The notes under the pieces: model-generated
What the model saw: the letters and a program-made list of their open reading frames with translations, nothing else
The model's database searches: none
What the model was told of the DNA's origin: nothing
IMG/VR virus record: IMGVR_UViG_3300009502_000048
Coordinates: 1 to 64,000 of that record
DNA: 64,000 bases
Strand: one strand, 5' to 3'
DNA from: a virus
In this document: positions 1 to 64,000 of the stretch, piece by piece
How the letters are laid out: every line of letters begins with the position of its first letter
Position numbering within the stretch: position 1 is the first letter of the stretch
Made by a program: the position numbers and the translations under genes

Positions 1-2520
1 ACTACCAGATGTTCCACTAGAACCGCTTGTGCCTGATGTGCCTGAACTACCAGATGTTCCACTAGAACCACTTGTTCCTGATGCGCCTGTGGCTCCTGAA
101 CTACCAGATGTTCCACTAGAACCGCTTGTGCCTGATGTGCCTGAACTACCAGATGCTCCACTAGAACCTGAACTGCCTGAACTACCAGATGTTCCACTAG
201 AACCGCTTGTGCCTGATGTGCCTGAACTACCAGATGTTCCACTAGAACCGCTTGTACCTGATGTTCCACTAGATCCAGATGTTCCACTAGAACCACTTGT
301 TCCTGATGCGCCTGAACTACCAGATGTTCCACTAGAACCGCTTGTGCCTGATGTGCCTGAACTACCAGATGTTCCACTAGAACCACTTGTTCCTGATGCG
401 CCTGTGGCTCCTGAACTACCAGACGTACCACTAGAACCTGAACTGCCTGAACTACCAGACGTACCACTAGAACCTGAACTGCCTGAACTACCAGATGTTC
501 CACTAGAACCGCTTGTGCCGCTTGTTCCGCTAGAACCACTTGTGCCGCTTGTTCCGCTAGAACCACTTGTGCCTGAACTGCCTGATGATCCGCTTGTGCC
601 CGAACTACCAGATGTTCCACTAGAGCCAGACGTTCCACTAGAACCTGAACTGCCTGATGATCCGCTTGTGCCCGAACTGCCTGATGATCCGCTTGTGCCC
701 GAACTACCAGATGTTCCACTAGAGCCAGACGTTCCACTAGAACCTGAACTGCCCGATGTACCACTAGACCCACTAGAGCCAGACGTGCCACTAGAACCAG
801 ATGTACCACTAGAACCAGAAGTGCCTGAACTACCAGATGTACCAGATGTACCACTAGAACCAGATGTTCCGCTTGTTCCACTAGAGCCAGATGTTCCTGA
901 ACTGCCACTTGTACCTGATGTTCCACTAGATCCAGATGTTCCTGAACTGCCGGACGTTCCGCTTGTACCAGAACTACCACTTGTTCCGCTTGTACCAGAA
1001 CTGCCGCTTGTTCCACTAGAACCACTTGTGCCTGAACTACCAGAGGTTCCGCTTGTGCCACTAGACCCCGAAGTGCCTGAACTACCTGATGTTCCTGAAC
1101 TACCTGAACTACCTGATGTTCCGCTTGTGCCACTAGACCCCGAAGTGCCTGAACTGCCAGATGTTCCTGAACTGCCAGATGTACCACTTGTGCCTGAACT
1201 GCCGGACGTTCCACTAGAACCTGATGTTCCTGAACTGCCGCTCGTTCCACTAGAACCTGATGTGCCACTAGACCCTGATGTTCCTCTTGTTCCACTAGAG
1301 CCGGATGTTCCAGAACTACCTGATGTTCCTGATGTTACACCAAAAAAACTAACACCGCTTGTACCTGAACTACCAGATGATCCTGAGCTACCAGATGTAC
1401 CTGTTCTACCACTAGAACCTGATGTTCCACTAGAGCCTGATGTGCCTGAACTGCCAGATGTTCCCCTTGTTCCACTAGAACCAGAACTACCAGAACTACC
1501 AGAACTACCAGATGTTCCTGTTGTGCCCGATGTTCCACTTGAACCTGAACTACCAGAACTACCAGAACTACCAGAACTACCCGATGTTCCTGTTGTGCCC
1601 GATGTTCCGCTAGAACCTGAACTGCCTGATGTTCCCGTTGTGCCAGATGTTCCGCTTGAACCTGAACTGCCTGATGATCCACTAGAACCGCTAGAACCTG
1701 AACTGCCTGATGTACCAGAACTACCGCGTGTGCCTGATGTTCCACTTGAACCTGAACTACCTGATGTACCAGATGAACCAGATGTTCCGCTAGAACCACT
1801 AGACCCTGATGATCCACTTCTGCCTGAACTACCAGACGTTCCTCTTGTACCTGATGTTCCAGACGAGCCGTCAACACCAGATGTGCCTGATGTTCCAGAC
1901 GAGCCGTCAACACCAGATGTGCCTGATGTTCCATCTATACCAGATGTACCCGAACTACCTGACGAACCGCTAGACCCCGATGTTCCTCTTGTTCCACTAG
2001 AACCGCTTGTACCTGAACTACCAGCTGTTCCGCTAGAACCGCTTGTACCTGAGCTACCGCTAGATCCACTTGAACCACTAGAACCGGATGTTCCGCTTCT
2101 GCCTGAACTGCCTGATGTTCCGCTAGTACCTCTTGTTCCACTAGACCCACTTGTTCCACTAGACCCATCTATACCAGATGTTCCGCTTGAACCACTAGAT
2201 CCCGATGTTCCTCTTGTTCCACTAGAACCACTAGAACCACTAGAACCAGATGTTCCCGAAAATCCAGATGTTCCATCTATACCTGATGTGCCTGAACTAC
2301 CGTCTATACCTGATGTGCCAGAACTACCAGACGAACCACTAGATCCACTAGACCCTGATGTTCCTCTTGTTCCTGAACTACCAGAACTACCAGAAGATCC
2401 ACTAGAACCTGAGCTGCCTGAACTACCAGAAATGCCGCTTGTGCCCGATGTTCCGCTTGTGCCTGAACTACCAGAAGATCCGCTTGTGCCTGAACCACCG
2501 CTTGTTCCACTTGTTCCGCT
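1..2520 (-). repeat. Degenerate 9-bp coding repeats (Gly-Thr/Ser-Ser)
   Basis: About 280 tandem 9-bp units encode G-[TS]-S triplets of the collagen-like protein. Synonymous codons vary (GGA/GGT/GGC, ACA/ACT, TCT/AGC/AGT/TCA), but some blocks of 40-60 bp recur almost unchanged, especially in the first 500 bases. This suggests recent duplication by slippage or recombination. The lack of stops also leaves a long spurious frame open on the plus strand. Confidence 0.9.
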
Positions 2521-2787
2521 TCTAAAAATATCAACATCATGATATGTTATATCATTTACAACAATATCAAACATTTCACCGTTATAATCATCTGTATCTA
2601 CATAAAATGAAAAAAGACCTTCACCATCAGATGTTATTTGCGGTGCCGTTTCAATTGCTGTAACGGATGTAGCCGTCAAATAAATTTTCGCTGGTGTCAA
2701 TGTCCCAGCAACATATATGTAAACATCTACATTAGGAACAACATTACCATATGTTTCTCTTGTACGTCCTATAAAAATCTTTCTCAT
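1..2787 (-). CDS. Collagen-like fibre protein (partial, runs off left edge)
   Basis: The minus-strand frame starts at 2787 (MRKIFIGRTRE) and stays open to base 1. Residues 1-88 form a beta-rich N-terminal domain (GTLTPAKIYL, then DGEGLFSFYVDTDD) like the attachment domains of phage fibres. From about residue 89 the protein is almost pure Gly-X-Y: GTS and GSS triplets with occasional GTR, GID, GVD and GFS. One register-preserving interruption (GVS-FFG-VTS) lies near 1335-1365. Proline is absent, so any triple helix would rest on Thr/Ser. The start overlaps the stop of the upstream gene (TAATG). It is probably a tail or head fibre. The C-terminal domain is outside the window. Confidence 0.85.
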   Translation of the reverse strand, partial: MRKIFIGRTRETYGNVVPNVDVYIYVAGTLTPAKIYLTATSVTAIETAPQITSDGEGLFSFYVDTDDYNGEMFDIVVNDITYHDVDIFRSGTSGTSGGSGTSGSSGSSGTSGTSGTSGISGSSGSSGSSGSSGSSGSSGTRGTSGSSGSSGSSGSSGTSGIDGSSGTSGIDGTSGFSGTSGSSGSSGSSGTRGTSGSSGSSGTSGIDGSSGTSGSSGTRGTSGTSGSSGRSGTSGSSGSSGSSGSSGTSGSSGTAGSSGTSGSSGTRGTSGSSGSSGSSGTSGIDGTSGTSGVDGSSGTSGTSGVDGSSGTSGTRGTSGSSGRSGSSGSSGSSGTSGSSGTSGSSGSSGTSGTRGSSGTSGSSGSSGSSGSSGSSGSSGTSGTTGTSGSSGSSGTSGTTGTSGSSGSSGSSGSSGSSGTSGTTGTSGSSGSSGSSGSSGTRGTSGSSGTSGSSGTSGSSGRTGTSGSSGSSGSSGTSGVSFFGVTSGTSGSSGTSGSSGTRGTSGSSGTSGSSGTSGSSGTSGSSGTSGSSGTSGTSGSSGTSGSSGTSGSSGTSGTSGSSGSSGTSGSSGTSGSSGTSGTSGSSGTSGSSGTSGSSGTSGTSGSSGTSGTSGSSGTSGSSGTSGTSGSSGTSGSSGTSGTSGSSGTSGTSGSSGTSGSSGTSGSSGTSGSSGSSGTSGSSGSSGTSGSSGTSGSSGTSGSSGSSGTSGSSGSSGSSGTSGSSGTSGSSGTSGSSGSSGTSGSSGTSGTSGSSGTSGTSGSSGTSGSSGSSGSSGTSGSSGSSGSSGTSGSSGATGASGTSGSSGTSGSSGTSGTSGSSGTSGSSGASGTSGSSGTSGSSGTSGTSGSSGTSGSSGTSGTSGSSGTSGSSGSSGSSGASGSSGTSGTSGSSGTSGSSGATGASGTSGSSGTSGSSGTSGTSGSSGTSGS

Positions 2788-3053
2788 TATATTCCCTCAG
2801 TTTGAATAATGAATATATCAGCGACACAATAGGTTTCCATAAAATCTAAAAGAATAACATTCAATAATACAGGTATATCTGTCCCTTTTATTTCAAAATC
2901 TATATCTATTGACGAGTTTGCAAAATCAATTCCTTTTTTTATTTCAAACGCCAAATCAAAAGACGAATTTATTACTTCAATGTCCGTTTTGACTATTTCA
3001 AAATTTAACTCCGGCGAATCATCAACAATTTCAATTCTATGTGATTGTTCCAT
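2787..3053 (-). CDS. Hypothetical structural protein
   Basis: An 88-residue acidic protein with three imperfect repeats of a beta-strand pattern (LNFEIVKTDIEV, LAFEIKKGIDF, IDFEIKGTDIP). It overlaps the upstream gene and the collagen-like gene by TAATG junctions at both ends, so the three are probably translated together. The place between a BppU-like protein and a fibre suggests a tail or baseplate accessory role. No family is recognised. Confidence 0.65.
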   Translation of the reverse strand: MEQSHRIEIVDDSPELNFEIVKTDIEVINSSFDLAFEIKKGIDFANSSIDIDFEIKGTDIPVLLNVILLDFMETYCVADIFIIQTEGI

Positions 3054-3349
3054 TAAGATAGCTCTTCAATATTTAATATAGTTTTATGTTTATATATCAA
3101 ACTATTTTTTGTCAATGTCCATATGATAAAATAAATCCCTTTCGTGTCGGTTACGGTCGTTGGCACCGTTATTTTTACAACATTACCCACAACCATTGCC
3201 GTTGCTTCTGCCATAACTGTATCACCAGAACTATTTTCTATGTGACATGTTGCTGTGTCTATATTGAAATCTTCTTCTTCCATATCTCTGACAGTAACTT
3301 CTACTGTCCTATATTCGTTTTCGTAAAATTTCATATATGTGTTTGACAT
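3053..3349 (-). CDS. Small Ig-like structural protein (BppU N-terminal-like)
   Basis: A 98-residue protein made mostly of predicted beta strands (YRTVEVTVRD, VVKITVPTTV, GIYFIIWTLT). The pattern resembles the N-terminal domain of baseplate upper proteins and other fibre-adaptor folds, but this is an inference from sequence texture. The stop overlaps the next start. It is likely part of a tail-fibre operon with the two genes downstream. Confidence 0.6.
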   Translation of the reverse strand: MSNTYMKFYENEYRTVEVTVRDMEEEDFNIDTATCHIENSSGDTVMAEATAMVVGNVVKITVPTTVTDTKGIYFIIWTLTKNSLIYKHKTILNIEELS

Positions 3350-3366
3350 TATAAACTCCTAAAAAA

Positions 3367-3909
3367 TTACCTTGATGTTCTATATTTATACAAATACTTA
3401 CTTAAACTTTTTGCAAATATGTTTTTATGTGCGTGTGGATTTCTCTCTTTCATTCTGTCTGTCAAAATTGCCAATTGTTTCATTGCTGACATAGAATAAT
3501 CTCTCGTCCATGTGGAAATTACTTCGTCAACTACCTTGTCCATTGGTATCTCACGACCATATTTTATAAGGTTTTGTTTCAGAATATATCGTCTAATAGC
3601 AACTTTCATAAATGGCCATGTGCTACTAACTTTGTTCCATGTTAGTCTTACATTCCCGTTATTCCGTTGAAGCAATGGCAACCACATATTGACAAATTTC
3701 TTTCTATAGTTTCTAGGTATATACGAAAGATTAATACACTGGGCGTATGAGTGAACATGACCTGTGTTTGGATGTGTGCCATGAACATAATTTAACATAA
3801 CAACTGTTGGAATCGGATCATTTTTATATGATTTGTAATAGAACGAATAAAAATGTCCTGACCTGAGCCAAAGCATTCCTTCCCTAACTTTAAGACTTGC
3901 TGTTAACAT
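3367..3909 (-). CDS. Hypothetical phage structural protein
   Basis: A 180-residue basic protein with no signal peptide or membrane segment. The segment around residues 55-75 (YAQCINLSYIPRNYRKKF) resembles the 'G-x-NLHYLP..R' motif of T4-like head or tail proteins, which is weak evidence of relationship. It starts inside the 3' end of the homing endonuclease gene (7-bp overlap) and lies downstream of the gp4-like gene, where T4 carries baseplate gene 53. The sequence does not look like gp53. Confidence 0.6.
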   Translation of the reverse strand: MLTASLKVREGMLWLRSGHFYSFYYKSYKNDPIPTVVMLNYVHGTHPNTGHVHSYAQCINLSYIPRNYRKKFVNMWLPLLQRNNGNVRLTWNKVSSTWPFMKVAIRRYILKQNLIKYGREIPMDKVVDEVISTWTRDYSMSAMKQLAILTDRMKERNPHAHKNIFAKSLSKYLYKYRTSR

Positions 3910-4817
3910 ACCATATCACCAATCCTTTTATTGATAAAATCATCAATCATTGTAAAGTCTTTATTTTTAATCCAATTATGATGATCAATAACCAATAGAT
4001 CTATATTTAATTCCTTACATTTTTCTTTTTTAATATTATCTTTATACTCCACATATTCTCCTTCATGCCAGTGGATAGCATTATATTCAATTGCCTTGTT
4101 TATTTCTGGTAATAATATATCAAGTTCTAAAAATCTACCACTTTTAGGATTAATAACGGTTGACCTATCACCTGATATTACTTCATAATTATATTTATCC
4201 TTTATGTAATTACAAATTTCGACCTCTGGTTTAGATTTTTGAATTGACAATGCACATATCGGACATCGTTGGCCTTGTTGAAAACTATTATATCTCATTG
4301 TAAATTGATGTTTTTTAGGGCACATTAATCGTATATCATTGAACGCCCCTATATATTCTGATGATAATAATGAATATCCCTCTTGTTCAATAAATTCTTT
4401 TATATCATCATATGGTGTTCTTCTTTTTTCTCTTGCACATGTTGGACATCTTTGACCTTGATGAAACGCCGAATACCTCATTTTAAATATATGTTCATTT
4501 GGACATTTAATTTTTAATTTATCTATCGCTTTATTGTATGTATCACTCAATAACACATATCCGGCATCCTCTATATATTTTTGTATAACATCATATGAAG
4601 TCGAATTACTATTGGCTATTTTAGTATTTTTACATTCTGGATGATTACATCTCGTTCCTTTCAAAAAATTATAAAACATCGGATAAAAAGTATGACCTTT
4701 TGGGCACATTACTATCAATGGCCTCACTGATGTTTTATATTCTGTACTCAATAATTTATAACCTTCAACACTGTTAATTGTATCCCCAACATGTTTATAA
4801 GTTAATTTTTTACACAT
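3903..4817 (-). CDS. Homing endonuclease, zinc-ribbon plus VSR-like nuclease
   Basis: A 304-residue protein with three N-terminal repeats of about 60 residues, each with a C-P-x-x-H...F...G-x-R-C-x-x-C zinc finger (CPKGH, CPNEH, CPKKH). A C-terminal nuclease domain follows (FLELDILLPE, then AIEYNAIHWH), typical of the VSR-like EDxHD homing endonucleases of the I-Bth0305I type. It is free-standing, wedged between the gp4-like gene and the 180-residue gene with minimal spacing. It probably cuts endonuclease-free relatives at this locus. Confidence 0.8.
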   Translation of the reverse strand: MCKKLTYKHVGDTINSVEGYKLLSTEYKTSVRPLIVMCPKGHTFYPMFYNFLKGTRCNHPECKNTKIANSNSTSYDVIQKYIEDAGYVLLSDTYNKAIDKLKIKCPNEHIFKMRYSAFHQGQRCPTCAREKRRTPYDDIKEFIEQEGYSLLSSEYIGAFNDIRLMCPKKHQFTMRYNSFQQGQRCPICALSIQKSKPEVEICNYIKDKYNYEVISGDRSTVINPKSGRFLELDILLPEINKAIEYNAIHWHEGEYVEYKDNIKKEKCKELNIDLLVIDHHNWIKNKDFTMIDDFINKRIGDMVC

Positions 4818-4820
4818 ATT

Positions 4821-5294
4821 TTACCCCTTTCCATCTTTGAATAAATCCTTTTCAGTTAAAATACGAAATGTTATACCATATTTCCTACAGAATATTTCTG
4901 CTGCTTTCCATTTGGCTATGTTGGTTTGCCATGTGCAAAATTCATACATAACCGTTTTATCTTTTTTATTGCCGTGTTGTGTTGGAACTACAGTTTCTTT
5001 ATATGGTTTTATTTCAATAATATAATTTTGGATTCTTCCGTTTGTATCCTTTACACTCATTGCAAAATCTGGAAAATATCTTCTGTTTTTCTTTTTGATT
5101 GGGTCATAGTATGGTATTTGTAATGATTCAGATGACCATTTTATTATGTTTGGATTTGAATCACACCACTTACAAAAATTGGTTTCCCAACTTGATCTAC
5201 ATACAGGCAATTCTTTACCAAAATATTTTTCTTCGTTTATCGGCGTATATCGGGCATGTTTAGTAGGATTGAATGTGCTTGAATGATATCCCAT
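4821..5294 (-). CDS. 4: Head-completion nuclease, T4 gp4/gp50-like
   Basis: 157 residues, the usual length of the family. Features shared with T4 gp4 are the N-terminal RSSWETNFCKWCDSNP segment, then IPYYDP, the nuclease core RRYFPDFAM followed by IIEIKPYKET, and the C-terminal WQTNIAKWKAA...GITFRILTE. The D and E-x-K residues fit a PD-(D/E)XK fold. In T4 this protein acts after packaging, before tail joining. The homing endonuclease gene follows after 3 bp. Confidence 0.85.
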   Translation of the reverse strand: MGYHSSTFNPTKHARYTPINEEKYFGKELPVCRSSWETNFCKWCDSNPNIIKWSSESLQIPYYDPIKKKNRRYFPDFAMSVKDTNGRIQNYIIEIKPYKETVVPTQHGNKKDKTVMYEFCTWQTNIAKWKAAEIFCRKYGITFRILTEKDLFKDGKG

Positions 5295-5302
5295 GTTTTA
5301 TC

Positions 5303-5584
5303 CTATTTTTTTAATGTGTCTTCCATTTTTAGTAGTGCATCGTAATATTTTGGAAATTCGTTCAAATGTGCCAAAGCAATTTTAGCTGTCATAATTGGGT
5401 CATCATCTGTAATATTTGTTTCCGGTGACTTTGTGCCGTGTTCAAGTTCAATATTTAATCCAATTTTAAATTGTTCTACATCAAATTTATCAAATTTGAT
5501 GTTCAATTTTTTACCTATCTCAACAGCATCGTTGGTTGAAAAGGATTTCTTTTTTTCTTCGTTTATAAATGAATTGAATTTCAT
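5303..5584 (-). CDS. DUF5661 protein with capsid-targeting-like N terminus
   Basis: 93 residues. The N terminus MKFNSFINEE matches the targeting pattern found on many proteins here and has a possible prohead-protease site (I-N-E). The rest matches DUF5661: KFDKFDVEQFKIGLNIELEHG, then TNITDDDPIMTAKIALAHLNEFP. The role of this domain is unknown. It ends in TAG, showing that amber is used as a normal stop. Its start overlaps the stop of the upstream gene. Confidence 0.75.
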   Translation of the reverse strand: MKFNSFINEEKKKSFSTNDAVEIGKKLNIKFDKFDVEQFKIGLNIELEHGTKSPETNITDDDPIMTAKIALAHLNEFPKYYDALLKMEDTLKK

Positions 5585-6165
5585 TATATAATTCCTCCGG
5601 CACCAACGGCTCTTTCTTTACTATATTCATCTGGGCTAGTTTTTTTCCAATCAAGCCATCCTTTGATGTATTTGCCTGATACTAATAACAACCAAAAAGC
5701 CGCATAAAATGCTATTGCTTTACCGCTATATTCGGTTCCTTTTAGCATTTTATCAAATTCAAGCCAGACTTGAAGTGCTGGATAAAACGCCAATGTTGGA
5801 AACATTTCTGTTTTTAACAAGTCCCACCAATGCTTTGCATCCTCGTTTATTGCTACAGATTCTTGTTTGTTTTTTGATTTGTAGTATCTCATGTTTGTTG
5901 GTATGCCCAATTCTTGCTCTAAATCGAAAAGTTCTTCTTCTCTCGCTGTCTTTTTCAAATCTTTTACATCAATATTAAGTTTTTTTGATAACGCTAACAG
6001 TTTATCTGGATCAACACATGATAGAATTTCTTTGAATGACATTTCACATTCTTTTTCAAATTGGGTGTATGTCATTTTTGATATTTCCTTTTTAATCTTA
6101 CCAAATGCTGTTAAAATCCACGTTGGTAGTGACATTTCATTTACCATATATTTTTGTAATCTCAT
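5584..6165 (-). CDS. Putative packaged protein with hydrophobic C-terminal segment
   Basis: 193 residues. It begins MRLQKYMVNE, matching the targeting pattern with V-N-E as the possible cleavage site. The middle is helical and charged. A hydrophobic stretch near residues 140-170 (AIAFYAAFWLLLVSGKYI) could be a membrane segment, so a protein delivered with DNA could insert into the host membrane. No family is recognised. It overlaps both neighbours by stop-start junctions. Confidence 0.65.
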   Translation of the reverse strand: MRLQKYMVNEMSLPTWILTAFGKIKKEISKMTYTQFEKECEMSFKEILSCVDPDKLLALSKKLNIDVKDLKKTAREEELFDLEQELGIPTNMRYYKSKNKQESVAINEDAKHWWDLLKTEMFPTLAFYPALQVWLEFDKMLKGTEYSGKAIAFYAAFWLLLVSGKYIKGWLDWKKTSPDEYSKERAVGAGGII

Positions 6166-6842
6166 TAGTTTATCCTCTCTGTATCTCCGTTTTTCTTTAC
6201 ATGATACGCTTCAAATGTTATAATCTTATCATCTGATATATTTTCAGGTATATCATATGTTTTTCTTATTTTATCAATAATATCTTTTGGCACATCATCT
6301 CTAATAGATAAAAATGCTTGGCAATTTTCTAAAAAATCATCATATATTCTTGTTCTACGATATACACCACTTTCCAGATATTCTATAATTATTCTTTTTT
6401 TGGCGTCTGGTATGCGCTCGCTAGGTGTTTTTTTGCTTCCTGCTCGAACAATATATGTCTTATCTATTGGAAATCCTTGTTTTCTAAATGTATTCAAAAA
6501 TTTTTCTTTATCGTTCATATCTTCTCTGGCTGTAAGAAGAATAATTTTCGATCCTTTTACGCTCGATTTTTCTATTATTGTACTTATTTTATCTAACATT
6601 TTTTTGATAGGTTTGGACGTTTCATAAAAAAGTTTACCACTGAAAAATTCATCAAAACAAAGAGTTTCCCCTTCTTTTAGTTTATAAGCGTTATATTCTG
6701 CATTAGTCAAGGATCTTATAAGTTTGTTATCTTTCACTACACCTATTGTAGCATGTGTATAGAATAATGTTTCATCAATATCAACAAAGGTTATCCCAAG
6801 ACCGTCATCATTTTGTTCATTTATGAATTTTTTCAATCTCAT
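6165..6842 (-). CDS. HAD-superfamily phosphatase, packaged-type (paralogue 1)
   Basis: Start chosen at MRLKKFINEQ (6842), which overlaps the upstream stop. HAD motif I is VDIDETLF near residue 20, motif II is ILLTARED, and the acidic motif IV is YDDFLENC. The arrangement fits a phosphatase of the class that includes the T4 polynucleotide kinase 3' phosphatase domain and 5' nucleotidases. The substrate is unknown. It is clearly paralogous to the next two HAD genes. I-N-E before Q10 fits the prohead protease rule. Confidence 0.8.
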   Translation of the reverse strand: MRLKKFINEQNDDGLGITFVDIDETLFYTHATIGVVKDNKLIRSLTNAEYNAYKLKEGETLCFDEFFSGKLFYETSKPIKKMLDKISTIIEKSSVKGSKIILLTAREDMNDKEKFLNTFRKQGFPIDKTYIVRAGSKKTPSERIPDAKKRIIIEYLESGVYRRTRIYDDFLENCQAFLSIRDDVPKDIIDKIRKTYDIPENISDDKIITFEAYHVKKNGDTERIN

Positions 6843-7519
6843 TATTTTACGCTCCGTATTGTGCCGCCATCTTGAACATGCCAAGATTCAAATTGAATTA
6901 CATCTTCATCAGGAACGGTTTCATCAAGATCATATGTTTTTCTGATTTTTGTTATAATTTCTTTTGGAAGGGAATTGCCTAATGATAAAAATTCTTTACA
7001 TACGGTTAAGAAATCATCGAACACTCTTGTTCTTCTATATAGGCCGGTGTTCAAATACGATAAGATTATTTCTTTTTTTGCTTGCCAAACAGTAACATTA
7101 CCTGTTTGTTTATTTCCGGCTCTTTCAACGTATGCTTGGTCTATTGGGATGCCTTCTTGTCTAAATTTTTCAAGAAACAATTCTTTATTATCTAAGTCAC
7201 GTCTTGCTGTTAAAATTATTACTTTCGATCCTTTGACCTCTGTATGCTTGATAATTCTGGCCGCCCTTTTTACCATTTTTTCTATTGGTTTAGATGTTTC
7301 ATAAAATAATTTTGAACTTCTAAATTCTTCAAAGTCAAAGGATTCGCCGTCTTTAATTTTATAAGCATTAAATTCGCTGTTTGATAATGCTCTTATTACT
7401 TTTCCATCTTTGATGACATTTATTTTAGCAAAGGTGTTGAATAATGTTTCGTCAAGATCAATAAAGGTGATTCCAAGACCGATATTCTCTTTTTCCGATA
7501 GATATTGATTAAGACGCAT
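6842..7519 (-). CDS. HAD-superfamily phosphatase, packaged-type (paralogue 2)
   Basis: Start at 7519 (MRLNQYLSEK), behind a GGAG ribosome site; upstream ATGs in the same frame lie in the promoter. HAD motifs are FIDLDETLF, IILTARRD and FDDFLTVC. The conserved core RRTRVFDDF is shared with paralogue 1. L-S-E is the possible cleavage site. It is the first gene of the minus-strand late operon reading toward the gp4-like and fibre genes. Confidence 0.8.
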   Translation of the reverse strand: MRLNQYLSEKENIGLGITFIDLDETLFNTFAKINVIKDGKVIRALSNSEFNAYKIKDGESFDFEEFRSSKLFYETSKPIEKMVKRAARIIKHTEVKGSKVIILTARRDLDNKELFLEKFRQEGIPIDQAYVERAGNKQTGNVTVWQAKKEIILSYLNTGLYRRTRVFDDFLTVCKEFLSLGNSLPKEIITKIRKTYDLDETVPDEDVIQFESWHVQDGGTIRSVK

Positions 7520-7557
7520 TAATATTTTTCTCCATAATAAACGATGTTGTTTGGTAT

Positions 7558-7571
7558 TATTTATATAAATA
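7558..7571. promoter_or_regulatory. Palindromic bidirectional T4-type late promoter
   Basis: The 14-bp perfect palindrome TATTTATATAAATA holds one late box per strand: TATAAATA at 7564-7571 (plus) and its mirror at 7558-7565 (minus). Start codons lie 33 and 39 bases away on each side, and both genes are packaged-type HAD phosphatases. The T4 late box is read by a gp55-type sigma factor. Both directions probably cannot be occupied at once. Confidence 0.8.
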
Positions 7572-7603
7572 GTTCTAAAGAAATTATACATGAGGTTATA
7601 AAA

Positions 7604-8284
7604 ATGCGTTTAAATTCATATTTGGATGAAAGTCAGAGTGTTTACGGGCCTGGCATAACATTCATGGATATTGATGACACAATTCTTAAAACATACGCCA
7701 GAGTTCAGATAAAAAAAGATGGCAAAACACTCCAACGATTACGAAATCATGAATACTTGACATATACGCCAAAAGAAGGCGAGGTTGCTGATTTTTCAGA
7801 ATACTCTGATGCTGATGTATTTTACAAAACATCTGAACCTGTTGATCCCGTAATAAAAAGAATTCAAAAAATGTTTGTAAAATTAAAAGAACGTGGTTCT
7901 CGTATAGTAATAGTGTCTGGTAGAGAAGATGCTAATGATAAAAATAGATTTTTAGAAACATTCCGAAAATTTGGTGTTCCTATTGATGACATATATGTAG
8001 AAAGAGTTGGCAATGATCCGGCAGCGGTAAAAGACCTTCCTCATGCAAAAAAGAATGTTATACTAAAATATCTTAGTTCCGGTTTATATAGAAGGGCTCG
8101 TTTAGTAGATGACAGCACGGCAAATTGTGAAGTGTTTTTAGAATTAGAAGATGATTTGCCTGATAGTGTTTTAAATAAAATTAGAGATAAATATAATGTG
8201 CCTGATGGTGAGACACCAATAAAATTTTATGCACTAAAAGTATTGAAAAACGGGTCATTACAACAAATTGAACGAAATAACTAG
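7604..8284 (+). CDS. HAD-superfamily phosphatase, packaged-type (paralogue 3)
   Basis: Start at 7604 (MRLNSYLDES), with GAGG eight bases upstream; the longer frame would begin inside the promoter. HAD motifs are FMDIDDTIL, VIVSGRED and LVDDSTANC. Motif II has Ser where the paralogues have Thr. L-D-E is the possible cleavage site. It is divergently transcribed from paralogue 2 and ends in TAG. Confidence 0.8.
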   Translation: MRLNSYLDESQSVYGPGITFMDIDDTILKTYARVQIKKDGKTLQRLRNHEYLTYTPKEGEVADFSEYSDADVFYKTSEPVDPVIKRIQKMFVKLKERGSRIVIVSGREDANDKNRFLETFRKFGVPIDDIYVERVGNDPAAVKDLPHAKKNVILKYLSSGLYRRARLVDDSTANCEVFLELEDDLPDSVLNKIRDKYNVPDGETPIKFYALKVLKNGSLQQIERNN

Positions 8285-8308
8285 AATGTTATAACAGGAA
8301 TATAAAAG

Positions 8309-9037
8309 ATGAGATTAAAAAACTTCCTAAAAGAACAAGATGGTGGTGCAACACCAGGCGGCGAAGGATTCGTTGATGCTGGTACAGGAACAACAACCAA
8401 AAACATTGAGCCTTTTATTAGTAAAATAGGTACTGCCCCAGTTAGTCGATTCAAAAAGAAGAAAAAGAAACGTATATTCTATAATGAATCCAAAGATAAT
8501 TTTATTATGGATATATATGACGTTTTATCTAATAATACATTGAACGAATCCCTTGTTCCTGATTTTATATTCAATAATATCAAGTCCGTTGGTGATAAAA
8601 TAGGGTTCAAAATAAAAAGATCCGATACTTTATTCAATTATATTGGTTACGCTGAACGAGAAATAGTTGAATTGTTCAATCTTGTTTGTTTATATATTAT
8701 TGCCGGCCCTACGGATAAATCATCTTTGAAATCGGAGATTAAAAAATCGGTATCGGGTATAAACAGAAAAAGATTAGTTGCCTTTTTCATTCAAGCAGAC
8801 AAATTAACACTTGGCCTTGTTGCATTTGTTGGAAAAATTATTCAGAATATTACAGGGGTTGAAATAACATCATATAATAAATGGGTTAGTAATATAGAAT
8901 ATATTATTGTCCATTTAGATGATGTAAAAAGTGTGTTAGATACAATGAATCCAACACCAGAAGAAATATCGGCCTTTGATAATCTTTATAATTTGATATT
9001 GAAAACGAAAAAAGAAGTTGAGGATATAAAAAAGTAG
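8309..9037 (+). CDS. Putative internal head protein
   Basis: 242 residues. The N terminus MRLKNFLKEQ has a textbook L-K-E prohead-protease site. A Gly/Thr-rich linker follows, then a strongly basic cluster (RFKKKKKKR near residues 50-58), which would suit DNA contact inside the capsid. The remainder is helical with no known domain. It ends in TAG, eight bases before the HNH endonuclease gene. Confidence 0.65.
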   Translation: MRLKNFLKEQDGGATPGGEGFVDAGTGTTTKNIEPFISKIGTAPVSRFKKKKKKRIFYNESKDNFIMDIYDVLSNNTLNESLVPDFIFNNIKSVGDKIGFKIKRSDTLFNYIGYAEREIVELFNLVCLYIIAGPTDKSSLKSEIKKSVSGINRKRLVAFFIQADKLTLGLVAFVGKIIQNITGVEITSYNKWVSNIEYIIVHLDDVKSVLDTMNPTPEEISAFDNLYNLILKTKKEVEDIKK

Positions 9038-9044
9038 GAGAAAT

Positions 9045-9791
9045 ATGATACTGGGTTATATTAAAAAATTGTGGAATGGCAGGTCGGTTGTTATTGATAA
9101 ACCGGATGTTGGTTATGTTCAAGTTGAATATACATGTGATGAAACAACATGTGTCAATAAAAAGAAAATTCATACATCAAGATATAGTTCTATGGTTGAT
9201 ATGAATAAATGGAATAATATAAATCATCAAATGTGTCGTTCTTGTAGAACACGTAAATCTGAGAAATACGTGAAAAATGCATTGATAACATATGATTTAA
9301 TTGTTGATAATCTTAAACGTGAAAAATATATAATTATTACAACCAAAAAAGAATTTGAAAACTCATTGAGGCCATCAGCAACACAATTGAATGTAATATG
9401 CTCTAATGGTCATAAACATAATATATCATGGAATAATTGGAAAAATAAAAATCGTAGATGTGGTCAGTGTGAAAAAGAAAAACGATATAACAATGCTGTC
9501 AAATATAAAGAAGGATATATTGAATATAGATTCCTTGTAGATCAAGAAACAAGAAAAACATACAAGGCATATAAACAAATAATAGATCCTAATAATATAG
9601 GTAGAAGTTATAAATATCACTTAGACCACAAATATTCGATATATCAGGGGTTTATTGATAATATTGATCCCAAAATAATAGGATCTATACATAATCTACA
9701 AATGTTATCTTTTGATACAAATATATCAAAAGGGTCTGATTGTTCAATAACAAAGGAGAAATTAATTGATGAATGTCTTGGAAAAAATTGA
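9045..9791 (+). CDS. HNH homing endonuclease
   Basis: 248 residues. N-terminal Cys pairs (CDETTC, CRSCR, then CSNGH and CGQC) suggest treble-clef zinc fingers. The C-terminal HNH motif is YHLDHKYSIYQGF, then IIGSIHNLQMLSFDTNISKGS, typical of phage HNH endonucleases. The 3' end overlaps the DHH gene start, whose ribosome site (AAGGAG) lies within this gene. It is free-standing in a late operon. Confidence 0.8.
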   Translation: MILGYIKKLWNGRSVVIDKPDVGYVQVEYTCDETTCVNKKKIHTSRYSSMVDMNKWNNINHQMCRSCRTRKSEKYVKNALITYDLIVDNLKREKYIIITTKKEFENSLRPSATQLNVICSNGHKHNISWNNWKNKNRRCGQCEKEKRYNNAVKYKEGYIEYRFLVDQETRKTYKAYKQIIDPNNIGRSYKYHLDHKYSIYQGFIDNIDPKIIGSIHNLQMLSFDTNISKGSDCSITKEKLIDECLGKN

Positions 9792-11187
9792 ATACATAGA
9801 AAAATGTAAAAGAATAGATGAAAGCGGTATCCGAAACATGAAAGAATTGGCCAGGACACACAAAACGGCGGAAATCTATTTTCATCAAGATTTGGATGGC
9901 GTGGCTTCAGGAATCAGTATTAAAAATTATCTTGAACGATATGGTATCAAAACAGTAGATACACATGTTATTCAGTATGGCGAACGTGAATACGCTGTAC
10001 CCAAACCACAAGACAAAACCCTTCATGTTCTTGTAGATTTTGCCCACTCTAAAATAATTATGCAAATTCATACCGACCATCACGATGGGCAGGTAGGTGT
10101 TTCAAAGAACACATCAACATCGTTTGTTCATACGCCATCTAATGCTGCCTATCTTTCTGCCATCCTCAGCCCATCAGATGCTTTCCCACAGGAAGATTTG
10201 AATCTTATCTCAATGGTAGATAGTGCTGATTTTGCCAAAAATGATATAACACCTGATGATGTTATGAGAGCCGCTTTTCAAGTAAACAAGAATATTGATG
10301 TTGCTAGAAATAGAACCTTTATGGGCCTTGTTGCTAATAAACTTATTCTTGCCTATAAAAATAAACCTCAATTTATGGAAAAATTAGTAATGATGGCGGC
10401 ACCGTCATTGGTCAGTATGTACAATACAACCAAATATTTAGCAAAGAAAGAAGGATATAGGGCGCCAGAAGAATTACAGGCGGCTATGGATAATTATGTT
10501 GGTATTCAAAAAGGAAAAATTAGAAATTCTAATAAAACATCGGATGTCAAAACACTGAAAACGGGAGATTCGATAGAATTTGGCCCAGTTGTTGTTCAAT
10601 ATGGTTCAAGTGCTCTAATGAGTCCTAAAGTATTATATGATAGATACACCGTATTCAAAAATCATCCTGATTCTGTATTTTTAGTTATGATGTGGCCGTT
10701 AGGTCTATTACAGGTTACAAAAAATCCGTTCAAGAAAAATTCGCCAGAAGTTGCAGACCTTCATCTTGGTCAATTAGCACAAGGGGTGTTGGAAAAATCT
10801 AAATCAAAATTACAACAAATAGAAGTTTCATTAGAATATATCAAGAGAACCTTTGAAAAGAAGGCCGATGCTGATTCGTTGGGATTTACTTTCAATGATT
10901 TCTTGGCTCTTTTTGAGAAATATGCGAAGGGGATTGAAGGAAAAGATTCATGGAAGGCCCTTATTGCTGATATAACTAATAAACATTATGATGATTTATC
11001 ATTCAAACAGAAGGGTATATTGAAAAAAGTTAGTGTAACTGCTTGGGATGTTATTCAAGCACAAAGTGGTGGTCATAAAAATATTACAAATATTAGTGGA
11101 ATAAACTTTATTGGTAAAGGATATGTTGATATAATGAAAGGATTTGCTATGGATGTTGTTGATATATTGTCTAAAATGGATGTATAA
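9769..11187 (+). CDS. DHH-family phosphoesterase (RecJ/NrnA-like)
   Basis: 472 residues from ATG 9769; a TTG three bases upstream is also possible. DHH motifs are FHQDLDGVASG near residue 38 and HTDHHDG near residue 103. These place it in the Mn-dependent DHH superfamily (single-strand exonucleases, nanoRNases, cyclic dinucleotide phosphodiesterases). The long C-terminal half (NVTAW, SGGHKNITNISG) includes a GGH motif reminiscent of DHHA1. The substrate cannot be deduced. It lacks the targeting N terminus. Confidence 0.7.
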   Translation: MNVLEKIEYIEKCKRIDESGIRNMKELARTHKTAEIYFHQDLDGVASGISIKNYLERYGIKTVDTHVIQYGEREYAVPKPQDKTLHVLVDFAHSKIIMQIHTDHHDGQVGVSKNTSTSFVHTPSNAAYLSAILSPSDAFPQEDLNLISMVDSADFAKNDITPDDVMRAAFQVNKNIDVARNRTFMGLVANKLILAYKNKPQFMEKLVMMAAPSLVSMYNTTKYLAKKEGYRAPEELQAAMDNYVGIQKGKIRNSNKTSDVKTLKTGDSIEFGPVVVQYGSSALMSPKVLYDRYTVFKNHPDSVFLVMMWPLGLLQVTKNPFKKNSPEVADLHLGQLAQGVLEKSKSKLQQIEVSLEYIKRTFEKKADADSLGFTFNDFLALFEKYAKGIEGKDSWKALIADITNKHYDDLSFKQKGILKKVSVTAWDVIQAQSGGHKNITNISGINFIGKGYVDIMKGFAMDVVDILSKMDV

Positions 11188-11288
11188 TCCTATTTGACAA
11201 TGTACATCAAGCCATATATATCCGGCTGCCCTGTTGCTAATGCATATTTTACCACATAAAAAACCAATAGTAAACTAGGAGAAATAAA

Positions 11289-11501
11289 ATGATAGACGAA
11301 AAGATTGAAAAGTATTTGAATGAAAAGGCAAAGGGTGGCGGTGGATTTCTTGATAGAGATAAATTATCATCACAATCAAAACAAGCACTCAAAAATCTTG
11401 AAGCTGCTTTGAAAAGAGGCGATGATGTTTCTAAATTTCTTGAACGACTGTTGATTGTTGTATATAGTGATGGATATTCGGACGGTTCTGACAATAAATA
11501 A
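11289..11501 (+). CDS. Small putative packaged protein
   Basis: 70 residues. The N terminus MIDEKIEKYLNEKAKGG resembles the targeting sequence in a variant form (K-Y-L-N-E) with L-N-E as the possible cleavage site, followed by a Gly run. The remaining 50 residues are helical. The variant recurs in three genes nearby (13515, 13871, 17168). GGAG lies upstream of the start. Confidence 0.6.
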   Translation: MIDEKIEKYLNEKAKGGGGFLDRDKLSSQSKQALKNLEAALKRGDDVSKFLERLLIVVYSDGYSDGSDNK

Positions 11502-11519
11502 GTATAATAGGATATAATA

Positions 11520-12080
11520 ATGGGCAGACTTAGAAATTTTTTATCAAACACTAAACTATTGGATTTTCCAGGCTTTAGGCAAACATATAAATGGAATTGT
11601 GGCACGACTTCACTCAATATGGTATTAGCATATTATGGTAATGATATCAATGAAGTAGAACTGATAAAAACATCAGAAGCAAATAAAGAAATCGGAACAC
11701 CAATAGAAGGACTCAAAAAAGCAGCCAAAGGACATGGCTTGAAATTCAAAGAAGATTATAACATGACCACTGACGACCTTAGAAAGAACGTTGATGCCGG
11801 CCATCCAACTTTGATTATGATTCAGGCATGGTCTAAACTTGACAATCCCGATTGGAAAAATGAATGGGATCAAGGACATTATACCGTTTGTATAGGATAT
11901 GATGAGAAAAAACTTATTTTTGCTGACCCAATATCAATAACCAGAGTATTTTTGAGTGATAGTGGACTAAATTCAAGATGGCATGGTTTTGGTGATGATG
12001 GTAAAAAGATTGGAAAATGGGGATTAACTTTTACTAATACACCTAAATATGATAAGAATGATATAGAGGAAATGGGGTAA
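11520..12080 (+). CDS. C39-like cysteine peptidase, putative packaged
   Basis: 186 residues. The N terminus MGRLRNFLSN is a divergent targeting sequence lacking the acidic residue. Catalytic features are the Gln-Cys block (QTYKWNCGTTSLNMVL, Cys near residue 28), the His block GHYTVCIGYD and the Asp in FADP, the order seen in C39 and C39-like peptidases. With no ABC transporter domain it is stand-alone. It sits four bases upstream of an ATP-grasp/protease fusion. Confidence 0.7.
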   Translation: MGRLRNFLSNTKLLDFPGFRQTYKWNCGTTSLNMVLAYYGNDINEVELIKTSEANKEIGTPIEGLKKAAKGHGLKFKEDYNMTTDDLRKNVDAGHPTLIMIQAWSKLDNPDWKNEWDQGHYTVCIGYDEKKLIFADPISITRVFLSDSGLNSRWHGFGDDGKKIGKWGLTFTNTPKYDKNDIEEMG

Positions 12081-12083
12081 AAA

Positions 12084-13505
12084 ATGATAACTTTTGACGA
12101 TTTTGTAAATGAAGCCATAGATGATGATATTCGTGTTGTTGTTATAACAAGTCGTAAAAAATCTGGCGGATATTTCAAAACTTCTGGTAAAATAAAGAAA
12201 ATATGTGATGATATGGGCATAAAAAATTATATTGCCTATGCTGAAGAAGTGTTTCTTGATAAAGATGATGAAGGCAAACTTCGATTACATAACACAGATG
12301 ATAAAAAAGGATTTAGAATTAGTAAAAACAATACAGTCGCTATCATAAGAAATAGTGTTACAAAAGGCCAAGCCAGTCTTGATTTTGTATCACAACTGGA
12401 ACGATATGGTATTTTTTGTGTAAATTCACGTCAAAACATAGAAGAATGTTACGATAAGTATCGCACATATTTGAAGATGTCTGACGCTAAAATTTCTACG
12501 CCTAAGACGGCACTTATAACAAGCGAACACGGTATTGAAGCCGGATTCAAAAAAGTTGGCGGAAAATTCCCTTGTATTATCAAAACACTTACAGGTGAAC
12601 AGGGGGTTGGTGTATTTCTTGTTGATTCCGTAGAAGGCATGAAATCAACATTACAAACCATTTGGAAGCTAAAAGAAGGAACAGAGGTTATAATTCAAGA
12701 ATTTTTAAAAGCCGAATATGATATGAGAATACATATACTTGGAGGCAAGTATATTGCTGGAATGAAACGATTCAAAATCAAAAAGGATTTTAGGTCTAAT
12801 TATTCATTGGGCGGATCAGTAGGGGAACTAAAGATAACAGAGGATGTAGAAAATTTAGCAATCTTAGCTGCTAAATGTGTTGGTTCTGTATGGGCAGGCG
12901 TTGACATACTCAAAACTAAAGACGGAAAATTATATGTTCTTGAAATCAATGCTTCGCCGGGTACGGATGGCATAGAAAAGGCCAGCGGAATTCCTGTAAC
13001 AAAGAAAGTAATAAAATATATAACAGACAGAGAAAACTGGTTTAGAACACCAACCGAATGTGGCTATATTGAAAATATTACAATTGAAGCCATGGGCGAC
13101 ATGAAAGCAAAAATGGATACGGGTAATGGATCATATTGTGTTATTCATTCTGATAAATGGGAAATCAAAAAAGATGGATATGTAACATGGACACATTTAG
13201 GTAAAGAATTTGAACATAAGTTAGATGGAATGAAGAATGTTAGAACGATGGGCAAAATGGAAGAACGTCCATCTGTATTATTGAACGTAATCTTCAATGG
13301 CGATACATATAAAGATGTAAAGTTTACAATTAGTAACAGAGAAAATATGAGCACGCCTATTTTATTGAACAGATCATTTATCAAACAGGCAAATTTAGTA
13401 ATAAATCCGGCTAAACGATATGCTCTTTCGTTGGGTGGGCCAAAAAAAGGCGATAAGAAAGAAGATATAAAAGAAAGCTCTGGAATCAGAGGATGGTTAT
13501 TATAG
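12084..13505 (+). CDS. RimK-like ATP-grasp ligase fused to retropepsin-like zinc protease domain
   Basis: 473 residues. The N terminus MITFDDFVNEA fits the targeting pattern. Residues about 120-310 are ATP-grasp: FPCIIKTLTGEQGVGV, the VIIQEFLKAEYDMRI segment, and the metal site YVLEINASPGTDGIE. Residues about 330-455 match the RimK-associated ATP-dependent zinc protease domain: AKMDTGNGSYCVIHS (aspartic-type DTG) and TPILLNRSFI. RimK proteins add amino acids, often glutamate, to protein C termini. The fusion suggests modification plus cleavage of a host target. Confidence 0.75.
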   Translation: MITFDDFVNEAIDDDIRVVVITSRKKSGGYFKTSGKIKKICDDMGIKNYIAYAEEVFLDKDDEGKLRLHNTDDKKGFRISKNNTVAIIRNSVTKGQASLDFVSQLERYGIFCVNSRQNIEECYDKYRTYLKMSDAKISTPKTALITSEHGIEAGFKKVGGKFPCIIKTLTGEQGVGVFLVDSVEGMKSTLQTIWKLKEGTEVIIQEFLKAEYDMRIHILGGKYIAGMKRFKIKKDFRSNYSLGGSVGELKITEDVENLAILAAKCVGSVWAGVDILKTKDGKLYVLEINASPGTDGIEKASGIPVTKKVIKYITDRENWFRTPTECGYIENITIEAMGDMKAKMDTGNGSYCVIHSDKWEIKKDGYVTWTHLGKEFEHKLDGMKNVRTMGKMEERPSVLLNVIFNGDTYKDVKFTISNRENMSTPILLNRSFIKQANLVINPAKRYALSLGGPKKGDKKEDIKESSGIRGWLL

Positions 13506-13514
13506 GAGAAAACG

Positions 13515-13697
13515 ATGAATGTTAATGAAAAAATTGATAAATATTTGAAAGAAGAATTGGAAGTTGATGATGATACATATACATTTGATATTGGTGGTTT
13601 CGATAAAGATGTAACACCGGATGATGAACGAATATTCAAATCTATAAATTATGATACAGGTAATGTTGTGGTACATGTGCATTTATATCAAGGTTGA
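13515..13697 (+). CDS. Small putative packaged protein
   Basis: 60 residues. The N terminus MNVNEKIDKYLKEELEVDD carries the K-Y-L-K-E variant of the targeting motif. The rest is acidic, ending VVVHVHLYQG. GGAG precedes the start. The next gene starts within its TGA stop (TGATG), indicating coupling. Confidence 0.6.
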   Translation: MNVNEKIDKYLKEELEVDDDTYTFDIGGFDKDVTPDDERIFKSINYDTGNVVVHVHLYQG

Positions 13698-13867
13698 TGC
13701 CAGATTACGAGGAATTTACTTATTGTAAAAACTCTGCTGTATTAAGTCTTGTTAATAATGTAGGAAAAAACACAAATATGAAACCAATTAAAAAGATAGC
13801 AACAAAATGTTGGTTTAGTTGTAAAAATTGGAAAGAACATAATGATATGTATAGTCAGGGAGGATAG
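13697..13867 (+). CDS. Small Cys-containing hypothetical protein
   Basis: 56 residues, MPDYEEFTYCKN to MYSQGG, ending in TAG. The start overlaps the upstream stop and the downstream gene starts three bases after it, so it fits the operon exactly. Three cysteines (Y-C-K, K-C-W, S-C-K-N-W) could bind metal. The CKN/CKNW pattern recalls the cysteines of the next gene. Confidence 0.6.
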   Translation: MPDYEEFTYCKNSAVLSLVNNVGKNTNMKPIKKIATKCWFSCKNWKEHNDMYSQGG

Positions 13868-13870
13868 ATA

Positions 13871-14149
13871 ATGAGAACAGAGGAAATAGTTGATAAATAT
13901 TTGAAAGAAGATGCTGGTGATCCTGTGTTCTTTGGTTTGAATGAGTTTGATAAAAATCAAGCCAGAAAAGTCAATTATGAAAGCGCGAAGTGTTGTAGTA
14001 ATTGTAAATCTCATTTTGGATCTGCCAGTGGTATTGCATGTAATTCTTTGGCCATGAAAAAATATATAATGTCGTTTCTTGCTGAAGATGTATATGAATC
14101 ATTTGTTACTAAACCAGATATGATTTGTAAATTTCATTCAAATAAATAA
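13871..14149 (+). CDS. Small putative packaged protein with Cys cluster
   Basis: 92 residues. The N terminus MRTEEIVDKYLKEDAGDP has the L-K-E site. A Cys cluster (CCSNCKSHFG...GIACNS) plus a C-terminal Cys-His pair (ICKFHSN) suggests a zinc site. GGGAGG lies upstream. Function unknown. Confidence 0.65.
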   Translation: MRTEEIVDKYLKEDAGDPVFFGLNEFDKNQARKVNYESAKCCSNCKSHFGSASGIACNSLAMKKYIMSFLAEDVYESFVTKPDMICKFHSNK

Positions 14150-14178
14150 AAAGTAAAATATTAAGGAAGGTTATTATA

Positions 14179-17115
14179 ATGACCAGATGGAATGGGTATT
14201 TAATAGAACAAGGTAAAGCAAAGCCCGATAAAAAGAAAGAAGATGAATCACCAAAACCACCAAAAGATTTGGACGGTTCTGGTATTCCTATCAATGATAA
14301 AGGTGAACGCGACCATACAGGCACAGGGGTAAATCCAGAAGATGCGTGGAAAACACCTGAACAACGAGAACAAGATCAGGCAAATGCCCAAATAAGCCAA
14401 AAAGATCAAGAAGAACAAAAGATACAAGCTGAAATGGATAAACTTCAAGCTAGACATGATTTGATTCGTACAAAATTAGGCAGAATTTTAGCAACACCCA
14501 AAGAAATTGAAGAATTGGACGATGAACGCGATGAACAAGAAAAATTAGATGCTAAAAAAGATCAACTTAAAAAAGAAAAAGATAGTAAGGAAGTTAGTAA
14601 ACTTGAAGAAGCCTTGACTAATGTAAAAAAAAAGACACCACAAAAGCCGGTAAAAAAAGGAACAGCGCAAACACCTGTAAAAAAAGGAACAACAAAATCT
14701 AGTGCTCGTGATGTTCTTATAGCCAAACTTCAAAAACAAGGATATGAGGCTAAGGCTAGGGGGGTATGGGCAACACCGTCAGGCAAAAGAGGTAGAATAA
14801 CAGATGATGATCGATGGGAAGATATACAAGATGATGAAAAAAAATCAAAGACATCTGGAGGAAAAGAAACTAAAAAGGGGCAAGGGGCACAGATGACGCA
14901 AGGAACAAAAGCATCTGGATCTGTAAAAGGGGCAAAAGCATCTGTTCCTATGTCACAAGTAACGGCGAAAAAAATTGCTGCGAAAGAAATGGAAAAAGTA
15001 TGGGATGAAGAAAAAAAAGAAAAAGAAAAAAAAGAAATGAAAACATTGAAGGGCGATGAAAACAACAAAACAGGATCAAAACCAAAAAAAGGGCAGCCAC
15101 CAAAAGAACCACATGTTACAGTTCAAAATGAAAAAGATTTTAAAAAAATTAGAGGAAAAATATCAAAAGAAAAATTAGAAATAAATAGTAAAAATTTTCC
15201 ACCACCAAAAAATGGATGGGCAAGTAAATTGCGAGTAGAAGAAACGGTTGTTTTTAACGCATCAACAGGAGAAACAACGTATCATTATCATAATAAAACA
15301 TTAGAAAAGGTTTCTGAATTTACATCACAAGAGTTTAAAGAAGGACTTGGAAATGATACTAAAAAGTCTAAATTTTATGATAAAAAACTTGATGGGACGC
15401 AAGTCTTTGTAGATAAAGAAAATAGATGGGAAATGCCAGATGAAATATTGAAAAACGCGAATGTGCCCAAAAAAGTTTTGGATACATTTACGGCAATGAT
15501 GAATGCAAGAATGATTACAGGTAAAGCGCCAGGATTGTCGTTTATAATGAATGGAGAATCTGGCGGTGCTGGCACTATAAATTCACAAGCTGGCGAACTT
15601 ATGACACAAATATTTACAGGATTGAATGACGATAAATCAGAAAAATTATATAACCATATAGTAAATCATTTAGAAAATTTGAAAATAAATGACGCAGAAT
15701 CAACATCTAAATATGGTCATGTTGTCAAAATAGAATGGGTTCATGCGGCATTAAATAATAAACGATCTATTTATAATCAAATAAAAAGTGTATGCCCGTC
15801 AGCCAAACCAAATGAATCAATAAAAAGCTTATTTTGGGATAATTCTTCACAAGCAAAAGGGGCCGGATTTAATAATTCAGAAGAAAACAAAGAAACATCA
15901 ACTGATATATATGTAAAGATTCGTTGTAAAAACGAAGATTTGTTGGAAGAATGTTCGTTGAAGAAAGGCCTCAACGCAATGTTTAATAACGGATCAACCG
16001 GCGATTTAGTTAAAGGCGTCAAAGGCATTGAAGGAACCGATGCCGATAGTTATGTTCATGCTGACCAGCAAAAAAGGCAACTGTTTGACTATTATAATAA
16101 GAAAAAACAAGATAGAATTAATGATCTTATGCGTAGTGATAGTATCAAAAAGAGTAAAGAAGGAAAAGAATTGTTGTCATTGCTAAAAGAAAAAAGGATG
16201 ACACTTGAAACAGCAATGAATGAAAAGGCTTCTGGCGATACACGAACAAAAAAGAATATAATGAATACGTCATTAGCTGTATTGATGGCTCATGGAACTA
16301 ATGAAGAAAAAAAATCAGCAAAAAAATTATATGATAAATTGACAGAAGATGACAAAAAGCTTGATGCTGGTATTTATAGAGCAATAAAAGTTAATCCAGA
16401 ATTGAGAGAAAAGGTTTTAAATATGGTAAGAGATAAATTACCATTAGCTGGTGCATTTGTAAATAAAGAATTTATGTCAATTGGCGACAATACAATAAAT
16501 AAAGACGTGTTGGCAACGATTTTTGGTGTTGATAAATGGTCAGATGTATTAGATAGTATAGAGATTGAAGAAAATAAAAATGGATTTAGTGTTGTATATA
16601 AAGCAAAAAATAAAAAAGGTAAAACATTTGATATCGCTGATATAGTGAGTAGACCTGATGGCAATCATATTGGCGGGCATCACAAATTTGAAGTAAAAAT
16701 GAACACTTCTTTTGGTAAAGAAGTAGTAGCTGCAAATAAAAAACATTATCCAAATAGCCTTTCATGGGCGCCAGAAAGAACACAACAATTGGAAAATGAA
16801 AAAAGAGCAAACGGAGTAAAACAAAAAATAGAAATGGGGGATAATGTCAATATTTTTATGCAAAACAGAAAAACATTATATGAAACAATCAATAGAGAAC
16901 CAGATGATCTTACAATTTCAAATGAAGATGATTATGAAACGGACGAAGATATTGAATGGCAAGAACATATGGATAATTTAGCAAATAATATAAAAATGGA
17001 TGATGACCAACAAATTACATATAATATGGATTTTAAGAAAAATGAACAAAGTTCTATAGAAGAATCAAAATTGAAAACGCATTTTGAATCATATGAATTA
17101 CAAGAGGATGATTAA
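14179..17115 (+). CDS. Large putative packaged protein, possible nuclease
   Basis: 978 residues. The N terminus MTRWNGYLIEQ gives an ideal L-I-E cleavage site. Residues 20-330 are very Lys/Glu/Pro rich, coiled-coil-like and probably extended. The globular part from about 340 contains STDIYVKIRC then LEECSLKKG near residues 575-600, resembling the D...ExK/'SLK' core of PD-(D/E)XK nucleases in other phage head proteins. That assignment is inference. The C terminus is acidic. It may be a major injected DNA-binding protein. Confidence 0.6.
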   Translation: MTRWNGYLIEQGKAKPDKKKEDESPKPPKDLDGSGIPINDKGERDHTGTGVNPEDAWKTPEQREQDQANAQISQKDQEEQKIQAEMDKLQARHDLIRTKLGRILATPKEIEELDDERDEQEKLDAKKDQLKKEKDSKEVSKLEEALTNVKKKTPQKPVKKGTAQTPVKKGTTKSSARDVLIAKLQKQGYEAKARGVWATPSGKRGRITDDDRWEDIQDDEKKSKTSGGKETKKGQGAQMTQGTKASGSVKGAKASVPMSQVTAKKIAAKEMEKVWDEEKKEKEKKEMKTLKGDENNKTGSKPKKGQPPKEPHVTVQNEKDFKKIRGKISKEKLEINSKNFPPPKNGWASKLRVEETVVFNASTGETTYHYHNKTLEKVSEFTSQEFKEGLGNDTKKSKFYDKKLDGTQVFVDKENRWEMPDEILKNANVPKKVLDTFTAMMNARMITGKAPGLSFIMNGESGGAGTINSQAGELMTQIFTGLNDDKSEKLYNHIVNHLENLKINDAESTSKYGHVVKIEWVHAALNNKRSIYNQIKSVCPSAKPNESIKSLFWDNSSQAKGAGFNNSEENKETSTDIYVKIRCKNEDLLEECSLKKGLNAMFNNGSTGDLVKGVKGIEGTDADSYVHADQQKRQLFDYYNKKKQDRINDLMRSDSIKKSKEGKELLSLLKEKRMTLETAMNEKASGDTRTKKNIMNTSLAVLMAHGTNEEKKSAKKLYDKLTEDDKKLDAGIYRAIKVNPELREKVLNMVRDKLPLAGAFVNKEFMSIGDNTINKDVLATIFGVDKWSDVLDSIEIEENKNGFSVVYKAKNKKGKTFDIADIVSRPDGNHIGGHHKFEVKMNTSFGKEVVAANKKHYPNSLSWAPERTQQLENEKRANGVKQKIEMGDNVNIFMQNRKTLYETINREPDDLTISNEDDYETDEDIEWQEHMDNLANNIKMDDDQQITYNMDFKKNEQSSIEESKLKTHFESYELQEDD

Positions 17116-17120
17116 TTTTC

Positions 17121-17149
17121 TTGACAAATATATGTTTTTTTAGTATAAT
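17121..17149 (+). promoter_or_regulatory. Consensus sigma-70 promoter
   Basis: TTGACA at 17121-17126 and TATAAT at 17144-17149, 17 bases apart: a perfect bacterial promoter. It lies just after the stop of the 978-residue gene and some 20 bases before the next start. It would let the small gene and the CCA-enzyme fragments be expressed early, apart from the late operon. Confidence 0.85.
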
Positions 17150-17167
17150 ACATAAATGGAGGAAAAA

Positions 17168-17377
17168 ATGGAAAAAATTTTAGGACAGCTGACGGAACAA
17201 GAACTGATACAGTATAATGCCGGTGATAAAAGTGTTACTGATAAGTATTTGAAAGAAGGAACAAAAGGAATGCCAAACGATTCTGTTATCAAAAAACAAA
17301 TTAGTGACACCGTTGATGGTTTTATTCAGGATACAATGGATTGGGCAATGAAATTCGACGAGAATTACATTATATGA
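17168..17377 (+). CDS. Small putative packaged protein with two cleavage-like sites
   Basis: Start at 17168; the ATG at 17156 lies ahead of the GGAGG that serves the second ATG. About 69 residues. L-T-E near residue 9 and K-Y-L-K-E near residue 30 both fit the protease rule, so the motif may be internal here. Expressed from the adjacent sigma-70 promoter and followed closely by the CCA-enzyme gene. Confidence 0.6.
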   Translation: MEKILGQLTEQELIQYNAGDKSVTDKYLKEGTKGMPNDSVIKKQISDTVDGFIQDTMDWAMKFDENYII

Positions 17378-17386
17378 AGGAAGAAA

Positions 17387-18220
17387 ATGACTAGACTAAA
17401 AAAATATATCGTTGAATTTATAGAAAACGCTGAACAATGGGAAAAAGTACAAAACAAATATCCCATGATCAAATCAGCGGTTAAGATTATTATTAATATA
17501 ACTAATATGGGATATAAAGCATATTTGGTGGGCGGAGCAATTCGTGATATAGTTTTGGGCGATGAACCACATGATGTTGATATTTGTGGAAACGCTTCAT
17601 TGGATGAAATACGAAAAATGTTTGATACATACGATTTGAGCGGAGAAGAATTTGGTATTATTGGCATTAAACTTGATGGACACACATATGAATATGCTCA
17701 ATTCAGATCAGACGGTAAATATGCTGATGGCCGTAAACCAGAAACTATAAAAATTGAAATGTCATTCAAAGAGGATGCTGCAAGACGAGATTTTAGCATT
17801 AACGCACTTGCCATTGATAAAGATGGCAATATTATCGACTATTTTGATGGTCAAAAGGACATAAAAAATAAAATAATCAGAGCCGTTGGTGATCCGGAAA
17901 AAAGATTTGAGGAAGATCACCTACGAATATTGAGAGCTGCCCGTTTTGCGGCAAAACTAGGATTTACTATTGACAAAGATACAAAAGCCGCTGCAAAAAA
18001 ACTGTCATCTCACATCACTAAATTATCCCCCGAAAGAATCAAAGATGAAATTATTAAGGCGGCATCACAAGAAGGTAGTAAGTTTGCTGATTATATTTTA
18101 CAACTAGATGAATTAGGAATATTAGAAATCATTTTACCGGAAATAACTAAACAAAAAGGTTATGAACATCATATAGAACATCATCCCGAAGGGGCATATG
18201 TTAGAAAAATATTAAAATAA
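17387..18220 (+). CDS. CCA-adding enzyme, nucleotidyltransferase half
   Basis: 277 residues. MTRLKKYIVEF at the start fits the targeting pattern (I-V-E). The nucleotidyltransferase core is clear: LVGGAIRDIVLG near residue 45, then the catalytic HDVDI, ARRDFSINALAID, and the RNA-binding helices RILRAARFAAKLGF. The conserved sequence stops abruptly after EHHPEG and ends in a short foreign tail (AYVRKILK). The HD half is encoded separately at 19132. Together they equal one class II tRNA nucleotidyltransferase. Confidence 0.8.
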   Translation: MTRLKKYIVEFIENAEQWEKVQNKYPMIKSAVKIIINITNMGYKAYLVGGAIRDIVLGDEPHDVDICGNASLDEIRKMFDTYDLSGEEFGIIGIKLDGHTYEYAQFRSDGKYADGRKPETIKIEMSFKEDAARRDFSINALAIDKDGNIIDYFDGQKDIKNKIIRAVGDPEKRFEEDHLRILRAARFAAKLGFTIDKDTKAAAKKLSSHITKLSPERIKDEIIKAASQEGSKFADYILQLDELGILEIILPEITKQKGYEHHIEHHPEGAYVRKILK

Positions 18221-18254
18221 TTTTTTACTTTCGTGTAATAATACTGTAAGATTT

Positions 18255-18262
18255 TATAAATA
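18255..18262 (+). promoter_or_regulatory. T4-type late promoter for the inserted endonuclease
   Basis: TATAAATA followed by GTATTAGGAGG and an ATG at 18282. The leader would be only about 15 bases. T4-family homing endonuclease genes often carry their own late promoter. Confidence 0.7.
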
Positions 18263-18281
18263 GTATTAGGAGGTTTATTAC

Positions 18282-19178
18282 ATGAAACAAGATGAAAATT
18301 TAAAAATATTTTTAATTGACCTAATAGATAAACAGAAATTTAGATTTTGTAGAACAATTAAAGAGAAATACATTGATATAGAAAGAGAAATAAAAGAAAA
18401 CACATCTTTTTTTAATAGTGAAGTATCTCTAGCAGAAAGAATATATTGCATATTAAATGATATTAAGAATATTACCGTATGTCCTATATGTGAGAAAAAG
18501 GTAGTATATAGGAATTATACACTTGGATACCGTAAGCATTGTTCATCCCGATGTTCACAATTGGATGAAAAAACAAAAGAAAAGTATAAAAAAACATATA
18601 ATGAAAAATATGGTGAAAATGTTGATTGTAACTTTAAATTGAAGGATTTTTACAAAAAACAAAAAGTTATATTAAAAGAACGATATGGGGTGGAAAATGT
18701 TTCACAAATTGAGAATGTTAAAAATACTAAAAGAATTACATTTCAAAAAAATCATGGTGATATACCACATCCATTATGGGGTAACACATGGTATGATTTT
18801 ATAACACCTTCTGGAATAAAATTTAAAATACAAGGATATGAAAGGTTTGCATTACCAATTCTTATAAATAAATATGGTGAATGTAATATCTTAATAGACT
18901 ACAAAAGTATAAAAAATAAAATAGGCGAGATAACATATGTTGAAAATGATAAAAAATACCGCTATTATCCAGATTTTTTTATCATTTCAGAAAATAAAAT
19001 AATAGAAGTAAAATCAAAATTCACATTGGAACAACATCTGGATAATTTAAAAAATAAAATGTGTGAATGTTTAAACCGTGGCTATAAATTTGAAATAATT
19101 ATATTTGATTATAAAGGAAATGATATTACACATGAACAGGACATTAAACGAATCCTTAAAAAAATTGGGGCCACCTGA
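18282..19178 (+). CDS. Homing endonuclease inserted in the CCA-enzyme gene
   Basis: 298 residues. Residues 66-90 hold a zinc ribbon (VCPICEKKV...HCSSRCSQ). The C-terminal nuclease core is RYYPDFFIISENKIIEVKSKF, a PD-(D/E)XK pattern seen in phage homing endonucleases. The 3' end runs past the start of the HD-domain gene in another frame. A strong AGGAGG ribosome site and own late promoter precede it. Confidence 0.8.
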   Translation: MKQDENLKIFLIDLIDKQKFRFCRTIKEKYIDIEREIKENTSFFNSEVSLAERIYCILNDIKNITVCPICEKKVVYRNYTLGYRKHCSSRCSQLDEKTKEKYKKTYNEKYGENVDCNFKLKDFYKKQKVILKERYGVENVSQIENVKNTKRITFQKNHGDIPHPLWGNTWYDFITPSGIKFKIQGYERFALPILINKYGECNILIDYKSIKNKIGEITYVENDKKYRYYPDFFIISENKIIEVKSKFTLEQHLDNLKNKMCECLNRGYKFEIIIFDYKGNDITHEQDIKRILKKIGAT

Positions 19179-19860
19179 ACCATATGATCCAAAAAACCCC
19201 GAACATAGTGATCCAACAAAATATGTATTATATCAAGGAACTGTATGGGATCATATGATTGCTGCGTTAAAAACAAATAAACTCGTTGATCCTATTGTAA
19301 ACCTTGCAATCCTCCTCCATGACTGTGCTAAGCCAGTCACAGCAACCATCAGAGATCATGGTGGCACGGCATACTTTGGTCATGCTGAAGAAGGAGTAAG
19401 GTTGGTAAATGATATTGCGGATAGATTGAAATTATCCAATGATGAACGAGAAAAATTGATATTTGCCGTTGGAAACCACATGAAATTTCATTTGATATTA
19501 GATATGAAACCTAGTAAGATTGCTAAGTTGGTATCTGATGACAATTGGGATGTATTGGTTGCTGTTGCTATGGCAGATAATTATTCAAGAGGAAAGGACT
19601 TCAAATATAATATTGATTTTGAACATATTGTTGATAGGGCAATTGAAGTAAAAGAAAAATGGGGCCAAAAAGCCATGAACAATGTTATAAAAGTCGTCAG
19701 CGGAGATCATATAATGGAAATAACTGGATTAAAACCATCAAAAATGGTCGGAAATATAATAAAAAGTGTTACTGATTTTGTAATAGATAACAATATCAAC
19801 CCATCAAACAAAACGGAAATGGATAATATAATTTTACAGGTTTTTAAAGAATTACAATAA
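19132..19860 (+). CDS. CCA-adding enzyme, HD-domain half
   Basis: Start chosen at ATG 19132 (AAAGGA upstream); ATG 19120 and TTG 19105 are alternatives. The conserved sequence resumes at GPPEPYDP, exactly where the N-terminal half stops. The HD phosphohydrolase-like domain shows LLHDCAKP (HD), YFGHAEEG and GNHMKFH. The first residues MNRTLNESLKK are not part of the family and happen to contain L-N-E. The two halves probably associate without splicing, as in genes-in-pieces NrdA of phage Aeh1. Confidence 0.75.
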   Translation: MNRTLNESLKKLGPPEPYDPKNPEHSDPTKYVLYQGTVWDHMIAALKTNKLVDPIVNLAILLHDCAKPVTATIRDHGGTAYFGHAEEGVRLVNDIADRLKLSNDEREKLIFAVGNHMKFHLILDMKPSKIAKLVSDDNWDVLVAVAMADNYSRGKDFKYNIDFEHIVDRAIEVKEKWGQKAMNNVIKVVSGDHIMEITGLKPSKMVGNIIKSVTDFVIDNNINPSNKTEMDNIILQVFKELQ

Positions 19861-20037
19861 ATGTATTTTTCTACACCAACTTTGAATTGTTGGTTCAGGT
19901 ATATTCATTTTTACAGATATTTTTTTATAGGAAATACCGTCTTTTCGTAATTCTAATTTTTGAATGGTTCTACCAATATAACATTTACCATTTACCACAT
20001 TAGTTGCTTTATATATTATTCCGAACGATTTACCCAT
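19852..20037 (-). pseudogene. Internally deleted GIY-YIG endonuclease remnant
   Basis: Start at 20037 behind GGAGTG. About 61 residues: a GIY-YIG start (GIIYKATNVVNGKCYIGRT) joined directly to the C-terminal helix-turn-helix (GISYKKISVKMNIPEPTIQSWC). The catalytic body and NUMOD3 repeats are missing. It may still bind DNA. The RNA-like element at 20050-20137 lies directly upstream. Confidence 0.7.
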
Positions 20038-20049
20038 GATATTCACTCC

Positions 20050-20137
20050 TATAAATAGATTGAGAAGGGACAGCAGCAATCACTCCGCTGTTTCCAGTAT
20101 GCTGAAACATCTGGATTACCTTCTATTACTATTTAGA
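20050..20137 (-). ncRNA. Three-way-junction RNA element, copy 1
   Basis: Read on the minus strand. An outer stem joins TCTAAATAG...GAAGG with CCTTC...CTATTTATA. Inside are hairpin P2 (TCCAG/CTGGA, bulged A, ATG/CAT) and hairpin P3 (ACAGC/GCTGT). It ends a few bases before the GGAGTG ribosome site of the endonuclease remnant. The same architecture recurs at 27781 and 54043 with compensatory changes. Function unknown. Confidence 0.7.
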
Positions 20138-20142
20138 GATTT

Positions 20143-21459
20143 TTATCTGCCAACCTCTGATAGATATTTGTATTTGACTTCATCAAATGTCATACCAATC
20201 AACCCATCATAAAACAGTATATTATTGTTGTTTTTGCCTTCTTTTACCAATTTTTCAATACGTTTACCAGCATATTTCTTTTTCCAGTAAGCAGATAAGG
20301 CATCAACTGAATTATCAAATTTTCTTTCACCTAAGTCTTCTGTTTTATTACATAAAAACTCATTGGTATTCTTATATAATTCACAAAAATACACACCACG
20401 ACTAAAATCATTATTGACTGTTTTGACGTTCAGTTCTTTATGTGCCATTGATAATAAACGAGGACGAACATGACTTGCTGGCCCGCCTTTTCTTGGTGCC
20501 ATCAATTCAGCATATTTGACAGGCATATTTTCTTTGATATATTTTTTTATTTCTACATAAACACTTTCTTCTGGTTCAACAGGTATCTTGCCATCAGATG
20601 GTTCACATGATTTATACATTTTTAGTCCGGTATATTGGCTTTTACCACCCTCTTTTACACTTGTATACAAGGATGTTGTTGTAACGCCTGCCAATTTCTC
20701 AGCATATTTGTTATTCCAAAAATCTTCAATAACATTGGATGTTGATAACATAGCAATCAGTTTTCCGCCGGTATAATTATATCCGAATGGTTGTGTTGGA
20801 ACAATAGAACTGGCCATACATAGATAATTCAATTTATGGTCATCCATTTTATTTTTCATTGACCAGCCAATATACTTATCTCGGCCACCAATAGAAATGA
20901 AATCAGATCCTATTGATATAACACCCAAATACATTTGTGTTTTTTTATCTCTTACAAGAAATTTGCCAAATCTACCGGGCGATTGTGACCATATAGCCGT
21001 TGAGATCATTCTACGCAATATTGTCCATGTAGTTGATAGTTCTTTATTTGTAGCATTAACAACCAACACTTCTGGTTCTAAGTCTATGTAATCATTAGGT
21101 TTTTTAGGTATCCAGATATTATTTTTGATGTCAAGAATTTTTTGTTTATCGCTTATAGACCATTCAATACCATTCAACTCTTGCCATTTACGGTATAGAG
21201 TATAAGTTTGAACGCCCATTGAAGAAACGAATTTGATATTATCTTGAAACAGTTTTTTCAATGTTTTTTTATCCATTGTATCAGATGATTGTTGTTGTTC
21301 GATTACTGTTGGTGGTGCCATAGGGAGAACATCTGGAAATGTTTCAATATTTAATTCTTTAGGTTTATTTGGAACGGTTTTTATAATAGGTAATTCTATA
21401 ATTTCCTTTTTTTTTGTGGTCGGCGTATTACCGAAAAACAAATCTAATCCTTTTGCCAT
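20143..21459 (-). CDS. DUF4338-like phage protein
   Basis: 438 residues. The N-terminal 60 residues are Pro/Lys rich. The core contains LGVISIGSDFISIGGRDKYIGW and then LNYLCMASSIVPTQPFGY, which recalls DUF4338 (LGFIGFGSA...RD.WIGW...L..V.NN..FLI.P). DUF4338 includes the Druantia protein DruA. The assignment is by motif memory. Its stop lies just upstream of RNA element copy 1. Confidence 0.55.
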   Translation of the reverse strand: MAKGLDLFFGNTPTTKKKEIIELPIIKTVPNKPKELNIETFPDVLPMAPPTVIEQQQSSDTMDKKTLKKLFQDNIKFVSSMGVQTYTLYRKWQELNGIEWSISDKQKILDIKNNIWIPKKPNDYIDLEPEVLVVNATNKELSTTWTILRRMISTAIWSQSPGRFGKFLVRDKKTQMYLGVISIGSDFISIGGRDKYIGWSMKNKMDDHKLNYLCMASSIVPTQPFGYNYTGGKLIAMLSTSNVIEDFWNNKYAEKLAGVTTTSLYTSVKEGGKSQYTGLKMYKSCEPSDGKIPVEPEESVYVEIKKYIKENMPVKYAELMAPRKGGPASHVRPRLLSMAHKELNVKTVNNDFSRGVYFCELYKNTNEFLCNKTEDLGERKFDNSVDALSAYWKKKYAGKRIEKLVKEGKNNNNILFYDGLIGMTFDEVKYKYLSEVGR

Positions 21460-21470
21460 ATATTATCCTT

Positions 21471-21575
21471 TTATTTTTTAATTTTTCCTTTTACCCAAAA
21501 ACGACTTGGTAGAAATATAATAACAACAAGAAATACCATAGCTAATATTATAAGTATTCTTCCAAGTATTTCCAT
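21471..21575 (-). CDS. Small single-span membrane protein
   Basis: 34 residues, MEILGRILIILAMVFLVVII... to VKGKIKK. One hydrophobic segment (residues 4-24) followed by a basic tail predicts an N-out/C-in membrane peptide. Its ATG is one base past the stop of the upstream gene, so it is probably coupled. Confidence 0.5.
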   Translation of the reverse strand: MEILGRILIILAMVFLVVIIFLPSRFWVKGKIKK

Positions 21576-21576
21576 A

Positions 21577-21966
21577 TTAATTTTTATTATGTAGTATTTC
21601 AAATGCTTTCTTGATAGCAACTAAATTTCTATCAAGAAATGTTTCGCCGGCATGAAAATATTTAGCATAATCATATTCATCAATAATATCAACAACATCA
21701 TGTGTTTTATCAAAATTGTTTCGGTTGATGGTGTATATTTCATTATTTTCGTTTGTAACTAACATGTCGGTTGGTGTCATTCTATATGTTCCGGCAGGTA
21801 TGCAAATCAAATAACAGGAATCATTCTCATGCGTTATAGGATATCCTTTGTAAGTAAACGACCACGGCATTCCATTTACAATATTTCCATCGTGTATTAT
21901 CCCATACGATACAAGTTCATCAAAGGTAATGGCGTCAACGATATCTGGTTTTTTTATATATTTCAT
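21577..21966 (-). CDS. Hypothetical phage protein, PGDYG-like
   Basis: 129 residues. The segment IPAGTYRMTPTDMLVTNENNEIYTIN resembles the 'PGD.iv....GE.yp...' motif of small phage PGDYG-like proteins. No catalytic residues are evident. Part of a minus-strand run of small genes behind the macro-domain gene. Confidence 0.55.
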   Translation of the reverse strand: MKYIKKPDIVDAITFDELVSYGIIHDGNIVNGMPWSFTYKGYPITHENDSCYLICIPAGTYRMTPTDMLVTNENNEIYTINRNNFDKTHDVVDIIDEYDYAKYFHAGETFLDRNLVAIKKAFEILHNKN

Positions 21967-21976
21967 ATTTACCTCT

Positions 21977-22378
21977 TTAGTATATTGTTTGTTTTTCAGG
22001 GTTTGTGAGAATACGACTTTTTGATTTCATTCGTCCTTGTTTACTTTCAACATTCGACATTCCAAATCCTGATAGTGTTGATAGTCCTTCACAAGCAAGG
22101 GCCACATTTACATATAAATTCATGGCATGATCCCTGTCTGTAATCTTATCAATGCTTTTTCGATACATAATGATACGTTTCTTCAATTGAATGTCAGTAT
22201 TCCATTCAATCATTTCCTCCGCCGTATCTAGGGCGCCTTCAATCCATCTAAGAATACCATCTAATGAAAAATATTTTAAGTCTTCCATGCCCAATGATAA
22301 TATATATCCAATTGCATGTGTTCCGTCTTTTATATATCCTTGATACTCACCATTTACTTTTATTCTGATTTCGTCCAC
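21977..22378 (-). CDS. Hypothetical protein
   Basis: 133 residues, mostly helical, with no recognised domain. Two bases separate it from the macro-domain gene upstream, so the two are probably co-transcribed from the promoter at 22926. Confidence 0.55.
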   Translation of the reverse strand: MDEIRIKVNGEYQGYIKDGTHAIGYILSLGMEDLKYFSLDGILRWIEGALDTAEEMIEWNTDIQLKKRIIMYRKSIDKITDRDHAMNLYVNVALACEGLSTLSGFGMSNVESKQGRMKSKSRILTNPEKQTIY

Positions 22379-22380
22379 GT

Positions 22381-22902
22381 TTAATCTCCTTTTTTAACAA
22401 TAAATACCCTATGGTCTAGGATTAGTTCTAATTCTTTTTCAACATCAGGCCAGTATAATTCACCATTATTACAGCCGGGCTGTGTCAACAAAACCGATTT
22501 GAATTTACTTCTTTCTATCATTTCCATCAATTCATGCGCCGACCTTTTGATAATTTCTATTTCGGCTTTTAAGGCCCAGCCAGGAATTACGTTTCCATGT
22601 AACATATTTCTTACAACGCCGGGACACCCTTCTTCTTTTTCCATATCAAATTTATCACGTTTTACGGGAAACGAAACAATATTTGTATGATTATCTGTCC
22701 ATATTATTGAAACGTGATTACCGTATTGAGCCAATATTTTTCCTAATGTTTTTTTAACAGACGGATATCTTTGTGATGCTTCAAGAGCAATACCACGCCC
22801 CATAACAGCATGTCCATTAGATGCAACAAAACCATTTGTAGTGACACAAATGGCATCAACTACACCAACAAAATCCCATATGTTACATTTATAACAAAAC
22901 AT
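22381..22902 (-). CDS. Macro-domain protein (ADP-ribose binding or hydrolysing)
   Basis: 173 residues. VVDAICVTTNGFVASNGHAVMGRGIALEASQRYP is split over the nucleotide-binding loop typical of macro domains (N-G...GRGIA), and LLTQPGCNNGELYW gives the second loop. Macro domains bind ADP-ribose and may remove it from proteins or from ADP-ribose-1''-phosphate. The presence of ADP-ribosyltransferase-like genes elsewhere in the window makes an ADP-ribose link plausible. An early-type promoter precedes it. Confidence 0.75.
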   Translation of the reverse strand: MFCYKCNIWDFVGVVDAICVTTNGFVASNGHAVMGRGIALEASQRYPSVKKTLGKILAQYGNHVSIIWTDNHTNIVSFPVKRDKFDMEKEEGCPGVVRNMLHGNVIPGWALKAEIEIIKRSAHELMEMIERSKFKSVLLTQPGCNNGELYWPDVEKELELILDHRVFIVKKGD

Positions 22903-22925
22903 TCTTTTCCTTTATTTAAAAAACA

Positions 22926-22955
22926 ATTGTATCATATTATCACTAGGTTTGTCAA
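22926..22955 (-). promoter_or_regulatory. Sigma-70 promoter
   Basis: On the minus strand TTGACA (22950-22955) and TACAAT (22926-22931) with an 18-base spacer. It overlaps the 3' end of the upstream gene and precedes the macro-domain gene by about 20 bases. Confidence 0.65.
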
Positions 22956-23468
22956 GTTTTTTACATATTTTGTTGTGGTGAATGGTGGTTTATCACAATC
23001 TTTTCTTACACCCTTAGCTACCTGTTCCTTCCATACGCAATCAACATCTTTAGGATATCCACTTCTATTCCATTCAAAAGGCGATGTGGCTATTATCTTT
23101 TTCCATTCTTTTTTATCACATAATGGATATACATATCTGAATTGAAGCCCAAAGTATTTTACAAGACCCATTGAAATTGTGACGACATGTCCTTTATAAA
23201 CTTGCCTATTTCTATATGGATAAACAACTGTATATAAATCAGAATTTTCTGGATCATCTTCAACGGATAATTCATGACATAATACTAAATCTGTTGAATA
23301 TACCATGCTTGTTTCCATATGAATACAATTGGCATCATCCAAAAAATCCATTGAAGTGTAACGTGGGAGAATACCGGGCATCAGGTAACGTATCATTCCA
23401 TGTCCTCCGCTGTCATATAAACTACGTTCTGCCATTTGTCGAATTTCTTTTGTAAAATGTACTTTCAT
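22932..23468 (-). CDS. Hypothetical protein
   Basis: 178 residues with scattered aromatic residues and no known motif. It follows the DNA polymerase gene by nine bases, so it is probably on the same transcript. No signal peptide or membrane segment is visible. Confidence 0.6.
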   Translation of the reverse strand: MKVHFTKEIRQMAERSLYDSGGHGMIRYLMPGILPRYTSMDFLDDANCIHMETSMVYSTDLVLCHELSVEDDPENSDLYTVVYPYRNRQVYKGHVVTISMGLVKYFGLQFRYVYPLCDKKEWKKIIATSPFEWNRSGYPKDVDCVWKEQVAKGVRKDCDKPPFTTTKYVKNLTNLVII

Positions 23469-23477
23469 ATGTTCCTA

Positions 23478-26400
23478 TTAGAAGAATAATTTCAAACTTT
23501 CTTTTGCTTTGACATATAATAGGTCGGTTTTACCCAATACTTTTAATAACATTTCACATTTATTCAAAAATGTTTTTTCAATCTGTCTAGTATAATCTAC
23601 TTGTAACACCGAATCAAATTCCTTTGGCCATCTATTAAAGGCCATAGCATCAAATCCAAATTTGTTTTTCTTTACATAAAGAACCTTAACTTTTGCGTCT
23701 TCCATGATATCTTCATATTTTCCTTCTAATCCTAATATTTTCAAGAGAGCCCTATAATTAGCAACACCTTTTATTTGCATTGGTGTTCCTTTTACACTTT
23801 TACCATCAGGCCCAATATATTTTTTAGTATCATGAATACCAATGTTTGTTGATATAGCCTCTGGTGGCATACCTTGTAGTTCTTTTTTACACTTAGAAAT
23901 CATGGTGGACAATTCATTATCTGATGAACCTTTGAGTATCATACTCATAATATCTTTTAAAACTGGGCGAACAACCTCTGGTGTATCAGACCGTACAATT
24001 TCAAGACCTGTAGTCTTTATTTTATCTACCGGATTTCTTTCTTCATCAACTATCCAAGCAGAATATTTCTTCTTTTTCACAAATAATATAGACTTGGCAA
24101 TGATTTCCCGTTTGAATTTTATTCTAAAATCGGTTTCTGTCGAATTATAAACGGTTCGTTGCATTTCTCTATATGCCTTATCATTTACATAATCCTCTGT
24201 TACAACGGATATATTATGAATATGATTCATAATATATTCATCAGTTTTATTCTTCCACTCAACACCATATAAATCAAAAAGCCTACCAACATTAATAAAC
24301 AACGAATCTGTGTCCATATATAAAATTAAATCAACATCTTCACTAGGTTTTTTTGTAATGTCACGTTCCATATTATTCAATACATCTAATAATGCTTTTG
24401 ATGGTTTATTATACAATTGATTTACATATCGTTCAGATGCTTTGATTGTCTGCCTTCCACATGATACGATGGCTTCAGCAATGTTTGTATTGAAATAACG
24501 TGAGAATGGGACAGCCAAAATACCATAAGTTGAATTGAGAATAATTTTTAAAGCGTTTTGTAGACCTTGATACCTAGCAATTTTTTCTTTTGTTCGTTCA
24601 AAATCTTTTCCTTTCAATTCAGGTAACGATTTTTTCATTTTTATCATTTTTTTCTTTACTTCGACACGTTTATAGAACATAGATTTTTCAACGGTTGCTA
24701 TTACGCCGGGAACGGTTGTAGAGAACACTGAACCACAAGGAGCGACACATAGGAATTTCTTTTTGAGTGCTTCTTGAAATATTTCCAATTTTCTACCAGA
24801 AAAACGAACCTTGCCAGTATCTTTCAACATATCAAATTCAGGCAAATCCCTATTCTTCATATGACTAATCATTTGATCTTCTGTGAATCCTATGATACGA
24901 CCATAGTAAGTTTCATTTGACATGTTTAGTGTAACGATGGCAGTTGGATATGAACTGATGATATCAAGGTCAATAACCCATTTGTGTAATCCAGTCAAGG
25001 GCTCTTTGACAAATGCTGCAGGAAATCCCTCTTGAACACCACCATAAAATGTTGGAGCACATAATCCGTTTCTTCTGAAATATGTGATAAGAATGCCTTC
25101 AATTAGAGCAGTCTGTGTATGATAAAATTTCATCGGAGCTTTACATAACAAGGATAATGTTTGAATCAATTTGATATAACCAAGTTTTCCTTCTATTTGC
25201 CCAACACGATAAGCATCAATAATGTTATATTCAACATATAAATCCCAATTTTCATTATATAATTGTCTAAGGTCTTTATAGGCAGAGTAGTCCACCTTAC
25301 CTTTTTCTAATTCATGGTTTGATACATAATCTAATGTGTATCGTTCTAGTTTTGCCGGTGAATACCATTTATAAACATCAAGATAATCAAGAAGTGTTAC
25401 ACCAATTATATCAGCATTGAACTCACCATCTTTATTGATCCATGTTCTTACATTACTAATCGGTGATAAATTGTTGGCTACCTTACTATCCTCACCAAAT
25501 ATTCTCAATGTACGATTGATAAGATATTGTATATCAAAAGATATGCAATTATGAACACGGACACCACTCGTTATAAAATAATTACTACTTGTTTTAATAT
25601 CACCCATTTCAACAGTTTCATCTGTTTCTTTAATATCATCTATTTTTATATAATAACATTCATCAATTTTTTTAAATCTTATTTGTGATGCTTTTTGTGA
25701 TGATGTTCTAGTATTTGTATTATACCTCATATTAGACCATCTATATGGATGGTTTAAATATAGTTTTGTTTCATCATATTCAATAAATCTCATGGTATTC
25801 TTACTTCGTGTAACAAATATACCATTCCATAAACAAAGGTCGTATAGTTTATCAATACCATCGGATGTATAATCACATAGTCCCATCCCCACATCACTTT
25901 TACACCCATCACCATCCAACACACCTGATAAAAATATGTAAAATTGTTCTTTTGATAATCTACTCAAAAGAGTTAAATTCAATGTTTTCTCACCGGCTTC
26001 ATTATATATATAATCATAAACATCCTTGATTATAGAATGTTTTATATGGCGACTATATCCTTTTTTCCTATCACCACATATACTTGTTGTTACATAAGGT
26101 AATTGTTCTAATAATTCCGTATTTGATTGATATATTCTATACCCCTCACATTGTCGTGTCTTATCTCTCATTGATCCGTCTGTATAAATCAAACCGGCCA
26201 TATATAATAAATTATTATCAATATCAATATTATCATTTTTATTTAAATCGAAAGGAACTTGAACAAAACAGGATTTATCTAAAAAAGGTATATCACTAAC
26301 TTTCATATCCCCTTCATTTAGTATTTGTTTATTTTTACGATTTTCAGATAATTTTGTATACTTATTATTATCAATGTATTTTATAGGTATTACATGATCT

Positions 26401-27140
26401 GCTGATGTTTTCAAAATATGACCATTTGATAATTTTATTTCATTCACTTTTTTGAAAGATCGTGGATAAACAATATTAACCATATCACCACTTGGTAGTA
26501 TATCACCTTTTGATATATCAGATAATAATACAATTTCTTTTTCTTTATATATCGTATTAGTAATAGGAATACAATTCCAACCAGTTATAACATCAGGGGC
26601 ATATTTGTGCATAAATCCAAAGAATTGTTGTAATAATACTTCTTCATTCTTACAATGGATATAGGTCAGCCAAGGTTCTTTTTTATATTTACCATTATAT
26701 TCTTTGATACCAAAGGTTGTTGTTTTATTTTCCAACATATTATATACTGAAATAAGAACAACAGGGGCCAACGCATCCTCAGCTTTAGGAAAAACATCTT
26801 GAAAATCGACTTCAATATCTATTGAGTAAATCTTCAATTTAGGATTTTCTATTTCATCATCAGGAATCTCATGATATCGTTCAGCCAGATATTGAATTTC
26901 TGGTCTTAGATTATTTTCTTTGCAATTAAGGTCAGATTTTTGGTAAATAAAGTAATCATTATATGTATTAAAAGTCTTTTTGGATACTGTATTACCTTCT
27001 ATTGATTTAATAGTGCCGTTTTCATCATCTATGAACACATATGGTATCCATTTTAATTCATTATACTTATCTTTCCCATTTATTTGGCTCCATAAATGTA
27101 TGTTGTTAGTTCTACTATTATAATAAACATTCTTGAACAT
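23478..27140 (-). CDS. 43: Family B DNA polymerase with intein
   Basis: Start at 27140 (MFKNVYY), with AAAGGA nine bases upstream. Exo I is IYSIDIEVDF; Exo II is GWN-CISFDIQYL once the intein is removed; motif A is DLDIISSYP, motif B is LKIILNSTYG, and motif C is YMDTDSLF. Without the intein the protein is about 878 residues, near T4 gp43 (898). The intein splits the Exo II motif, so unspliced protein should lack both proofreading and correct folding. The 5' end overlaps the upstream GIY-YIG gene. Confidence 0.92.
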   Translation of the reverse strand: MFKNVYYNSRTNNIHLWSQINGKDKYNELKWIPYVFIDDENGTIKSIEGNTVSKKTFNTYNDYFIYQKSDLNCKENNLRPEIQYLAERYHEIPDDEIENPKLKIYSIDIEVDFQDVFPKAEDALAPVVLISVYNMLENKTTTFGIKEYNGKYKKEPWLTYIHCKNEEVLLQQFFGFMHKYAPDVITGWNCIPITNTIYKEKEIVLLSDISKGDILPSGDMVNIVYPRSFKKVNEIKLSNGHILKTSADHVIPIKYIDNNKYTKLSENRKNKQILNEGDMKVSDIPFLDKSCFVQVPFDLNKNDNIDIDNNLLYMAGLIYTDGSMRDKTRQCEGYRIYQSNTELLEQLPYVTTSICGDRKKGYSRHIKHSIIKDVYDYIYNEAGEKTLNLTLLSRLSKEQFYIFLSGVLDGDGCKSDVGMGLCDYTSDGIDKLYDLCLWNGIFVTRSKNTMRFIEYDETKLYLNHPYRWSNMRYNTNTRTSSQKASQIRFKKIDECYYIKIDDIKETDETVEMGDIKTSSNYFITSGVRVHNCISFDIQYLINRTLRIFGEDSKVANNLSPISNVRTWINKDGEFNADIIGVTLLDYLDVYKWYSPAKLERYTLDYVSNHELEKGKVDYSAYKDLRQLYNENWDLYVEYNIIDAYRVGQIEGKLGYIKLIQTLSLLCKAPMKFYHTQTALIEGILITYFRRNGLCAPTFYGGVQEGFPAAFVKEPLTGLHKWVIDLDIISSYPTAIVTLNMSNETYYGRIIGFTEDQMISHMKNRDLPEFDMLKDTGKVRFSGRKLEIFQEALKKKFLCVAPCGSVFSTTVPGVIATVEKSMFYKRVEVKKKMIKMKKSLPELKGKDFERTKEKIARYQGLQNALKIILNSTYGILAVPFSRYFNTNIAEAIVSCGRQTIKASERYVNQLYNKPSKALLDVLNNMERDITKKPSEDVDLILYMDTDSLFINVGRLFDLYGVEWKNKTDEYIMNHIHNISVVTEDYVNDKAYREMQRTVYNSTETDFRIKFKREIIAKSILFVKKKKYSAWIVDEERNPVDKIKTTGLEIVRSDTPEVVRPVLKDIMSMILKGSSDNELSTMISKCKKELQGMPPEAISTNIGIHDTKKYIGPDGKSVKGTPMQIKGVANYRALLKILGLEGKYEDIMEDAKVKVLYVKKNKFGFDAMAFNRWPKEFDSVLQVDYTRQIEKTFLNKCEMLLKVLGKTDLLYVKAKESLKLFF
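25548..26573 (-). other. Intein with LAGLIDADG endonuclease in DNA polymerase
   Basis: 342 residues between N192 and the Cys of CISFD. It begins Cys (CIPITNTIYKEKE), has block B TSADHVIPI, two LAGLIDADG blocks (LLYMAGLIYTDGSM and IFLSGVLDGDGCKSD), and ends VRVHN before the +1 Cys. All standard splicing residues are present, so it should be active. The site in Exo II differs from the common PolB intein sites in motifs A and C. Confidence 0.9.
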
Positions 27141-27768
27141 TATCCACATTCCTTTTTATTTTACTTTTTATATATTTTGACTTATTGTTATTACCTAACA
27201 TTGCATCACTCATACGTTTTTTAGTTTCTTCTGATTTTTTAATCCCCTTTCGGGCCTCACTTATTTTCTTTCTATGTTCTAAAGTATTTTTTCTACCCAT
27301 TGCACTTTCACTCATTTTTCTTTTAGACTCATCTGTATGTTGTTTTCCCGAAAAACTTGGTGTTCTTTTTTTGGCTCTTTCACTCATCTTTTTTCTTGTT
27401 TCATCAGAAGGATTTGATGATCCTTCACCACCTTCTGTAAAATTACATAAAGGGCCTTTATGTAAATCAACCCTGCCTATAGTTTGTATAATATGTTTCT
27501 CAAGATTGAATGATATTTCCTCTGATATTTGATCCATAATTTTTATTATTATAGGATCACAACCAGTTTCTAACTGTATCTTCTTAATTTTATTTAAAAT
27601 ATGATTATTACTATGATAACCGTCTTTTATATGATAATATAACCTATTATTACTACCCTTACCAACATAGAATGGTTCATAATCAAACGAATATTCATCA
27701 TAGATATAGGTGCCTGGCTTACGCGGATCAAGATATACATAAACATAAAATATTGGATTTACTTTCAT
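27118..27768 (-). CDS. GIY-YIG homing endonuclease with NUMOD3 repeats
   Basis: Start at 27768 (MKVNPIFYVYVYLDP), behind GAGGTG. The GIY-YIG domain is residues 4-95 (FYVYVYLDPRKPG...EPFYVGKGSNNR). The rest is four NUMOD3 DNA-binding repeats (DETRKKMSERAK, DESKRKMSESAMG, LEHRKKISEARKG, EETKKRMSDAMLG). The 3' end overlaps the DNA polymerase start. RNA element copy 2 sits immediately upstream. Confidence 0.88.
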   Translation of the reverse strand: MKVNPIFYVYVYLDPRKPGTYIYDEYSFDYEPFYVGKGSNNRLYYHIKDGYHSNNHILNKIKKIQLETGCDPIIIKIMDQISEEISFNLEKHIIQTIGRVDLHKGPLCNFTEGGEGSSNPSDETRKKMSERAKKRTPSFSGKQHTDESKRKMSESAMGRKNTLEHRKKISEARKGIKKSEETKKRMSDAMLGNNNKSKYIKSKIKRNVDNVQECLL

Positions 27769-27780
27769 TTGGTTCACCTC

Positions 27781-27867
27781 ATAAATAGATGTGGAAGGGA
27801 CAGCAGCAAACCTCACGCTGTTGATTGTGTGTTTCAGCACCAATCTTACCTTCTACATGTATTTAGA
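27781..27867 (-). ncRNA. Three-way-junction RNA element, copy 2
   Basis: Minus strand. Outer stem TCTAAATAC...GAAGG with CCTTC...CTATTTAT; P2 is GATTG/CAATC with bulged A and GTG/CAC; P3 is ACAGC/GCTGT with a GTGAGG loop. It abuts GAGGTG, the ribosome site of the GIY-YIG gene at 27768. Confidence 0.72.
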
Positions 27868-27873
27868 GAAAAA

Positions 27874-28167
27874 TTATTTTAATACAGCTGTTGTTATATC
27901 GGTTATCAATTCTCTTTTTAATTCCATATTATTTTCAGTTGCTATAAAACAAAGTAAAATAATTTCGTGAACCAACCATGCTTCTTCATCATCAATGTCA
28001 CATGGGAATATCCTAGCAACACGGGACGCTATATCATATCTAGTTTGTGACCAGTGTTCGCCATCATATACGTATTGAATGTCCCAATAAAATAGACAAT
28101 TAAATCTATTTTTCCATAAATCAATAACTATTTGATTTTTTCTAACATATTCTGCAATACTATCCAT
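27874..28167 (-). CDS. Hypothetical protein
   Basis: 97 residues, helical, with several Trp. No recognised domain. Next to the YopX gene with no gap, so part of the same operon. It ends just before RNA element copy 2, showing that the element and endonuclease gene were inserted between this gene and the polymerase gene. Confidence 0.6.
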   Translation of the reverse strand: MDSIAEYVRKNQIVIDLWKNRFNCLFYWDIQYVYDGEHWSQTRYDIASRVARIFPCDIDDEEAWLVHEIILLCFIATENNMELKRELITDITTAVLK

Positions 28168-28542
28168 TTAATACTCCAATAATTCAGGATTTTCCCATAT
28201 ATTACCTATGATTTCACGGTCATTTGTATCCATTGGTAATGGAAACATAGTATCGGGGTTGGTAACATTATAAATATGAAATCCGGTGTTGTGCCAACAC
28301 ACAACCCAATGAGTATACGATTGTCTAGCTAACACATCACCTTCATATATGTCTTTTTTATTCTTATCTTGACGCTCAGTATATTGCATCAATTCAAGAT
28401 GTTCAATTTCAACCGTTTTTTCATCACCACAATATCCTAAAAAATCACAAGCATGCGGCGTTCCATCAAAATATATGGCTGTCATAACGACATACATTGC
28501 TTTATGTTCTTTATCAAATGCTCTGTATTTTATATCTCTCAT
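28168..28542 (-). CDS. YopX-family phage protein
   Basis: Start at 28542 (MRDIKYRAFDKEHKAM). The family signature is present: KYRAFD at the start, LMQYTERQDKNKKDIYEGDV in the middle, and EIIGNIWENPELL at the end. YopX proteins are widespread in phages and of unknown role. It overlaps the stop of the upstream gene. Confidence 0.85.
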   Translation of the reverse strand: MRDIKYRAFDKEHKAMYVVMTAIYFDGTPHACDFLGYCGDEKTVEIEHLELMQYTERQDKNKKDIYEGDVLARQSYTHWVVCWHNTGFHIYNVTNPDTMFPLPMDTNDREIIGNIWENPELLEY

Positions 28543-28543
28543 A

Positions 28544-29125
28544 TTATTCAAACCTATACATTGTATAACATGAATATATAAGGTTTTCTGCCAAATAAAT
28601 TGATTTATTGAATTTTATCGGCCAAATGCCTAATGTTACTACTGATATTGGAATAACTATTTCTGTTTTAGATAAACAATCAGCAGTAAATTCATGACAA
28701 TAAAATTTATCTGGATCACTAAACAAAAAATCGTATTGTGTTTTGTTTTCCACATGCCATTTTGCTCTTTCTATTACTTTATTCCAACAATTAAAATCTT
28801 TATATTTTGGTCTAAGAATGATAAACCCATCTGTATCTTTGATAAAATCAATAGGATGTATTTCTTGGACGCCCTCTGCTATACTATGAATCATTTTATT
28901 ATCATCAATGACGATACCGGAATGGCTAAAAACGCCCGGAATAAAATATGAGTCAAGATAGTAACTATATGCTCGGCATATAATATCTCCTGGCTCAATG
29001 ATTTCCATCATTTTCAATATTTGTTCTGCTTTTGTTTTAGGTGGTTTTGTTGCCATCATTATATCGCCAAACCATGTAAGAACCCTTTTTACTACATTAT
29101 AGATTATACTTTTAATGTTTTCCAT
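28544..29125 (-). CDS. YiiX-like NlpC/P60-family cysteine hydrolase
   Basis: 193 residues. GDIICRAYSY, then FSHSGIVIDDNKMIHSIAEGV (His), then YDFLFSDPDKFYCHEFTADCL (Cys) match the circularly permuted papain-like YiiX/YebB group. These are amidase or peptidase-like enzymes, sometimes acting on peptidoglycan or lipids. No signal peptide is evident, so a cytoplasmic or lysis-time role is open. Confidence 0.7.
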   Translation of the reverse strand: MENIKSIIYNVVKRVLTWFGDIMMATKPPKTKAEQILKMMEIIEPGDIICRAYSYYLDSYFIPGVFSHSGIVIDDNKMIHSIAEGVQEIHPIDFIKDTDGFIILRPKYKDFNCWNKVIERAKWHVENKTQYDFLFSDPDKFYCHEFTADCLSKTEIVIPISVVTLGIWPIKFNKSIYLAENLIYSCYTMYRFE

Positions 29126-29181
29126 GAATATTCTCCCGTAAAATATATTTTACTAAGTTTACCACAGTCTATAAAAAAAGT

Positions 29182-29211
29182 AAAGGTGGTATATTTTCAT
29201 ATACCACCTTT
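29182..29211 (-). terminator. Intrinsic terminator
   Basis: AAAGGTGGTATAT and its complement ATATACCACCTTT with a short loop; on the minus strand a U tract (ACTTTTTTT) follows. It lies downstream of the secreted basic protein gene. Confidence 0.85.
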
Positions 29212-29236
29212 TTACTCAAAGATATGCAAATATAAA

Positions 29237-29488
29237 TTATTTTACTGACGCTGGAGCGGTTGCTGGAACAGGAGCTACGACTTTCTTTGCAGGAACTTTC
29301 TTTGCTTTGGCTTTCTTTACGACTTTCTTTGCGGGTGCTTTCTTTTCTGCAACAACAACTTTCTTTGCAGGTGCCGGCTCAACTACAGCGGTTTTTGCGG
29401 GTGCAACTACTTTAGGTGCATCAGCAGCAAAAGCAAACGTGCTCAATGAAAATACAAGACAAAATAAAACGGCTAACATTTTCTTCAT
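29237..29488 (-). CDS. Secreted Lys/Ala/Pro-rich protein
   Basis: 83 residues. A clear signal peptide (MKKMLAVLFCLVFSLSTFAFA) with a likely cut before ADAPK. The mature part is made of repeats such as PAKKVV and KKAKAKKV, giving a strong positive charge in the periplasm. It has its own sigma-70 promoter, a strong GGAGG and its own terminator, so it is an isolated early gene. It may bind the cell wall, LPS or DNA. Histone-H1-like tails look similar, but those are cytoplasmic. Confidence 0.75.
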   Translation of the reverse strand: MKKMLAVLFCLVFSLSTFAFAADAPKVVAPAKTAVVEPAPAKKVVVAEKKAPAKKVVKKAKAKKVPAKKVVAPVPATAPASVK

Positions 29489-29518
29489 TACATTACCTCC
29501 TTTTTCAATATTTTATAA

Positions 29519-29547
29519 ACTATAACATTCTATCAGTGGAATGTAAA
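29519..29547 (-). promoter_or_regulatory. Sigma-70 promoter
   Basis: TTTACA (29542-29547), 17 bases, TATAGT (29519-29524), with TGT directly before the -10 box, as in the 63.7 kb promoters. Drives the secreted basic protein. Confidence 0.65.
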
Positions 29548-29549
29548 CA

Positions 29550-29873
29550 CTAATCTTTACAATAAATTTTTTCCCATTTATCTAACTTCTTTAATTCCTT
29601 ATCTATATGAGCGGTCGCGTATGACCTGACGATCGGTTTTGTTACTATTGTCATTGGTTCTGGTTCATCAACTATTATGCAGTCATTTTTTGATATAGCA
29701 ACTTCAAGATGTAAAGCACGTTTCAATTTTTTCAATTGTTTTTGTGTCAATAAATAGACATTTGGTCTTTTTTCGTCTTCATATACTTCAAATACTTGAA
29801 ATACTTTTTTTTGATACCATGTTTTATTGTGTCCAGATTTTGTGATTTGAACATACAATGGTTTATATTTCAT
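29550..29873 (-). CDS. Hypothetical protein
   Basis: 107 residues, basic N-terminal half (YVQITKSGHNKTWYQKKVFQVFEVYED) with a beta pattern. No family recognised. Its start overlaps the stop of the MazG-like gene. Confidence 0.6.
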   Translation of the reverse strand: MKYKPLYVQITKSGHNKTWYQKKVFQVFEVYEDEKRPNVYLLTQKQLKKLKRALHLEVAISKNDCIIVDEPEPMTIVTKPIVRSYATAHIDKELKKLDKWEKIYCKD

Positions 29874-30298
29874 TATAATTCAATCCACCCCTGTTCTTCC
29901 AATAGTTTTTTGATATCAGGCGGTTTCCATCCCTCTGGCTTCATCTTTTTGCCGTCCTCTCTCATAGGGCCGTCCTTCTTTGACATGTTATTTTTGAATA
30001 CTTCAATCCACAAAGGACGGATATCAATACCATATGCCACAGCTGTTCCAATAAGAACGACAATAGAATCAACGATACCATCCGCTACTTCAACCATGTC
30101 ATCTTCGTCCATAGCTTTCAACGTTTCAGCAACTTCTTCAATGATAAGACTTTTTCGTAGAGTTTTTACGGTATCACTTGGAATTTGTGGAAATGGTTGT
30201 ATATCATCATTCATAACTTCGATATGAAAATCAATCATATCTTGATACCAATCTTGATCTTTGTATTCATCGTTTGTAAATTCATCTAATACTGTCAT
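29873..30298 (-). CDS. MazG-like nucleotide pyrophosphohydrolase
   Basis: 141 residues. The helical metal site is visible: LIIEEVAETLKAM (EExxE) and VADGIVDSIVVLIGTAVAYGID (D..xD), followed by EVFKNNMSKKDGP and GKKMKPEGWKPPD, typical of phage MazG/phosphoribosyl-ATP pyrophosphohydrolase-like proteins. Family members hydrolyse NTPs or dNTPs, or lower (p)ppGpp in phage infection. Confidence 0.8.
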   Translation of the reverse strand: MTVLDEFTNDEYKDQDWYQDMIDFHIEVMNDDIQPFPQIPSDTVKTLRKSLIIEEVAETLKAMDEDDMVEVADGIVDSIVVLIGTAVAYGIDIRPLWIEVFKNNMSKKDGPMREDGKKMKPEGWKPPDIKKLLEEQGWIEL

Positions 30299-30597
30299 TT
30301 ATTCATCTCCTGTTCAATATATTTTTTAATTGTTTCGCCATGACATCGTTTCGGAGCACACCAACAAAACAAATTTAATTGATGATATGTTTTATATATT
30401 TCAATCAATCGTTGTAATTCATCTTTCAACATCAAAATATTTTCATCAAACCATTTTTCATACATATCACAAACCAAATCACGTTCACTTTCATTGTATA
30501 AAATGTATGGGTTGCCCAGTATTGATTTAGTTCTACATATTTTAACATCCCAAGGTTCTTTGGGCTTTTCTTTTGAAAGATTTTTGATTTTTATCAT
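30295..30597 (-). CDS. DUF4326 protein
   Basis: 100 residues. ICRTKSILGNPYIL, then a helical part with the YEKWFDENI motif, and the C-terminal LFCWCAPKRCHGETI, which match DUF4326. The Cys/His set could bind metal. Short overlaps with both neighbours (4 bp) indicate one transcript. Confidence 0.75.
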   Translation of the reverse strand: MIKIKNLSKEKPKEPWDVKICRTKSILGNPYILYNESERDLVCDMYEKWFDENILMLKDELQRLIEIYKTYHQLNLFCWCAPKRCHGETIKKYIEQEMNK

Positions 30598-31394
30598 TTT
30601 TTACACCAACCTTGTATTGTTCCATCAGGAATATTCATTATTTCTGATATCTTTTTAAAAACCATGCCCTGTTTTCGTAAAGAAACAGATTGTAATATTA
30701 TTTCATCCGAATATTTTCGATGAGCTTTTCCCATTTTTTCCCTTGTTTCTTTTGATGGCCTTATACCAGTATGGCTTTCGCCTATTTTTTGTCTGGTTTT
30801 TTCTGAATGAATTCTTCCTTTACCAGCACTACTTATTTTTTCCCTTGTTTCTTTTGAAAATTTTCTGTTTTTTGCTCGTTCACGCATTTTTTCTCTTGTT
30901 TCTTCTTTTATATCGTGTTTTTTTCGCATTTTTTCTTTTGTTTCTTCTGTAAATATTTGAAATTTTCTTTTTTCTTTTATTTTGTATTTTGTTTCTTCTG
31001 ATACATAATGTCCTTTAAGTTTTTCACTAATCTTCTTTTTTGTTTCATTTGAACATATGGCGCCAGGGCATCCGCCACCAGCATCATTTTTATTAAACAG
31101 AGGCCCTGTTTCTTTGTTTAATCTGCCTATTGTTTTTACCATCTTTCGTTCTAGTGCTAGTGATACATTTTCAAACAAATCTTTTTTATAAAAAATAATA
31201 TTTGGGGTTTTTATTTCTTGTACCATAAATAGAAAATCTTTATTCGTGCCGTGCCCTTTTAAATGAACATACGCCCTGTCACCATTACCTTTACCCACAT
31301 AAAATGGTTCATATTCAAATTCATATTCGCCATAAACATAGTTGCCTGGTTTACGGGGATCAAGATATACATAAACATAAAAATTATCTGACAT
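30594..31394 (-). CDS. GIY-YIG homing endonuclease with NUMOD3 repeats
   Basis: Start at 31394 (MSDNFYVYVYLDP). GIY-YIG domain at residues 4-95 (EPFYVGKGNGDRAYVH), about six NUMOD3 repeats (EETKEKMRKKH, KETREKISSAGKG), and a C-terminal helix-turn-helix (GMVFKKISEIMNIPDGTIQGWC). It lacks the RNA element found before the related genes but has its own late promoter. Confidence 0.87.
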   Translation of the reverse strand: MSDNFYVYVYLDPRKPGNYVYGEYEFEYEPFYVGKGNGDRAYVHLKGHGTNKDFLFMVQEIKTPNIIFYKKDLFENVSLALERKMVKTIGRLNKETGPLFNKNDAGGGCPGAICSNETKKKISEKLKGHYVSEETKYKIKEKRKFQIFTEETKEKMRKKHDIKEETREKMRERAKNRKFSKETREKISSAGKGRIHSEKTRQKIGESHTGIRPSKETREKMGKAHRKYSDEIILQSVSLRKQGMVFKKISEIMNIPDGTIQGWCKK

Positions 31395-31419
31395 TATACA
31401 CTCCCTCAATTCTAGTATT

Positions 31420-31638
31420 CTAATGACTATTTATAGAATTGAGCCAATTTTTAGCAAATTGATAATCTGTGGTGCCGCCATATTCTTTAGGGTTTAATAC
31501 TTGTTCTTTGTCATCGGCTGTTGATTCCATTATACAATTACATACAATTTCATATAGTTCTAGCCGATTGAGTCTGTGTAATGAAAAATCATTGATTGAT
31601 TCTGCGATTGATGAATAAATACATACTTTCCGTTTCAT
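31420..31638 (-). CDS. Hypothetical small protein
   Basis: 72 residues with three Cys. No motif. Located between a zinc-ribbon protein and a GIY-YIG gene; a late promoter lies inside its last codons. Confidence 0.55.
   Translation of the reverse strand: MKRKVCIYSSIAESINDFSLHRLNRLELYEIVCNCIMESTADDKEQVLNPKEYGGTTDYQFAKNWLNSINSH
31428..31435 (-). promoter_or_regulatory. T4-type late promoter for GIY-YIG gene
   Basis: TATAAATA on the minus strand followed by G, 34 bases upstream of the start at 31394. Inside the end of the preceding gene. Confidence 0.65.
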
Positions 31639-31647
31639 ATAATCTCC

Positions 31648-31839
31648 TTATATTACCATCAGATATGGTGGAATCCAGTTTATTGTTTCTTCATTCTTCT
31701 TATCATCTGCTGACATTTCGCCCCAACATTTCAGACAAATAAATTCTTGTTGTGTTGGCTTTAATTCATTAGGAAAGTAAGTCAAAACACCATCTGCGTA
31801 TACTTTCCGACAACATTTATTGCATCTTAGTTCACACAT
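31648..31839 (-). CDS. Small zinc-ribbon protein
   Basis: 63 residues. Cys pairs CNKCC near residue 6 and CLKCW near residue 35 can form a zinc ribbon. GGAG before the start. Function unknown. Confidence 0.6.
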   Translation of the reverse strand: MCELRCNKCCRKVYADGVLTYFPNELKPTQQEFICLKCWGEMSADDKKNEETINWIPPYLMVI

Positions 31840-31863
31840 AACAACTCTCCTATTAAATTTATT

Positions 31864-32076
31864 TTATTCTTTTCTGTTCAGAAATTTAGCCACATATTTT
31901 ACAACGGTGCTACCACAATTAGGACACATATTTTTATCGGTACTAAGTCTACGTTCAGATACACCAAAAATCGTATTACAATCAATACAAAGTTTAGCCT
32001 CGCTCAAAGCAATCATCCTTGGAATCGTGAACTTATTATCATACACAATATTTCCAGTTTGTTTATCTCTTGTCAT
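31864..32076 (-). CDS. Small zinc-ribbon protein
   Basis: 70 residues from ATG 32076 (MTRDKQTGN), with AAAGGA six bases upstream; ATG 32091 is alternative. Cys pairs CIDC and CPNC form a zinc ribbon. A 23-base tandem duplication covers the leader (about 32082-32128), giving two copies of the ribosome-site sequence. Confidence 0.6.
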   Translation of the reverse strand: MTRDKQTGNIVYDNKFTIPRMIALSEAKLCIDCNTIFGVSERRLSTDKNMCPNCGSTVVKYVAKFLNRKE

Positions 32077-32127
32077 TAGTATTCCTTTCATGTTTTTCTC
32101 TTATTATTCCTTTCATGTTTTTCTCTT

Positions 32128-32156
32128 ATTATATGATATTTGTAACAAAATGTCAA
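32128..32156 (-). promoter_or_regulatory. Consensus sigma-70 promoter
   Basis: TTGACA (32151-32156), 17 bases, TATAAT (32128-32133). Starts just after the helicase C-terminal gene and drives the zinc-ribbon genes. Confidence 0.85.
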
Positions 32157-32162
32157 GTAAAA

Positions 32163-32588
32163 TTATCTTCTTCTCACGTTTCCTCTTGCCCCTGATTGTT
32201 GCCCTCTGTTCCGTGCAATCGGATCGGCCACAACTTCTGCCATTTTTCTTGTATCATTAGATATTGCCGCATCATTCATCCATTGTTCTTGCTCACAACT
32301 ATCATACATTTTTAGGTTACGGGCATCGGTATAAAATTTATCAACAACACCAACACGACCACCTAACCGATTCTTTACTATCTTATAAAATAATTCACTT
32401 TCATATATTGCCTTATCTTCGCCTGAACCAAATATGGCAACAAAGTCGGCGGTTGCCGCTACACCAATACTATTTTTGGTCAATATACCATTGGCATAAA
32501 ATAAGTGGTTATTTGAAACTTCAATATCCATACATTCTTGCTGGCCCAATTCTTCTATTGAAACTATTTCATCATCATACTGTATCAT
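32163..32588 (-). CDS. 41: Split intein C part plus C-terminal third of DnaB-type helicase
   Basis: 141 residues. Residues 1-39 are the intein C part: IVSIEELGQQECMDIEVSNNHLFYANGILTKN, with block F and the terminal Asn. The +1 residue is Ser. Residues 40-141 complete the helicase (SIGVAATADFVAIFG, then the KNRLGGRVG arginine-finger region). The intein part closely resembles the gp41-1 type split intein. Trans-splicing with the product of 33846-35219 would give a helicase of about 468 residues, near T4 gp41 (475). Confidence 0.88.
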   Translation of the reverse strand: MIQYDDEIVSIEELGQQECMDIEVSNNHLFYANGILTKNSIGVAATADFVAIFGSGEDKAIYESELFYKIVKNRLGGRVGVVDKFYTDARNLKMYDSCEQEQWMNDAAISNDTRKMAEVVADPIARNRGQQSGARGNVRRR

Positions 32589-33808
32589 ATACTTTCCTCT
32601 ATAAAATTCATTACATTTTTCATTTCTTGTTCTCTGTCTTTATATGACCATATAACATAATATTTAAATCCAAGTTTTTCAGCAATATCTTTTCTCTTAG
32701 TATCAATATCATTTTGTGTTTTATATGATATTCCATATGGCGACACCCAACTGTTCCTTTGTTCTTCCGTCAATATATCCGCTGGATGCCATCTATCACC
32801 ATGATATTCTATTATTATTTTTTTTGGTCTTATAGTAAAATCATATCTAAAATAGTATAATGTTGAATGAGCAAGGAAAAATTCTTTAGACCCTTCTATT
32901 CCTACATAAATATCATCTGGTGAAATTTTATATTTTTCTATCAACCATGTCCTCAATGGATTGAAATATTCTAGCGATTGTTTTGATGCTTTACAAACAA
33001 ATCCATCATTTTTTGTATGTGTTTTCATCTGTGTTATTTGTCTTTTATAACACATTTCTTCCCATTTTTCAACCCATTTCTCACCATATTTTTTCTCAAA
33101 CATATCCTTAGATTGGATTGATTTTACTGTTATTTCTTTTTGTTTTTGTATAGCTGTTTCATAATCAAAACCACGATATAACCAATAGTCTAGCGTATTT
33201 GGTATGTTTATTCTTGGATGATTATGTTTGACTTTTTGTGAATTTTTATTCATTGATGTATTATGGTTTTTAGCTAGATATATAGCATCATCAATAGAAT
33301 ACCCCTTTTTAGTCCAATATTCTTTACACATAAGGGATCTTTCTTTTTGTGGTATAGGGCCTTCTCTTTCTACTTTCTTTGTCTGTGATATAGATAATTT
33401 TTTCTTATATTCTATAATCTGCTCTTTGCCATCTATTTCACCAAACTTATCTGTGTATCGCTTATTGATGTTTAGTTCACCAAGAAAATGATTATACTTC
33501 TCGGTTCCTTCTGACATACCAAATTGAAGAATAAACATATTTAAATTTCTTTTTTTTCTTTCATTACCAGGCATTGAAGATAATATATGAAAATTTTTCT
33601 TGATATCTATCACATCAGCGTATTTTATAAGTCTTGCCAGTGTAATAACATTTGTTACATAAAGACTATCCCATGTTAAAATTATATCATTTATAATTTC
33701 AACCTTTTCTTCGTCTATCTCAATATCACCAATTTCTCTTTTCCATACAACACTACTAAATAAATAGTTCTTTTTACTTTCCTTATCCATTGAAGATAAT
33801 TTTGACAT
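32585..33808 (-). CDS. Free-standing homing endonuclease between helicase halves
   Basis: 407 residues. The C-terminal nuclease domain is YYFRYDFTIRPKKIIIEYHGDRWHP, then IDTKRKDIAEKLGFKYYVIW, the VSR-like EDxHD fold of the I-Bth0305I family. The same family occupies fractured genes described with split inteins. It overlaps the intein C-part gene by ATGA, has a GGAGG ribosome site and its own late promoter. Confidence 0.82.
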   Translation of the reverse strand: MSKLSSMDKESKKNYLFSSVVWKREIGDIEIDEEKVEIINDIILTWDSLYVTNVITLARLIKYADVIDIKKNFHILSSMPGNERKKRNLNMFILQFGMSEGTEKYNHFLGELNINKRYTDKFGEIDGKEQIIEYKKKLSISQTKKVEREGPIPQKERSLMCKEYWTKKGYSIDDAIYLAKNHNTSMNKNSQKVKHNHPRINIPNTLDYWLYRGFDYETAIQKQKEITVKSIQSKDMFEKKYGEKWVEKWEEMCYKRQITQMKTHTKNDGFVCKASKQSLEYFNPLRTWLIEKYKISPDDIYVGIEGSKEFFLAHSTLYYFRYDFTIRPKKIIIEYHGDRWHPADILTEEQRNSWVSPYGISYKTQNDIDTKRKDIAEKLGFKYYVIWSYKDREQEMKNVMNFIEESI

Positions 33809-33842
33809 TGGTTCCCTCCAACAACTGAATTCGTTATAATTG

Positions 33843-33850
33843 TATTTATA
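33843..33850 (-). promoter_or_regulatory. T4-type late promoter
   Basis: TATAAATA on the minus strand, overlapping the stop codon of the helicase N part and 35 bases upstream of the endonuclease start. It would also carry late transcription of the helicase C part. Confidence 0.7.
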
Positions 33851-35219
33851 AAGAATTCAAAAAATTACCAACTTTTAATCCAGTTTTTATATTTTTGAAC
33901 CCATCAGATGTAGGAAACTTATGGTCTGCTGAACATATAATTTCTTTACCACTTTTTGTTTTTATTTTATACATTTTTTTAATTTTTTTATTGAAAACTC
34001 TGTTTACAGATACATTGCCATCGCTGCCTTTGATAATATCACCTTTTTTGAGATTACATATCTTTTCATTTTTATATGTTTTTCCATCCCACATCAACAC
34101 ATCGGTATCTAATGACAAACATTCTGAAATGAACGTGAAATCAACTTCATCAAATGTAATGTTCATTCCTTCTCTGTTCAACTGGCTTACTGATACAACC
34201 GGCATCAAAAACTCAAACGATAATGCTCGTAGTTCTTCGGCTATAGATTTTACATCAGAATACATTTCACCTTTTGTTCTATATGCCGGTTTCATAAGAT
34301 TCAAATAATCACATATGAAAATATCTGGTTTGATGCCACGAATCAACAATTCTCTAATATATTTTCGATAATCATCAACTGTGGCCTTGCCGGTAGGATA
34401 TTGTTTGATATATAAATTTCCGCGTGTTGTTGATGCCTTCAAAACATCCAATGAACGAACCAATTTAGATTGTAATGGACGTTCTCTATACATTTTATTG
34501 ATATCAAGTAACGATAGAATTGAGTCAAATCTTTGTGCAAAGGCTTCTTCTGACATTTCAAGTGAGGCTAATATGACATTTTTTCCGGCCATAACCTCTC
34601 TAGCCGCCATGTTAGCTAAGAATGTTGATTTGAACCCATGAATACGTGCCACCATTACAGACAATGTATATGGGGGAAATCCGCCTGATATATATTCGTC
34701 TAATACAGGGAATCCTGATGGTATACGTATTTCACTTCTTGTGAAAATCTTTGTAAGTCGTTCATCAAGTGTGCCAAAATAATCAAGACCTAAATCAATT
34801 TTTAGGTCTTTACTTATGGCATCTTCTACCAATCGCCGTATCATTCCAATATCTTCTTTCTTATTGATAACATCGACTGATGATAATATTGCTTTTTTGA
34901 CAGCTTTTTCTTTCAAATATTCGTTAGTGCTGGTGAATAAGAAATCATAATTATTGATGTAGTCAAAATCCGTTGCATCAATTTCACGAAAAAAATCTGC
35001 AACATCAGTTGATCCTTCTTTATCAAATTCACTGATGATTGCTACTCTAGGTGGGATATTCTTATATTCTTGAAAATGTTTGATACTGTAATCATATATT
35101 TTTGACGCTGTTTGATTATCAAAATACTCTTTGTCGAATACAGACGATAGTGTTGCTATGTATTGTGGGTCTACCATACACCCTTTGATGATAAGATGTT
35201 CTAATAAAACAGATTCCAT
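33846..35219 (-). CDS. 41: DnaB-type helicase N part plus split intein N part
   Basis: 457 residues. Residues 1-366 are a gp41-like replicative helicase: SGFPVLDEYISGGFPP, an atypical Walker A (ARIHGFKST, first Gly replaced), ILASLEMSEEAFAQR, IFICDYLNLM (Walker B) and VVSVSQLNREG. Residues 367-457 are the intein N part: Cys start (CLSLDTDVLMWDG), block A/B (GKEIICSADHKFPT) and the end KVGNFLNSL. The break lies after FTFISE, before the conserved SIG segment. Confidence 0.9.
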   Translation of the reverse strand: MESVLLEHLIIKGCMVDPQYIATLSSVFDKEYFDNQTASKIYDYSIKHFQEYKNIPPRVAIISEFDKEGSTDVADFFREIDATDFDYINNYDFLFTSTNEYLKEKAVKKAILSSVDVINKKEDIGMIRRLVEDAISKDLKIDLGLDYFGTLDERLTKIFTRSEIRIPSGFPVLDEYISGGFPPYTLSVMVARIHGFKSTFLANMAAREVMAGKNVILASLEMSEEAFAQRFDSILSLLDINKMYRERPLQSKLVRSLDVLKASTTRGNLYIKQYPTGKATVDDYRKYIRELLIRGIKPDIFICDYLNLMKPAYRTKGEMYSDVKSIAEELRALSFEFLMPVVSVSQLNREGMNITFDEVDFTFISECLSLDTDVLMWDGKTYKNEKICNLKKGDIIKGSDGNVSVNRVFNKKIKKMYKIKTKSGKEIICSADHKFPTSDGFKNIKTGLKVGNFLNSL

Positions 35220-35519
35220 TTAATTCTCCGTTTGTTCAACTATATATTCTGGTGGGGTCGATGGTGGTTCAGGTAAAGGCATCCAATGTGTAACAATGTC
35301 TGGCACAGGGCCCCAAACAGTTTCTGTCCCTATATATAATGACATAAAATCATTTTTTTCACTAGCCGGCCACATACTATTTTTTGGATATTTACCAAAC
35401 ATACAATCGTGAACAGAGTAACTTTGATCACAAGGATCATATTCAGCAACAATTACTTTTGCGGCATGATATCCTTCTTTTATTTCTGGCAATCTATCTT
35501 TTACACTAATCCATTCCAT
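35220..35519 (-). CDS. DUF551 protein
   Basis: 99 residues with the family hallmarks at both ends: MEWISVKDRLPEI and VTHWMPLPEPPS. DUF551 proteins are common in phages and of unknown role. Directly upstream of the helicase gene. Confidence 0.8.
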   Translation of the reverse strand: MEWISVKDRLPEIKEGYHAAKVIVAEYDPCDQSYSVHDCMFGKYPKNSMWPASEKNDFMSLYIGTETVWGPVPDIVTHWMPLPEPPSTPPEYIVEQTEN

Positions 35520-35520
35520 A

Positions 35521-35688
35521 TTATATTTCCCTTGTTACCATTTTATTAATTTTTTGCCAAAGATCTTTCAAATCTTTTTCATCACTTGTTTGTTTACCAA
35601 ATCCTCTTGTAAATTCAGATATTTGGTATTCTAACTTGATACATTTCAATATTGTACAAATCTCTTGTTCAGTCAATTCTATGTTCAT
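35521..35688 (-). CDS. Small hypothetical protein
   Basis: 55 residues, MNIELTEQEICTIL to NKMVTREI; helical and charged. The stop is adjacent to the next start and the start adjoins the upstream stop, which supports a real gene in this packed operon. Confidence 0.55.
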   Translation of the reverse strand: MNIELTEQEICTILKCIKLEYQISEFTRGFGKQTSDEKDLKDLWQKINKMVTREI

Positions 35689-35689
35689 T

Positions 35690-35800
35690 TTATTCCTTAT
35701 TTGCTTGTTTTGTCAAATATTTTGAAGTCCATTTTCTTAGATATCGTTTCCAAAACCCTTTTTTGAATGACATCCAACTATTTCTTGGTTTTTTGCCCAT
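35690..35800 (-). CDS. Small basic protein
   Basis: 36 residues, very basic and aromatic (KKGFWKRYLRKWTSKYL). Start overlaps the stop of the upstream gene (TAATG). Could bind nucleic acid or membranes. No family. Confidence 0.5.
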   Translation of the reverse strand: MGKKPRNSWMSFKKGFWKRYLRKWTSKYLTKQANKE

Positions 35801-36174
35801 TATGCCTTCCCATTACATGACATAATAAAAGCGTATGATGATTGTTTACAATTCTTTTTACATTTTATACAAATTTCATTGAGTTTGGCCCAAAACTGTT
35901 TGGCTGTTGGATGTGTATCTGTTCCATTTTCTGTCTTTTCAAATACAATAGGAACATCTTTGATATATAAACTTTGTATCTTGAATTTGGTAAGAAATTC
36001 CTCTGCTTCACCTTTTGTCTTGGTTTTTTTCATCCATTGTTTTAGTGTAAGATATTCCTGTGTTTCAGTAACATCAGATAGCTTGTTTATTTGTTTGGTT
36101 TTTCGTAATTTATCTTCTTTGATAGTGCCCGTAAACCATTTATTCGATTTTTTATATACGATTTTTGCGTTCAT
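35800..36174 (-). CDS. Hypothetical protein
   Basis: Start at 36174 (MNAKIVYKKSNKW); longer reading would cross the promoter. About 124 residues, lysine-rich, with a C-terminal Cys cluster (CIKCKKNC). First gene after the promoter at 36196 and heads the operon toward the helicase. Confidence 0.65.
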   Translation of the reverse strand: MNAKIVYKKSNKWFTGTIKEDKLRKTKQINKLSDVTETQEYLTLKQWMKKTKTKGEAEEFLTKFKIQSLYIKDVPIVFEKTENGTDTHPTAKQFWAKLNEICIKCKKNCKQSSYAFIMSCNGKA

Positions 36175-36195
36175 ATTACCCTCACTTTCAAAAAT

Positions 36196-36224
36196 ATTAT
36201 ACCATAATTGAATCAAAATGTCAA
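36196..36224 (-). promoter_or_regulatory. Consensus sigma-70 promoter
   Basis: TTGACA (36219-36224), 17 bases, TATAAT (36196-36201). Begins four bases after the CCA end of the tRNA gene, so it separates the tRNA from the next genes. Confidence 0.88.
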
Positions 36225-36228
36225 TAAA

Positions 36229-36304
36229 TGGTGCCATAGGTGGGAATAGAACCCACGTTGACGGCGTTTTAGAGGCGCCCGCTTAACCACTCAGCTACTA
36301 CGGC
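36229..36304 (-). tRNA. Suppressor tRNA, anticodon CUA (reads UAG)
   Basis: Cloverleaf on the minus strand: acceptor GCCGTAG/CTATGGC (one G-U), D arm GCT/AGC with the loop AGTGGTTA, anticodon stem GGCG/CGCC, loop CTCTAAA giving anticodon CTA, variable loop of six, T arm GTGGG/CCCAC, and an encoded CCA end. The base 31-39 pair is C-A. The charging amino acid cannot be decided from sequence. Amber stops are used normally by several genes in this window (5303, 8284, 9037, 13867). Confidence 0.82.
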
Positions 36305-36313
36305 ACATTATTT

Positions 36314-36640
36314 TTAGGTCAACATTTCTAAATCACTTAGAAATCCAGCATCTTCTTCATCAATCAATCCACAAATTCCTGTCAAAAGATCATCCCCAAA
36401 TGGATAATTATCTGGCTCATGGAACATATATATGTCAATGTCTCTTCTTTCAAAGGAAAACATTACACCATATAATTGATCAGTATCAGGCACTTCCAGA
36501 TATATCAAATATTGATTATCCCATAACTTAGCATCAGGACTGTTCAAACAAAACTCAGCAACTATATGCCCTGCTTGAACTGCTGGTGATGAACACAATA
36601 AATTTTTACGCACAATTACATATAGTCTGTTGTTTTTCAT
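36314..36640 (-). CDS. PTH2-like peptidyl-tRNA hydrolase
   Basis: About 108 residues from ATG 36640 (the in-frame TTG 36652 is alternative). RLYVIVRKNLLCSSPAVQAGHIVAEFCL matches the N-terminal PTH2 (Bit1) strand-helix, and FSFERRDIDIYMFHEPDNYP the later core. PTH2 releases peptides from stalled tRNAs. It sits next to the suppressor tRNA gene, so both may concern translation control. Confidence 0.65.
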   Translation of the reverse strand: MKNNRLYVIVRKNLLCSSPAVQAGHIVAEFCLNSPDAKLWDNQYLIYLEVPDTDQLYGVMFSFERRDIDIYMFHEPDNYPFGDDLLTGICGLIDEEDAGFLSDLEMLT

Positions 36641-36908
36641 ATTTTTCAACAATCTCCTTCTTTATTTTATCAATGTATGTTTGGTTTGCTAGGTTGTTCT
36701 TTGCAGGAATCTCAATTTGATCTCTTGTTCTTCCCCTCAACTCACAATAAGCTATGTGGTGGTGCCGGAATTTATACTTTTTTTGAAAGATGGCATAATC
36801 ATCTTGGCTTAAATCATGCCCTTGTCTATTTGATAATGGTCTATAACTTTTCAATTCTTTAATTTCTTTAGCTAACAGTTTTAAATATTCTTTGGTTTCT
36901 TTTAACAT
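36606..36908 (-). CDS. Conserved phage hypothetical protein
   Basis: 100 residues. The segment KFRHHHIAYCELRGRTRDQIEIP is a pattern seen in phage proteins of unknown role. Its 3' end overlaps the PTH2-like gene and supplies that gene's ribosome site (AAGGAG). A stable stem-loop just upstream partly covers its own AGGAG. Confidence 0.6.
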   Translation of the reverse strand: MLKETKEYLKLLAKEIKELKSYRPLSNRQGHDLSQDDYAIFQKKYKFRHHHIAYCELRGRTRDQIEIPAKNNLANQTYIDKIKKEIVEKYEKQQTICNCA

Positions 36909-36918
36909 GGCTTGTTCT

Positions 36919-36962
36919 CCTATAATATTGGTTTCAGGTTCTTTGTTCTGAAATATTATAGG
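36919..36962 (-). promoter_or_regulatory. Leader stem-loop covering a ribosome site
   Basis: CCTATAATA/TATTATAGG and TTTCAG/CTGAAA pair with a TTGG bulge: 15 base pairs in total. On the minus strand the closing AGG is part of AGGAG, the ribosome site of the gene starting at 36908. This fits translational control or an mRNA-stabilising hairpin. Confidence 0.6.
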
Positions 36963-37021
36963 CGGCCCTCTAAGTAATTGGATCTACTTCATTTTCATTT
37001 CCTCCCTCATGTTGATGTAAC

Positions 37022-37050
37022 AATATAACACAAATATAATCGGTTGTCAA
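37022..37050 (-). promoter_or_regulatory. Sigma-70 promoter
   Basis: TTGACA (37045-37050), 17 bases, TATATT (37022-37027), with TGTG before the -10 box. Drives the minus-strand genes from 36908, including the tRNA. A late box (TATAAATA, minus strand, 37055-37062) overlaps upstream. Confidence 0.72.
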
Positions 37051-37062
37051 CTATTATTTATA

Positions 37063-37091
37063 TTTACTTATTATAGTAAATAATGTAAAAT
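37063..37091 (+). promoter_or_regulatory. Sigma-70-like promoter for uvsY-uvsW
   Basis: TTTACT (37063-37068), 17 bases, TAAAAT (37086-37091). About 29 bases upstream of the uvsY start; weaker match than the divergent promoter. Confidence 0.5.
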
Positions 37092-37119
37092 ATGACATAT
37101 AAAAAATGGAGGCATATTT

Positions 37120-37575
37120 ATGGATGAACTTGTTGTAAGTGTAATCAAGCCCAATCAAACAAATAAATCATATGAAGAAGTAATACAAGACTTATCGGAT
37201 GAATGTGACGTTGTAAATCTATTGTCATTCAATGAAATCAACATTCAGGACAAACTATTCACAAATGCTGCTAAGGTTCAACACTATACTGAATTGTATT
37301 ACAGAGAGAAAAATGATTATGATAAAATAATTGAGATAAAAGAGGCATTGATTGGTAAAAAGTTTGAATACTATAAAACCAATGCCGACCTTCTATTGAA
37401 ACAAAGTGAAATCGAAAAGTATTATTTACCACGTGATCCAGACATTATGAGAATAACATCTATTGCCAGACAACAGAAATGGCGCGTTGATTTTTACTGG
37501 GGATTAAAAGGGGCCCTTGAAAAGCAAGGGTGGAACATGATGAATTATCTTAAAAGTATGCAAGTGGGATTATAA
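37120..37575 (+). CDS. uvsY: UvsY-like recombination mediator
   Basis: 151 residues, T4 UvsY is 137. Shared pattern: a Gln-Tyr helix (KVQHYTELYYREK), a basic Tyr-Tyr segment (KKFEYYKT), KQSEIEKYYLPRDPDIMRI and the C-terminal WGLKGALEKQGWNM. UvsY loads the UvsX recombinase on gp32-coated DNA. It is immediately followed by uvsW, as in T4, which supports the call. Confidence 0.75.
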   Translation: MDELVVSVIKPNQTNKSYEEVIQDLSDECDVVNLLSFNEINIQDKLFTNAAKVQHYTELYYREKNDYDKIIEIKEALIGKKFEYYKTNADLLLKQSEIEKYYLPRDPDIMRITSIARQQKWRVDFYWGLKGALEKQGWNMMNYLKSMQVGL

Positions 37576-39015
37576 ATGACAATTAAAATAAAAAAATATG
37601 ATGCTCTACATATTCAAATTGTAACAGATAATAAGGCATATATAGCCGATATCAAAGAACATTTTACGGAATTCGTTGAGGGCTACAAATTTATGGGACG
37701 TTTTAAATGTGGCGGTTGGAATGGGAAAATTTGTGTTATGGCATCAAACAATACATTACCATATGGCCTCTTGTTTGATGTTATCAAATTTACAAAAACG
37801 AAATATAATCACTTTGAATTACAAGTGGATAACGATGTTAAAGATTTTTTTTCGGGAATTGAAAATCCAGAACTTGAATATGATTTGGACATATGGCCCC
37901 GTGATTATCAAATTGATTGTATAGAAACAGCGCTAAAATATAAACGTTGTATAATGAGAGTTGCAACAGCCGGGGGCAAATCTTTAATTATATCATATAT
38001 AATAAAGTATTTAATGGATACAAACAAAATACAACGGGCTATTATTATAGTTCCAACGCAATCCCTCGTTGAACAATTTTTTAAAGATATGAATGAATAT
38101 GGCATGGATATTAATAAAATTGGTAGGGTTTATTCAAAAATAAAAGAATATGATAAATCCATCGTTATATCTACTTGGCAAAGTCTATCAAGAAACCTTG
38201 AATGGATTAAAGATTTTCAATGTGTAATATGTGATGAGGTACATGGTGTGCGAGGAGTAGAACTAAGAAAAATACTATCACATGCCATCAATGCCGATTT
38301 TCGTATGGGATTTACAGGAACATTACCCATATCAAAATTAGATATATTTAATATAAAAGGATTTATTGGCCCTGTTATTAGAGAATATGGATCATCTGAA
38401 CTATCCGAAAAAGGATATATATCACATTGTAAGGTAAACATAATCAATATCCAATATAGTAAAGAGTATTCAGGGGAATATGATGTAGTAAAAGATGAAG
38501 TATTTAATAATATTAATAGACTGTCTTTAATAAAAAATATTGTTAAATCAATAGATGGTAATATTCTTTTATTGGTCGGTAAAGTAGAAAAAGAGGGCAA
38601 AGTATTACAGGAATATCTTTCAAATATTGAAGGTAAAGAAGTTGTCTTTATATGGGGCGATACCCCTGTGGCAGAAAGAGAAAAATGGCGCATGGAGTGC
38701 GAAAAAAGAAAAAACATTATTCTTATTGCCACATATGGTATAATGAGTGTTGGTGTTAATATACCAAGTCTAAAATATATTTTATTTGCATCACCATTTA
38801 AATCAAAAATTCGTATTTTACAATCTATTGGAAGATCATTAAGATTACACATTGATAAAGAAGAAGCGATAATTTATGATTTAGCAGATGATGTGTTGTA
38901 TTTAAAAGATCATTCGATAAAAAGATTAAGATACTATGGTTCAGAGAAATTTGAAGTAATTGAAACTAAACACAACATAAATCAGTTTTCCTTATTTTCC
39001 ATCCCTTCCAAGTAA
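37576..39015 (+). CDS. uvsW: UvsW-type DNA helicase
   Basis: 479 residues. Superfamily 2 motifs are MRVATAGGKSLI (I), VPTQSLVEQF (Ia), VICDEVHGVRG (II, DExH), GFTGTLP (III), and QSIGRSLRLH (VI). T4 UvsW (503 residues) unwinds R-loops and branched DNA, turning off origin replication in favour of recombination-driven replication. Its 3' end overlaps a minus-strand endonuclease remnant. Confidence 0.9.
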   Translation: MTIKIKKYDALHIQIVTDNKAYIADIKEHFTEFVEGYKFMGRFKCGGWNGKICVMASNNTLPYGLLFDVIKFTKTKYNHFELQVDNDVKDFFSGIENPELEYDLDIWPRDYQIDCIETALKYKRCIMRVATAGGKSLIISYIIKYLMDTNKIQRAIIIVPTQSLVEQFFKDMNEYGMDINKIGRVYSKIKEYDKSIVISTWQSLSRNLEWIKDFQCVICDEVHGVRGVELRKILSHAINADFRMGFTGTLPISKLDIFNIKGFIGPVIREYGSSELSEKGYISHCKVNIINIQYSKEYSGEYDVVKDEVFNNINRLSLIKNIVKSIDGNILLLVGKVEKEGKVLQEYLSNIEGKEVVFIWGDTPVAEREKWRMECEKRKNIILIATYGIMSVGVNIPSLKYILFASPFKSKIRILQSIGRSLRLHIDKEEAIIYDLADDVLYLKDHSIKRLRYYGSEKFEVIETKHNINQFSLFSIPSK

Positions 39016-39166
39016 AATGTGTGCCTCGAAGAACATTATAAAACCCCCATCTCTGTAAGTTATTATTTTTACAAAACAATGTTAAGTCTTTCACATACAT
39101 CTCATTGTTTTCAGGCGAAGTTAATATAAACCCTAATGTGTTTCTTTGCACCTTTATTTTTGACAT
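38966..39166 (-). CDS. Small DNA-binding-domain remnant of a homing endonuclease
   Basis: 66 residues. The pattern FILTSPENNEMYVKDLTLFCKNNNL...GTHFTWKGWKI equals the C-terminal DNA-binding module of phage endonucleases; the endonuclease at 62806 ends with the same kind of module (YILTKPDGEVI...KKYKGMTV). No nuclease domain. It has a late promoter and is convergent with uvsW. Confidence 0.65.
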   Translation of the reverse strand: MSKIKVQRNTLGFILTSPENNEMYVKDLTLFCKNNNLQRWGFYNVLRGTHFTWKGWKIRKTDLCCV

Positions 39167-39216
39167 TGTTGTTATATATTGCCTTATTTTTTCTTCATTG
39201 TCACCTGATATATTAC

Positions 39217-39224
39217 TATTTATA
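39217..39224 (-). promoter_or_regulatory. T4-type late promoter
   Basis: TATAAATA followed by GT on the minus strand, 51 bases upstream of the 39166 start. Consistent with other endonuclease genes having late promoters. Confidence 0.6.
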
Positions 39225-39257
39225 AAATATTTTTATTTTGTAAATGAAAAAATGTTA

Positions 39258-40025
39258 TTATTTAAATAATGTTATTCCTATTTCGCTCTCTACGTCAATA
39301 AGTAGGCATTCACTGCCTATCCAGACTTCTACATCATCCCCAAAATATTTATCAGGGGCCATAAGTCTAAATTCATGTTCTTTAGGATCTAATAGATTAC
39401 TAAGAAAATCAATGAGTTTTGTTTTGCCTTTATTATATATTCTCAAATAATCAATATCATAATCGTCATTGTAAATTAGATCACCATTATCTCTAATTTT
39501 ATCAATATCACTACATGCAATTTTAAATTCTTTGTAATTTACATCCCAAAATTCATCATCTATTTCTACTCGTCCTTGTTGTAGAAATTCATGTAAGTCA
39601 CTATTAAAATTATTCATATTATAACTAAATGATTGAAATGAATACCATATATCATTAGCTGGGCATACAGCTATTTTAGCACTATTTGTTGGGATAACAT
39701 AATACGGATGTTTACGATGTGCTCGTCTTTCGGCATTATTAATATCGGTTGTACAGATAATAGATTTGTTTCTTTTAGGATATGATGACCATGATGGTAA
39801 ATTACTCAAAAGCAAGTTGTAATAGTTATGGTCAGCATATGGACTTGTTCTTTCATCAAAATCTGATGGGGTTATAGTATAGTAATTTTCTGTATAGTCA
39901 TCAACACCACGATATATTGGTTGCCCTTTCAATGCTTTTGAACAATATTTTTCAAGATAATGTTGGGCAAACTGATATGTTACTTCATTTCTTCTGGCTT
40001 CATTGATAAAAGTTTTTAATCTCAT
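39258..40025 (-). CDS. ADP-ribosyltransferase-like packaged protein, paralogue A1
   Basis: 255 residues. MRLKTFINEA fits the targeting motif (I-N-E). Possible transferase triad: Arg in PIYRG (residue 39), CTTD in YPKRNKSIICTTD (about 91-94, the STS position), and Glu in DDVEVW (about 233). T4 Alt is a capsid-borne ADP-ribosyltransferase with the same targeting logic. It is close to A2, A5 and A6, and shares YNLLLSNLP..S.YPKRNKS with A2. Confidence 0.6.
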   Translation of the reverse strand: MRLKTFINEARRNEVTYQFAQHYLEKYCSKALKGQPIYRGVDDYTENYYTITPSDFDERTSPYADHNYYNLLLSNLPSWSSYPKRNKSIICTTDINNAERRAHRKHPYYVIPTNSAKIAVCPANDIWYSFQSFSYNMNNFNSDLHEFLQQGRVEIDDEFWDVNYKEFKIACSDIDKIRDNGDLIYNDDYDIDYLRIYNKGKTKLIDFLSNLLDPKEHEFRLMAPDKYFGDDVEVWIGSECLLIDVESEIGITLFK

Positions 40026-40792
40026 AAGTTTTCTTCCAACCTAAAACTTTCCCCTAATTTACTAGACGTATCAATTAAAATACATGGGCTATCTGTCCAT
40101 ACTTCATTATCGCCGCCCATATTTTCGCCAACATTTACTAATTTGAATCCATTTTTTTCAGGGTCTAATATGTCATTCAAATATTTGATAAATGGTATAT
40201 CACCTTCAATATACTCGCTAAATATGTTATAATCATCAGGATCAAGATTTTTTATTTTATCAAGTTCCAAACAATCTTTTACAAAAGAAGAAAAATCCAC
40301 TTGACTTCGTTTTCTAAATATACCATTATCACGAAATAAACTATATATGGTATCATTTAAATCTGACAGGTCATACCACCCCTCAAATGCATCTCTAAAT
40401 CCATCCCAAATATCATCTCTAGGGCATACCCCTATTTTAGCACCATCGACAGGCAAAACATAATGGGCGATTCCTCTGCCACGATTTGAAGCATTTTCAT
40501 AATCAGTCGTACATATAACTGACTTATTTCTTTTTGGATATTGTGACCATGCTGGCAGATTACTCAATAATAGATTGTAATAATTTTCATCAGCAAACGG
40601 ACTTTTTCTCTCACCAAAATTCTTAGGATTTGTAAGGAAATATTCACCATCAATATGCCTATTCCCTCTATATATTGGATACCTTGTTATACTTGATAAT
40701 GCTTTTTTACAATGTCTTTCAATATAATGTTGGGCAACTGAATAACTAATATGTTCTGACCTATTTTCATTGATAAATGTTTTTAATCTCAT
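40022..40792 (-). CDS. ADP-ribosyltransferase-like packaged protein, paralogue A2
   Basis: 256 residues. MRLKTFINEN start, identical in the first nine residues to A1. PIYRG near residue 41, YPKRNKSVICTTD near 95, VDGAKIGVCPRDDIW, and GGDNEVW with the putative Glu near residue 235. Overlaps A1 by 4 bp. Sequence drift is stronger in the C-terminal half. Confidence 0.6.
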   Translation of the reverse strand: MRLKTFINENRSEHISYSVAQHYIERHCKKALSSITRYPIYRGNRHIDGEYFLTNPKNFGERKSPFADENYYNLLLSNLPAWSQYPKRNKSVICTTDYENASNRGRGIAHYVLPVDGAKIGVCPRDDIWDGFRDAFEGWYDLSDLNDTIYSLFRDNGIFRKRSQVDFSSFVKDCLELDKIKNLDPDDYNIFSEYIEGDIPFIKYLNDILDPEKNGFKLVNVGENMGGDNEVWTDSPCILIDTSSKLGESFRLEENL

Positions 40793-41466
40793 ATATTTAA
40801 CATCCTTTCAACATCATCTTGTGAATTATTATCTATAACATAATAATAATCACATTTTATAGATACTTCATTACCAGACCTTATTGCCGCTGGTAGGTTT
40901 GTATTTTTATATAAAAGGGGCACTCGTTTTATTTGTTTTTCAACCTCTTTATGCCAATCATCAATCACGGATTGTTCATATTGTTCTTTTGTCATACCTA
41001 ATTCAACAAGTTCTTCTGGATTGATGTCAGTCAATTTCCATTTTAGTGTTGCTGGATGAATATCATATGTTGATCTATTATCTTTATTTTCTATTGCTGA
41101 TGAATATAAATCCATTATATCAGGCGACCATAAGAATGAAAATCCATTTTTAGGAAATACAATATACATATGATCACCATAAATATCAATCTCTGTCAGG
41201 TCGCTCGTACAAAACATTGCTTCTGACCGTGGTTTCCATCCAAACAATTTATAAAATTCTTCATCATATCGTATTGATAATTTAGAATCCATATTCAATG
41301 TTTTTCTATCTTTACGGGGATATATTTGAGCAAAATCATTAAAAATATGATTAGACGCTCTATATAAAAAACTGCCTGTTTTTGAATATGCCTTACATAT
41401 TTCAGAACATTTTTTTTGAATATCTGAAAATTTATTATCAAATATAATATTTTGTTTTAATCTCAT
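40789..41466 (-). CDS. ADP-ribosyltransferase-like protein, paralogue A3
   Basis: 225 residues. The N terminus MRLKQNIIFD keeps MRL but lacks the acidic cleavage residue. FLYRAS, RKDRKTLN, SEAMFCTSD and the late SGNEVSIKCDYYYVI fit the R / S-T / E layout of a second subtype shared with A4, which is common in phages (RKP..T...LF..RFGW..RSE..F.T). Overlaps A2 by 4 bp. Confidence 0.55.
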   Translation of the reverse strand: MRLKQNIIFDNKFSDIQKKCSEICKAYSKTGSFLYRASNHIFNDFAQIYPRKDRKTLNMDSKLSIRYDEEFYKLFGWKPRSEAMFCTSDLTEIDIYGDHMYIVFPKNGFSFLWSPDIMDLYSSAIENKDNRSTYDIHPATLKWKLTDINPEELVELGMTKEQYEQSVIDDWHKEVEKQIKRVPLLYKNTNLPAAIRSGNEVSIKCDYYYVIDNNSQDDVERMLNI

Positions 41467-42335
41467 TATCCAAATCCTAGATCTTTTATCGTAAAACCGC
41501 TGTAATATCCATTAGAACCATTAGATGGAAGTAATATTCCATAATAATAATTACATTTGAACATCATTTCATTTTTATTACCACCTTTTAAATAGGTATG
41601 TAAATTCCTATCTTGGTATGTTTCGACCACATTTTCTAATGAAGGATCACGTGAGTCCATCCATTCTTCTTCGGATACAACAGGCACCCATAAATATGTT
41701 TTACTTATTTGCAAATCATCTTCATCTACATATATATCTATTTTCATTCCATTATAACTATATGTAGCATAATCAGAATTAGCATATGGAATATCATATT
41801 TTTCAGCAAACTTCTCATTTGTTTCCTGATCAATCCAATCACCAATATATGAAAAGGGATCATATTCATCATATAATGTTTTATTTTCAAAATAATCTGA
41901 ATATAGATCTTCATAATTAGGCGACCAAACATATTTATAACCATTTACTGGGAAAAATACATATATTTTTCCATATGATTTTGCTACCGTTGAAGAAGAT
42001 GAAACAAAAACTCCTTCTGATCTAGGACGCCATCCAAATATATCCTCAAAAAGATCATCAATACTTCTTTGATCAGATGGATCTGTGTCTTTAGGTTTTC
42101 TATCATTTCTAGGAATTATTTTATATACATTATCAGAAATAGTTTCCCTTCTTGATGTTTTTGTTCCTCTATATAAAAGTTTGTTAGTCAAAGCATATTC
42201 TTTTACTATATCACTACATTCATGTTTTATTTTACTAATAACCTCTCTGTCCAATGAAAATTCAACATCACCATGTTTTACATTTATTTTCATATCTGGA
42301 AATAATTCTTGTTGCATATGTTTATTCAATCTCAT
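41466..42335 (-). CDS. ADP-ribosyltransferase-like protein, paralogue A4
   Basis: Start at 42335 (MRLNKHMQQELFPD), overlapping the A5 stop. About 289 residues. LLYRGTKTSRR, IIPRNDRKPKD, RSEGVFVSSSSTVAKSYG (a clear S-T-S block) and NKNEMMFKC (putative Glu). Same subtype as A3 but longer. M-Q-Q-E at the N terminus is an imperfect cleavage site. Confidence 0.58.
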   Translation of the reverse strand: MRLNKHMQQELFPDMKINVKHGDVEFSLDREVISKIKHECSDIVKEYALTNKLLYRGTKTSRRETISDNVYKIIPRNDRKPKDTDPSDQRSIDDLFEDIFGWRPRSEGVFVSSSSTVAKSYGKIYVFFPVNGYKYVWSPNYEDLYSDYFENKTLYDEYDPFSYIGDWIDQETNEKFAEKYDIPYANSDYATYSYNGMKIDIYVDEDDLQISKTYLWVPVVSEEEWMDSRDPSLENVVETYQDRNLHTYLKGGNKNEMMFKCNYYYGILLPSNGSNGYYSGFTIKDLGFG

Positions 42336-43081
42336 AATAGATTTGCCCCTACTTTTACTAATACACAAGGATCTGAAATCCAAATTTCACGATTTGGTGG
42401 TATGTTATTTCCAGCCCTTACTAATGAAAAATCACAAGCATCTGGATCCATAAGATAATCAATAAAACCATAAAATGTTTTTCCACTACCCATATATGAT
42501 ACAAAAAAGGGCATAGCATACTTATATCTAAAAGCCTTGATATCCATTTCTTTTATAATTAACTCTTTATTTTTATCTATTAGTTTGAATATTTTTACCA
42601 TATTAGGAAAATCATAATCTGCTCTAGTAACACATATATAATCTGATTCAACCACTATGCCGGTAATTTCTGAAATATCTTCAAATGAATATTGTAATCT
42701 TTTAGATCCCCAAATGTCCATATATGGGCATACCCCAACCTTTCCACCATTTATTGGGTATACATTATAAACATCCCCGAATCCATCGGAATATTCAGAA
42801 TCGGTTGAACATATAATAGATTTACTTCTTTTTGGATATTTTGACCATTTTGATGAATTATCCATCATCAATGTATAATAATTAGATGTACTGGCTGACC
42901 TTCTAAGATCTTTAGATTTTGATGGATCAATATAAGCAAAATCACCATATCCACCAACACCACGATATATTTGAACTTTACTAACAAAGGCATCAGCATG
43001 GTCAGTTCGTAATAATTCACGGGCTTCTTCTTTGGTAATTGGTTTGCCTCTTTGTTTTTCTACGTATTCATTTAATCTCAT
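42332..43081 (-). CDS. ADP-ribosyltransferase-like packaged protein, paralogue A5
   Basis: 249 residues. MRLNEYVEKQ start. IYRGVGGYG near residue 39, YPKRSKSIICSTD near 90, GGKVGVCPYMDIWG, and PPNREIWISDPC with the putative Glu. Same subtype as A1, A2 and A6. First of the contiguous five-gene array. Confidence 0.6.
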   Translation of the reverse strand: MRLNEYVEKQRGKPITKEEARELLRTDHADAFVSKVQIYRGVGGYGDFAYIDPSKSKDLRRSASTSNYYTLMMDNSSKWSKYPKRSKSIICSTDSEYSDGFGDVYNVYPINGGKVGVCPYMDIWGSKRLQYSFEDISEITGIVVESDYICVTRADYDFPNMVKIFKLIDKNKELIIKEMDIKAFRYKYAMPFFVSYMGSGKTFYGFIDYLMDPDACDFSLVRAGNNIPPNREIWISDPCVLVKVGANLL

Positions 43082-43085
43082 TATT

Positions 43086-43247
43086 TTATAATCCAGAGTC
43101 TTTGAGTAATTGTGGAATCATTTTTTTAATCTTATTATCTAGTATAGTTCTATGATAGTTCTTCAATGAACACTTTTCATCCTTAAATATTTCACACTTG
43201 TCACATTCTAATTTTTTAACTATACAATATATTGGTTTGTTACTCAT
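43086..43247 (-). CDS. Small Cys-rich protein
   Basis: Start at 43247 (MSNKPIYCIVKK). 53 residues. CDKCEIFKDEKC gives a possible zinc knuckle. Overlaps the next small zinc-ribbon gene by 8 bp. Confidence 0.55.
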   Translation of the reverse strand: MSNKPIYCIVKKLECDKCEIFKDEKCSLKNYHRTILDNKIKKMIPQLLKDSGL

Positions 43248-43413
43248 TGATTTTACCAATACCAATTGTTCCAAAAGGGGTTTCAACGAATATTGTAGTA
43301 TCGGGGAACACATCTATTAATTCCTGGCAAAAAGGACAAACCATATCGTATCCATATTTTTTTACATTAAATTCTTTCTCGCAATAAGGACAAATTCCTT
43401 TATCGTTTATCAT
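43240..43413 (-). CDS. Small zinc-ribbon protein
   Basis: 57 residues, MINDKGICPYCEKEF to GIGKINE. CPYC and CPFC pairs, 18 residues apart, are a classic zinc ribbon. ATGA overlap with the upstream gene. Role unknown. Confidence 0.65.
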   Translation of the reverse strand: MINDKGICPYCEKEFNVKKYGYDMVCPFCQELIDVFPDTTIFVETPFGTIGIGKINE

Positions 43414-43712
43414 TTTTTATAAACTACCAAGTATATGAAAAAAATCAATAATTGCAGTAACGCTAATACGGCAGAAATTGCATACTGTGTTTTTGTGACT
43501 CGGCTGAGATGATCTTTGGATGCAAAACTTTCTGCTTGTTTATCCATTTTGTGTTGCAAATTATTAACGGAATCAAAGTGTTGATCGGTGGTTTGTTTGA
43601 ATAATTTATGCTCGGCCAAAATCAATTCTCTAGCTAAAACTAAAGCCTTCTCTTCCAATTCCATTTTAGTTTCAATGATGACTATTCTGTCATGATCACT
43701 ATGTTCAGTCAT
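43410..43712 (-). CDS. Coiled-coil protein with C-terminal membrane anchor
   Basis: 100 residues. Residues 1-70 form a charged helix or coiled coil; residues 76-97 (ISAVLALLQLLIFFIYLVV) are a membrane segment. Shape fits haemolysin XhlA-like or other lysis accessory proteins. It is near other membrane genes in this late operon. Confidence 0.6.
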   Translation of the reverse strand: MTEHSDHDRIVIIETKMELEEKALVLARELILAEHKLFKQTTDQHFDSVNNLQHKMDKQAESFASKDHLSRVTKTQYAISAVLALLQLLIFFIYLVVYKK

Positions 43713-43731
43713 ATTATCCTCTCATTAAATT

Positions 43732-44175
43732 TTATTCAATTGATTTATCATCTTTTCTACCATAGTATCTTCTGTTAGTAATATCTTCTATAATGGATAA
43801 ATAACAATCTGTTCCTTTTATGGTTATAATTTTTGTTGTAACTTCCGTATGAACTAATCTTGTTTTTACCTGATATGTAATTTTTATCTTAGAAGCAATT
43901 CCATTTTTTTTGATCTCATTAACTATTTTTTGTCTATCATCATCATTAACATACATTCCAACATCAACTAATTTTTTGCCTAAAAGTTCGTATTCAGAAT
44001 AACCAGATATTTCTTCAAAGGCATGGTTGATTTTTACAACTTCACCTGTAAGTTTAGTAATAGACATAGGTGTTGGGTTCATACAAAATGCTAGTCGAAA
44101 CATTGTTTCAGATTCTTTCAATGCAATGTCACGTTCGATTAATTTCTTTGTTAATTCAGATAATGTCAATTCCAT
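43732..44175 (-). CDS. PAS-domain protein
   Basis: 147 residues. An N-terminal helix (LTLSELTKKLIERDIALKES) followed by a PAS fold: MFRLAFCMNPTPMSITKLTGEVVKINHAFEEISGYSEYELLGK, continued to DCYLSIIEDITNRR. No kinase or output domain. PAS proteins sense ligands or mediate protein contacts; a decoy or adaptor for host signalling is possible. Confidence 0.75.
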   Translation of the reverse strand: MELTLSELTKKLIERDIALKESETMFRLAFCMNPTPMSITKLTGEVVKINHAFEEISGYSEYELLGKKLVDVGMYVNDDDRQKIVNEIKKNGIASKIKITYQVKTRLVHTEVTTKIITIKGTDCYLSIIEDITNRRYYGRKDDKSIE

Positions 44176-44186
44176 AATTCACCTCG

Positions 44187-44441
44187 TTATCGAATAAGGT
44201 ACTTTAGTCCGAGCATAATCAAACCACAAAATATGCCAACACCAATTCCAGAAATTATACCCCATTTTCTACCAGCTCGTTCTCCGGCTTCCTTAGCAAT
44301 ATGTGTAAGTTCATTATCAAATACAGCAAGTCTTCTTAGAATTAGTTCTACTTTTTCACCATATTTCTCTTTCCATTTTTTATCGTCTTCTATATAAGTC
44401 AATACGGCCTTCGCCCATTCACTCCAATCTTCTGATGCCAT
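44187..44441 (-). CDS. Small membrane-anchored protein (XhlA-like layout)
   Basis: 84 residues. Helical amphipathic N part, then a C-terminal membrane segment (GIISGIGVGIFCGLIMLGLKYLI). Layout as in haemolysin XhlA-type proteins. It lies between two PAS genes. Confidence 0.55.
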   Translation of the reverse strand: MASEDWSEWAKAVLTYIEDDKKWKEKYGEKVELILRRLAVFDNELTHIAKEAGERAGRKWGIISGIGVGIFCGLIMLGLKYLIR

Positions 44442-44942
44442 TTAAGCCCCCTTACGTTGGTTATCGGTAATATTTCTTCCACTTCCAACCGTTCCTATCA
44501 ATGTATTATTTAGAAAAATAGGTGATTTATTGACTTCCAAACATAAATATTTTCCTTTAACATTTCCATCCTCAATAAATGTACCAGACTTTTTGGTTTT
44601 CAATATTATTGCATCAGAATCAACACATACTTCACCAAAGGTATGCCATAGCGGATCATTAGGATGTAATTCTCTAGCACGGTTTACAAAAAACATATCA
44701 TTTTTTCCAATCGGCTCATCAAAATCTGATGTACATAACAAATTTTCACACATGGATTTGTTTACATGTGTAAACACACCATTTACATCCTTTGCCCATA
44801 TCAAATCTGGATTTGAATTACATATTAATTTTAATGTTTCATATAGAATTTGAAAATGATGTTCATTTTCTTGTATTTGAAGTTCATTGTTTAATAATCG
44901 TTCCGTTAATTCTCTAAGAGACAAATTATTTATCACACTCAT
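44442..44942 (-). CDS. PAS-domain protein
   Basis: 166 residues. Same kind of N-terminal helix as the other PAS protein (LSLRELTERLLNNELQI), then a PAS fold: LICNSNPDLIWAKDVNGVFTHVNKSMCENL to LIGTVGSGRNITDNQ, the usual PAS end. No output domain. Its GGGGGAG ribosome site lies inside a tiny upstream reading frame. Confidence 0.75.
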   Translation of the reverse strand: MSVINNLSLRELTERLLNNELQIQENEHHFQILYETLKLICNSNPDLIWAKDVNGVFTHVNKSMCENLLCTSDFDEPIGKNDMFFVNRARELHPNDPLWHTFGEVCVDSDAIILKTKKSGTFIEDGNVKGKYLCLEVNKSPIFLNNTLIGTVGSGRNITDNQRKGA

Positions 44943-45006
44943 TACTCCCCCCGTATTTGTAATCTTTTATTTTGATATTCAAAAATAAATAGTCGTTTAA
45001 TCTCAT
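44926..45006 (-). CDS. Tiny reading frame with orphan targeting sequence
   Basis: 26 residues beginning MRLNDYLFLN. It overlaps the amidoligase stop by ATGA and the PAS gene start by 17 bases. It has the MRL..Y.L pattern but no body, so it is either a decayed packaged protein or a leader peptide whose translation reaches the PAS start. Confidence 0.4.
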   Translation of the reverse strand: MRLNDYLFLNIKIKDYKYGGSNECDK

Positions 45007-46331
45007 GGTTTTATATTCAACATTCTCATAAATTCTTCCTCTTTTTTACTAAGTTTTGGTAAGAATTGTAGTCGCCTTTCTAATTTTTTTAAATATTGAG
45101 CATTTACCTTATTTGAATATAATGATTCTTTTTTATCGGATCTATAAGATCTTTTTGGTTCATATAGTATCGGATCAGTTTTACTTTTTACCTTATCAAT
45201 CTCTTGCATAATAAGATATACTTCTAGTTTTGATAGGATACGACTGCATTTGGCTATGTATTCTTTTTTCTTATAATTCGGGTCACGTGATATCTTTAAG
45301 GCGTATACATATTGTGCAATAACTACTTTGATTTTATCCCATTTCAAATGATATCCACTACCGCCAATATATCTAAATTCGATATAAGGGCTTTCTTCAT
45401 CCATATGTTCTATGTTTATGCCATGATAATGTTGTGAACTATATTTTATATCTAAATCTTTTGTTCTAATCATATTACGCAATTGATGAACTCTTGTCAC
45501 ACCTTCACTACCAAACTGTTTTGTACTATCAGAATACATTTCTTGTCTAATTTTTTCTTTCATACTAATAACATACATATTCGCTTCTCTACCATCAAAG
45601 AACTTCCATAAATAATCTTCATCAACAAATAAACATAATTTCACCGTATCAATTTTATCCATTCCATTTTTCAATGAAATGTTTATATGTAACCCACAGT
45701 CATTGTCCGTATCACCAATTTTCTTGATCATATCAAAAACATTAGGGCAAATTTTTAAAAATTTAGGTAATGACATAGGCGGACTAACAAGTTCAATGCC
45801 ATATCCGCCCCCTAACGAACAATCTTCATTTATATCCCATCCTCTTGATGATTCCAATATTTGTGGATTAGCGTCCAAATAATCCTGAAGCGAATTTCTC
45901 ATATGGTCAAAATCATTTTCAAACTCATTCCTATTCCATGAACTAATATAATCATTTGGTTGATCTGGTTCTTCTGGTGCAGGATGTTCGTCTTCCCATT
46001 TTTCGGTTGCTTCTTCTACAATGCCATCTTCTTCATCTGTAAGGTCTGAATGATCTCTGTCAGGAAATGTTTCTTCTAAAAAATCCGATACGAATCTTGA
46101 CCGTTCATTTCGCCATGAACGGTCAAAGTCGTAAAGAGCGTCATCATAATTTATAGAATTTTCTATTGCATTTTCATAATCTTCTTTTTCAGCTGATCTG
46201 TAATTATCTAAAAAAGATTCATTCATTTTAAATTCAAATTCGGCCCCAACGAGGATATCATCAGACCCAAGTATGGCATCTATTTCCTTCTTATTAACTT
46301 TTTCATTCAAATCATTATAAAATCTGGACAT
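45003..46331 (-). CDS. Amidoligase-family enzyme, putative packaged
   Basis: 442 residues. Amidoligase (carboxylate-amine ligase) motifs: ILVGAEFEFKM near residue 25, YGIELVSPP, CGLHINIS, and SPYIEFRYIGGSGYH. The family catalyses ATP-dependent amide formation, modifying peptides or proteins. An acidic insert lies at residues 80-140. MSRFYNDLNEK has L-N-E as a possible cleavage site. Confidence 0.75.
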   Translation of the reverse strand: MSRFYNDLNEKVNKKEIDAILGSDDILVGAEFEFKMNESFLDNYRSAEKEDYENAIENSINYDDALYDFDRSWRNERSRFVSDFLEETFPDRDHSDLTDEEDGIVEEATEKWEDEHPAPEEPDQPNDYISSWNRNEFENDFDHMRNSLQDYLDANPQILESSRGWDINEDCSLGGGYGIELVSPPMSLPKFLKICPNVFDMIKKIGDTDNDCGLHINISLKNGMDKIDTVKLCLFVDEDYLWKFFDGREANMYVISMKEKIRQEMYSDSTKQFGSEGVTRVHQLRNMIRTKDLDIKYSSQHYHGINIEHMDEESPYIEFRYIGGSGYHLKWDKIKVVIAQYVYALKISRDPNYKKKEYIAKCSRILSKLEVYLIMQEIDKVKSKTDPILYEPKRSYRSDKKESLYSNKVNAQYLKKLERRLQFLPKLSKKEEEFMRMLNIKP

Positions 46332-46333
46332 CG

Positions 46334-46717
46334 TTACCTCACGAAAATTTCAAATATAATTCTGCTCGTATCTTCTTGAACGCCTGATGTAAATGGCCAG
46401 CCCATCTGGTCGCACAATTCTACAATAAAATCAGATATTTCTTCCAATTCTTCAAATAATACAACAAGAACCATGTTTCCACTTTTTCTTGAAAAAACTA
46501 TGGTTCTATCGACATCTTCATATGTGTCACTATATGTTGCCAACGTATATTGGGCATTACATGGATGTTCAATATAATGATATATCATTTCTTTGTCATT
46601 ACTCTTGACCGCAACGGCTTCATTGAGAAGATTTTGTATTGGTTTGGCTTTCTTTTCTTCTTTTATAATAACCTTTGCCGGTATTTTATTCAAGAATTTT
46701 TTCATTTTATCTGACAT
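46334..46717 (-). CDS. Hypothetical protein
   Basis: Start at 46717 (MSDKMKKFLNKIPAK). About 127 residues. An internal N-L-L-N-E-A-V near residue 35 looks like a prohead-protease site and might define a longer propeptide. No known domain. Between the amidoligase and kinase genes. Confidence 0.55.
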   Translation of the reverse strand: MSDKMKKFLNKIPAKVIIKEEKKAKPIQNLLNEAVAVKSNDKEMIYHYIEHPCNAQYTLATYSDTYEDVDRTIVFSRKSGNMVLVVLFEELEEISDFIVELCDQMGWPFTSGVQEDTSRIIFEIFVR

Positions 46718-46728
46718 ACTAATACTCC

Positions 46729-47445
46729 TTATTTGCCATACCATGTGCTGGCTATTCTTTTTATATCTTCAATATCCATTATATTCGGTGATAAATATTT
46801 CCACCCATTCACTAACATTTTATCATATCGTTCAACACCAATAGGATTTTCAATCGGAGCATCATAAAAATATGAAATTCGTTTGAATGCTTTTTTGATA
46901 ACATCATCAGTCAGTTCATTGTCATCATTATTTATCTCCATATTAAAATTAAAATACCCTTTTACATCATTTTTTAATTTTTGTAGTTTTTTATGATAAT
47001 CAACTATAACGGATTGGTCAACTTTACGTTGTCTATTATTAGCACGTTGTAATGCTGTATCTAATGATGTATTGACAAATATCATGGCATAATCATATCC
47101 TATTTCATCTAATACATTCAATCTTGCCCTCAATCTATTTGGATTTGCTGCCGTTGTATCAATAAATAATGGTAGAATACCATTAAAATATTGAACCAAT
47201 TGATTTTTAGATATTATTTTAGAACGGTCATATACTGCCGGTATGTTTTCTATGTCAAGAAATTCAGTAAACTTATCAACATTTACAATTCTAGGTTCAA
47301 CGGTTCCTGATTTGATTTTTGTTAATATATAACTTTTTCCTGAACCGGCTGTTCCGGCCATGAATATAGCTTTGAATCGCCCGGCATCATTCACACTTTC
47401 GGTTAATAATGATGTTGTTTCATTCATATACGATAAAAAGCCCAT
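46729..47445 (-). CDS. P-loop kinase (zeta-toxin/AAA-like), putative packaged
   Basis: 238 residues. MGFLSYMNET start, related to the targeting motif. Walker A IFMAGTAGSGKSYIL near residue 30, FIDTTAANPNRL, and the lid segment TALQRANNRQR. Resembles zeta-toxin-like or polynucleotide-kinase-like enzymes; the substrate is unknown. Starts at a TAATG junction with the pseudogene upstream. Confidence 0.72.
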   Translation of the reverse strand: MGFLSYMNETTSLLTESVNDAGRFKAIFMAGTAGSGKSYILTKIKSGTVEPRIVNVDKFTEFLDIENIPAVYDRSKIISKNQLVQYFNGILPLFIDTTAANPNRLRARLNVLDEIGYDYAMIFVNTSLDTALQRANNRQRKVDQSVIVDYHKKLQKLKNDVKGYFNFNMEINNDDNELTDDVIKKAFKRISYFYDAPIENPIGVERYDKMLVNGWKYLSPNIMDIEDIKRIASTWYGK

Positions 47446-47672
47446 TAATATTCTCCTTTAGTTATCTTTTTAACAGCATAATAAGATACATTTAAAGCAT
47501 CCATTATTTATTGAAATGTATTACCAGCATCACGCAATAATAAAATATTATCTATATATTTTTTATATTTTCTTTTACCAAACTTTCCATTTTTTTCACC
47601 TGTTGTTCCGATATGAGATTGGCTATTTTTTAATATTCTTTCTGTCAAATATTTTTCTTCAATATTAATCAT
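47445..47672 (-). pseudogene. Homing endonuclease remnant with nonsense codon
   Basis: 76 in-frame codons: MINIEEKYLTERILK... with NUMOD3-like HIGTTGEKNGKFGKRK, then a C-terminal helix-turn-helix interrupted by TAA at 47508-47510 (AGNTFQ-stop-IMDALNVSYYAVKKI). Both ends overlap neighbouring genes by TAATG. Without the stop the helix-turn-helix would match those of other GIY-YIG genes here. Confidence 0.6.
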
Positions 47673-48223
47673 TACTTGCCTCCAACCTTCATCTTACTTA
47701 TAAATTTCTTATCCAATTTTTCTAAAAACATATCAAATTCAAAGAAAACTATACTAGGCAATTCATCATCGTATGATAAGATGACATGTTGTTTGATATT
47801 TGTTTTCATCAATTTCGATAATGATGTGTCATCTTCAATGCCTACTAATATTGGCATTCCCTTTTTTCTGAATATCAACATCCCTTGTTTATCAGCAGTT
47901 CTAGCATCCTTGATACATTGTGCCCAGAAATCTTGTATTGTATCATTCTTATTATTCTTGAATAATTTCATGAAATCAGCATCAGGATACCCATCTTTAC
48001 ATTCAATAGAGAATTTTGATGTCAAAACTCTAGCTTCTGGTTTTATGGCTATTATATCGCCTGTTATTTCACCGTTTTGTTCGTTCATTGTGGCCACAGC
48101 ACCTGAACTTGGGCTTCTGTAGAAATAATATTCTTTATCCTGTCCTGTAAGCCACAAACTAAGTTTATGTGATATCAATCGTTCAAAAGCACTGCCTTTC
48201 GATTTTCCCTTGCCTGGTTTCAT
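47672..48223 (-). CDS. PD-(D/E)XK nuclease, Holliday-junction-resolvase-like
   Basis: 183 residues. GSAFERLISHKLSLWL (Glu), FYRSPSSGA, GDIIAIKPE (Asp), and FSIECKDGY (E-x-K) are in the order of archaeal Hjc/RecU-type and phage PD-(D/E)XK nucleases. Probably a DNA-processing enzyme. Whether it replaces T4 gp49 is not known. Confidence 0.68.
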   Translation of the reverse strand: MKPGKGKSKGSAFERLISHKLSLWLTGQDKEYYFYRSPSSGAVATMNEQNGEITGDIIAIKPEARVLTSKFSIECKDGYPDADFMKLFKNNKNDTIQDFWAQCIKDARTADKQGMLIFRKKGMPILVGIEDDTSLSKLMKTNIKQHVILSYDDELPSIVFFEFDMFLEKLDKKFISKMKVGGK

Positions 48224-48225
48224 TA

Positions 48226-48435
48226 TTAAACAACCTCCCTCAATATAAATCCATTATATCCTCTATATCTCAACATTTTAAATTCATCAGATATTTCCTT
48301 GATTGCTTGTTTTATCTCTTTGAATATTGTAGGTATAAGATTAGTCAATGATTCAGATACATTATAGTTATCTAAAAAATGAATATAATCTTCATAGGTT
48401 ATACTTTCTTCTTGAACATAAGTATTCAATCTCAT
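48226..48435 (-). CDS. Small putative packaged protein
   Basis: 69 residues starting MRLNTYVQEES (V-Q-E site). The rest is a single helical domain (FKEIKQAIKEISDEF). Three bases from the nuclease gene. Confidence 0.6.
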   Translation of the reverse strand: MRLNTYVQEESITYEDYIHFLDNYNVSESLTNLIPTIFKEIKQAIKEISDEFKMLRYRGYNGFILREVV

Positions 48436-48445
48436 TGACGTTTTC

Positions 48446-48706
48446 CTATTTTGTATCAGTTGGAGTAGTTGTTTTTGCCGATGTTAATGCCGTTTCTATT
48501 ACTGATTTACCAGCCCATAGACCAAAAGATATACCAAAAAAACTGATTATAAATCCTTGTAGTTCTTTCAGATTTTGAATCATTTCTTTTGAACTGAAAC
48601 ATATAGCAATTGTAAGCATACAAAATATCATAACTGTTATGACTAAATTGACAAATGATCCTTTGATTGATTTTTTTTCATCATCCCAAAATATATTACT
48701 ATTCAT
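48446..48706 (-). CDS. Putative holin-like membrane protein
   Basis: About 86 residues from MNSNIFWDD (48706; 48715 also possible). Two membrane segments: LVITVMIFCMLTIAICF and ISFFGISFGLWAGKSVI, with short polar ends. Layout fits a class II holin or phage holin-accessory protein. Confidence 0.58.
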   Translation of the reverse strand: MNSNIFWDDEKKSIKGSFVNLVITVMIFCMLTIAICFSSKEMIQNLKELQGFIISFFGISFGLWAGKSVIETALTSAKTTTPTDTK

Positions 48707-48711
48707 GTTTA

Positions 48712-49032
48712 TCACCTCTTGATATTATCTATTTTATTTTTGACATCAATTCGTTCTTGTTCTATTTTTTGAAAATCCTCTTTTAATTCAACATCTTTAG
48801 GGTTCTTTTTTGTAAGTGCCTTATATTGATAATATTGGTCTGTTAGATTTATATATCTCTGTTCCAATCTATCTTTTACCATATCACTTTGAAATGATTT
48901 TAATGTTTGAACAAGTTGTATTTCAGATTTCTTCAAGTCATCTGATGTGGCATATCGGCTATCAATAGCTAATACGCCTGTTATCAAGGATATACCTAAT
49001 ACAATACTTCCTATAATTGTTTTTATTTCCAT
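48712..49032 (-). CDS. Membrane-anchored coiled-coil protein
   Basis: 106 residues. N-terminal membrane anchor (TIIGSIVLGISLITGVLAI) followed by a charged coiled coil. Shape of an inner-membrane spanin subunit or similar lysis protein. Adjacent to two more coiled-coil membrane genes. Confidence 0.55.
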   Translation of the reverse strand: MEIKTIIGSIVLGISLITGVLAIDSRYATSDDLKKSEIQLVQTLKSFQSDMVKDRLEQRYINLTDQYYQYKALTKKNPKDVELKEDFQKIEQERIDVKNKIDNIKR

Positions 49033-49057
49033 TATACACCTCTCACATTCAAAAGTA

Positions 49058-49507
49058 TTACAACAATAATACTAATACTGCGCCTGCAAGTATACCTATA
49101 CCAATACCACCAACAGCAATAAACACTTTATCCCATATATTGCCTTTGTCTTTTTCATATACTTTGATCTTATCTTCATATACTTTCTTTTGATTTTCAA
49201 GTTCCTTTGCTGATAAGTCTAATTGGTCTTGTTTTAACTTTACTTGTTCTTTTAGAATAATATTTTGTTCCATCAATAAAGTGTTTTGATCCACTAATTG
49301 ACTATTCGCCTTTTCAATCAAAACCACCTGACGTTCATATAAACTAGACCTTTCCAATTCAACAACCATTTTTTTAGCATCAGCAATTGGAATAACAATA
49401 TCTTCTGCAAACGATATGAGTGGTGTACATAATATGAATATACTACTTAACAGTATACCCAAGGGTTTTAAGCCTTGCTTTAATTTCTTTAACATCTTTA
49501 GGTTCAT
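49058..49507 (-). CDS. Secreted coiled-coil protein with C-terminal membrane segment
   Basis: 149 residues. A signal-like segment (LLSSIFILCTPLISFA) followed by a long coiled coil (residues 45-115) and a C-terminal membrane segment (FIAVGGIGIGILAGAVLVLLL). This resembles a single-molecule spanin, but no proper lipobox is visible (L before Cys), so the outer-membrane anchor is unproven. Overlaps the next gene by 65 bp. Confidence 0.55.
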   Translation of the reverse strand: MNLKMLKKLKQGLKPLGILLSSIFILCTPLISFAEDIVIPIADAKKMVVELERSSLYERQVVLIEKANSQLVDQNTLLMEQNIILKEQVKLKQDQLDLSAKELENQKKVYEDKIKVYEKDKGNIWDKVFIAVGGIGIGILAGAVLVLLL

Positions 49508-49814
49508 TTATATCAGTGACCTCCTTTTTTAATATATCCAATTCTTTCTTTGTTGCTACATATGCTAGTTGTGATGTTCGTAATTGAATAGTCAATGCGC
49601 TCAATTGTTTTTCTTTTTCTTGTAATTCTTTATTTTTTATTTCCATATTATTTACATACTCAATACGGTATTTTTCAATATAACTATCTAATACACTTTG
49701 GAAATATTTTGATGATGGCCCTTTCAGACCATAAAATAATAACACAAGGCATATGATAACAATACCTATTGCAATCACATATTTTCCAACAACATCCCAT
49801 ACTTCCTTAAACAT
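49443..49814 (-). CDS. Inner-membrane spanin-like protein
   Basis: 123 residues. N-terminal membrane segment (YVIAIGIVIICLVLLFYGL) followed by a long coiled coil (residues 50-105), as in Rz-type spanins. The 3' end overlaps the 5' end of the secreted coiled-coil gene in another frame, reminiscent of Rz/Rz1 overlap. Confidence 0.58.
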   Translation of the reverse strand: MFKEVWDVVGKYVIAIGIVIICLVLLFYGLKGPSSKYFQSVLDSYIEKYRIEYVNNMEIKNKELQEKEKQLSALTIQLRTSQLAYVATKKELDILKKEVTDINEPKDVKEIKARLKTLGYTVK

Positions 49815-49825
49815 TTTGATACCTC

Positions 49826-50422
49826 CTAAATTGTACCTTCATAATATCCAACTACATCAGATGGATTCCAAATATTTTCATTACTTTTTATTTGATTTAC
49901 ATATCTCAATTTACCACAAAGGCAAGCATCGAATCCAGTGGTTGCTTCTTTGTTTATTTGTCCGCCCCAACCACCGCCAAATTGAAAATATCTATATTTA
50001 CCAATTCGTATATTCATTGAAAAATATGGTATTGGTATATAGTGCCAAAATGAAGCAGCAAATTGAATAAAGAACATACTATTACAATATTTTGTATACC
50101 ATTTATTCCAAATACGAAGATCAGCAATTACATATTTTTTTCCTTTCCACATAAGTTTTCTATCACCCATAGGGACAGACCAACAATTATTTATAGGTTC
50201 CTTTTCATCATAAGGAAGATATCCCATTCTCAAATTCAATAATGAATATGGTTTTACATTTTTGAATACAAACGGCGGAACTGTATCTCGTAATACCTCT
50301 GCCGGATTACGGACAAAATCTTCAAGATTACTTGATTTACCATAAATGTAGGTGTCAAACCATTTCCATTTTCTACAAAAAGTAATCAACGATTGAAACC
50401 ATTTCATTTCCCAAATATGCAT
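49826..50422 (-). CDS. Hypothetical protein
   Basis: Start at 50422 (MHIWEMKWFQSL). About 198 residues, rich in Trp, Tyr and Phe (FFIQFAASFWHYIPIPYF, FQFGGGWGGQ). No family recognised. The start lies next to the stop of ART-like paralogue A6. Confidence 0.58.
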   Translation of the reverse strand: MHIWEMKWFQSLITFCRKWKWFDTYIYGKSSNLEDFVRNPAEVLRDTVPPFVFKNVKPYSLLNLRMGYLPYDEKEPINNCWSVPMGDRKLMWKGKKYVIADLRIWNKWYTKYCNSMFFIQFAASFWHYIPIPYFSMNIRIGKYRYFQFGGGWGGQINKEATTGFDACLCGKLRYVNQIKSNENIWNPSDVVGYYEGTI

Positions 50423-50423
50423 T

Positions 50424-51245
50424 TTAATCCCCTCCATCAACTTCATCTTCATCATAGTCATTTTCAACAAAATCACTGGTTGTAATTCTATACTTTTCTA
50501 ATAAACACGGGCTTTCTGTCCATACCTCTTTATTTCCAGGCAATTTATCGCCAATCTTTTTTATCATAAATCTATTTGCTGGTAATACATTTCTAAATGC
50601 TTCAAGAACAGGCACACCTTTCTTAATTTTTATCAATATGTCATCAACTTGTTTAGGACACCAAATATGTTCATCACGAAATTTAATAATATCTATATGT
50701 TCTTTATCTGCTTTATTAATCTTATCAAACATTTCTTTTAATACATTTGGTTTAGTTTCATTTGATTCTATCGAAATATCAAAAACATTGAGTATCATTC
50801 TAATCATTTGATTCATTTCTGGCATACTATAATCAAACGACCCCCAAAAATGATTTGCTGGTGTTACACCAAGTATGGCGCCATCATACGGATATACTTG
50901 ATATAGTGATCCCCAATCAGACCCACCACTTTTGCTTGTCGAACATATAACAGATTTGGAGAATTTAGGATATTTCTTCCATTGAGATAAAAGTTCCATC
51001 AATAACATATACCAATTTTGTGTATATTCAGATACTCTTGTATGTTGAGATGGATCAATGAATAAATATGGAACATTTTCCATTTTACTAATACCACGAT
51101 ATAATGGTGAATGCATAGAATGTTTACAATGTTTTTCTTTCAATTCTAAAAACATATCTTCTGTTATAGGAACTGAACGATGTTTTTTTCCTTCTAATCT
51201 ATCATTATTACCATATTCAAGTAAGAAATTATTTAATCTGCTCAT
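50424..51245 (-). CDS. ADP-ribosyltransferase-like packaged protein, paralogue A6
   Basis: 273 residues. MSRLNNFLLEYG gives an L-L-E site. PLYRGISKM near residue 47, YPKFSKSVICSTSKS near 97, DGAILGVTPANHFWG, and PGNKEVWTESPC with the putative Glu. Same subtype as A1, A2 and A5, but seven kilobases away and near the lysis genes. Overlaps the lytic transglycosylase gene by 4 bp. Confidence 0.6.
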   Translation of the reverse strand: MSRLNNFLLEYGNNDRLEGKKHRSVPITEDMFLELKEKHCKHSMHSPLYRGISKMENVPYLFIDPSQHTRVSEYTQNWYMLLMELLSQWKKYPKFSKSVICSTSKSGGSDWGSLYQVYPYDGAILGVTPANHFWGSFDYSMPEMNQMIRMILNVFDISIESNETKPNVLKEMFDKINKADKEHIDIIKFRDEHIWCPKQVDDILIKIKKGVPVLEAFRNVLPANRFMIKKIGDKLPGNKEVWTESPCLLEKYRITTSDFVENDYDEDEVDGGD

Positions 51246-52042
51246 TTTACTCCAAGGATATGTTCATTAGGATTTATAAAATTATACCAATGCATCGGGT
51301 CAATAGTTTTCTCAAAAAATAATGGAACATATGTTTTTGGTTTTATAATCTCTATTGGTTCTATTGTTTTAGTTGATTTCACATACCAAAATCGTTGACC
51401 GTCCGGCCCTAATCTATATTGTTGTGAATACTTATAAACCTTTTCCCCATATGAATAATTTACATCACAAAAGGATAACCATTTTGTTTTAGCTTTATCA
51501 GTATATACACCACCACGAACACAATATTTTTTCATCTCTGTGTTGTCGCATACAGTTCCACCACGTTCACTTTCATAAAAGAACCAATATCCACCATTAT
51601 AAAATCTGTATACATCGGCTAAATTTTCACCACATATATCTTTATACTTAGAAGGATATCCTTTATTCTTGTTCTTACCTACTGTAATTGATTGTTGATT
51701 AAACTTTTGTGTTCTAATCAACATGATATAATACGACTGAGCACGTATAGAACTTTGTACATTATATGGGTCAATGGTAATATATTTTCTTATTTCGGCC
51801 GTTACTCCTGTTGATGGTGTGAATTGAAATAATCCAATGCCCCCATCAAATGATACTAAATCACCACGGCAGGATGTTTCAGTTATAGCACATCCGATAT
51901 TATACCACCAAGGAAAACTAGGGCCATTATATTGTATACCATATGCCCGTATATCTGGCAAATAATCTTGACATCTATCCTTAGCAACGGATGAAAAAGG
52001 CAATAGTGCCATAAGTAGTATAAGTAACCATTTTTTAATCAT
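51242..52042 (-). CDS. Secreted lytic transglycosylase, putative endolysin
   Basis: 266 residues. Signal peptide MIKKWLLILLMALLPFSSVA. SLT-like core: CAITETSCRGDL (catalytic Glu), DGGIGLFQFTPSTG, and DVYRFYNGGYWF. Cleaves peptidoglycan glycan strands in the periplasm. Six or more Cys in the mature part suggest disulphides. Next to a TM protein and spanin-like genes in a late operon, so it is the likely endolysin. Confidence 0.78.
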   Translation of the reverse strand: MIKKWLLILLMALLPFSSVAKDRCQDYLPDIRAYGIQYNGPSFPWWYNIGCAITETSCRGDLVSFDGGIGLFQFTPSTGVTAEIRKYITIDPYNVQSSIRAQSYYIMLIRTQKFNQQSITVGKNKNKGYPSKYKDICGENLADVYRFYNGGYWFFYESERGGTVCDNTEMKKYCVRGGVYTDKAKTKWLSFCDVNYSYGEKVYKYSQQYRLGPDGQRFWYVKSTKTIEPIEIIKPKTYVPLFFEKTIDPMHWYNFINPNEHILGVK

Positions 52043-52545
52043 TAGTTCTCCAATACCATAAGTTGAACATCTGTTACTATGCCCTTATACGGCGTTCCAA
52101 GTGGGACAAATCCTAATTTTTTATTGACAATCAACGATGCTTTGTTCGTTACTCTTATTGTAGCATATATGCCTTGATTGTTTACCTTAACAAACAATTT
52201 CTTTTTCAATAATGTATTATATCCTTTTCCTCTGCTCGATGGATCAGTAAATGAGAATCCAACTTCATATGGATAGTCATCAGCGTAATCTTCAACACCG
52301 GCTTTTCTGAAAATGTCAAAATCACCCTCTTTTAGTGAAGTGACTGCCTTGATTGCCGACCCTTCAAATAGAAATCCTACCCAAATCAATTCTTTGAATG
52401 AATTTTTGACGTGGGCAGGCGTGTTCTGATCACCTGATACTACGAGGTCAATAAATTTTTGACGGTCTTCTAGGGAACATTCAGACGGTTTTTGTATAAC
52501 AATTTTTACATTGCTTTGTTCTGTTATATATTGTTGTAATCTCAA
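52042..52545 (-). CDS. GNAT acetyltransferase, putative packaged (TTG start)
   Basis: Start chosen at TTG 52545, giving MRLQQYITEQ, an exact targeting motif with I-T-E; AGGCGG precedes it. The ATG at 52572 would add nine unrelated residues. GNAT features: VGFSFTDPSSRGKGYNTLLKKKLF (acetyl-CoA loop) and ATIRVTNKASLIVNKKLGF. Substrate unknown. Confidence 0.68.
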   Translation of the reverse strand: MRLQQYITEQSNVKIVIQKPSECSLEDRQKFIDLVVSGDQNTPAHVKNSFKELIWVGFLFEGSAIKAVTSLKEGDFDIFRKAGVEDYADDYPYEVGFSFTDPSSRGKGYNTLLKKKLFVKVNNQGIYATIRVTNKASLIVNKKLGFVPLGTPYKGIVTDVQLMVLEN

Positions 52546-52549
52546 TGGT

Positions 52550-52873
52550 TTATCCGCCTCTTGCCCACGCAAAGATTATTGTTACATACCAAGCAATAAT
52601 CAATAGATTGTTTGACCAATCCTTTTCTAATGCAAAATTGATATATGGGAATATGATTTTTCGTGATATATGAGCATGAATGATACCAGCAGATACAAAT
52701 ACTAATTTACTAAAGAAGATACTGATTAGTCCTAGTTTTGCTGTAGCGGGTAATATAACATCAGGAGCAAAAAATGCTATCAAGAATACACCTAATAACA
52801 TCAAGGCATCAATTGATATTCGTTTTATAAAATCAAATTTAGATATTTTTGCTTCATCTTTTTTATCTGACAT
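52550..52873 (-). CDS. Membrane protein, holin-like
   Basis: 107 residues with three hydrophobic segments (LMLLGVFLIAFFAPDVIL, LISIFFSKLVFVSAGII, LLIIAWYVTIIFAWA). AHISRKIIFPYI is a recurrent motif of phage membrane proteins near lysis genes. First gene of the operon after the late promoter at 52909. Confidence 0.6.
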   Translation of the reverse strand: MSDKKDEAKISKFDFIKRISIDALMLLGVFLIAFFAPDVILPATAKLGLISIFFSKLVFVSAGIIHAHISRKIIFPYINFALEKDWSNNLLIIAWYVTIIFAWARGG

Positions 52874-52908
52874 AACACACCTCTTTACACTAATTTATTT
52901 CATATCTT

Positions 52909-52916
52909 TATTTATA
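52909..52916 (-). promoter_or_regulatory. T4-type late promoter of the lysis/effector operon
   Basis: TATAAATA on the minus strand, 36 bases before the 52873 start. No other promoter or terminator of similar quality was noticed down to 39258, so one late transcript may cover lysis genes and packaged effectors. Confidence 0.7.
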
Positions 52917-52920
52917 AAAA

Positions 52921-52955
52921 AAAACACTAAAGAAACGAAACTTCCTTAGTGTTTT
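52921..52955 (-). terminator. Intrinsic terminator
   Basis: AAAACACTAA (52921-52930) pairs with TTAGTGTTTT (52946-52955), plus an inner GAA/TTC. On the minus strand a run of nine T follows. Ends the AtpZ-like transcript just upstream of the late promoter. Confidence 0.82.
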
Positions 52956-52976
52956 TATATATGATATGTGTTTATT

Positions 52977-53183
52977 CTATTTCGTTGCCTGCTTATATAA
53001 TCTAATAATCGAAACTCCTACACATAATAGTAACCAACCAATCATGAACATAGGCGATGTTCCAAACCAACTATCCATCTTCAATCCAACAAAGGTGAAT
53101 AACATTGTGCTTAATACCATTATAAACGACCAAGCACTCAACGAATATACTTTCTGCATTATGTTTCTTTGTGTGTTATTCAT
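52977..53183 (-). CDS. AtpZ/AtpI-like membrane protein
   Basis: Start at 53183 (MNNTQRNIMQKVYSL). 68 residues with two membrane segments: SAWSFIMVLSTMLFTFVGLKMDSWFGTSP and MFMIGWLLLCVGVSIIRLY. The layout 'G..lD..fGt.P.f...g...g...g..r' is that of AtpZ/AtpI, small accessory proteins of F-type ATP synthase thought to move Mg2+ or Ca2+ or aid assembly. Unusual in a phage. The start is overlapped by the GIY-YIG gene. Confidence 0.6.
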   Translation of the reverse strand: MNNTQRNIMQKVYSLSAWSFIMVLSTMLFTFVGLKMDSWFGTSPMFMIGWLLLCVGVSIIRLYKQATK

Positions 53184-54030
53184 AATATCCTCCGATATTT
53201 TTATGTACTTCACACATTTTCTTTTTTGTTTCTTCGTTATGTTTTTTACCATACATACCATTTTTACACCCTCTACAGGATTCACTAATCTTTCTTTTTG
53301 TTTCTTCTGTATGTGTTCTTCCTTTCATAATCTCACTTTGATGTTTTCTTTGTTCTTCTGATATTATCTTTCCTTTATGTCTATCACTCATTTTCTTTTT
53401 TGATTCGGTTGTATGTTTACGACCCTTACCAGACTTACTCATTTTCTGCTTTGTTTCTTCTGATACTTCTATACCTTTATGTGACTCACTCATTTTCTGC
53501 TTTGTTTCTTCTGAAGCAAAATGTTTTCCTTTATTGGATTCGCTTATTTTCTGTCGTGATTTTTCTGATAGTATCCGTTCTTTTGCGTATATACTAGCCG
53601 CTTGTTTTATCCTTAGTTTTATCTCATCCGTTCTATTTTTATACGCCTCTCTCATTTTTTGTTTTGCATCATCTGTATGACATATACCAGCCATTCCTCC
53701 ACTAATTGTGTCAACAAAATTACATAGAGGGCCTGTATTATTGTTTTGTCTACCAACAGCTCGGTTTATTTTTCCTTCTAAAACAAATGCATCATATTCA
53801 TTTAAATGTTCTGTATGAAAAATAATTAAAGGCGTGCCTATCTCTTTTATTTTATTACTGAAATCTTTATTATAACATCTTTTCAAATGACTATGCGCCC
53901 GTCCATTACACCCTTTACCTACATAGAATGGTTCATAACCAAACTCATATTCACCATACACATAGTTACCAGGCTTACGTGGATCAAGATATACATAGAC
54001 ATAAAAAATATTTTCTTCTGGGTTACACAT
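53176..54030 (-). CDS. GIY-YIG homing endonuclease with NUMOD3 repeats
   Basis: 284 residues. GIY-YIG domain at 8-100 (IFYVYVYLDPRKPG, EPFYVGKGCNGRAHSH), followed by about nine NUMOD3 repeats (EETKQKMSESHKG, EETKRKISESCRG). RNA element copy 3 lies directly upstream of its GAGGT ribosome site. Its 3' end overlaps the AtpZ-like start. Confidence 0.88.
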   Translation of the reverse strand: MCNPEENIFYVYVYLDPRKPGNYVYGEYEFGYEPFYVGKGCNGRAHSHLKRCYNKDFSNKIKEIGTPLIIFHTEHLNEYDAFVLEGKINRAVGRQNNNTGPLCNFVDTISGGMAGICHTDDAKQKMREAYKNRTDEIKLRIKQAASIYAKERILSEKSRQKISESNKGKHFASEETKQKMSESHKGIEVSEETKQKMSKSGKGRKHTTESKKKMSDRHKGKIISEEQRKHQSEIMKGRTHTEETKRKISESCRGCKNGMYGKKHNEETKKKMCEVHKNIGGYYE

Positions 54031-54042
54031 AGATTACCTCAC

Positions 54043-54130
54043 TATAAATAGAATTGGAAGGGACAGCGGATACCTCACGCCGTTGCTTGTGTGGTCTCAA
54101 CACCAAGCTTACCTTCTATATCTATTTATA
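54043..54130 (-). ncRNA. Three-way-junction RNA element, copy 3
   Basis: Minus strand. Outer stem begins with an exact late box (TATAAATAG) and ends CTATTTATA: P2 is GCTTG/CAAGC with bulged A and GTG/CAC; P3 is ACGGC/GCTGT (one G-U) with the GTGAGG loop. In this copy the outer 5' arm could also serve as a late promoter, so early read-through RNA would carry the full fold, but late RNA would not. Confidence 0.74.
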
Positions 54131-54165
54131 AAATTGTATAATATGGTAAATCTAAAAACTTAATA

Positions 54166-54441
54166 TTAAGCAGAAACAAGAGTTTTGATGGCATCAATAA
54201 CTGGATTAGTAAACAAAGATACCAATAAGGTATAAAGAGCAAATGTTCCAATAGCTTCACTTGTAAATATTCTTTTATACTTGTTCTTTAATCCTACAAT
54301 AACTAAACCACCCACCATCAAACATCCAAGTTGAAAATAAGGAAATGCTTCGATTGGTGCTGCTGTTGCCTGTGCAATTGCAAATGTGCCTGTCATCAAT
54401 ACTACTGCCGCTGTCGTCAATAATGTCGTTAATTTTTTCAT
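54166..54441 (-). CDS. Small secreted/membrane protein
   Basis: 91 residues. Signal peptide (MKKLTTLLTTAAVVLMTGTFAIAQATA), then two hydrophobic segments (YFQLGCLMVGGLVIVGL and IGTFALYTLLVSLF). Its layout is similar to that of TrbC/VirB2-type pilins, but no motif proves it. Ribosome site GGAG. Confidence 0.58.
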   Translation of the reverse strand: MKKLTTLLTTAAVVLMTGTFAIAQATAAPIEAFPYFQLGCLMVGGLVIVGLKNKYKRIFTSEAIGTFALYTLLVSLFTNPVIDAIKTLVSA

Positions 54442-54555
54442 ATCATTTCTCCTAAACTAAAGTATTTTTGTCACAATCATGCCTTATTAAGTAGAAATAT
54501 CTATACCAAAGTGACCTGTTTTTGAAAATATATTTTAAACTGACTGAATAAAGAC

Positions 54556-54584
54556 TTGACAAAAATAATAAGATAAGATATAAT
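54556..54584 (+). promoter_or_regulatory. Consensus sigma-70 promoter
   Basis: TTGACA (54556-54561), 17 bases, TATAAT (54579-54584). About 95 bases upstream of the plus-strand GIY-YIG gene. The leader contains ATTGAAC three times (near 54601, 54623 and 54664). Confidence 0.85.
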
Positions 54585-54680
54585 GTTTACAAATGAAAAA
54601 TTGAACATTATATCAAATGGTATTGAACGAAATGATTTAATGAAGTTACATACTTAACTAATGATTGAACGAGGTGATAA

Positions 54681-55211
54681 ATGAATGAAAATATATATTA
54701 TGTCTATGTTTTTTTAGACCAAATGAAAGAAGGTATTTATAATTATGGTGGTGAATATATGTTCAACTATGAACCGTTTTATGTTGGTAAAGGAAAAAAT
54801 GGTCGATATTCATCACATCTAAAAGGCAAATCACACAATAAAGAATTAAGAGCGAGAATAGATTATATAAAAGAAACAACAAAAACAGAACCAACTATTA
54901 TGAAACTCTATTATCATTTGAGTAATTCTGATGCCATAATTGAAGAACGGCGAGCGATCAATATTATTGGAACCAAAACCAGTAAACGAATCAAAGGGCC
55001 ATTAGTCAATAAAGATTTTTCTAATGTATATGACAATTCTATACCTAATATAGACAAAGAAACTTACATTTTGGATCACCCTTATATTTCATCACAACAA
55101 GTATTTATTGGTATATACAATTTTCTTGCTTTCTGTAAACGAAAACATTTGAATAGTCAATCGTTAATTGACGGTAAAATAATTGATGGATGGTCTTTAA
55201 CTATTGTATAA
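54681..55211 (+). CDS. GIY-YIG protein without NUMOD3 repeats
   Basis: 176 residues. GIY-YIG domain: IYYVYVFLDQMKEGIYNYGG, EPFYVGKGKNGRYSSHLKG. The C-terminal third has no NUMOD repeats but a distinct helical part. Unlike the others it is on the plus strand with an early promoter and a terminator of its own, so it is a stand-alone unit. Confidence 0.82.
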   Translation: MNENIYYVYVFLDQMKEGIYNYGGEYMFNYEPFYVGKGKNGRYSSHLKGKSHNKELRARIDYIKETTKTEPTIMKLYYHLSNSDAIIEERRAINIIGTKTSKRIKGPLVNKDFSNVYDNSIPNIDKETYILDHPYISSQQVFIGIYNFLAFCKRKHLNSQSLIDGKIIDGWSLTIV

Positions 55212-55216
55212 TAAAA

Positions 55217-55240
55217 AAGGGAGGCTCTATGGCCTCCCTT
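55217..55240. terminator. Bidirectional intrinsic terminator
   Basis: AAGGGAGGC / GCCTCCCTT, nine base pairs with a six-base loop. An A tract precedes it and T-rich sequence follows. It separates the convergent GIY-YIG and gp32-like genes. Confidence 0.88.
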
Positions 55241-55261
55241 CAAAACTATTTTAATTCCGTA

Positions 55262-56218
55262 TTAACGCATGGCTCTAAGCTCGGCCATCAAATCTGCTTC
55301 ATCCAAATCACCTGTTTCAACGGCTTCTGCTTCCAATGTGGTTGCTGGTACTTCTTCACCTAATTCAGCGGGCACATCATCAACAACTTTTGATGCCTTA
55401 ATAGGAGCGCCGTTGTGTTTCTGCCATTCTACTTCAACCATATCCCACAACATTTCGTTTTTCAACATCTTGATTGTATCGTCTTTTGACATTTCAAGGC
55501 TTGTAAGATATTCATCAATAGAATATGTTGAACCCATAATTTCCTTAATCCTTGCATCATTGTCAGCCAATGGTGAAGATTTGCGTGAGAAAATAGAATC
55601 CGAATAATCAGGATATGTATTTCCCTTTGCATCTGGTTTGGTTGATTTGATTTTGATTATGATATTATGTCCATCTGCGCCTGGGTCAAATATGGCATAG
55701 CCTAATCCTTCCTTCTTATCCAAAACCTCATTCTTTAACTTAGATTCTAGTTTAGAAGGAAATTCATATAACTTCGTTTTACCTGATGCCTTCTTTGTTT
55801 CATCATCTTGGTCTTTATCTCTTGGGTCATCAACAACATAAAAATTGCCGACATGACGTTCTTTCCTCTTTCTGGCAAAAGCAACCTTCTTGTCATCTGC
55901 TGTACCTGTATATAGTGAACTTACAACGGAACATACCGGACAAAAACATTCCATTCCATGTGTTTTAGGGCACATAAAGAATATCCACCGATCTCCAGAT
56001 TTCCACATATGATAGAAATACTTGCGCGTGAAACATCCCTTCTGATCAGGAATAAATCTTCCTTCATATACTTTTGCTTTTTCAGCAGTTCCTGCTTGTG
56101 GTGATTGCCATACGAAATCTTGCCGCCTTATTGGGTTTTTTACTTCACTAATTTCCTTTTGTTTTTCGCCAACATAATTGTCGAAAAGTTTAGCATTGAT
56201 CCATTTTGATTGCCCCAT
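55262..56218 (-). CDS. 32: gp32-like single-stranded DNA-binding protein
   Basis: Start at 56218 (MGQSKWINAKLFDN), with GGAGGT upstream. About 318 residues (T4 gp32 is 301). Basic N terminus, zinc-binding region KTHGMECFCPVC, OB-fold core (RKERHVGNFYVVDDPRD, YAIFDPGADGHNIIIKI) and an acidic C-terminal tail (EADLMAELRAM), as in gp32. Coats replication and recombination intermediates. Leader hairpins may give autoregulation. Confidence 0.83.
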   Translation of the reverse strand: MGQSKWINAKLFDNYVGEKQKEISEVKNPIRRQDFVWQSPQAGTAEKAKVYEGRFIPDQKGCFTRKYFYHMWKSGDRWIFFMCPKTHGMECFCPVCSVVSSLYTGTADDKKVAFARKRKERHVGNFYVVDDPRDKDQDDETKKASGKTKLYEFPSKLESKLKNEVLDKKEGLGYAIFDPGADGHNIIIKIKSTKPDAKGNTYPDYSDSIFSRKSSPLADNDARIKEIMGSTYSIDEYLTSLEMSKDDTIKMLKNEMLWDMVEVEWQKHNGAPIKASKVVDDVPAELGEEVPATTLEAEAVETGDLDEADLMAELRAMR

Positions 56219-56250
56219 TTCTATTACCTCCATTCAATTTGCTTAGTTAT

Positions 56251-56284
56251 TGCCTTAAGCGGCATTATTTTACCCTTGTGGGTA
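56251..56284 (-). promoter_or_regulatory. gp32 leader hairpins, possible translational operator
   Basis: Two short hairpins on the minus strand: TACCC/GGGTA (56271-56284) and TGCC/GGCA (56251-56264), followed by an unstructured A/T stretch up to the gp32 start. T4 gene 32 mRNA uses a 5' pseudoknot plus such a stretch for autorepression. A pseudoknot pairing is not proven here. Confidence 0.4.
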
Positions 56285-56294
56285 TATTTTAATT

Positions 56295-56323
56295 AGTGTA
56301 ACATTATTCATTAGTATTGTAAA
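56295..56323 (-). promoter_or_regulatory. Sigma-70-like promoter for gp32
   Basis: TTTACA (56318-56323), 17 bases, TACACT (56295-56300), with TGT before the -10 box. Begins at the end of the endonuclease fragment gene and about 80 bases before the gp32 start. Confidence 0.6.
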
Positions 56324-56562
56324 CTATTTTTTATCCAATATTGAATTGTAGCTGTTGGAATAGACATCATATCTGATATTTGTTTTTGTGTTTTACCATT
56401 TATTTTTAGTGATATGGCCTCTAAAATGATAGCATTAGAATATTTTTGATTCTTTCCTTTACCAGACTTGCTTATGTTTCTTTTGTGTTCTTCGGATTTA
56501 TGTCTGCCTTTAGCTGATTTACTAATATTCTTCTTATGTTCTTCTGAAAATATTTTTTCCAT
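56311..56562 (-). CDS. GIY-YIG endonuclease C-terminal fragment (NUMOD3 plus HTH)
   Basis: 83 residues. Two NUMOD3 repeats (EEHKKNISKSAKG, EEHKRNISKSGKG) and the helix-turn-helix GKTQKQISDMMSIPTATIQYWI. The GIY-YIG domain is missing, yet the frame is intact with its own ATG. It could be a decayed endonuclease or a domesticated DNA-binding protein. Confidence 0.65.
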   Translation of the reverse strand: MEKIFSEEHKKNISKSAKGRHKSEEHKRNISKSGKGKNQKYSNAIILEAISLKINGKTQKQISDMMSIPTATIQYWIKNSLQY

Positions 56563-56563
56563 T

Positions 56564-56824
56564 TCATATTAGATCCTTTATTTTATAAATTAGTTTCCAA
56601 AACCATACTCGAAATTGTCTAATTGGGTGACCCTTTAAATAACGAGTATGTAGTATTTTAACAGCGTCTGTTTCTTTCATTCGTCTCATTCCTCCACAAT
56701 ATTCTGGACTAGCACAATGAGATAATCCGATACTTCTACAATCTGGACAATATAGTCCAGATGGATTATCTGAAATTGGAGCATTTTTTGCTGGTTTCTT
56801 TTCCAGATATTCAAATGGTTTCAT
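56564..56824 (-). CDS. Small zinc-binding hypothetical protein
   Basis: Start at 56824 (MKPFEYLEKKPA). 86 residues. CPDCRSIGLSHCASPEYC is a probable zinc site; the C-terminal half is basic and aromatic. Overlaps the upstream gene by 14 bp. Confidence 0.58.
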   Translation of the reverse strand: MKPFEYLEKKPAKNAPISDNPSGLYCPDCRSIGLSHCASPEYCGGMRRMKETDAVKILHTRYLKGHPIRQFRVWFWKLIYKIKDLI

Positions 56825-57053
56825 TTTGTTCAATTTGCTTATATTTTTCGATTTCCTCTATTAATATACTTGTTACAGAATATTGTATCAATTTTGTAAT
56901 ATCATTCTCACTCAATGGTAAAGTATATTGTACCTCATTTGGTTCAAGTTGTAAACGACTCATTGCATATGTTAATAATTTTTCTATATCTAGTTCTGCC
57001 AAATCAACGTCACAAACGAAATTCCCATCTGTATCTTCAATTCTTATAATCAT
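56811..57053 (-). CDS. Small acidic hypothetical protein
   Basis: 80 residues, acidic and helical. No domain recognised. Overlaps neighbours on both sides; part of an early-type run of small genes. Confidence 0.52.
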   Translation of the reverse strand: MIIRIEDTDGNFVCDVDLAELDIEKLLTYAMSRLQLEPNEVQYTLPLSENDITKLIQYSVTSILIEEIEKYKQIEQNETI

Positions 57054-57225
57054 CTTTTCCTATTCCTATTCCTTCTTTTAATTTTTCAAGTTCATCGGCA
57101 AATACAGCCCGAAATGCCATCAATGCCACTCGTCTACGTCTATCGTATTCGGATTCAGATTCAAATACTTCTAAACATTCATCTTTCAATTCATTAGTTG
57201 GCAATGATGTCATATTGGTTCCCAA
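57037..57225 (-). CDS. Small hypothetical protein
   Basis: 62 residues. Helical, with an Arg cluster (YDRRRRVALMAFRAVF) near residue 30. Overlaps both neighbours by 16-17 bp. No family. Confidence 0.5.
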   Translation of the reverse strand: MGTNMTSLPTNELKDECLEVFESESEYDRRRRVALMAFRAVFADELEKLKEGIGIGKDDYKN

Positions 57226-57404
57226 TTTTTCTTATTACTTTCTATTTCTTGAAGTATCATATCATCACGAACGCTTTTCATATAAACTAAAGAAGATGTT
57301 GACCATCCATCATAACAATCTAACCAATACCATAAAATCTTCCTTTGAATTTTATATTGTCCTGAAACTTTATTTTTAACAATTCTAAGTTTATTCATAA
57401 CCAT
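57210..57404 (-). CDS. Small hypothetical protein
   Basis: 64 residues. The phrase KVSGQYKIQRKILWYWLDCYDGW resembles small phage proteins that start with a short beta hairpin. AAAGG precedes the start. No function known. Confidence 0.5.
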   Translation of the reverse strand: MVMNKLRIVKNKVSGQYKIQRKILWYWLDCYDGWSTSSLVYMKSVRDDMILQEIESNKKNWEPI

Positions 57405-57416
57405 TATTACCTTTTC

Positions 57417-58337
57417 TTATACATTACCACATGTTATAAAATCTGTAAACGTTTTTCTTTCAGTAAATCCAGCAGCATTTTTATGACCACCACCGCCATA
57501 TTTTACGGCAATCCTTGATACATCAATCTTAACACTTCGTAATTGATTTATCTTTAATATTCCACCTGTTACTTCATCTAATTTGTGATAAAATATCCAA
57601 GCCAGGTCGTAATTACGTTCTTTATATATAATATGCCCTAATTGTGATGCCGACCTCAAATGTGTTGAATTAATCATTAAACATGAATACATTTTATCTT
57701 CCCACATAATAGGCAACGGAAATCCAATTTCATCAATCATCTGATTCAATTCCCTATATTTTATATCCTTTGCATCTTTACCTAATTTGAATAATGGTTT
57801 AAATTCATCATCAGGTAATGACAACAAATAATCCCATATATTCCCTTTAATATCAGATAAATCTATACTTTGTGTGTATTCATAGAAATGTAATGTATTA
57901 TCACCATATCTCATTACCCATCTATCATAATCATCAACTAATGCTACAACACATGGAATACTCTTTTTTGGTTTGATAACATTATATGCATCAGGATGAA
58001 AATATAACCAAGTCAACATAGCTCCAGAATAATCAATAGACCTCATTCCTTTCAAATCACTAAATTCTGTTAATCCTTCTATGACAGATTTGTGATGGTC
58101 AATATGCACCACGTTCTCTCGTCCAACAATATCAATCAATTCATTAAACTTATCTCGTTTTAATGAATAATCTAAGATATAAACTTTATCCATATCTTTT
58201 GTAAATGTTGGTTGTTTCAAATTATAATCTGTTTCAATACATATGATTTCATCATATCTATTCTTCAATTCTCTATATGCTACAGCGGCCGCACACCTGC
58301 CATCCAAATCATTGTGTGCACAGATGACTATTGACAA
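57417..58337 (-). CDS. DHH-family phosphoesterase (NrnB-like)
   Basis: 306 residues. CAHNDLDGRCAAAV at the start, KVYILDYSL, VVHIDHHKSV (DHH), DDYDRW, and the DHHA1 end GGGGHKNAAGF. This order matches NrnB/oligoribonuclease-type DHH proteins that degrade short RNA or cyclic dinucleotide products. It is shorter and more canonical than the DHH protein at 9769. Confidence 0.82.
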   Translation of the reverse strand: MSIVICAHNDLDGRCAAAVAYRELKNRYDEIICIETDYNLKQPTFTKDMDKVYILDYSLKRDKFNELIDIVGRENVVHIDHHKSVIEGLTEFSDLKGMRSIDYSGAMLTWLYFHPDAYNVIKPKKSIPCVVALVDDYDRWVMRYGDNTLHFYEYTQSIDLSDIKGNIWDYLLSLPDDEFKPLFKLGKDAKDIKYRELNQMIDEIGFPLPIMWEDKMYSCLMINSTHLRSASQLGHIIYKERNYDLAWIFYHKLDEVTGGILKINQLRSVKIDVSRIAVKYGGGGHKNAAGFTERKTFTDFITCGNV

Positions 58338-58339
58338 TT

Positions 58340-58546
58340 TTAAATATCCTCACTTTCATTTATAATTTTTGATGCTCGTTTTCTTGCTTCAATCATTGCT
58401 CTTGGATGCCTATAAATGTCACGAAATTTCTCAACCATCATATCAATTGTTGTATGTTCGCCTTTATAATCAGTGTCATCAACAGTTATAGTATTTTTAG
58501 CAATAATTTTATATCTTGATTCATTCATTGGGCTTGTATCTTTCAT
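58340..58546 (-). CDS. Small hypothetical protein
   Basis: 68 residues, basic and helical (RDIYRHPRAMIEARKRASKII). Two bases from the DHH gene. No known family. Confidence 0.52.
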   Translation of the reverse strand: MKDTSPMNESRYKIIAKNTITVDDTDYKGEHTTIDMMVEKFRDIYRHPRAMIEARKRASKIINESEDI

Positions 58547-58548
58547 GA

Positions 58549-58869
58549 TTATAAATACTCCTTAAATGCTTGCCACCAACTCATTTCATATTCTTTATGC
58601 CTATATATAATTCGTTCCATTGTTCTCAAATTAGATTCAATCCATATCTTTATACCATAACCAATACAACATAATAATATAGCTCCAGAAATACTTGTAA
58701 ATATTAATAACATAATTTCAAGCATAACAATCAGTTTTATCAACATAACAATCAGTTCTATCAACATAGCCAATCCAACAACAATACCGATCCAAAGACC
58801 AATCAATAAACACCATTTGATAATTTCATACAACTTCAATAACACAAACACAATTATTTTTTCTATCAT
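58549..58869 (-). CDS. Membrane protein
   Basis: Start at 58869 (MIEKIIVFVLLK). About 106 residues with two to three hydrophobic segments (LLIGLWIGIVVGLAMLIELIVMLIKLIVML and LIFTSISGAILLCCIG) and a short direct repeat encoding MLIKLIVML/MLIELIVML. Function unknown. Confidence 0.55.
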   Translation of the reverse strand: MIEKIIVFVLLKLYEIIKWCLLIGLWIGIVVGLAMLIELIVMLIKLIVMLEIMLLIFTSISGAILLCCIGYGIKIWIESNLRTMERIIYRHKEYEMSWWQAFKEYL

Positions 58870-58870
58870 T

Positions 58871-59041
58871 TTATTCACCAACACTTTCGTCTTTAATCAT
58901 TTTATATCCCTTTGCAATACTATTCCTGATACCAATTTCTAAATATCTGTCCTTATTTTCAATTATGACATATTGTAATATCTGTTCAAGATTCGTGAAC
59001 CATTGACTATCAGGCACAGTTTGTAAAAAATTAATCTCCAT
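58871..59041 (-). CDS. Small hypothetical protein
   Basis: 56 residues, MEINFLQTVPDSQW to IKDESVGE. GGAG before the ATG, stop adjoining the next start. Helical, no known family. Confidence 0.55.
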   Translation of the reverse strand: MEINFLQTVPDSQWFTNLEQILQYVIIENKDRYLEIGIRNSIAKGYKMIKDESVGE

Positions 59042-59062
59042 ATTATTATCTCCTATTATTTT

Positions 59063-59227
59063 TTAATCATCATCTGGTAATATTCTTTCCATCATCTCTG
59101 TTAATTCATCATCCTTATATCTTTTCTTGATTTCATCACTTACTTCTTTATCATATAACATCTGTTGTCCTGCTGATAAACCGGGCGTTTTCGTATTCAA
59201 TAACTTGCCCTTCTTTTTAGTAATCAT
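59063..59227 (-). CDS. Small hypothetical protein
   Basis: 54 residues, MITKKKGKLLNTKT to ILPDDD. Basic start and acidic end. GGAGG lies upstream. Fits the operon spacing. Confidence 0.55.
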   Translation of the reverse strand: MITKKKGKLLNTKTPGLSAGQQMLYDKEVSDEIKKRYKDDELTEMMERILPDDD

Positions 59228-59238
59228 TCATTATCCTC

Positions 59239-59406
59239 CTAAACTTCATCGTGACATCTTTGTTCACATACACTACAACAATTACAAACAGTTGGATCAT
59301 CACCAAATACATCAAACAATGGGCATATATGTGGATTCTGACCAATTCTAATCTTACAACTCTGACACAGCATATCCTCTGATACTATATCTTTAAAATG
59401 GGGCAT
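59239..59406 (-). CDS. Small Cys-rich protein
   Basis: Start at 59406 (MPHFKDIVSED), which lies inside the end of the upstream gene. 55 residues with nine Cys (CQSCK, CPLF, CNCCSVCEQRC), suggesting two zinc sites. Confidence 0.57.
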   Translation of the reverse strand: MPHFKDIVSEDMLCQSCKIRIGQNPHICPLFDVFGDDPTVCNCCSVCEQRCHDEV

Positions 59407-59704
59407 CTTCTTCTTCATATTCTTCCTCATATTTTTCATCATGTTCATTCTTCCATGTTTCTTCGTGTTTTTCTACATATTTGTTATCAACCATATTTAT
59501 GCCTTTGATTAGGCCACCTGTCAATGGGCATACACTTGGAAATGTAAAATCAACATTATGATACTTATTTGCCCTAATATTAAGACAAGGATTTATGCAA
59601 CAATATGGACTATAATCTGTTGACCGTTCATGATAATGACAAAATGGACAATCATTACAACCACTTATCTTGATAATGCCTTCTTCAAATACAATTCTAT
59701 TCAT
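59393..59704 (-). CDS. Cys-rich zinc-binding-type protein
   Basis: 103 residues. CNDCPFCHYHERS, CCINPC and a later Cys give a metal site; the C-terminal 30 residues are very acidic (EKYEEEYEEEDAPF). No family is recognised with certainty. Confidence 0.57.
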   Translation of the reverse strand: MNRIVFEEGIIKISGCNDCPFCHYHERSTDYSPYCCINPCLNIRANKYHNVDFTFPSVCPLTGGLIKGINMVDNKYVEKHEETWKNEHDEKYEEEYEEEDAPF

Positions 59705-59718
59705 ATCAATTCCTTTTC

Positions 59719-60330
59719 TTATAATTTACTACTAAATATATTATTCACAACTCTATTGATTTCTTCCGATAATGTCCAATAATTCTTCATCACTAATGGA
59801 ATCAACGCTCGTTCATAATCCTCTAATATTAAAAACTTCTGACTAATTAAAAATGCTAATGTGTGTTTATCAATTCTATTCAATAAGAAATGTTTGATTG
59901 GCGCCTTCATACCATCTTCATTCATTCTACAATATTGTGAATATATATTCAAATCACTACGAAATTCATGTTTATCCATCCATTCCTTAATGTAATATAT
60001 ACTATTATTGTAACATTCTAATACATTCCCATTTGTTCTCTTTAATTGCTTATCCTTCTCAATATATGATAACAATATCCGTCTATCATAAAATTTTGAA
60101 TATGAAAATGCCTTACCATGTAACTCAAAACCATAATCAAAATATCTATCCATGTCGATATTTTGCCATCGCGTGTTGAAGGCAATCGTGATTAGCTCTA
60201 ATTGTTTCACATTCTCTTTGGTCATTTTAGACCATACACTATCCCAATTCTTGGGTATACGAAATCCACGCCCTAAATATCTTGATTGTGCCCCACGAAA
60301 TGACAAATATGTATCTTGAATTTCAATCAT
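59719..60330 (-). CDS. Hypothetical protein
   Basis: 203 residues, soluble, aromatic and charged. No motif known. Adjacent to three small membrane-protein genes. Confidence 0.55.
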   Translation of the reverse strand: MIEIQDTYLSFRGAQSRYLGRGFRIPKNWDSVWSKMTKENVKQLELITIAFNTRWQNIDMDRYFDYGFELHGKAFSYSKFYDRRILLSYIEKDKQLKRTNGNVLECYNNSIYYIKEWMDKHEFRSDLNIYSQYCRMNEDGMKAPIKHFLLNRIDKHTLAFLISQKFLILEDYERALIPLVMKNYWTLSEEINRVVNNIFSSKL

Positions 60331-60331
60331 G

Positions 60332-60562
60332 TTATTTTTTCCTTATAATTAATGATACCATCTTATACAAACCCAATGACATAAGATATAATGTCCCTAA
60401 TATCCCTATGACCGGCCAAAATATACCATATCCTACAGCAAATAATAAATGAAGATTAAATTCTTCAAATGTCAATTTACCATTATGATTACTAATAAAA
60501 CGTATAAATGATGCCACACCAACAACAAACAATCCAATAAAATATATTAATTCATAATTCAT
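60332..60562 (-). CDS. Small two- or three-span membrane protein, paralogue M1
   Basis: 76 residues: LIYFIGLFVVGVASFIRF, LLFAVGYGIFWPVIGILGTLYLMSL. The segment 'GIFWPV(I/T)IG' is shared with M2 and M3, so the three arose by duplication. Function unknown. Confidence 0.57.
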   Translation of the reverse strand: MNYELIYFIGLFVVGVASFIRFISNHNGKLTFEEFNLHLLFAVGYGIFWPVIGILGTLYLMSLGLYKMVSLIIRKK

Positions 60563-60795
60563 TTAATCTTCCCTTTCAAATATATCTTATATGCTAAGGC
60601 CAATATCAATTGACCAATCCACATACCAATTGTAATAGGCCAAAATAATCCCATCACAAAACTAACACCTAAATATAAACAAAAATATCCAAATGAAACA
60701 ACACCAACAACATTATCATGTTTGAGTAAATATCTAAATGTACCACCCCAAACAAGTATCCATACAACTATATGAAAAATCATCCATAATTCCAT
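60559..60795 (-). CDS. Small membrane protein, paralogue M2
   Basis: 78 residues: WMIFHIVVWILVWGGTFRYL, FCLYLGVSFVMGLFWPITIGMWIGQLIL. Overlaps M1 by 4 bp and shares the G-x-FWPI motif. Confidence 0.57.
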   Translation of the reverse strand: MELWMIFHIVVWILVWGGTFRYLLKHDNVVGVVSFGYFCLYLGVSFVMGLFWPITIGMWIGQLILALAYKIYLKGKIK

Positions 60796-60798
60796 ATC

Positions 60799-61041
60799 CT
60801 ATTTGCCTCTCTTATCAAGAACTAATTTCGTATATAATACCATCATTACTTTACGTAAAAGTAATATAACAATAACAATTGGCCAAAATATACCACCCCA
60901 ACTACTCAGGGCAAACCAAATACAAAAATCAGAGAAATCAATATAATCCAAATATACATTTTGTGATTTAACCCAATAAATAAATGTCCCAAACCAAAAT
61001 ACAATCCCTATAATAATATAACTAATCCAAAATTCTAACAT
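60799..61041 (-). CDS. Small membrane protein, paralogue M3
   Basis: Start at 61041 (MLEFWISYIIIG) with GAGG upstream. About 80 residues: three hydrophobic stretches, including WGGIFWPIVIVILLL. Third member of the family. Confidence 0.57.
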   Translation of the reverse strand: MLEFWISYIIIGIVFWFGTFIYWVKSQNVYLDYIDFSDFCIWFALSSWGGIFWPIVIVILLLRKVMMVLYTKLVLDKRGK

Positions 61042-61096
61042 TTTATATAACCTCACTTTCAAATAATACTATATCATATTATTTCAAATTCGGCAA

Positions 61097-62224
61097 TCAC
61101 TTTATTCCCTTGCCGAATAAGGATAAATACGAACTCACATATGCCTTTAAATTCTTATAGCCATTATCTTCCCAAAACAATTGATCATGAACCTTACCAT
61201 AATCATTTTCAAAGGTAGCCACACGATAATCAATATCATTTGCCAATGATTCAATATGATTTATAATCCCATCTTCATCATTACTAATACATGACATATC
61301 CTTATATGGTTCAATATCACTATATACGCCGGGACAACCAATAACAGTATATTCTAAACATTTGATATTCGACTTACTCTCATTAAATATGCCAGGTGAT
61401 AACAAAGCCACACATATATCTAAATCTAATGATTTTAAATGTGCTGGATAATCAAATATGCTCTTCCATCCATGAAATTCAATTTTATCTTTTATATCCT
61501 CTAATTCAACAGGACAAGCCCCACTAAATACCCAACAATATTTGTCAACTGTTTTCTTAATAAAATTCAATATCTTATCACCAAAATCACCACCACGAAT
61601 ACCATTTTTATATTCAGCCGAATTAATATTACAAAAATGATTCTCCGATCCAGCCCATCCAATTCGCGGTCGCTCACTAATAGAACGATGATGCCTATCT
61701 ATTCTAACATCACCCCAAATAAATTTAGGTAAATGATTAGGTATAACTACAATATTATTACAATATGCACTATATATCTCTTTTAATTTATTAGTGCTAA
61801 CAGTCATACCATCAACTATCTCCATCATTTTATATATCGCCCCATTATTACTATTGTAAAATGATGATGCATAATTCCATGCAGGTATGTCCTGTAATAA
61901 ATCATCAATCTCATATATGATCGGAACCTTCACTAACTTCCTTATGTTCCTTATGTAATGCTGAAATATCCGTAAATGCTGATCTGTTGCTGAACGCTGA
62001 AATTGAACAAATGTATATGATTTATAAAAATTAGGGTCATTTATAAAACTTGTGGTGTAATCTGCCTCAAATGCATAACCATTATCCTTATCACGATATA
62101 AATTCAATAATAACGATGGATACATAATTCGTATATGAGCGCAACCTTGACGATCTCCCATATATGACATAAATCTAAATTTCGCAGGCCCATTTATAAT
62201 ACTCAATTCTTTATCATTCACCAT
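61097..62224 (-). CDS. Glycosyltransferase, GT4-like
   Basis: 375 residues. Rossmann pattern in both halves: VQFQRSATDQHLRIFQHYI, IIYEIDDLLQDIP, VVIPNHL, PRIGWAGSENH, IEFHGWKSIFDYPAHL, and LLSPGIFNESKSNIKCLEYTVIGCPGVYSD (the C-terminal sugar-nucleotide site with E). Likely modifies phage DNA, a phage protein or a host glycan; the acceptor is unknown. Confidence 0.75.
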   Translation of the reverse strand: MVNDKELSIINGPAKFRFMSYMGDRQGCAHIRIMYPSLLLNLYRDKDNGYAFEADYTTSFINDPNFYKSYTFVQFQRSATDQHLRIFQHYIRNIRKLVKVPIIYEIDDLLQDIPAWNYASSFYNSNNGAIYKMMEIVDGMTVSTNKLKEIYSAYCNNIVVIPNHLPKFIWGDVRIDRHHRSISERPRIGWAGSENHFCNINSAEYKNGIRGGDFGDKILNFIKKTVDKYCWVFSGACPVELEDIKDKIEFHGWKSIFDYPAHLKSLDLDICVALLSPGIFNESKSNIKCLEYTVIGCPGVYSDIEPYKDMSCISNDEDGIINHIESLANDIDYRVATFENDYGKVHDQLFWEDNGYKNLKAYVSSYLSLFGKGIK

Positions 62225-62338
62225 TTATATCCTACCCTCTATTCTATATATTTTTGGTTCATTATTCGTTATGTTCGTATCATCTATCCCAATGCCACAT
62301 ATCTCACATATATTCCTCTTTTTATCCAATATGTTCAC
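62225..62338 (-). CDS. Small CxxC protein (GTG start)
   Basis: 37 residues from GTG 62338 with GAAGGA five bases upstream. NICEICGIGIDD is a half zinc knuckle. Its TAA is followed directly by the glycosyltransferase ATG. Supported mainly by fit. Confidence 0.42.
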   Translation of the reverse strand: MNILDKKRNICEICGIGIDDTNITNNEPKIYRIEGRI

Positions 62339-62347
62339 TAAATCCTT

Positions 62348-62692
62348 CTAATCAACTATATCATATTTCGGTGGATTAATATTCGGATTAGGTTCGTTAT
62401 CCTTGTGTCGTTCATTCTCTGGTTTATCTAAATCTAACCACATCATAGTGCCATGTGGTATGTCACGAATATCATCATGATTTGTACAATCCTGTATTCC
62501 AATCAAATTCGCACCACTATCACCATCAATAAATTTATGTAAAATATATTTCTTATCCTTATGATCAATAACTATGCCTTCATCAACACGAAACATACAA
62601 TATAACGCCTTTACAAAAATGTTGAATCCTAATCTGTCCTCTGGATGCTCTAAATGGTCTGCCGGTACTAATATCTCATTCTCATTTATCAT
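62348..62692 (-). CDS. Hypothetical protein
   Basis: 114 residues, acidic, with a Pro/Asn-rich C terminus (NEPNPNINPPKYD). Possible beta-rich core (VDEGIVIDHKDKKYILHKF). No family recognised. Confidence 0.55.
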   Translation of the reverse strand: MINENEILVPADHLEHPEDRLGFNIFVKALYCMFRVDEGIVIDHKDKKYILHKFIDGDSGANLIGIQDCTNHDDIRDIPHGTMMWLDLDKPENERHKDNEPNPNINPPKYDIVD

Positions 62693-62805
62693 ATATCTAA
62701 ATCCTCCTATAATTTTTCCTATTATGCCAGTATATAATTTTATATCTAATCTAACCTAGGACTGGCCTTGGATAATGAACCAATAATAATCCACAATAAT
62801 CCATT

Positions 62806-63528
62806 TTACTCTACCCTTTTTGCTTTATCAGGCTTCAAAACTTTTTCAACGGTCATACCCTTGTATTTCTTGCCATGCTGCAGTGCCCATAAAATACTCG
62901 ACTTGGCAAACTCTTTGTGTGTTTTACAAAACCCATTCAGGCTATCATTCTCGATTGTAATCACTTCACCATCAGGTTTCGTGAGGATGTAGTTCCATAA
63001 CGCCCTATTGTTCTTAATTCCCATCTTGCTCTGTCGTTCTTTCTCTCTGGTTGCGGGATTGTCCATAGGATTCCATACTTCCATTCTTTTCTTGGCATGT
63101 TCTATCTTTGAGAGATTGCCTGTCAATTTTTTACTGATTTTTGCCTTAATTTCGTCAGATTTTTCTTTGCCATGGATTTCTTCTAATGTTCTGTGGTCGC
63201 CGTATCTGCCGGCATTTTCACCTGCCATATCCTCATTGATAACAAGATTATATCCCATTTCATCTGATTTGTATTCGCCGATGTAATATTTTAATAATTC
63301 TTTTGCCTCGTCCACATCCTGACATTCATCCAGTATTTCCCATTTGAAATATTGTGTGCCTAAGTGTTTGATTATTCTATGGATTTCATCTTTTGGATTT
63401 TCTAATTGGGAATGATACAAGTGGAAGTGTAATCTTTGTTTTAGTGGCATATGGGTCATTTCTATATAGACAGATGGGATGTCACGATTTGCCGTCATCA
63501 TATTGGTTGCCATGAGGATAATATACAT
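62806..63528 (-). CDS. Homing endonuclease, Seg-like with NUMOD module
   Basis: 240 residues. N-terminal SVYIEMTHMPLKQRLHFHLYHS resembles a divergent GIY-YIG domain of the Seg type, followed by NUMOD3-like repeats (TREKERQSKMG) and the C-terminal DNA-binding module YILTKPDGEVITIENDSL...KKYKGMTV. AAGGAC precedes the start. First gene downstream of the minus-strand promoters at 63651 and 63812. Confidence 0.72.
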   Translation of the reverse strand: MYIILMATNMMTANRDIPSVYIEMTHMPLKQRLHFHLYHSQLENPKDEIHRIIKHLGTQYFKWEILDECQDVDEAKELLKYYIGEYKSDEMGYNLVINEDMAGENAGRYGDHRTLEEIHGKEKSDEIKAKISKKLTGNLSKIEHAKKRMEVWNPMDNPATREKERQSKMGIKNNRALWNYILTKPDGEVITIENDSLNGFCKTHKEFAKSSILWALQHGKKYKGMTVEKVLKPDKAKRVE

Positions 63529-63568
63529 AGATGTTATAAGTCCTTGTTATGATTGGTATTAATACTGC

Positions 63569-63597
63569 TTGACTTTTTTACAATAATATGATATAAT
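63569..63597 (+). promoter_or_regulatory. Sigma-70 promoter 1
   Basis: TTGACT (63569-63574), 17 bases, TATAAT (63592-63597). Confidence 0.82.
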
Positions 63598-63650
63598 GAA
63601 GCATGGAGTGTATATAATATAAGGGTTAACATTATGACCACATTTGATTT

Positions 63651-63679
63651 AGTATAACACATTATATAAAATATGTCAA
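63651..63679 (-). promoter_or_regulatory. Sigma-70 promoter, minus strand
   Basis: TTGACA (63674-63679), 17 bases, TATACT (63651-63656), with TGTGT directly before the -10 box. About 120 bases upstream of the 63528 start. Confidence 0.82.
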
Positions 63680-63694
63680 GTTATTTATTTTATC

Positions 63695-63717
63695 TGCGGT
63701 CGAAAATAACGACCGCA
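63695..63717. terminator. Hairpin between divergent promoters
   Basis: TGCGGTCG / CGACCGCA, eight base pairs, loop AAAATAA. T-rich and A-rich flanks make it a possible terminator in both directions. It would stop read-through between the divergent units. Confidence 0.6.
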
Positions 63718-63728
63718 AAATAAATAGA

Positions 63729-63757
63729 TTGCCTTATATGACGTTTTGTGATATAAT
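63729..63757 (+). promoter_or_regulatory. Sigma-70 promoter 2
   Basis: TTGCCT (63729-63734), 17 bases, TATAAT (63752-63757), with TGTGA directly before the -10 box. Confidence 0.8.
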
Positions 63758-63811
63758 AGGAATGATATATATAATATTAATATTGGATTTTACGCATGCC
63801 GCTCTAAGGAT

Positions 63812-63840
63812 ATTATATCACATTATGGAAAATAAGGCAA
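63812..63840 (-). promoter_or_regulatory. Sigma-70 promoter, minus strand
   Basis: TTGCCT (63835-63840), 17 bases, TATAAT (63812-63817), with TGTGA before the -10 box, the same design as promoter 2 on the other strand. Confidence 0.8.
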
Positions 63841-63871
63841 GCGTTATTTTCATACTGGCAAAAGATAATGC

Positions 63872-63900
63872 TTGATTTCTCGATGATAATGTGATATAAT
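63872..63900 (+). promoter_or_regulatory. Sigma-70 promoter 3
   Basis: TTGATT (63872-63877), 17 bases, TATAAT (63895-63900), with TGTGA before the -10 box. Confidence 0.8.
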
Positions 63901-64000
63901 GGGAGTGATGCGTAACTCGCCGAGGGTCTAATAATATCAAGTAGTTAGACAGAAACAATCATAATATCTACTTATATAAAATAGTAGTTTTTGTATTCCA

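Follow-up and report, generated by a model that had tools for sequence, protein, structure and literature searches.

Introduction

The closest precedent for the gene described here is the nrdA-A / mobE / nrdA-B cluster of Aeromonas phage Aeh1, in which an enzyme gene is split by a homing endonuclease gene without an intron, and for which two polypeptides are described as making up the enzyme; it concerns one gene, one site and an HNH endonuclease. This system was the subject of work by Friedrich in 2007 and by Crona in 2011; the latter reportedly ascribes the role of interaction domains to extra tails on both Aeh1 NrdA pieces, and this single case is said to be the source of the split-and-dock proposal. 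Split inteins are likewise mobile elements that leave a part on each protein piece.

Related arrangements have been reported elsewhere. In T4-like phages, gene 43 and gene 60/39 are described as divided, with homing endonuclease genes or spacers adjoining the pieces, and the parts of split gp43 are reported to co-purify with activity (PMC2988022). The cox2 gene of wasp mitochondria is presented as a case of insertional fission, in which two complementary pieces of the gene flank a nuclease gene (PMC5374615). Genes split by homing endonucleases, with products that reassemble, are accordingly described as a known kind (PMC2988022, PMC3653736).

Here we describe a CCA-adding enzyme gene in a 64,000-nucleotide stretch of viral DNA (positions 1 to 64,000 of the 64,375-base IMG/VR record IMGVR_UViG_3300009502_000048; hereafter the window). 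It is in pieces like the split gene 43 and gene 60/39, which encode other enzymes, and it differs from wasp cox2, a mitochondrial gene split in one lineage for which the abstract describes no recurrent module.

Results

A CCA-adding enzyme encoded in two pieces

In the window, the CCA-adding enzyme is encoded by two separate reading frames around a PD-(D/E)XK endonuclease gene (Table 1), as the first-pass annotation of the sequence had claimed and as open reading frames together with Pfam and PHROG matches bear out. Piece 1 matched the PolyA_pol head domain (3e-34), PolyA_pol_RNAbd (2e-13) and phrog_2244 tRNA nucleotidyltransferase (3e-66), and piece 2, which is 50–59% identical to its best-matching relatives, matched HD (1.7e-4, Pfam) and again phrog_2244 (1e-8). 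The domain order of a class II CCA-adding enzyme, with the nucleotidyltransferase head and neck followed by the HD-containing body, is found across the two pieces. The gene between them has a nuclease fold of a homing family, with matches to DUF7487 (PF24308, 3.5e-25) and phrog_3339 homing endonuclease (3.8e-6) and a PD...EVK motif read by eye; its TnsA-like match (0.0014) lies below that family's cut-off, and no confirmed relative was found in viral_contigs. As also noted previously, this gene runs into the second half, with its stop codon 47 nt inside piece 2, and both the likely ribosome-binding site and the ATG of piece 2 lie inside it.

Table 1 Features of the window discussed in the text
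Feature	Position	Strand	Remarks
CCA-adding enzyme, piece 1 (nucleotidyltransferase head and neck)	17387..18220	+	277 aa; Pfam and PHROG matches
Tail module AYVRKILK (final 8 codons of piece 1)	18194..18217	+	intact relatives without tail; V[RQ][KR]I motif at both sites
Whole insert (tail, endonuclease gene, head), 1043 nt	18194..19236	+	boundaries set by intact relatives
Endonuclease gene, PD-(D/E)XK (DUF7487)	18282..19178	+	298 aa; PF24308 match
AAAGGA, likely ribosome-binding site of piece 2	19113..19118	+	13 nt before the ATG; putative, from sequence
CCA-adding enzyme, piece 2 (HD half)	19132..19860	+	ATG at 19132, 242 aa; HD and PHROG matches
Head module LKKLGPPEPYDPKNPEHSDPTKYVLYQ	19156..19236	+	in split copies only
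ORF of 75 aa, directly after piece 2	19852..20079	-	start like that of a GIY-YIG endonuclease, by eye
DruA-like protein	20143..21459	-	PF14236, 2.4e-16
tRNA gene	36229..36304	-	anticodon CTA
Four ORFs with related N-termini	27118..27843, 30594..31409, 53176..54030 (-), 54681..55211 (+)		FYVYVYLDPRKPGxYxYGEY, by eye
ORF starts with capsid-targeting-like motif	5584, 6165, 6842, 7519 (-), 7604, 8309, 14179, 17387 (+), 40025, 40792, 42335, 51245 (-)		

Several other features of the window were recorded alongside. The 75-aa ORF after piece 2 begins in a manner (IIYKATN..GKCYIGRT) that may mark it as a GIY-YIG relic, a DruA-like protein adjoins the locus, and the four ORFs with related N-termini are possibly a repeated family of GIY-YIG type. 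The single tRNA gene of the window is of amber suppressor type, is called tRNA-Pyl by ARAGORN and apparently has its CCA encoded; TAG is rare among stops and not clearly reassigned.

Conserved modules at the edges of the insert

A comparison with uninterrupted relatives, which the annotation had proposed, confirmed the split. Forty loci were typed, L004 and L005 both representing the window; among the other 38, 31 read through uninterrupted, five are split (L006, L007, L011, L012 and L013), L036 is truncated and L039 has no HD match. The uninterrupted loci mostly read HHPETRGxGGTVxSH or HHPEGDVWxH, and the split copies carry an extra tail after HPE(G/T) and an extra head before GxVxxH, both absent from intact copies. 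Because intact relatives pass almost directly from HHPE(T/G) to GxVxxH, the CCA-enzyme sequence in the window starts again at GTVWDH (19237), and each edge is an added module. The junctions as first drawn therefore had to be moved: piece 1 extends beyond EHHPEG with AYVRKILK before its stop codon, and the HD half does not resume at PPEPYDP, PPEPYDPKNPEHSDPTKYVLYQ being no CCA-enzyme sequence. The earlier figure of about 85 bases ahead of the endonuclease agrees with the 88 nt from the true boundary at 18194 to its ATG, and the first stop lies 61 nt before that ATG.

In split copies, the first piece ends with the tail motif V[RQ][KR]I and the start region of the second carries the head motif KLGPxxxYDPNNPEHxDPTKY; across split loci, the tail has 7–14 residues and the N-terminal extension of the second piece, head included, 26–49 residues. 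Identity at codon positions 1, 2 and 3 of the head was 0.827, 0.841 and 0.575 (9 of 11 heads, all but L056 and L148), and this variation at the wobble position fits selection on the protein.

In an alignment of the heads of nine lineages, the residues G, P, H, D, K and Y do not vary, which would be in keeping with very short self-acting modules that join the chains covalently, through protein trans-splicing or an isopeptide-type bond, rather than by docking alone. We consider such joining very unlikely, since the modules have no match in Pfam or PHROG and only chance matches in PDB, and the structural model presented below has strands only. The joined tail–head peptide showed no intein Hint splicing domain when compared with Pfam and PDB, and the modules differ from split inteins both in this and in their length, which to our knowledge is much shorter than that of any intein.

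Homing endonuclease genes are often housed in introns, and an unrecognised ribozyme might join the halves in RNA. The first-pass annotation had found no group I intron core, and this was upheld: Rfam at E≤10 on positions 17300–20100 returned no intron and no group I or group II ribozyme core, and Rfam at gathering over the whole window returned no intron, upon which we rejected a spliced intron at the window locus. Furthermore, a start codon precedes every second piece, the tail and head are in frame and constrained as protein, and the inserts are as small as 149 and 167 nt, so that we give splicing hardly any credence.

Recurrence in eleven lineages at two sites

Pattern and alignment scans, followed by reading of the loci, placed the tail–head pair in 11 lineages including the window, at two insertion sites of the one gene: site A, just before the first motif of the HD domain, and site B, inside the nucleotidyltransferase domain between a QFR-type stretch and GRKP. 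At site A, the two pieces enclose the PD-(D/E)XK gene in the window, a GIY-YIG gene in L006/L007 and in L056 (whose first piece is known from its end only), an unrelated proline-rich ORF in L051, a 129-nt gap in L042 and a 41-nt gap in L053; no gene lies between the pieces in L011–L013, where they overlap by 4 nt. At site B, they enclose a GIY-YIG gene in L044, L058 and L065 and a zinc-finger protein in L148; the homing-family nuclease folds outside the window are GIY-YIG and, in L148, possibly HNH, the match being weak (0.039). The inserts span 149 to 1069 nt, and the length of 6 of the 11 is not a multiple of 3. As side observations, L011 has a GIY-YIG gene directly upstream of the split enzyme and not inside it (4508–5104), and the 117-kb record of L044 (G009) contains five GIY-YIG matches, one immediately following the gp23 gene.

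A model derived from the seven site-A heads matched all four site-B heads (E 6.9e-11 to 2.6e-7), a recovery biased by the use of head patterns to find the site-B loci. None of the 25 intact enzymes was among its matches, and in the 950 ORFs from the viral loci retrieved, a set containing the split CCA genes, the strongest ORF other than the enzyme scored 0.096. The tail motif, which played no part in any search, was found in the last 12 residues of 11 of 644 distinct ORFs; all are first pieces of split CCA genes, copies of one lineage included, and all four site-B first pieces carry it. A head scan of phage records gave one match per split record (10/10 split versus 0/13 intact), in every case in the CCA-adding enzyme. 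With the other genes of the same phages and genome_contigs scanned, the tail and head are known so far only from this enzyme: of 57 pattern stretches from bacteria in genome_contigs, none proved to be a head that opens a split gene, and tblastn of the 27-aa head consensus against 50,697 named phage records (E≤10) found none.

This recurrence qualifies the likeness to Aeh1 NrdA drawn in the first-pass annotation. The layout holds, in that a homing endonuclease gene is flanked by the two pieces and no intron is detected; the edges, however, are conserved tail and head modules, present in 11 lineages at two sites with several endonuclease types or none, and by eye they are unlike the Aeh1 junction peptides. 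The layout, overlapping genes included, would equally match plain genes in pieces, where a free-standing endonuclease inserted, the edges are chance by-products and the enzyme adapted. We regard that account as unlikely, because the recurrence of one tail–head pair at two sites and with different endonucleases is not what chance by-products would give.

An occupied and an empty site in close relatives

Presence and absence of the insert at one site was found in close relatives, with L007 split and L028 and L029 intact. Across some 12 kb, several blocks of DNA are about 87–90% identical between L007 and L028; within the gene, 712/815 positions match before the insert and 556/591 after it. The identity reaches right to the junction, where 840 nt of L007 follow, consisting of the tail, the GIY-YIG gene, the start of the second piece and the head, all absent from L028. 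The first 75 nt or so downstream of the insert are diverged, and beyond them the sequences are again nearly identical; this tract would fit co-conversion, and a search for its donor singled out none, the best scores being those of the intact L009 and the split L011. For site B, an empty-site partner was sought for L058, and the relative search returned L058 alone.

A tree of the enzyme body (35 rows, 25 intact and 10 split; the later-found L148 and six duplicate or partial intact loci are not among them) needed six changes between split and intact and grouped L007 with L028 at 100/94; the places of several split rows are unsure because their branches are long. A split gained repeatedly is more probable than a single ancient event, although the tree by itself cannot separate gains from losses. 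We infer that the element is actively homing.

Selection and predicted structure

Between the split L007 and the intact L028, dN/dS was 0.118 for piece 1 and 0.309 for piece 2, compared with 0.066 and 0.117 for the corresponding halves of the intact pair L028/L029. The faster evolution of L007 piece 2 is what would be seen if the insertion had inactivated the enzyme and the pieces were decaying. This is highly improbable, given that dN/dS is below 1 in both L007 halves, with some relaxation or co-conversion effect, that reading frames are open in 11 lineages, and that domains are complete in the split pieces scanned with Pfam, which carry enzyme domains only (every lineage but L056 was covered, with the first piece alone for L044, L058 and L065).

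Because both pieces of L042 share one frame, its read-through chain could be folded as a single model. AlphaFold gave a mean pLDDT of 85 and a pTM of 0.77, with the translated gap (residues 252–294) predicted as a disordered linker (pLDDT <50) and the tail (243–249) and head (295–302, 316–319) predicted as strands; pLDDT averaged 80 for residues 241–250, 63 for 291–300, 86 for 301–310 and 84 for 311–320. Foldseek matched the model to whole CCA-adding enzymes (6qy6, TM 0.79; 1miv, 0.77; by target length). The L042 halves are thus predicted in the normal enzyme arrangement with tail and head ordered, and, judging from the strand assignments rather than from coordinates, the two strands probably pair with each other. 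The site-B read-through fold of L044 (about 250 non-enzyme residues, 5 rows), in contrast, reached a pLDDT of 56 and did not order the tail, so that assembly of the Aeh1 type through added tails is suggested by the L042 fold and not by that of L044.

Capsid-targeting-like starts

Many ORFs in the window start with a T4-like capsid-targeting motif, MRLKxFINE (Table 1). A pattern for such starts, drawn after viewing the ORF list, fitted 10 of the 101 first-ATG ORFs with 80 aa or more (mean 0.045 and maximum 1 in 200 shuffles) and 1 of 375 internal ATGs. The T4 targeting peptide is reported to have 10 residues, with gp21 cleaving after L/I-x-E (PMC9026906). Of 15 records, 5 contain a gp21-type protease, and of 16 records, 5 contain gp23, many of the records being fragments; a search of the window for gp23 gave no match. 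Piece 1 in the window has a capsid-targeting-like start, as do most intact relatives, and piece 2 has its own in L007 (MKYREYLSE) and L011 (MRLMNFINE). As read from sequence, these own starts would support separate translation of the pieces and hint at a possible packaging of both enzyme halves in the virion.

Discussion

Taken together, we favour, at a probability of roughly 0.7, an unspliced homing element that splits the CCA-adding enzyme gene, whose tail and head most likely dock the two chains so that the phage pays little. The element would break the gene and terminate piece 1 with a short tail strand, and translation of piece 2 would restart at the element's own start codon, adding the head-bearing extension. 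Tail and head would then pair as beta strands and clip the two polypeptides into the arrangement of the intact enzyme; most likely because they hold them there, the insertion would cost the phage little. We infer that the assembled pieces are active. Once the tail–head pair works, the endonuclease would be free to be swapped or lost, and L011, L042 and L053 suggest that it can be replaced or lost while tail and head stay.

We more tentatively propose, at somewhat less than even odds, a distinct class of mobile element that is neither intron nor intein: a homing element with a transferable two-part docking tag, inserting at more than one site in a conserved enzyme that is reassembled from two chains, and with an endonuclease that is interchangeable and dispensable. 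In a literature search judged from titles and the starts of abstracts, we recognised no description of a split CCA-adding enzyme, nor of a conserved, transferable tail–head pair at two sites, in 11 lineages and with different endonucleases, which to us appears to be new.

Splicing is the means by which introns and inteins avoid harm to their host; split and dock would be a third recurrent solution, for which the 11 lineages seen here share a single module pair. How selfish genes turn harmless thereby becomes testable, and the tag pair could be a very small natural tool to rejoin split proteins.

What the first reader, a model, noticed from the sequence alone, without database searches (positions are those of the whole stretch)
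32163..35219. Fractured helicase gene with a split intein and an endonuclease gene in between
The DnaB-type helicase is encoded in two genes. The first ends in an intein N part, beginning at Cys after FTFISE; the second begins with an intein C part ending in Asn before Ser. Between them is a VSR-like homing endonuclease with its own late promoter. Established: such an arrangement (gp41-1 type split inteins with an I-Bth0305I-family endonuclease) is known from metagenomic phage sequences. Seeing it complete within one genome, with both flanks and promoters, is rare. The intein halves look fully active.
Basis: partly seen in the sequence, partly recalled or inferred. Interest (0 to 1): 0.85.

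Follow-up and report, generated by a model that had tools for sequence, protein, structure and literature searches.

The report
Mobile split intein breaks helicase gene
A virus of bacteria carries its DNA-unwinding enzyme gene in two pieces, each ending in half of a self-splicing protein tag, with a DNA-cutting gene between them; this is a new example of a known arrangement, and relatives with the gene unbroken show exactly where the insert went in.

Summary
On the minus strand of a 64,375-bp linear phage record, a gp41/DnaB-type helicase is encoded as an N half (366 residues + 91-residue intein N) and a C half (39-residue intein C + 102 residues), 468 residues if spliced, with a 407-residue endonuclease between. 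The closest solved intein is gp41-1. The endonuclease profile matches Vsr (E 5e-4); its modelled catalytic domain matches Vsr and, more weakly, I-Bth0305I. About two dozen relatives have the helicase unbroken, fused exactly at the predicted splice point (E|S).

Corrections. The site is not the gp41-1 site (RSGY|SSD) but lies 12-14 residues downstream. The penultimate intein residue is Lys, not His. The arrangement is not rare. Shigella phage ESh36 carries it at the same site, the only one of 554 records matching that gene to cover the insert, implying recent mobility. One relative has its helicase in three pieces. The late-promoter motif is real and conserved; its function is untested.

Best explanation: a trans-splicing fractured gene whose free-standing EDxHD/Vsr-fold endonuclease drives homing into the conserved site. 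Splicing and cleavage are inferred, not shown. New member of a known kind (Dassa et al. 2009).

The parts
34122..35219 (-). Helicase N-extein (366 residues), gp41/DnaB type, ending ...VDFTFISE
   Evidence: DnaB_C E 4.5e-22; phrog_19 E 1.9e-60; best PDB match of the joined exteins is the DnaB-like replicative helicase 8dtp, E 3.3e-36
33849..34121 (-). Intein N part (91 residues, Cys1; block B ...CSADH)
   Evidence: NCBIfam intein_Nterm above cut-off; 76% identical to L005, 57% to L041, 47% to ESh36
33846..33848 (-). Stop codon TAA of the N half, lying inside the TATAAATA motif
   Evidence: sequence; same overlap in L005
33843..33850 (-). TATAAATA, T4-type late-promoter-like motif, 42 nt upstream of the endonuclease start
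   Evidence: also present upstream of the endonuclease in L005 (-36) and L063 (-66)
33814..33819 (-). Shine-Dalgarno-like GGAGGG of the endonuclease gene
   Evidence: sequence
32585..33808 (-). Endonuclease gene (407 residues)
   Evidence: 59% identical to L005's endonuclease over full length; profile match to Vsr
32588..32983 (-). Vsr/EDxHD-like catalytic domain (about residues 276-407; E309, D323, H341 invariant in 41 aligned sequences)
   Evidence: alignment A9; Vsr 1odg/1vsr/1cw0 E about 6e-4, 3r3p E 0.07; model pLDDT 86.5; Foldseek 1cw0 prob 1.00, 3r3p prob 0.92
32472..32588 (-). Intein C part (39 residues, ...LFYANGILTKN); its ATG overlaps the endonuclease TGA (ATGA)
   Evidence: NCBIfam intein_Cterm above cut-off; 74% identical to L005; overlap conserved in L005
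32163..32471 (-). Helicase C-extein (102 residues), begins SIGVAATADF
   Evidence: fused directly to the N-extein in the empty-site relatives, e.g. L011 4456/4457

Best explanation
This is a fractured gene. Two separate polypeptides, helicase-N/intein-N and intein-C/helicase-C, associate through the split intein, which cuts itself out and ligates Glu366 to Ser (+1), giving one 468-residue replicative helicase. The gene between the halves encodes a free-standing homing endonuclease (Vsr fold, EDxHD superfamily). In a mixed infection it would cut the uninterrupted helicase gene of a rival phage at or near the E|S codons; repair from the occupied copy moves the whole cassette (intein N - endonuclease - intein C). 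The insert destroys the target in its own genome, and splicing keeps the essential helicase working. The endonuclease probably has a late promoter of its own, and translation of the C half is probably coupled to it by the ATGA overlap. Shown here: anatomy, splice boundary, empty and occupied alleles, intein family, nuclease fold. Inferred: splicing, cleavage, homing, promoter function, coupling.
For: Intein halves recognised above curated cut-offs, closest solved relative gp41-1. About two dozen relatives, 43-65% identical over the N-extein, carry the helicase joined exactly at E|S. The occupied window and L005 are interleaved with empty L036 and L011 on the helicase tree (L036+L005+L011 exclude the window at 99/97), so the element comes and goes. 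Inteins are much closer than their host proteins between distant phages: window-L041 extein 27.5%, intein N 57%, intein C 74%. ESh36, a Tequatrovirus, holds a 1,553-bp insert at the same site; of 554 records matching that gene it is the only one covering at least 80% of the query, and the best-ranked others match the two flanks only, at about 97% identity in two pieces. ESh36 also shows AGTGCCGGA for TCTGCCGGT right at the junction, as co-conversion would leave. Nearly all endonuclease relatives lie between intein N-like and C-like halves of other genes, apparently topoisomerase, ribonucleotide reductase, terminase, Clp-type and SbcC-type ATPases (gene names read from the sequences, not from a family search). 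The nuclease domain matches Vsr and, more weakly, I-Bth0305I by profile and by fold.
Against: No experiment. The penultimate intein residue is Lys rather than His (also in L005, L041, L063 and ESh36, so it seems tolerated; Npu DnaE, which lacks it too, splices well, from memory). The intein tree supports a single E|S group only weakly (70/80), so one origin of all E|S inteins is not shown. L041 has the split intein at this site with no endonuclease. No cleavage site can be predicted. ESh36's record is marked UNVERIFIED. The fold match is by probability; Foldseek E-values are 0.008-0.07.
Confidence: 0.88

Rival explanations
1. Mobility is over. The halves still trans-splice, but the endonuclease is a passenger kept because the C half's translation depends on it.
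For: ATGA overlap of endonuclease stop and intein-C start in window and L005; L041 keeps the split intein without an endonuclease; apparent remnant of an endonuclease at the other site of L005.
Against: Full-length ORF with E309, D323 and H341 intact, these positions being invariant in 41 sequences; 59% conserved over full length with L005; ESh36 shows the same cassette type moved recently.
Confidence: 0.2
2. The halves are not ligated: the intein is dead, and the helicase works, if at all, as a non-covalent two-chain enzyme, as reported for the split NrdA of phage Aeh1.
For: Split replication genes that work without splicing exist in T4-like phages (PMC2988022); penultimate His replaced by Lys.
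Against: All other splicing residues kept; both intein halves conserved at 74-76% with L005, more than the exteins (66%), which is not expected of dead sequence; boundaries exact to the residue.
Confidence: 0.07
3. Assembly artefact or pseudogene: the helicase is really uninterrupted, or a second intact copy does the work.
For: The record is a linear fragment, so a second copy is not excluded.
Against: Same architecture at this site in two other contigs, L005 and L006; open frames throughout; one DnaB_C gene in this record, in the 189-kb relative and in ESh36.
Confidence: 0.03

Closest known systems
gp41-1 split intein of metagenomic cyanophage-like gp41 (PDB 6qaz/6riz)
   Same: Same intein family (E 1.5e-25), about the same split position, same host protein family, two genes with an endonuclease gene between them in most copies.
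   Different: Insertion point E|S here, RSGY|SSD in gp41-1-like copies; endonuclease here Vsr/EDxHD, in the gp41-1-site copies sampled GIY-YIG, HNH or none; last intein residues LTKN instead of LTHN.
Fractured genes with split inteins and a new endonuclease family (Dassa et al. 2009, PMC2677866; not held, known from memory and citations)
   Same: Arrangement: N half - endonuclease - C half, essential replication gene, Vsr-like nuclease.
   Different: An assembled 64-kb phage record here; I could not read the paper to check whether this exact insertion site is listed.
I-Bth0305I (EDxHD homing endonuclease, PDB 3r3p)
   Same: Catalytic domain fold and motif (profile E 0.07, Foldseek prob 0.92); long multi-module DNA-binding part expected.
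   Different: I-Bth0305I is a group I intron enzyme; here the gene is free-standing within a split-intein locus. Vsr is the closer hit.
gp41 locus of Shigella phage ESh36 (ON528746)
   Same: Same E|S site, split intein of the same family, endonuclease matching the same profile (E 1.5e-12).
   Different: Host helicase only 28% identical; endonuclease shorter and far diverged; C half has an N-terminal extension.
PolB locus of Pseudomonas phage vB_PaeM_MIJ3 (PMC6892783)
   Same: Split intein with an endonuclease gene between two halves of a replication gene in an isolated phage.
   Different: DNA polymerase, HNH endonuclease.

Membership tests
Split intein (gp41-1 family) | Separate N and C halves, each over the intein domain cut-offs | tested here: met
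   intein_Nterm 37.1 bits (cut-off 24.5), intein_Cterm 24.7 (15.6)
Split intein (gp41-1 family) | Nearest characterised relative is gp41-1 | tested here: met
   6qaz E 1.5e-25, next non-gp41-1 chain E 3e-8
Split intein (gp41-1 family) | Same insertion site as gp41-1 | tested here: not met
   RSGY|SSD in the gp41-1-like L049 and its kin; FISE|SIG here
Split intein (gp41-1 family) | Catalytic residues Cys1, block B His, terminal Asn, +1 Ser | tested here: met
   alignments; penultimate residue is Lys, not His
Split intein (gp41-1 family) | Protein trans-splicing activity | not testable with these tools
   needs co-expression
Fractured gene (Dassa-type) | Essential gene broken at one point, halves plus intein halves, endonuclease gene between | tested here: met
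   uninterrupted homologues at the same point
EDxHD / Vsr-fold homing endonuclease | Catalytic domain related to Vsr and I-Bth0305I | tested here: met
   Profile of 41 sequences: Vsr E 5.5e-4, 3r3p E 0.07; Foldseek 1cw0 prob 1.00, 3r3p prob 0.92, E 0.008-0.07
EDxHD / Vsr-fold homing endonuclease | Conserved acidic/His catalytic residues | tested here: met
   E309, D323, H341 invariant in 41 sequences; E334 and K372 at least 90%
EDxHD / Vsr-fold homing endonuclease | Pfam family membership above cut-off | tested here: not met
   Only sub-threshold or weak hits: MTES_1575, DUF559, Vsr
EDxHD / Vsr-fold homing endonuclease | Site-specific cleavage of the intein-free allele | not testable with these tools
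   needs protein and DNA
T4-type late promoter upstream of the endonuclease | TATAAATA close upstream on the coding strand, conserved | tested here: met
   window -42, L005 -36, L063 -66; absent in ESh36 and in most other relatives
T4-type late promoter upstream of the endonuclease | Transcription start in late infection | not testable with these tools
   needs RNA mapping

The most novel reading that the evidence does not exclude
The cassette times the helicase: because the C half is read from the transcript of the late endonuclease promoter and its start codon overlaps the endonuclease stop, full-length helicase is made mainly when the endonuclease is expressed, so protein splicing acts as a temporal switch on replication and ties the phage to the endonuclease.
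Probability: 0.1. Interest if true: 0.65.

Novelty: new member of a known kind. Interest (0 to 1): 0.4.

Why it matters
Fractured genes were described from metagenomic fragments, and I know of no direct demonstration that one homes. Here occupied and empty alleles are placed in one phage clade, and an isolated T4-like phage (ESh36) carries the same type of cassette in an otherwise standard gene 41, so homing of a split-intein cassette could be tested by an ordinary cross against T4. The site-specific intein (LTKN|S) is also a candidate orthogonal split intein for protein ligation.

Tried and rejected
Single-sequence scans of IMG/VR with the C half and the endonuclease found nothing; alignment-based scans did. 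The full-length endonuclease model from 3 sequences was poor (pLDDT 54) and its fold search was meaningless, so it was replaced by the catalytic domain with 41 sequences. A single-sequence PDB search of the endonuclease gave only chance hits. Identity with the bacterial DnaB intein site (RESG|SIEQ, from memory) was considered and rejected: the ungapped alignment to 2r6a puts E|S two residues upstream. A shared +1 codon (AGT) as a mark of one origin was considered: it holds for window, L005, L041 and ESh36 but not L063 (TCA), and AGT also occurs in empty alleles. An RNA hairpin hiding the endonuclease start, as in T4 I-TevI, gave z about -1.7 in both window and L005: suggestive only. Dassa 2009 and Taylor 2011 are not held.

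Full report
What is there. The record holding the window is a linear virus record of 64,375 bp. On the minus strand three reading frames follow each other: 33846-35219 (457 aa), 32585-33808 (407 aa) and 32163-32588 (141 aa). The first is a gp41/DnaB-type helicase (DnaB_C E 4.5e-22; phrog_19 E 1.9e-60) that runs after ...FTFISE into a 91-residue intein N part; the third starts with a 39-residue intein C part followed by SIGVAATADF.... NCBIfam's intein N and C models both pass their cut-offs, and the joined halves are closest to gp41-1 among solved structures (E 1.5e-25).

The splice point is confirmed by nature. A scan of IMG/VR with the helicase core gave 27 loci. Two of them (L010 and L032, the contigs of L005 and L006) carry the same insertion. 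In the others the N-extein runs into the C-extein without a gap at exactly E|S, for instance L011 4456/4457 and L036 6507/6508; in L034 the local alignment stops short of the junction. Some of these contigs are near-duplicates. They are the empty alleles. On a tree of spliced helicases the window is outside (L036 empty, (L005 occupied, L011 empty)), with 99/97 support for that group of three, so occupied and empty alleles are mixed within one clade.

The intein moves between phages. Comparing window and L041, the host proteins are 27.5% identical but the intein halves 57% and 74%; window and L005 are 66% against 76% and 74%. Five lineages hold a gp41-1-family split intein at this site: window, L005/L006, L041 (no endonuclease gene, a gap of about 60 nt), L063 and ESh36. 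All five end in LTKN|S; copies at the gp41-1 site (RSGY|SSD or RDGY/RNGY variants; L042, L044, L047, L049, L050, L051, L052) end in LTHN|S. L049 is nearly gp41-1 itself. So 'gp41-1 type' is right for the intein family and wrong for the site, which lies 12-14 residues further on. By alignment to 2r6a the E|S point lies two residues before the bacterial DnaB intein site (that site is from memory).

A recent arrival. Shigella phage ESh36 (Tequatrovirus; record marked UNVERIFIED) has a 1,553-bp insert at E|S. A search with 2.6 kb around it found 554 phage records matching at 80-100% identity; only ESh36 covers at least 80% of the query, and the best-ranked others (the rows listed) align in two pieces covering 40%, that is, without the insert. 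In three relatives examined in detail the join is exact, and the first nine bases to the right differ at two to four places (AGTGCCGGA against TCTGCCGGT or TCTGCTGGT), which fits a short co-conversion tract; the left side shows no comparable cluster. This is one case and is not proof.

The endonuclease. Alone it has no database family above cut-off. A 41-member alignment of its C-terminal domain hits the three Vsr structures at E about 6e-4 and I-Bth0305I at E 0.07; the model (pLDDT 86.5) returns Vsr first (probability 1.00, E 0.008) and I-Bth0305I sixth (0.92, E 0.065). E309, D323 and H341 are invariant. In IMG/VR nearly all its relatives sit between intein N-like and C-like halves of other genes, apparently topoisomerase II, ribonucleotide reductase, terminase, Clp-type and SbcC-type ATPases and gp41 (the gene names are my reading of the sequences). 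Vibrio phage vB_VmeM-32 has a relative at the Walker A site of gp41.

Expression. TATAAATA lies 42 nt before the endonuclease start with the stop codon of the N half inside it; L005 has the same overlap. L063 has the motif at -66; of 33 endonuclease genes examined (32 plus the window) six carry it within 150 nt against about 0.8 expected. In the window four of the seven genes I count as homing-endonuclease genes (one of them, 19852-20079, a weak call) have the motif within 110 nt upstream against three of 89 other called genes; the gene list is a greedy ORF selection and the distance limit was chosen after seeing the data, so the p of 3e-4 is indicative only. The intein-C ATG overlaps the endonuclease TGA in both window and L005. 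T4 homing endonucleases with late promoters are established (PMC2988022).

A stranger relative. In L005/L006 the helicase is in three pieces: a second intein at the Walker A motif (HGFK|C ... HN|S) is split early, between blocks A and B, with what looks like an endonuclease remnant between, followed by the E|S cassette. An uninterrupted (cis) intein at the same Walker A point is present in L122, a contig of a Candidatus Izimaplasma MAG. A working L005 helicase would need two trans-splicing reactions. In the window this second site is intact.

Verdict. The arrangement is real and its parts are coherent; splicing, cleavage and homing remain inferences from anatomy and comparison. It is a new member of the fractured-gene class, at an insertion site different from that of gp41-1; whether the 2009 paper already lists this site I could not check.

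Noticed in passing
window 23478-27149 (-): DNA polymerase gene (1223 aa) carries a full in-frame intein with two LAGLIDADG-like motifs (AGLIYTDGS, SGVLDGDGC), extein ...VITGWN | C...VHN | CISFDIQYL: a second intein in the same replisome.
   Followed up: partly
L005 6635-10448 and L006 (same coordinates): Helicase gene in three pieces with two different split inteins; the first is split unusually early, between blocks A and B, with an apparent endonuclease remnant between the pieces.
   Followed up: partly
L004 712-2679 and 3014-6089 (Vibrio phage vB_VmeM-32): Two neighbouring fractured genes in one isolated phage: uvsX with a SegG-like GIY-YIG gene between intein halves, and gp41 broken at Walker A with a Vsr-like endonuclease.
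   Followed up: partly
window 36229-36304 (-): tRNA with predicted anticodon CUA (called tRNA-Pyl by ARAGORN; Rfam tRNA 52 bits), a possible amber suppressor. TAG still ends 7 of 69 called genes of at least 100 aa, so recoding is not evident.
   Followed up: partly
window 5584-9037, 17387-18220, 39258-43081, 48226-51245: About a dozen proteins start with M(x)RL(K/N)x(Y/F)(I/L)xE-like motifs, resembling the T4 capsid-targeting sequence (from memory); possibly a large set of internal head proteins.
   Followed up: no
window 27118-27843, 30594-31409, 53176-54030, 54681-55211, 18282-19178: Several other homing-endonuclease-type genes (GIY-YIG/LEM-3-like, some with NUMOD3, and a DUF7487/phrog_3339 one); three have TATAAATA 26-100 nt upstream.
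   Followed up: partly
window 34623-34649 (-): The helicase's Walker A is unusual (ARIHGFKST instead of GxxxxGKS/T), shared by L005 and L122.
   Followed up: no
L122 3026-4258: Directly downstream of a helicase that is uninterrupted at E|S lies a free-standing gene with zinc-ribbon-like repeats and a Vsr-like C-terminal motif (IAIEYQGNYWH); a possible partner for collaborative homing.
   Followed up: no
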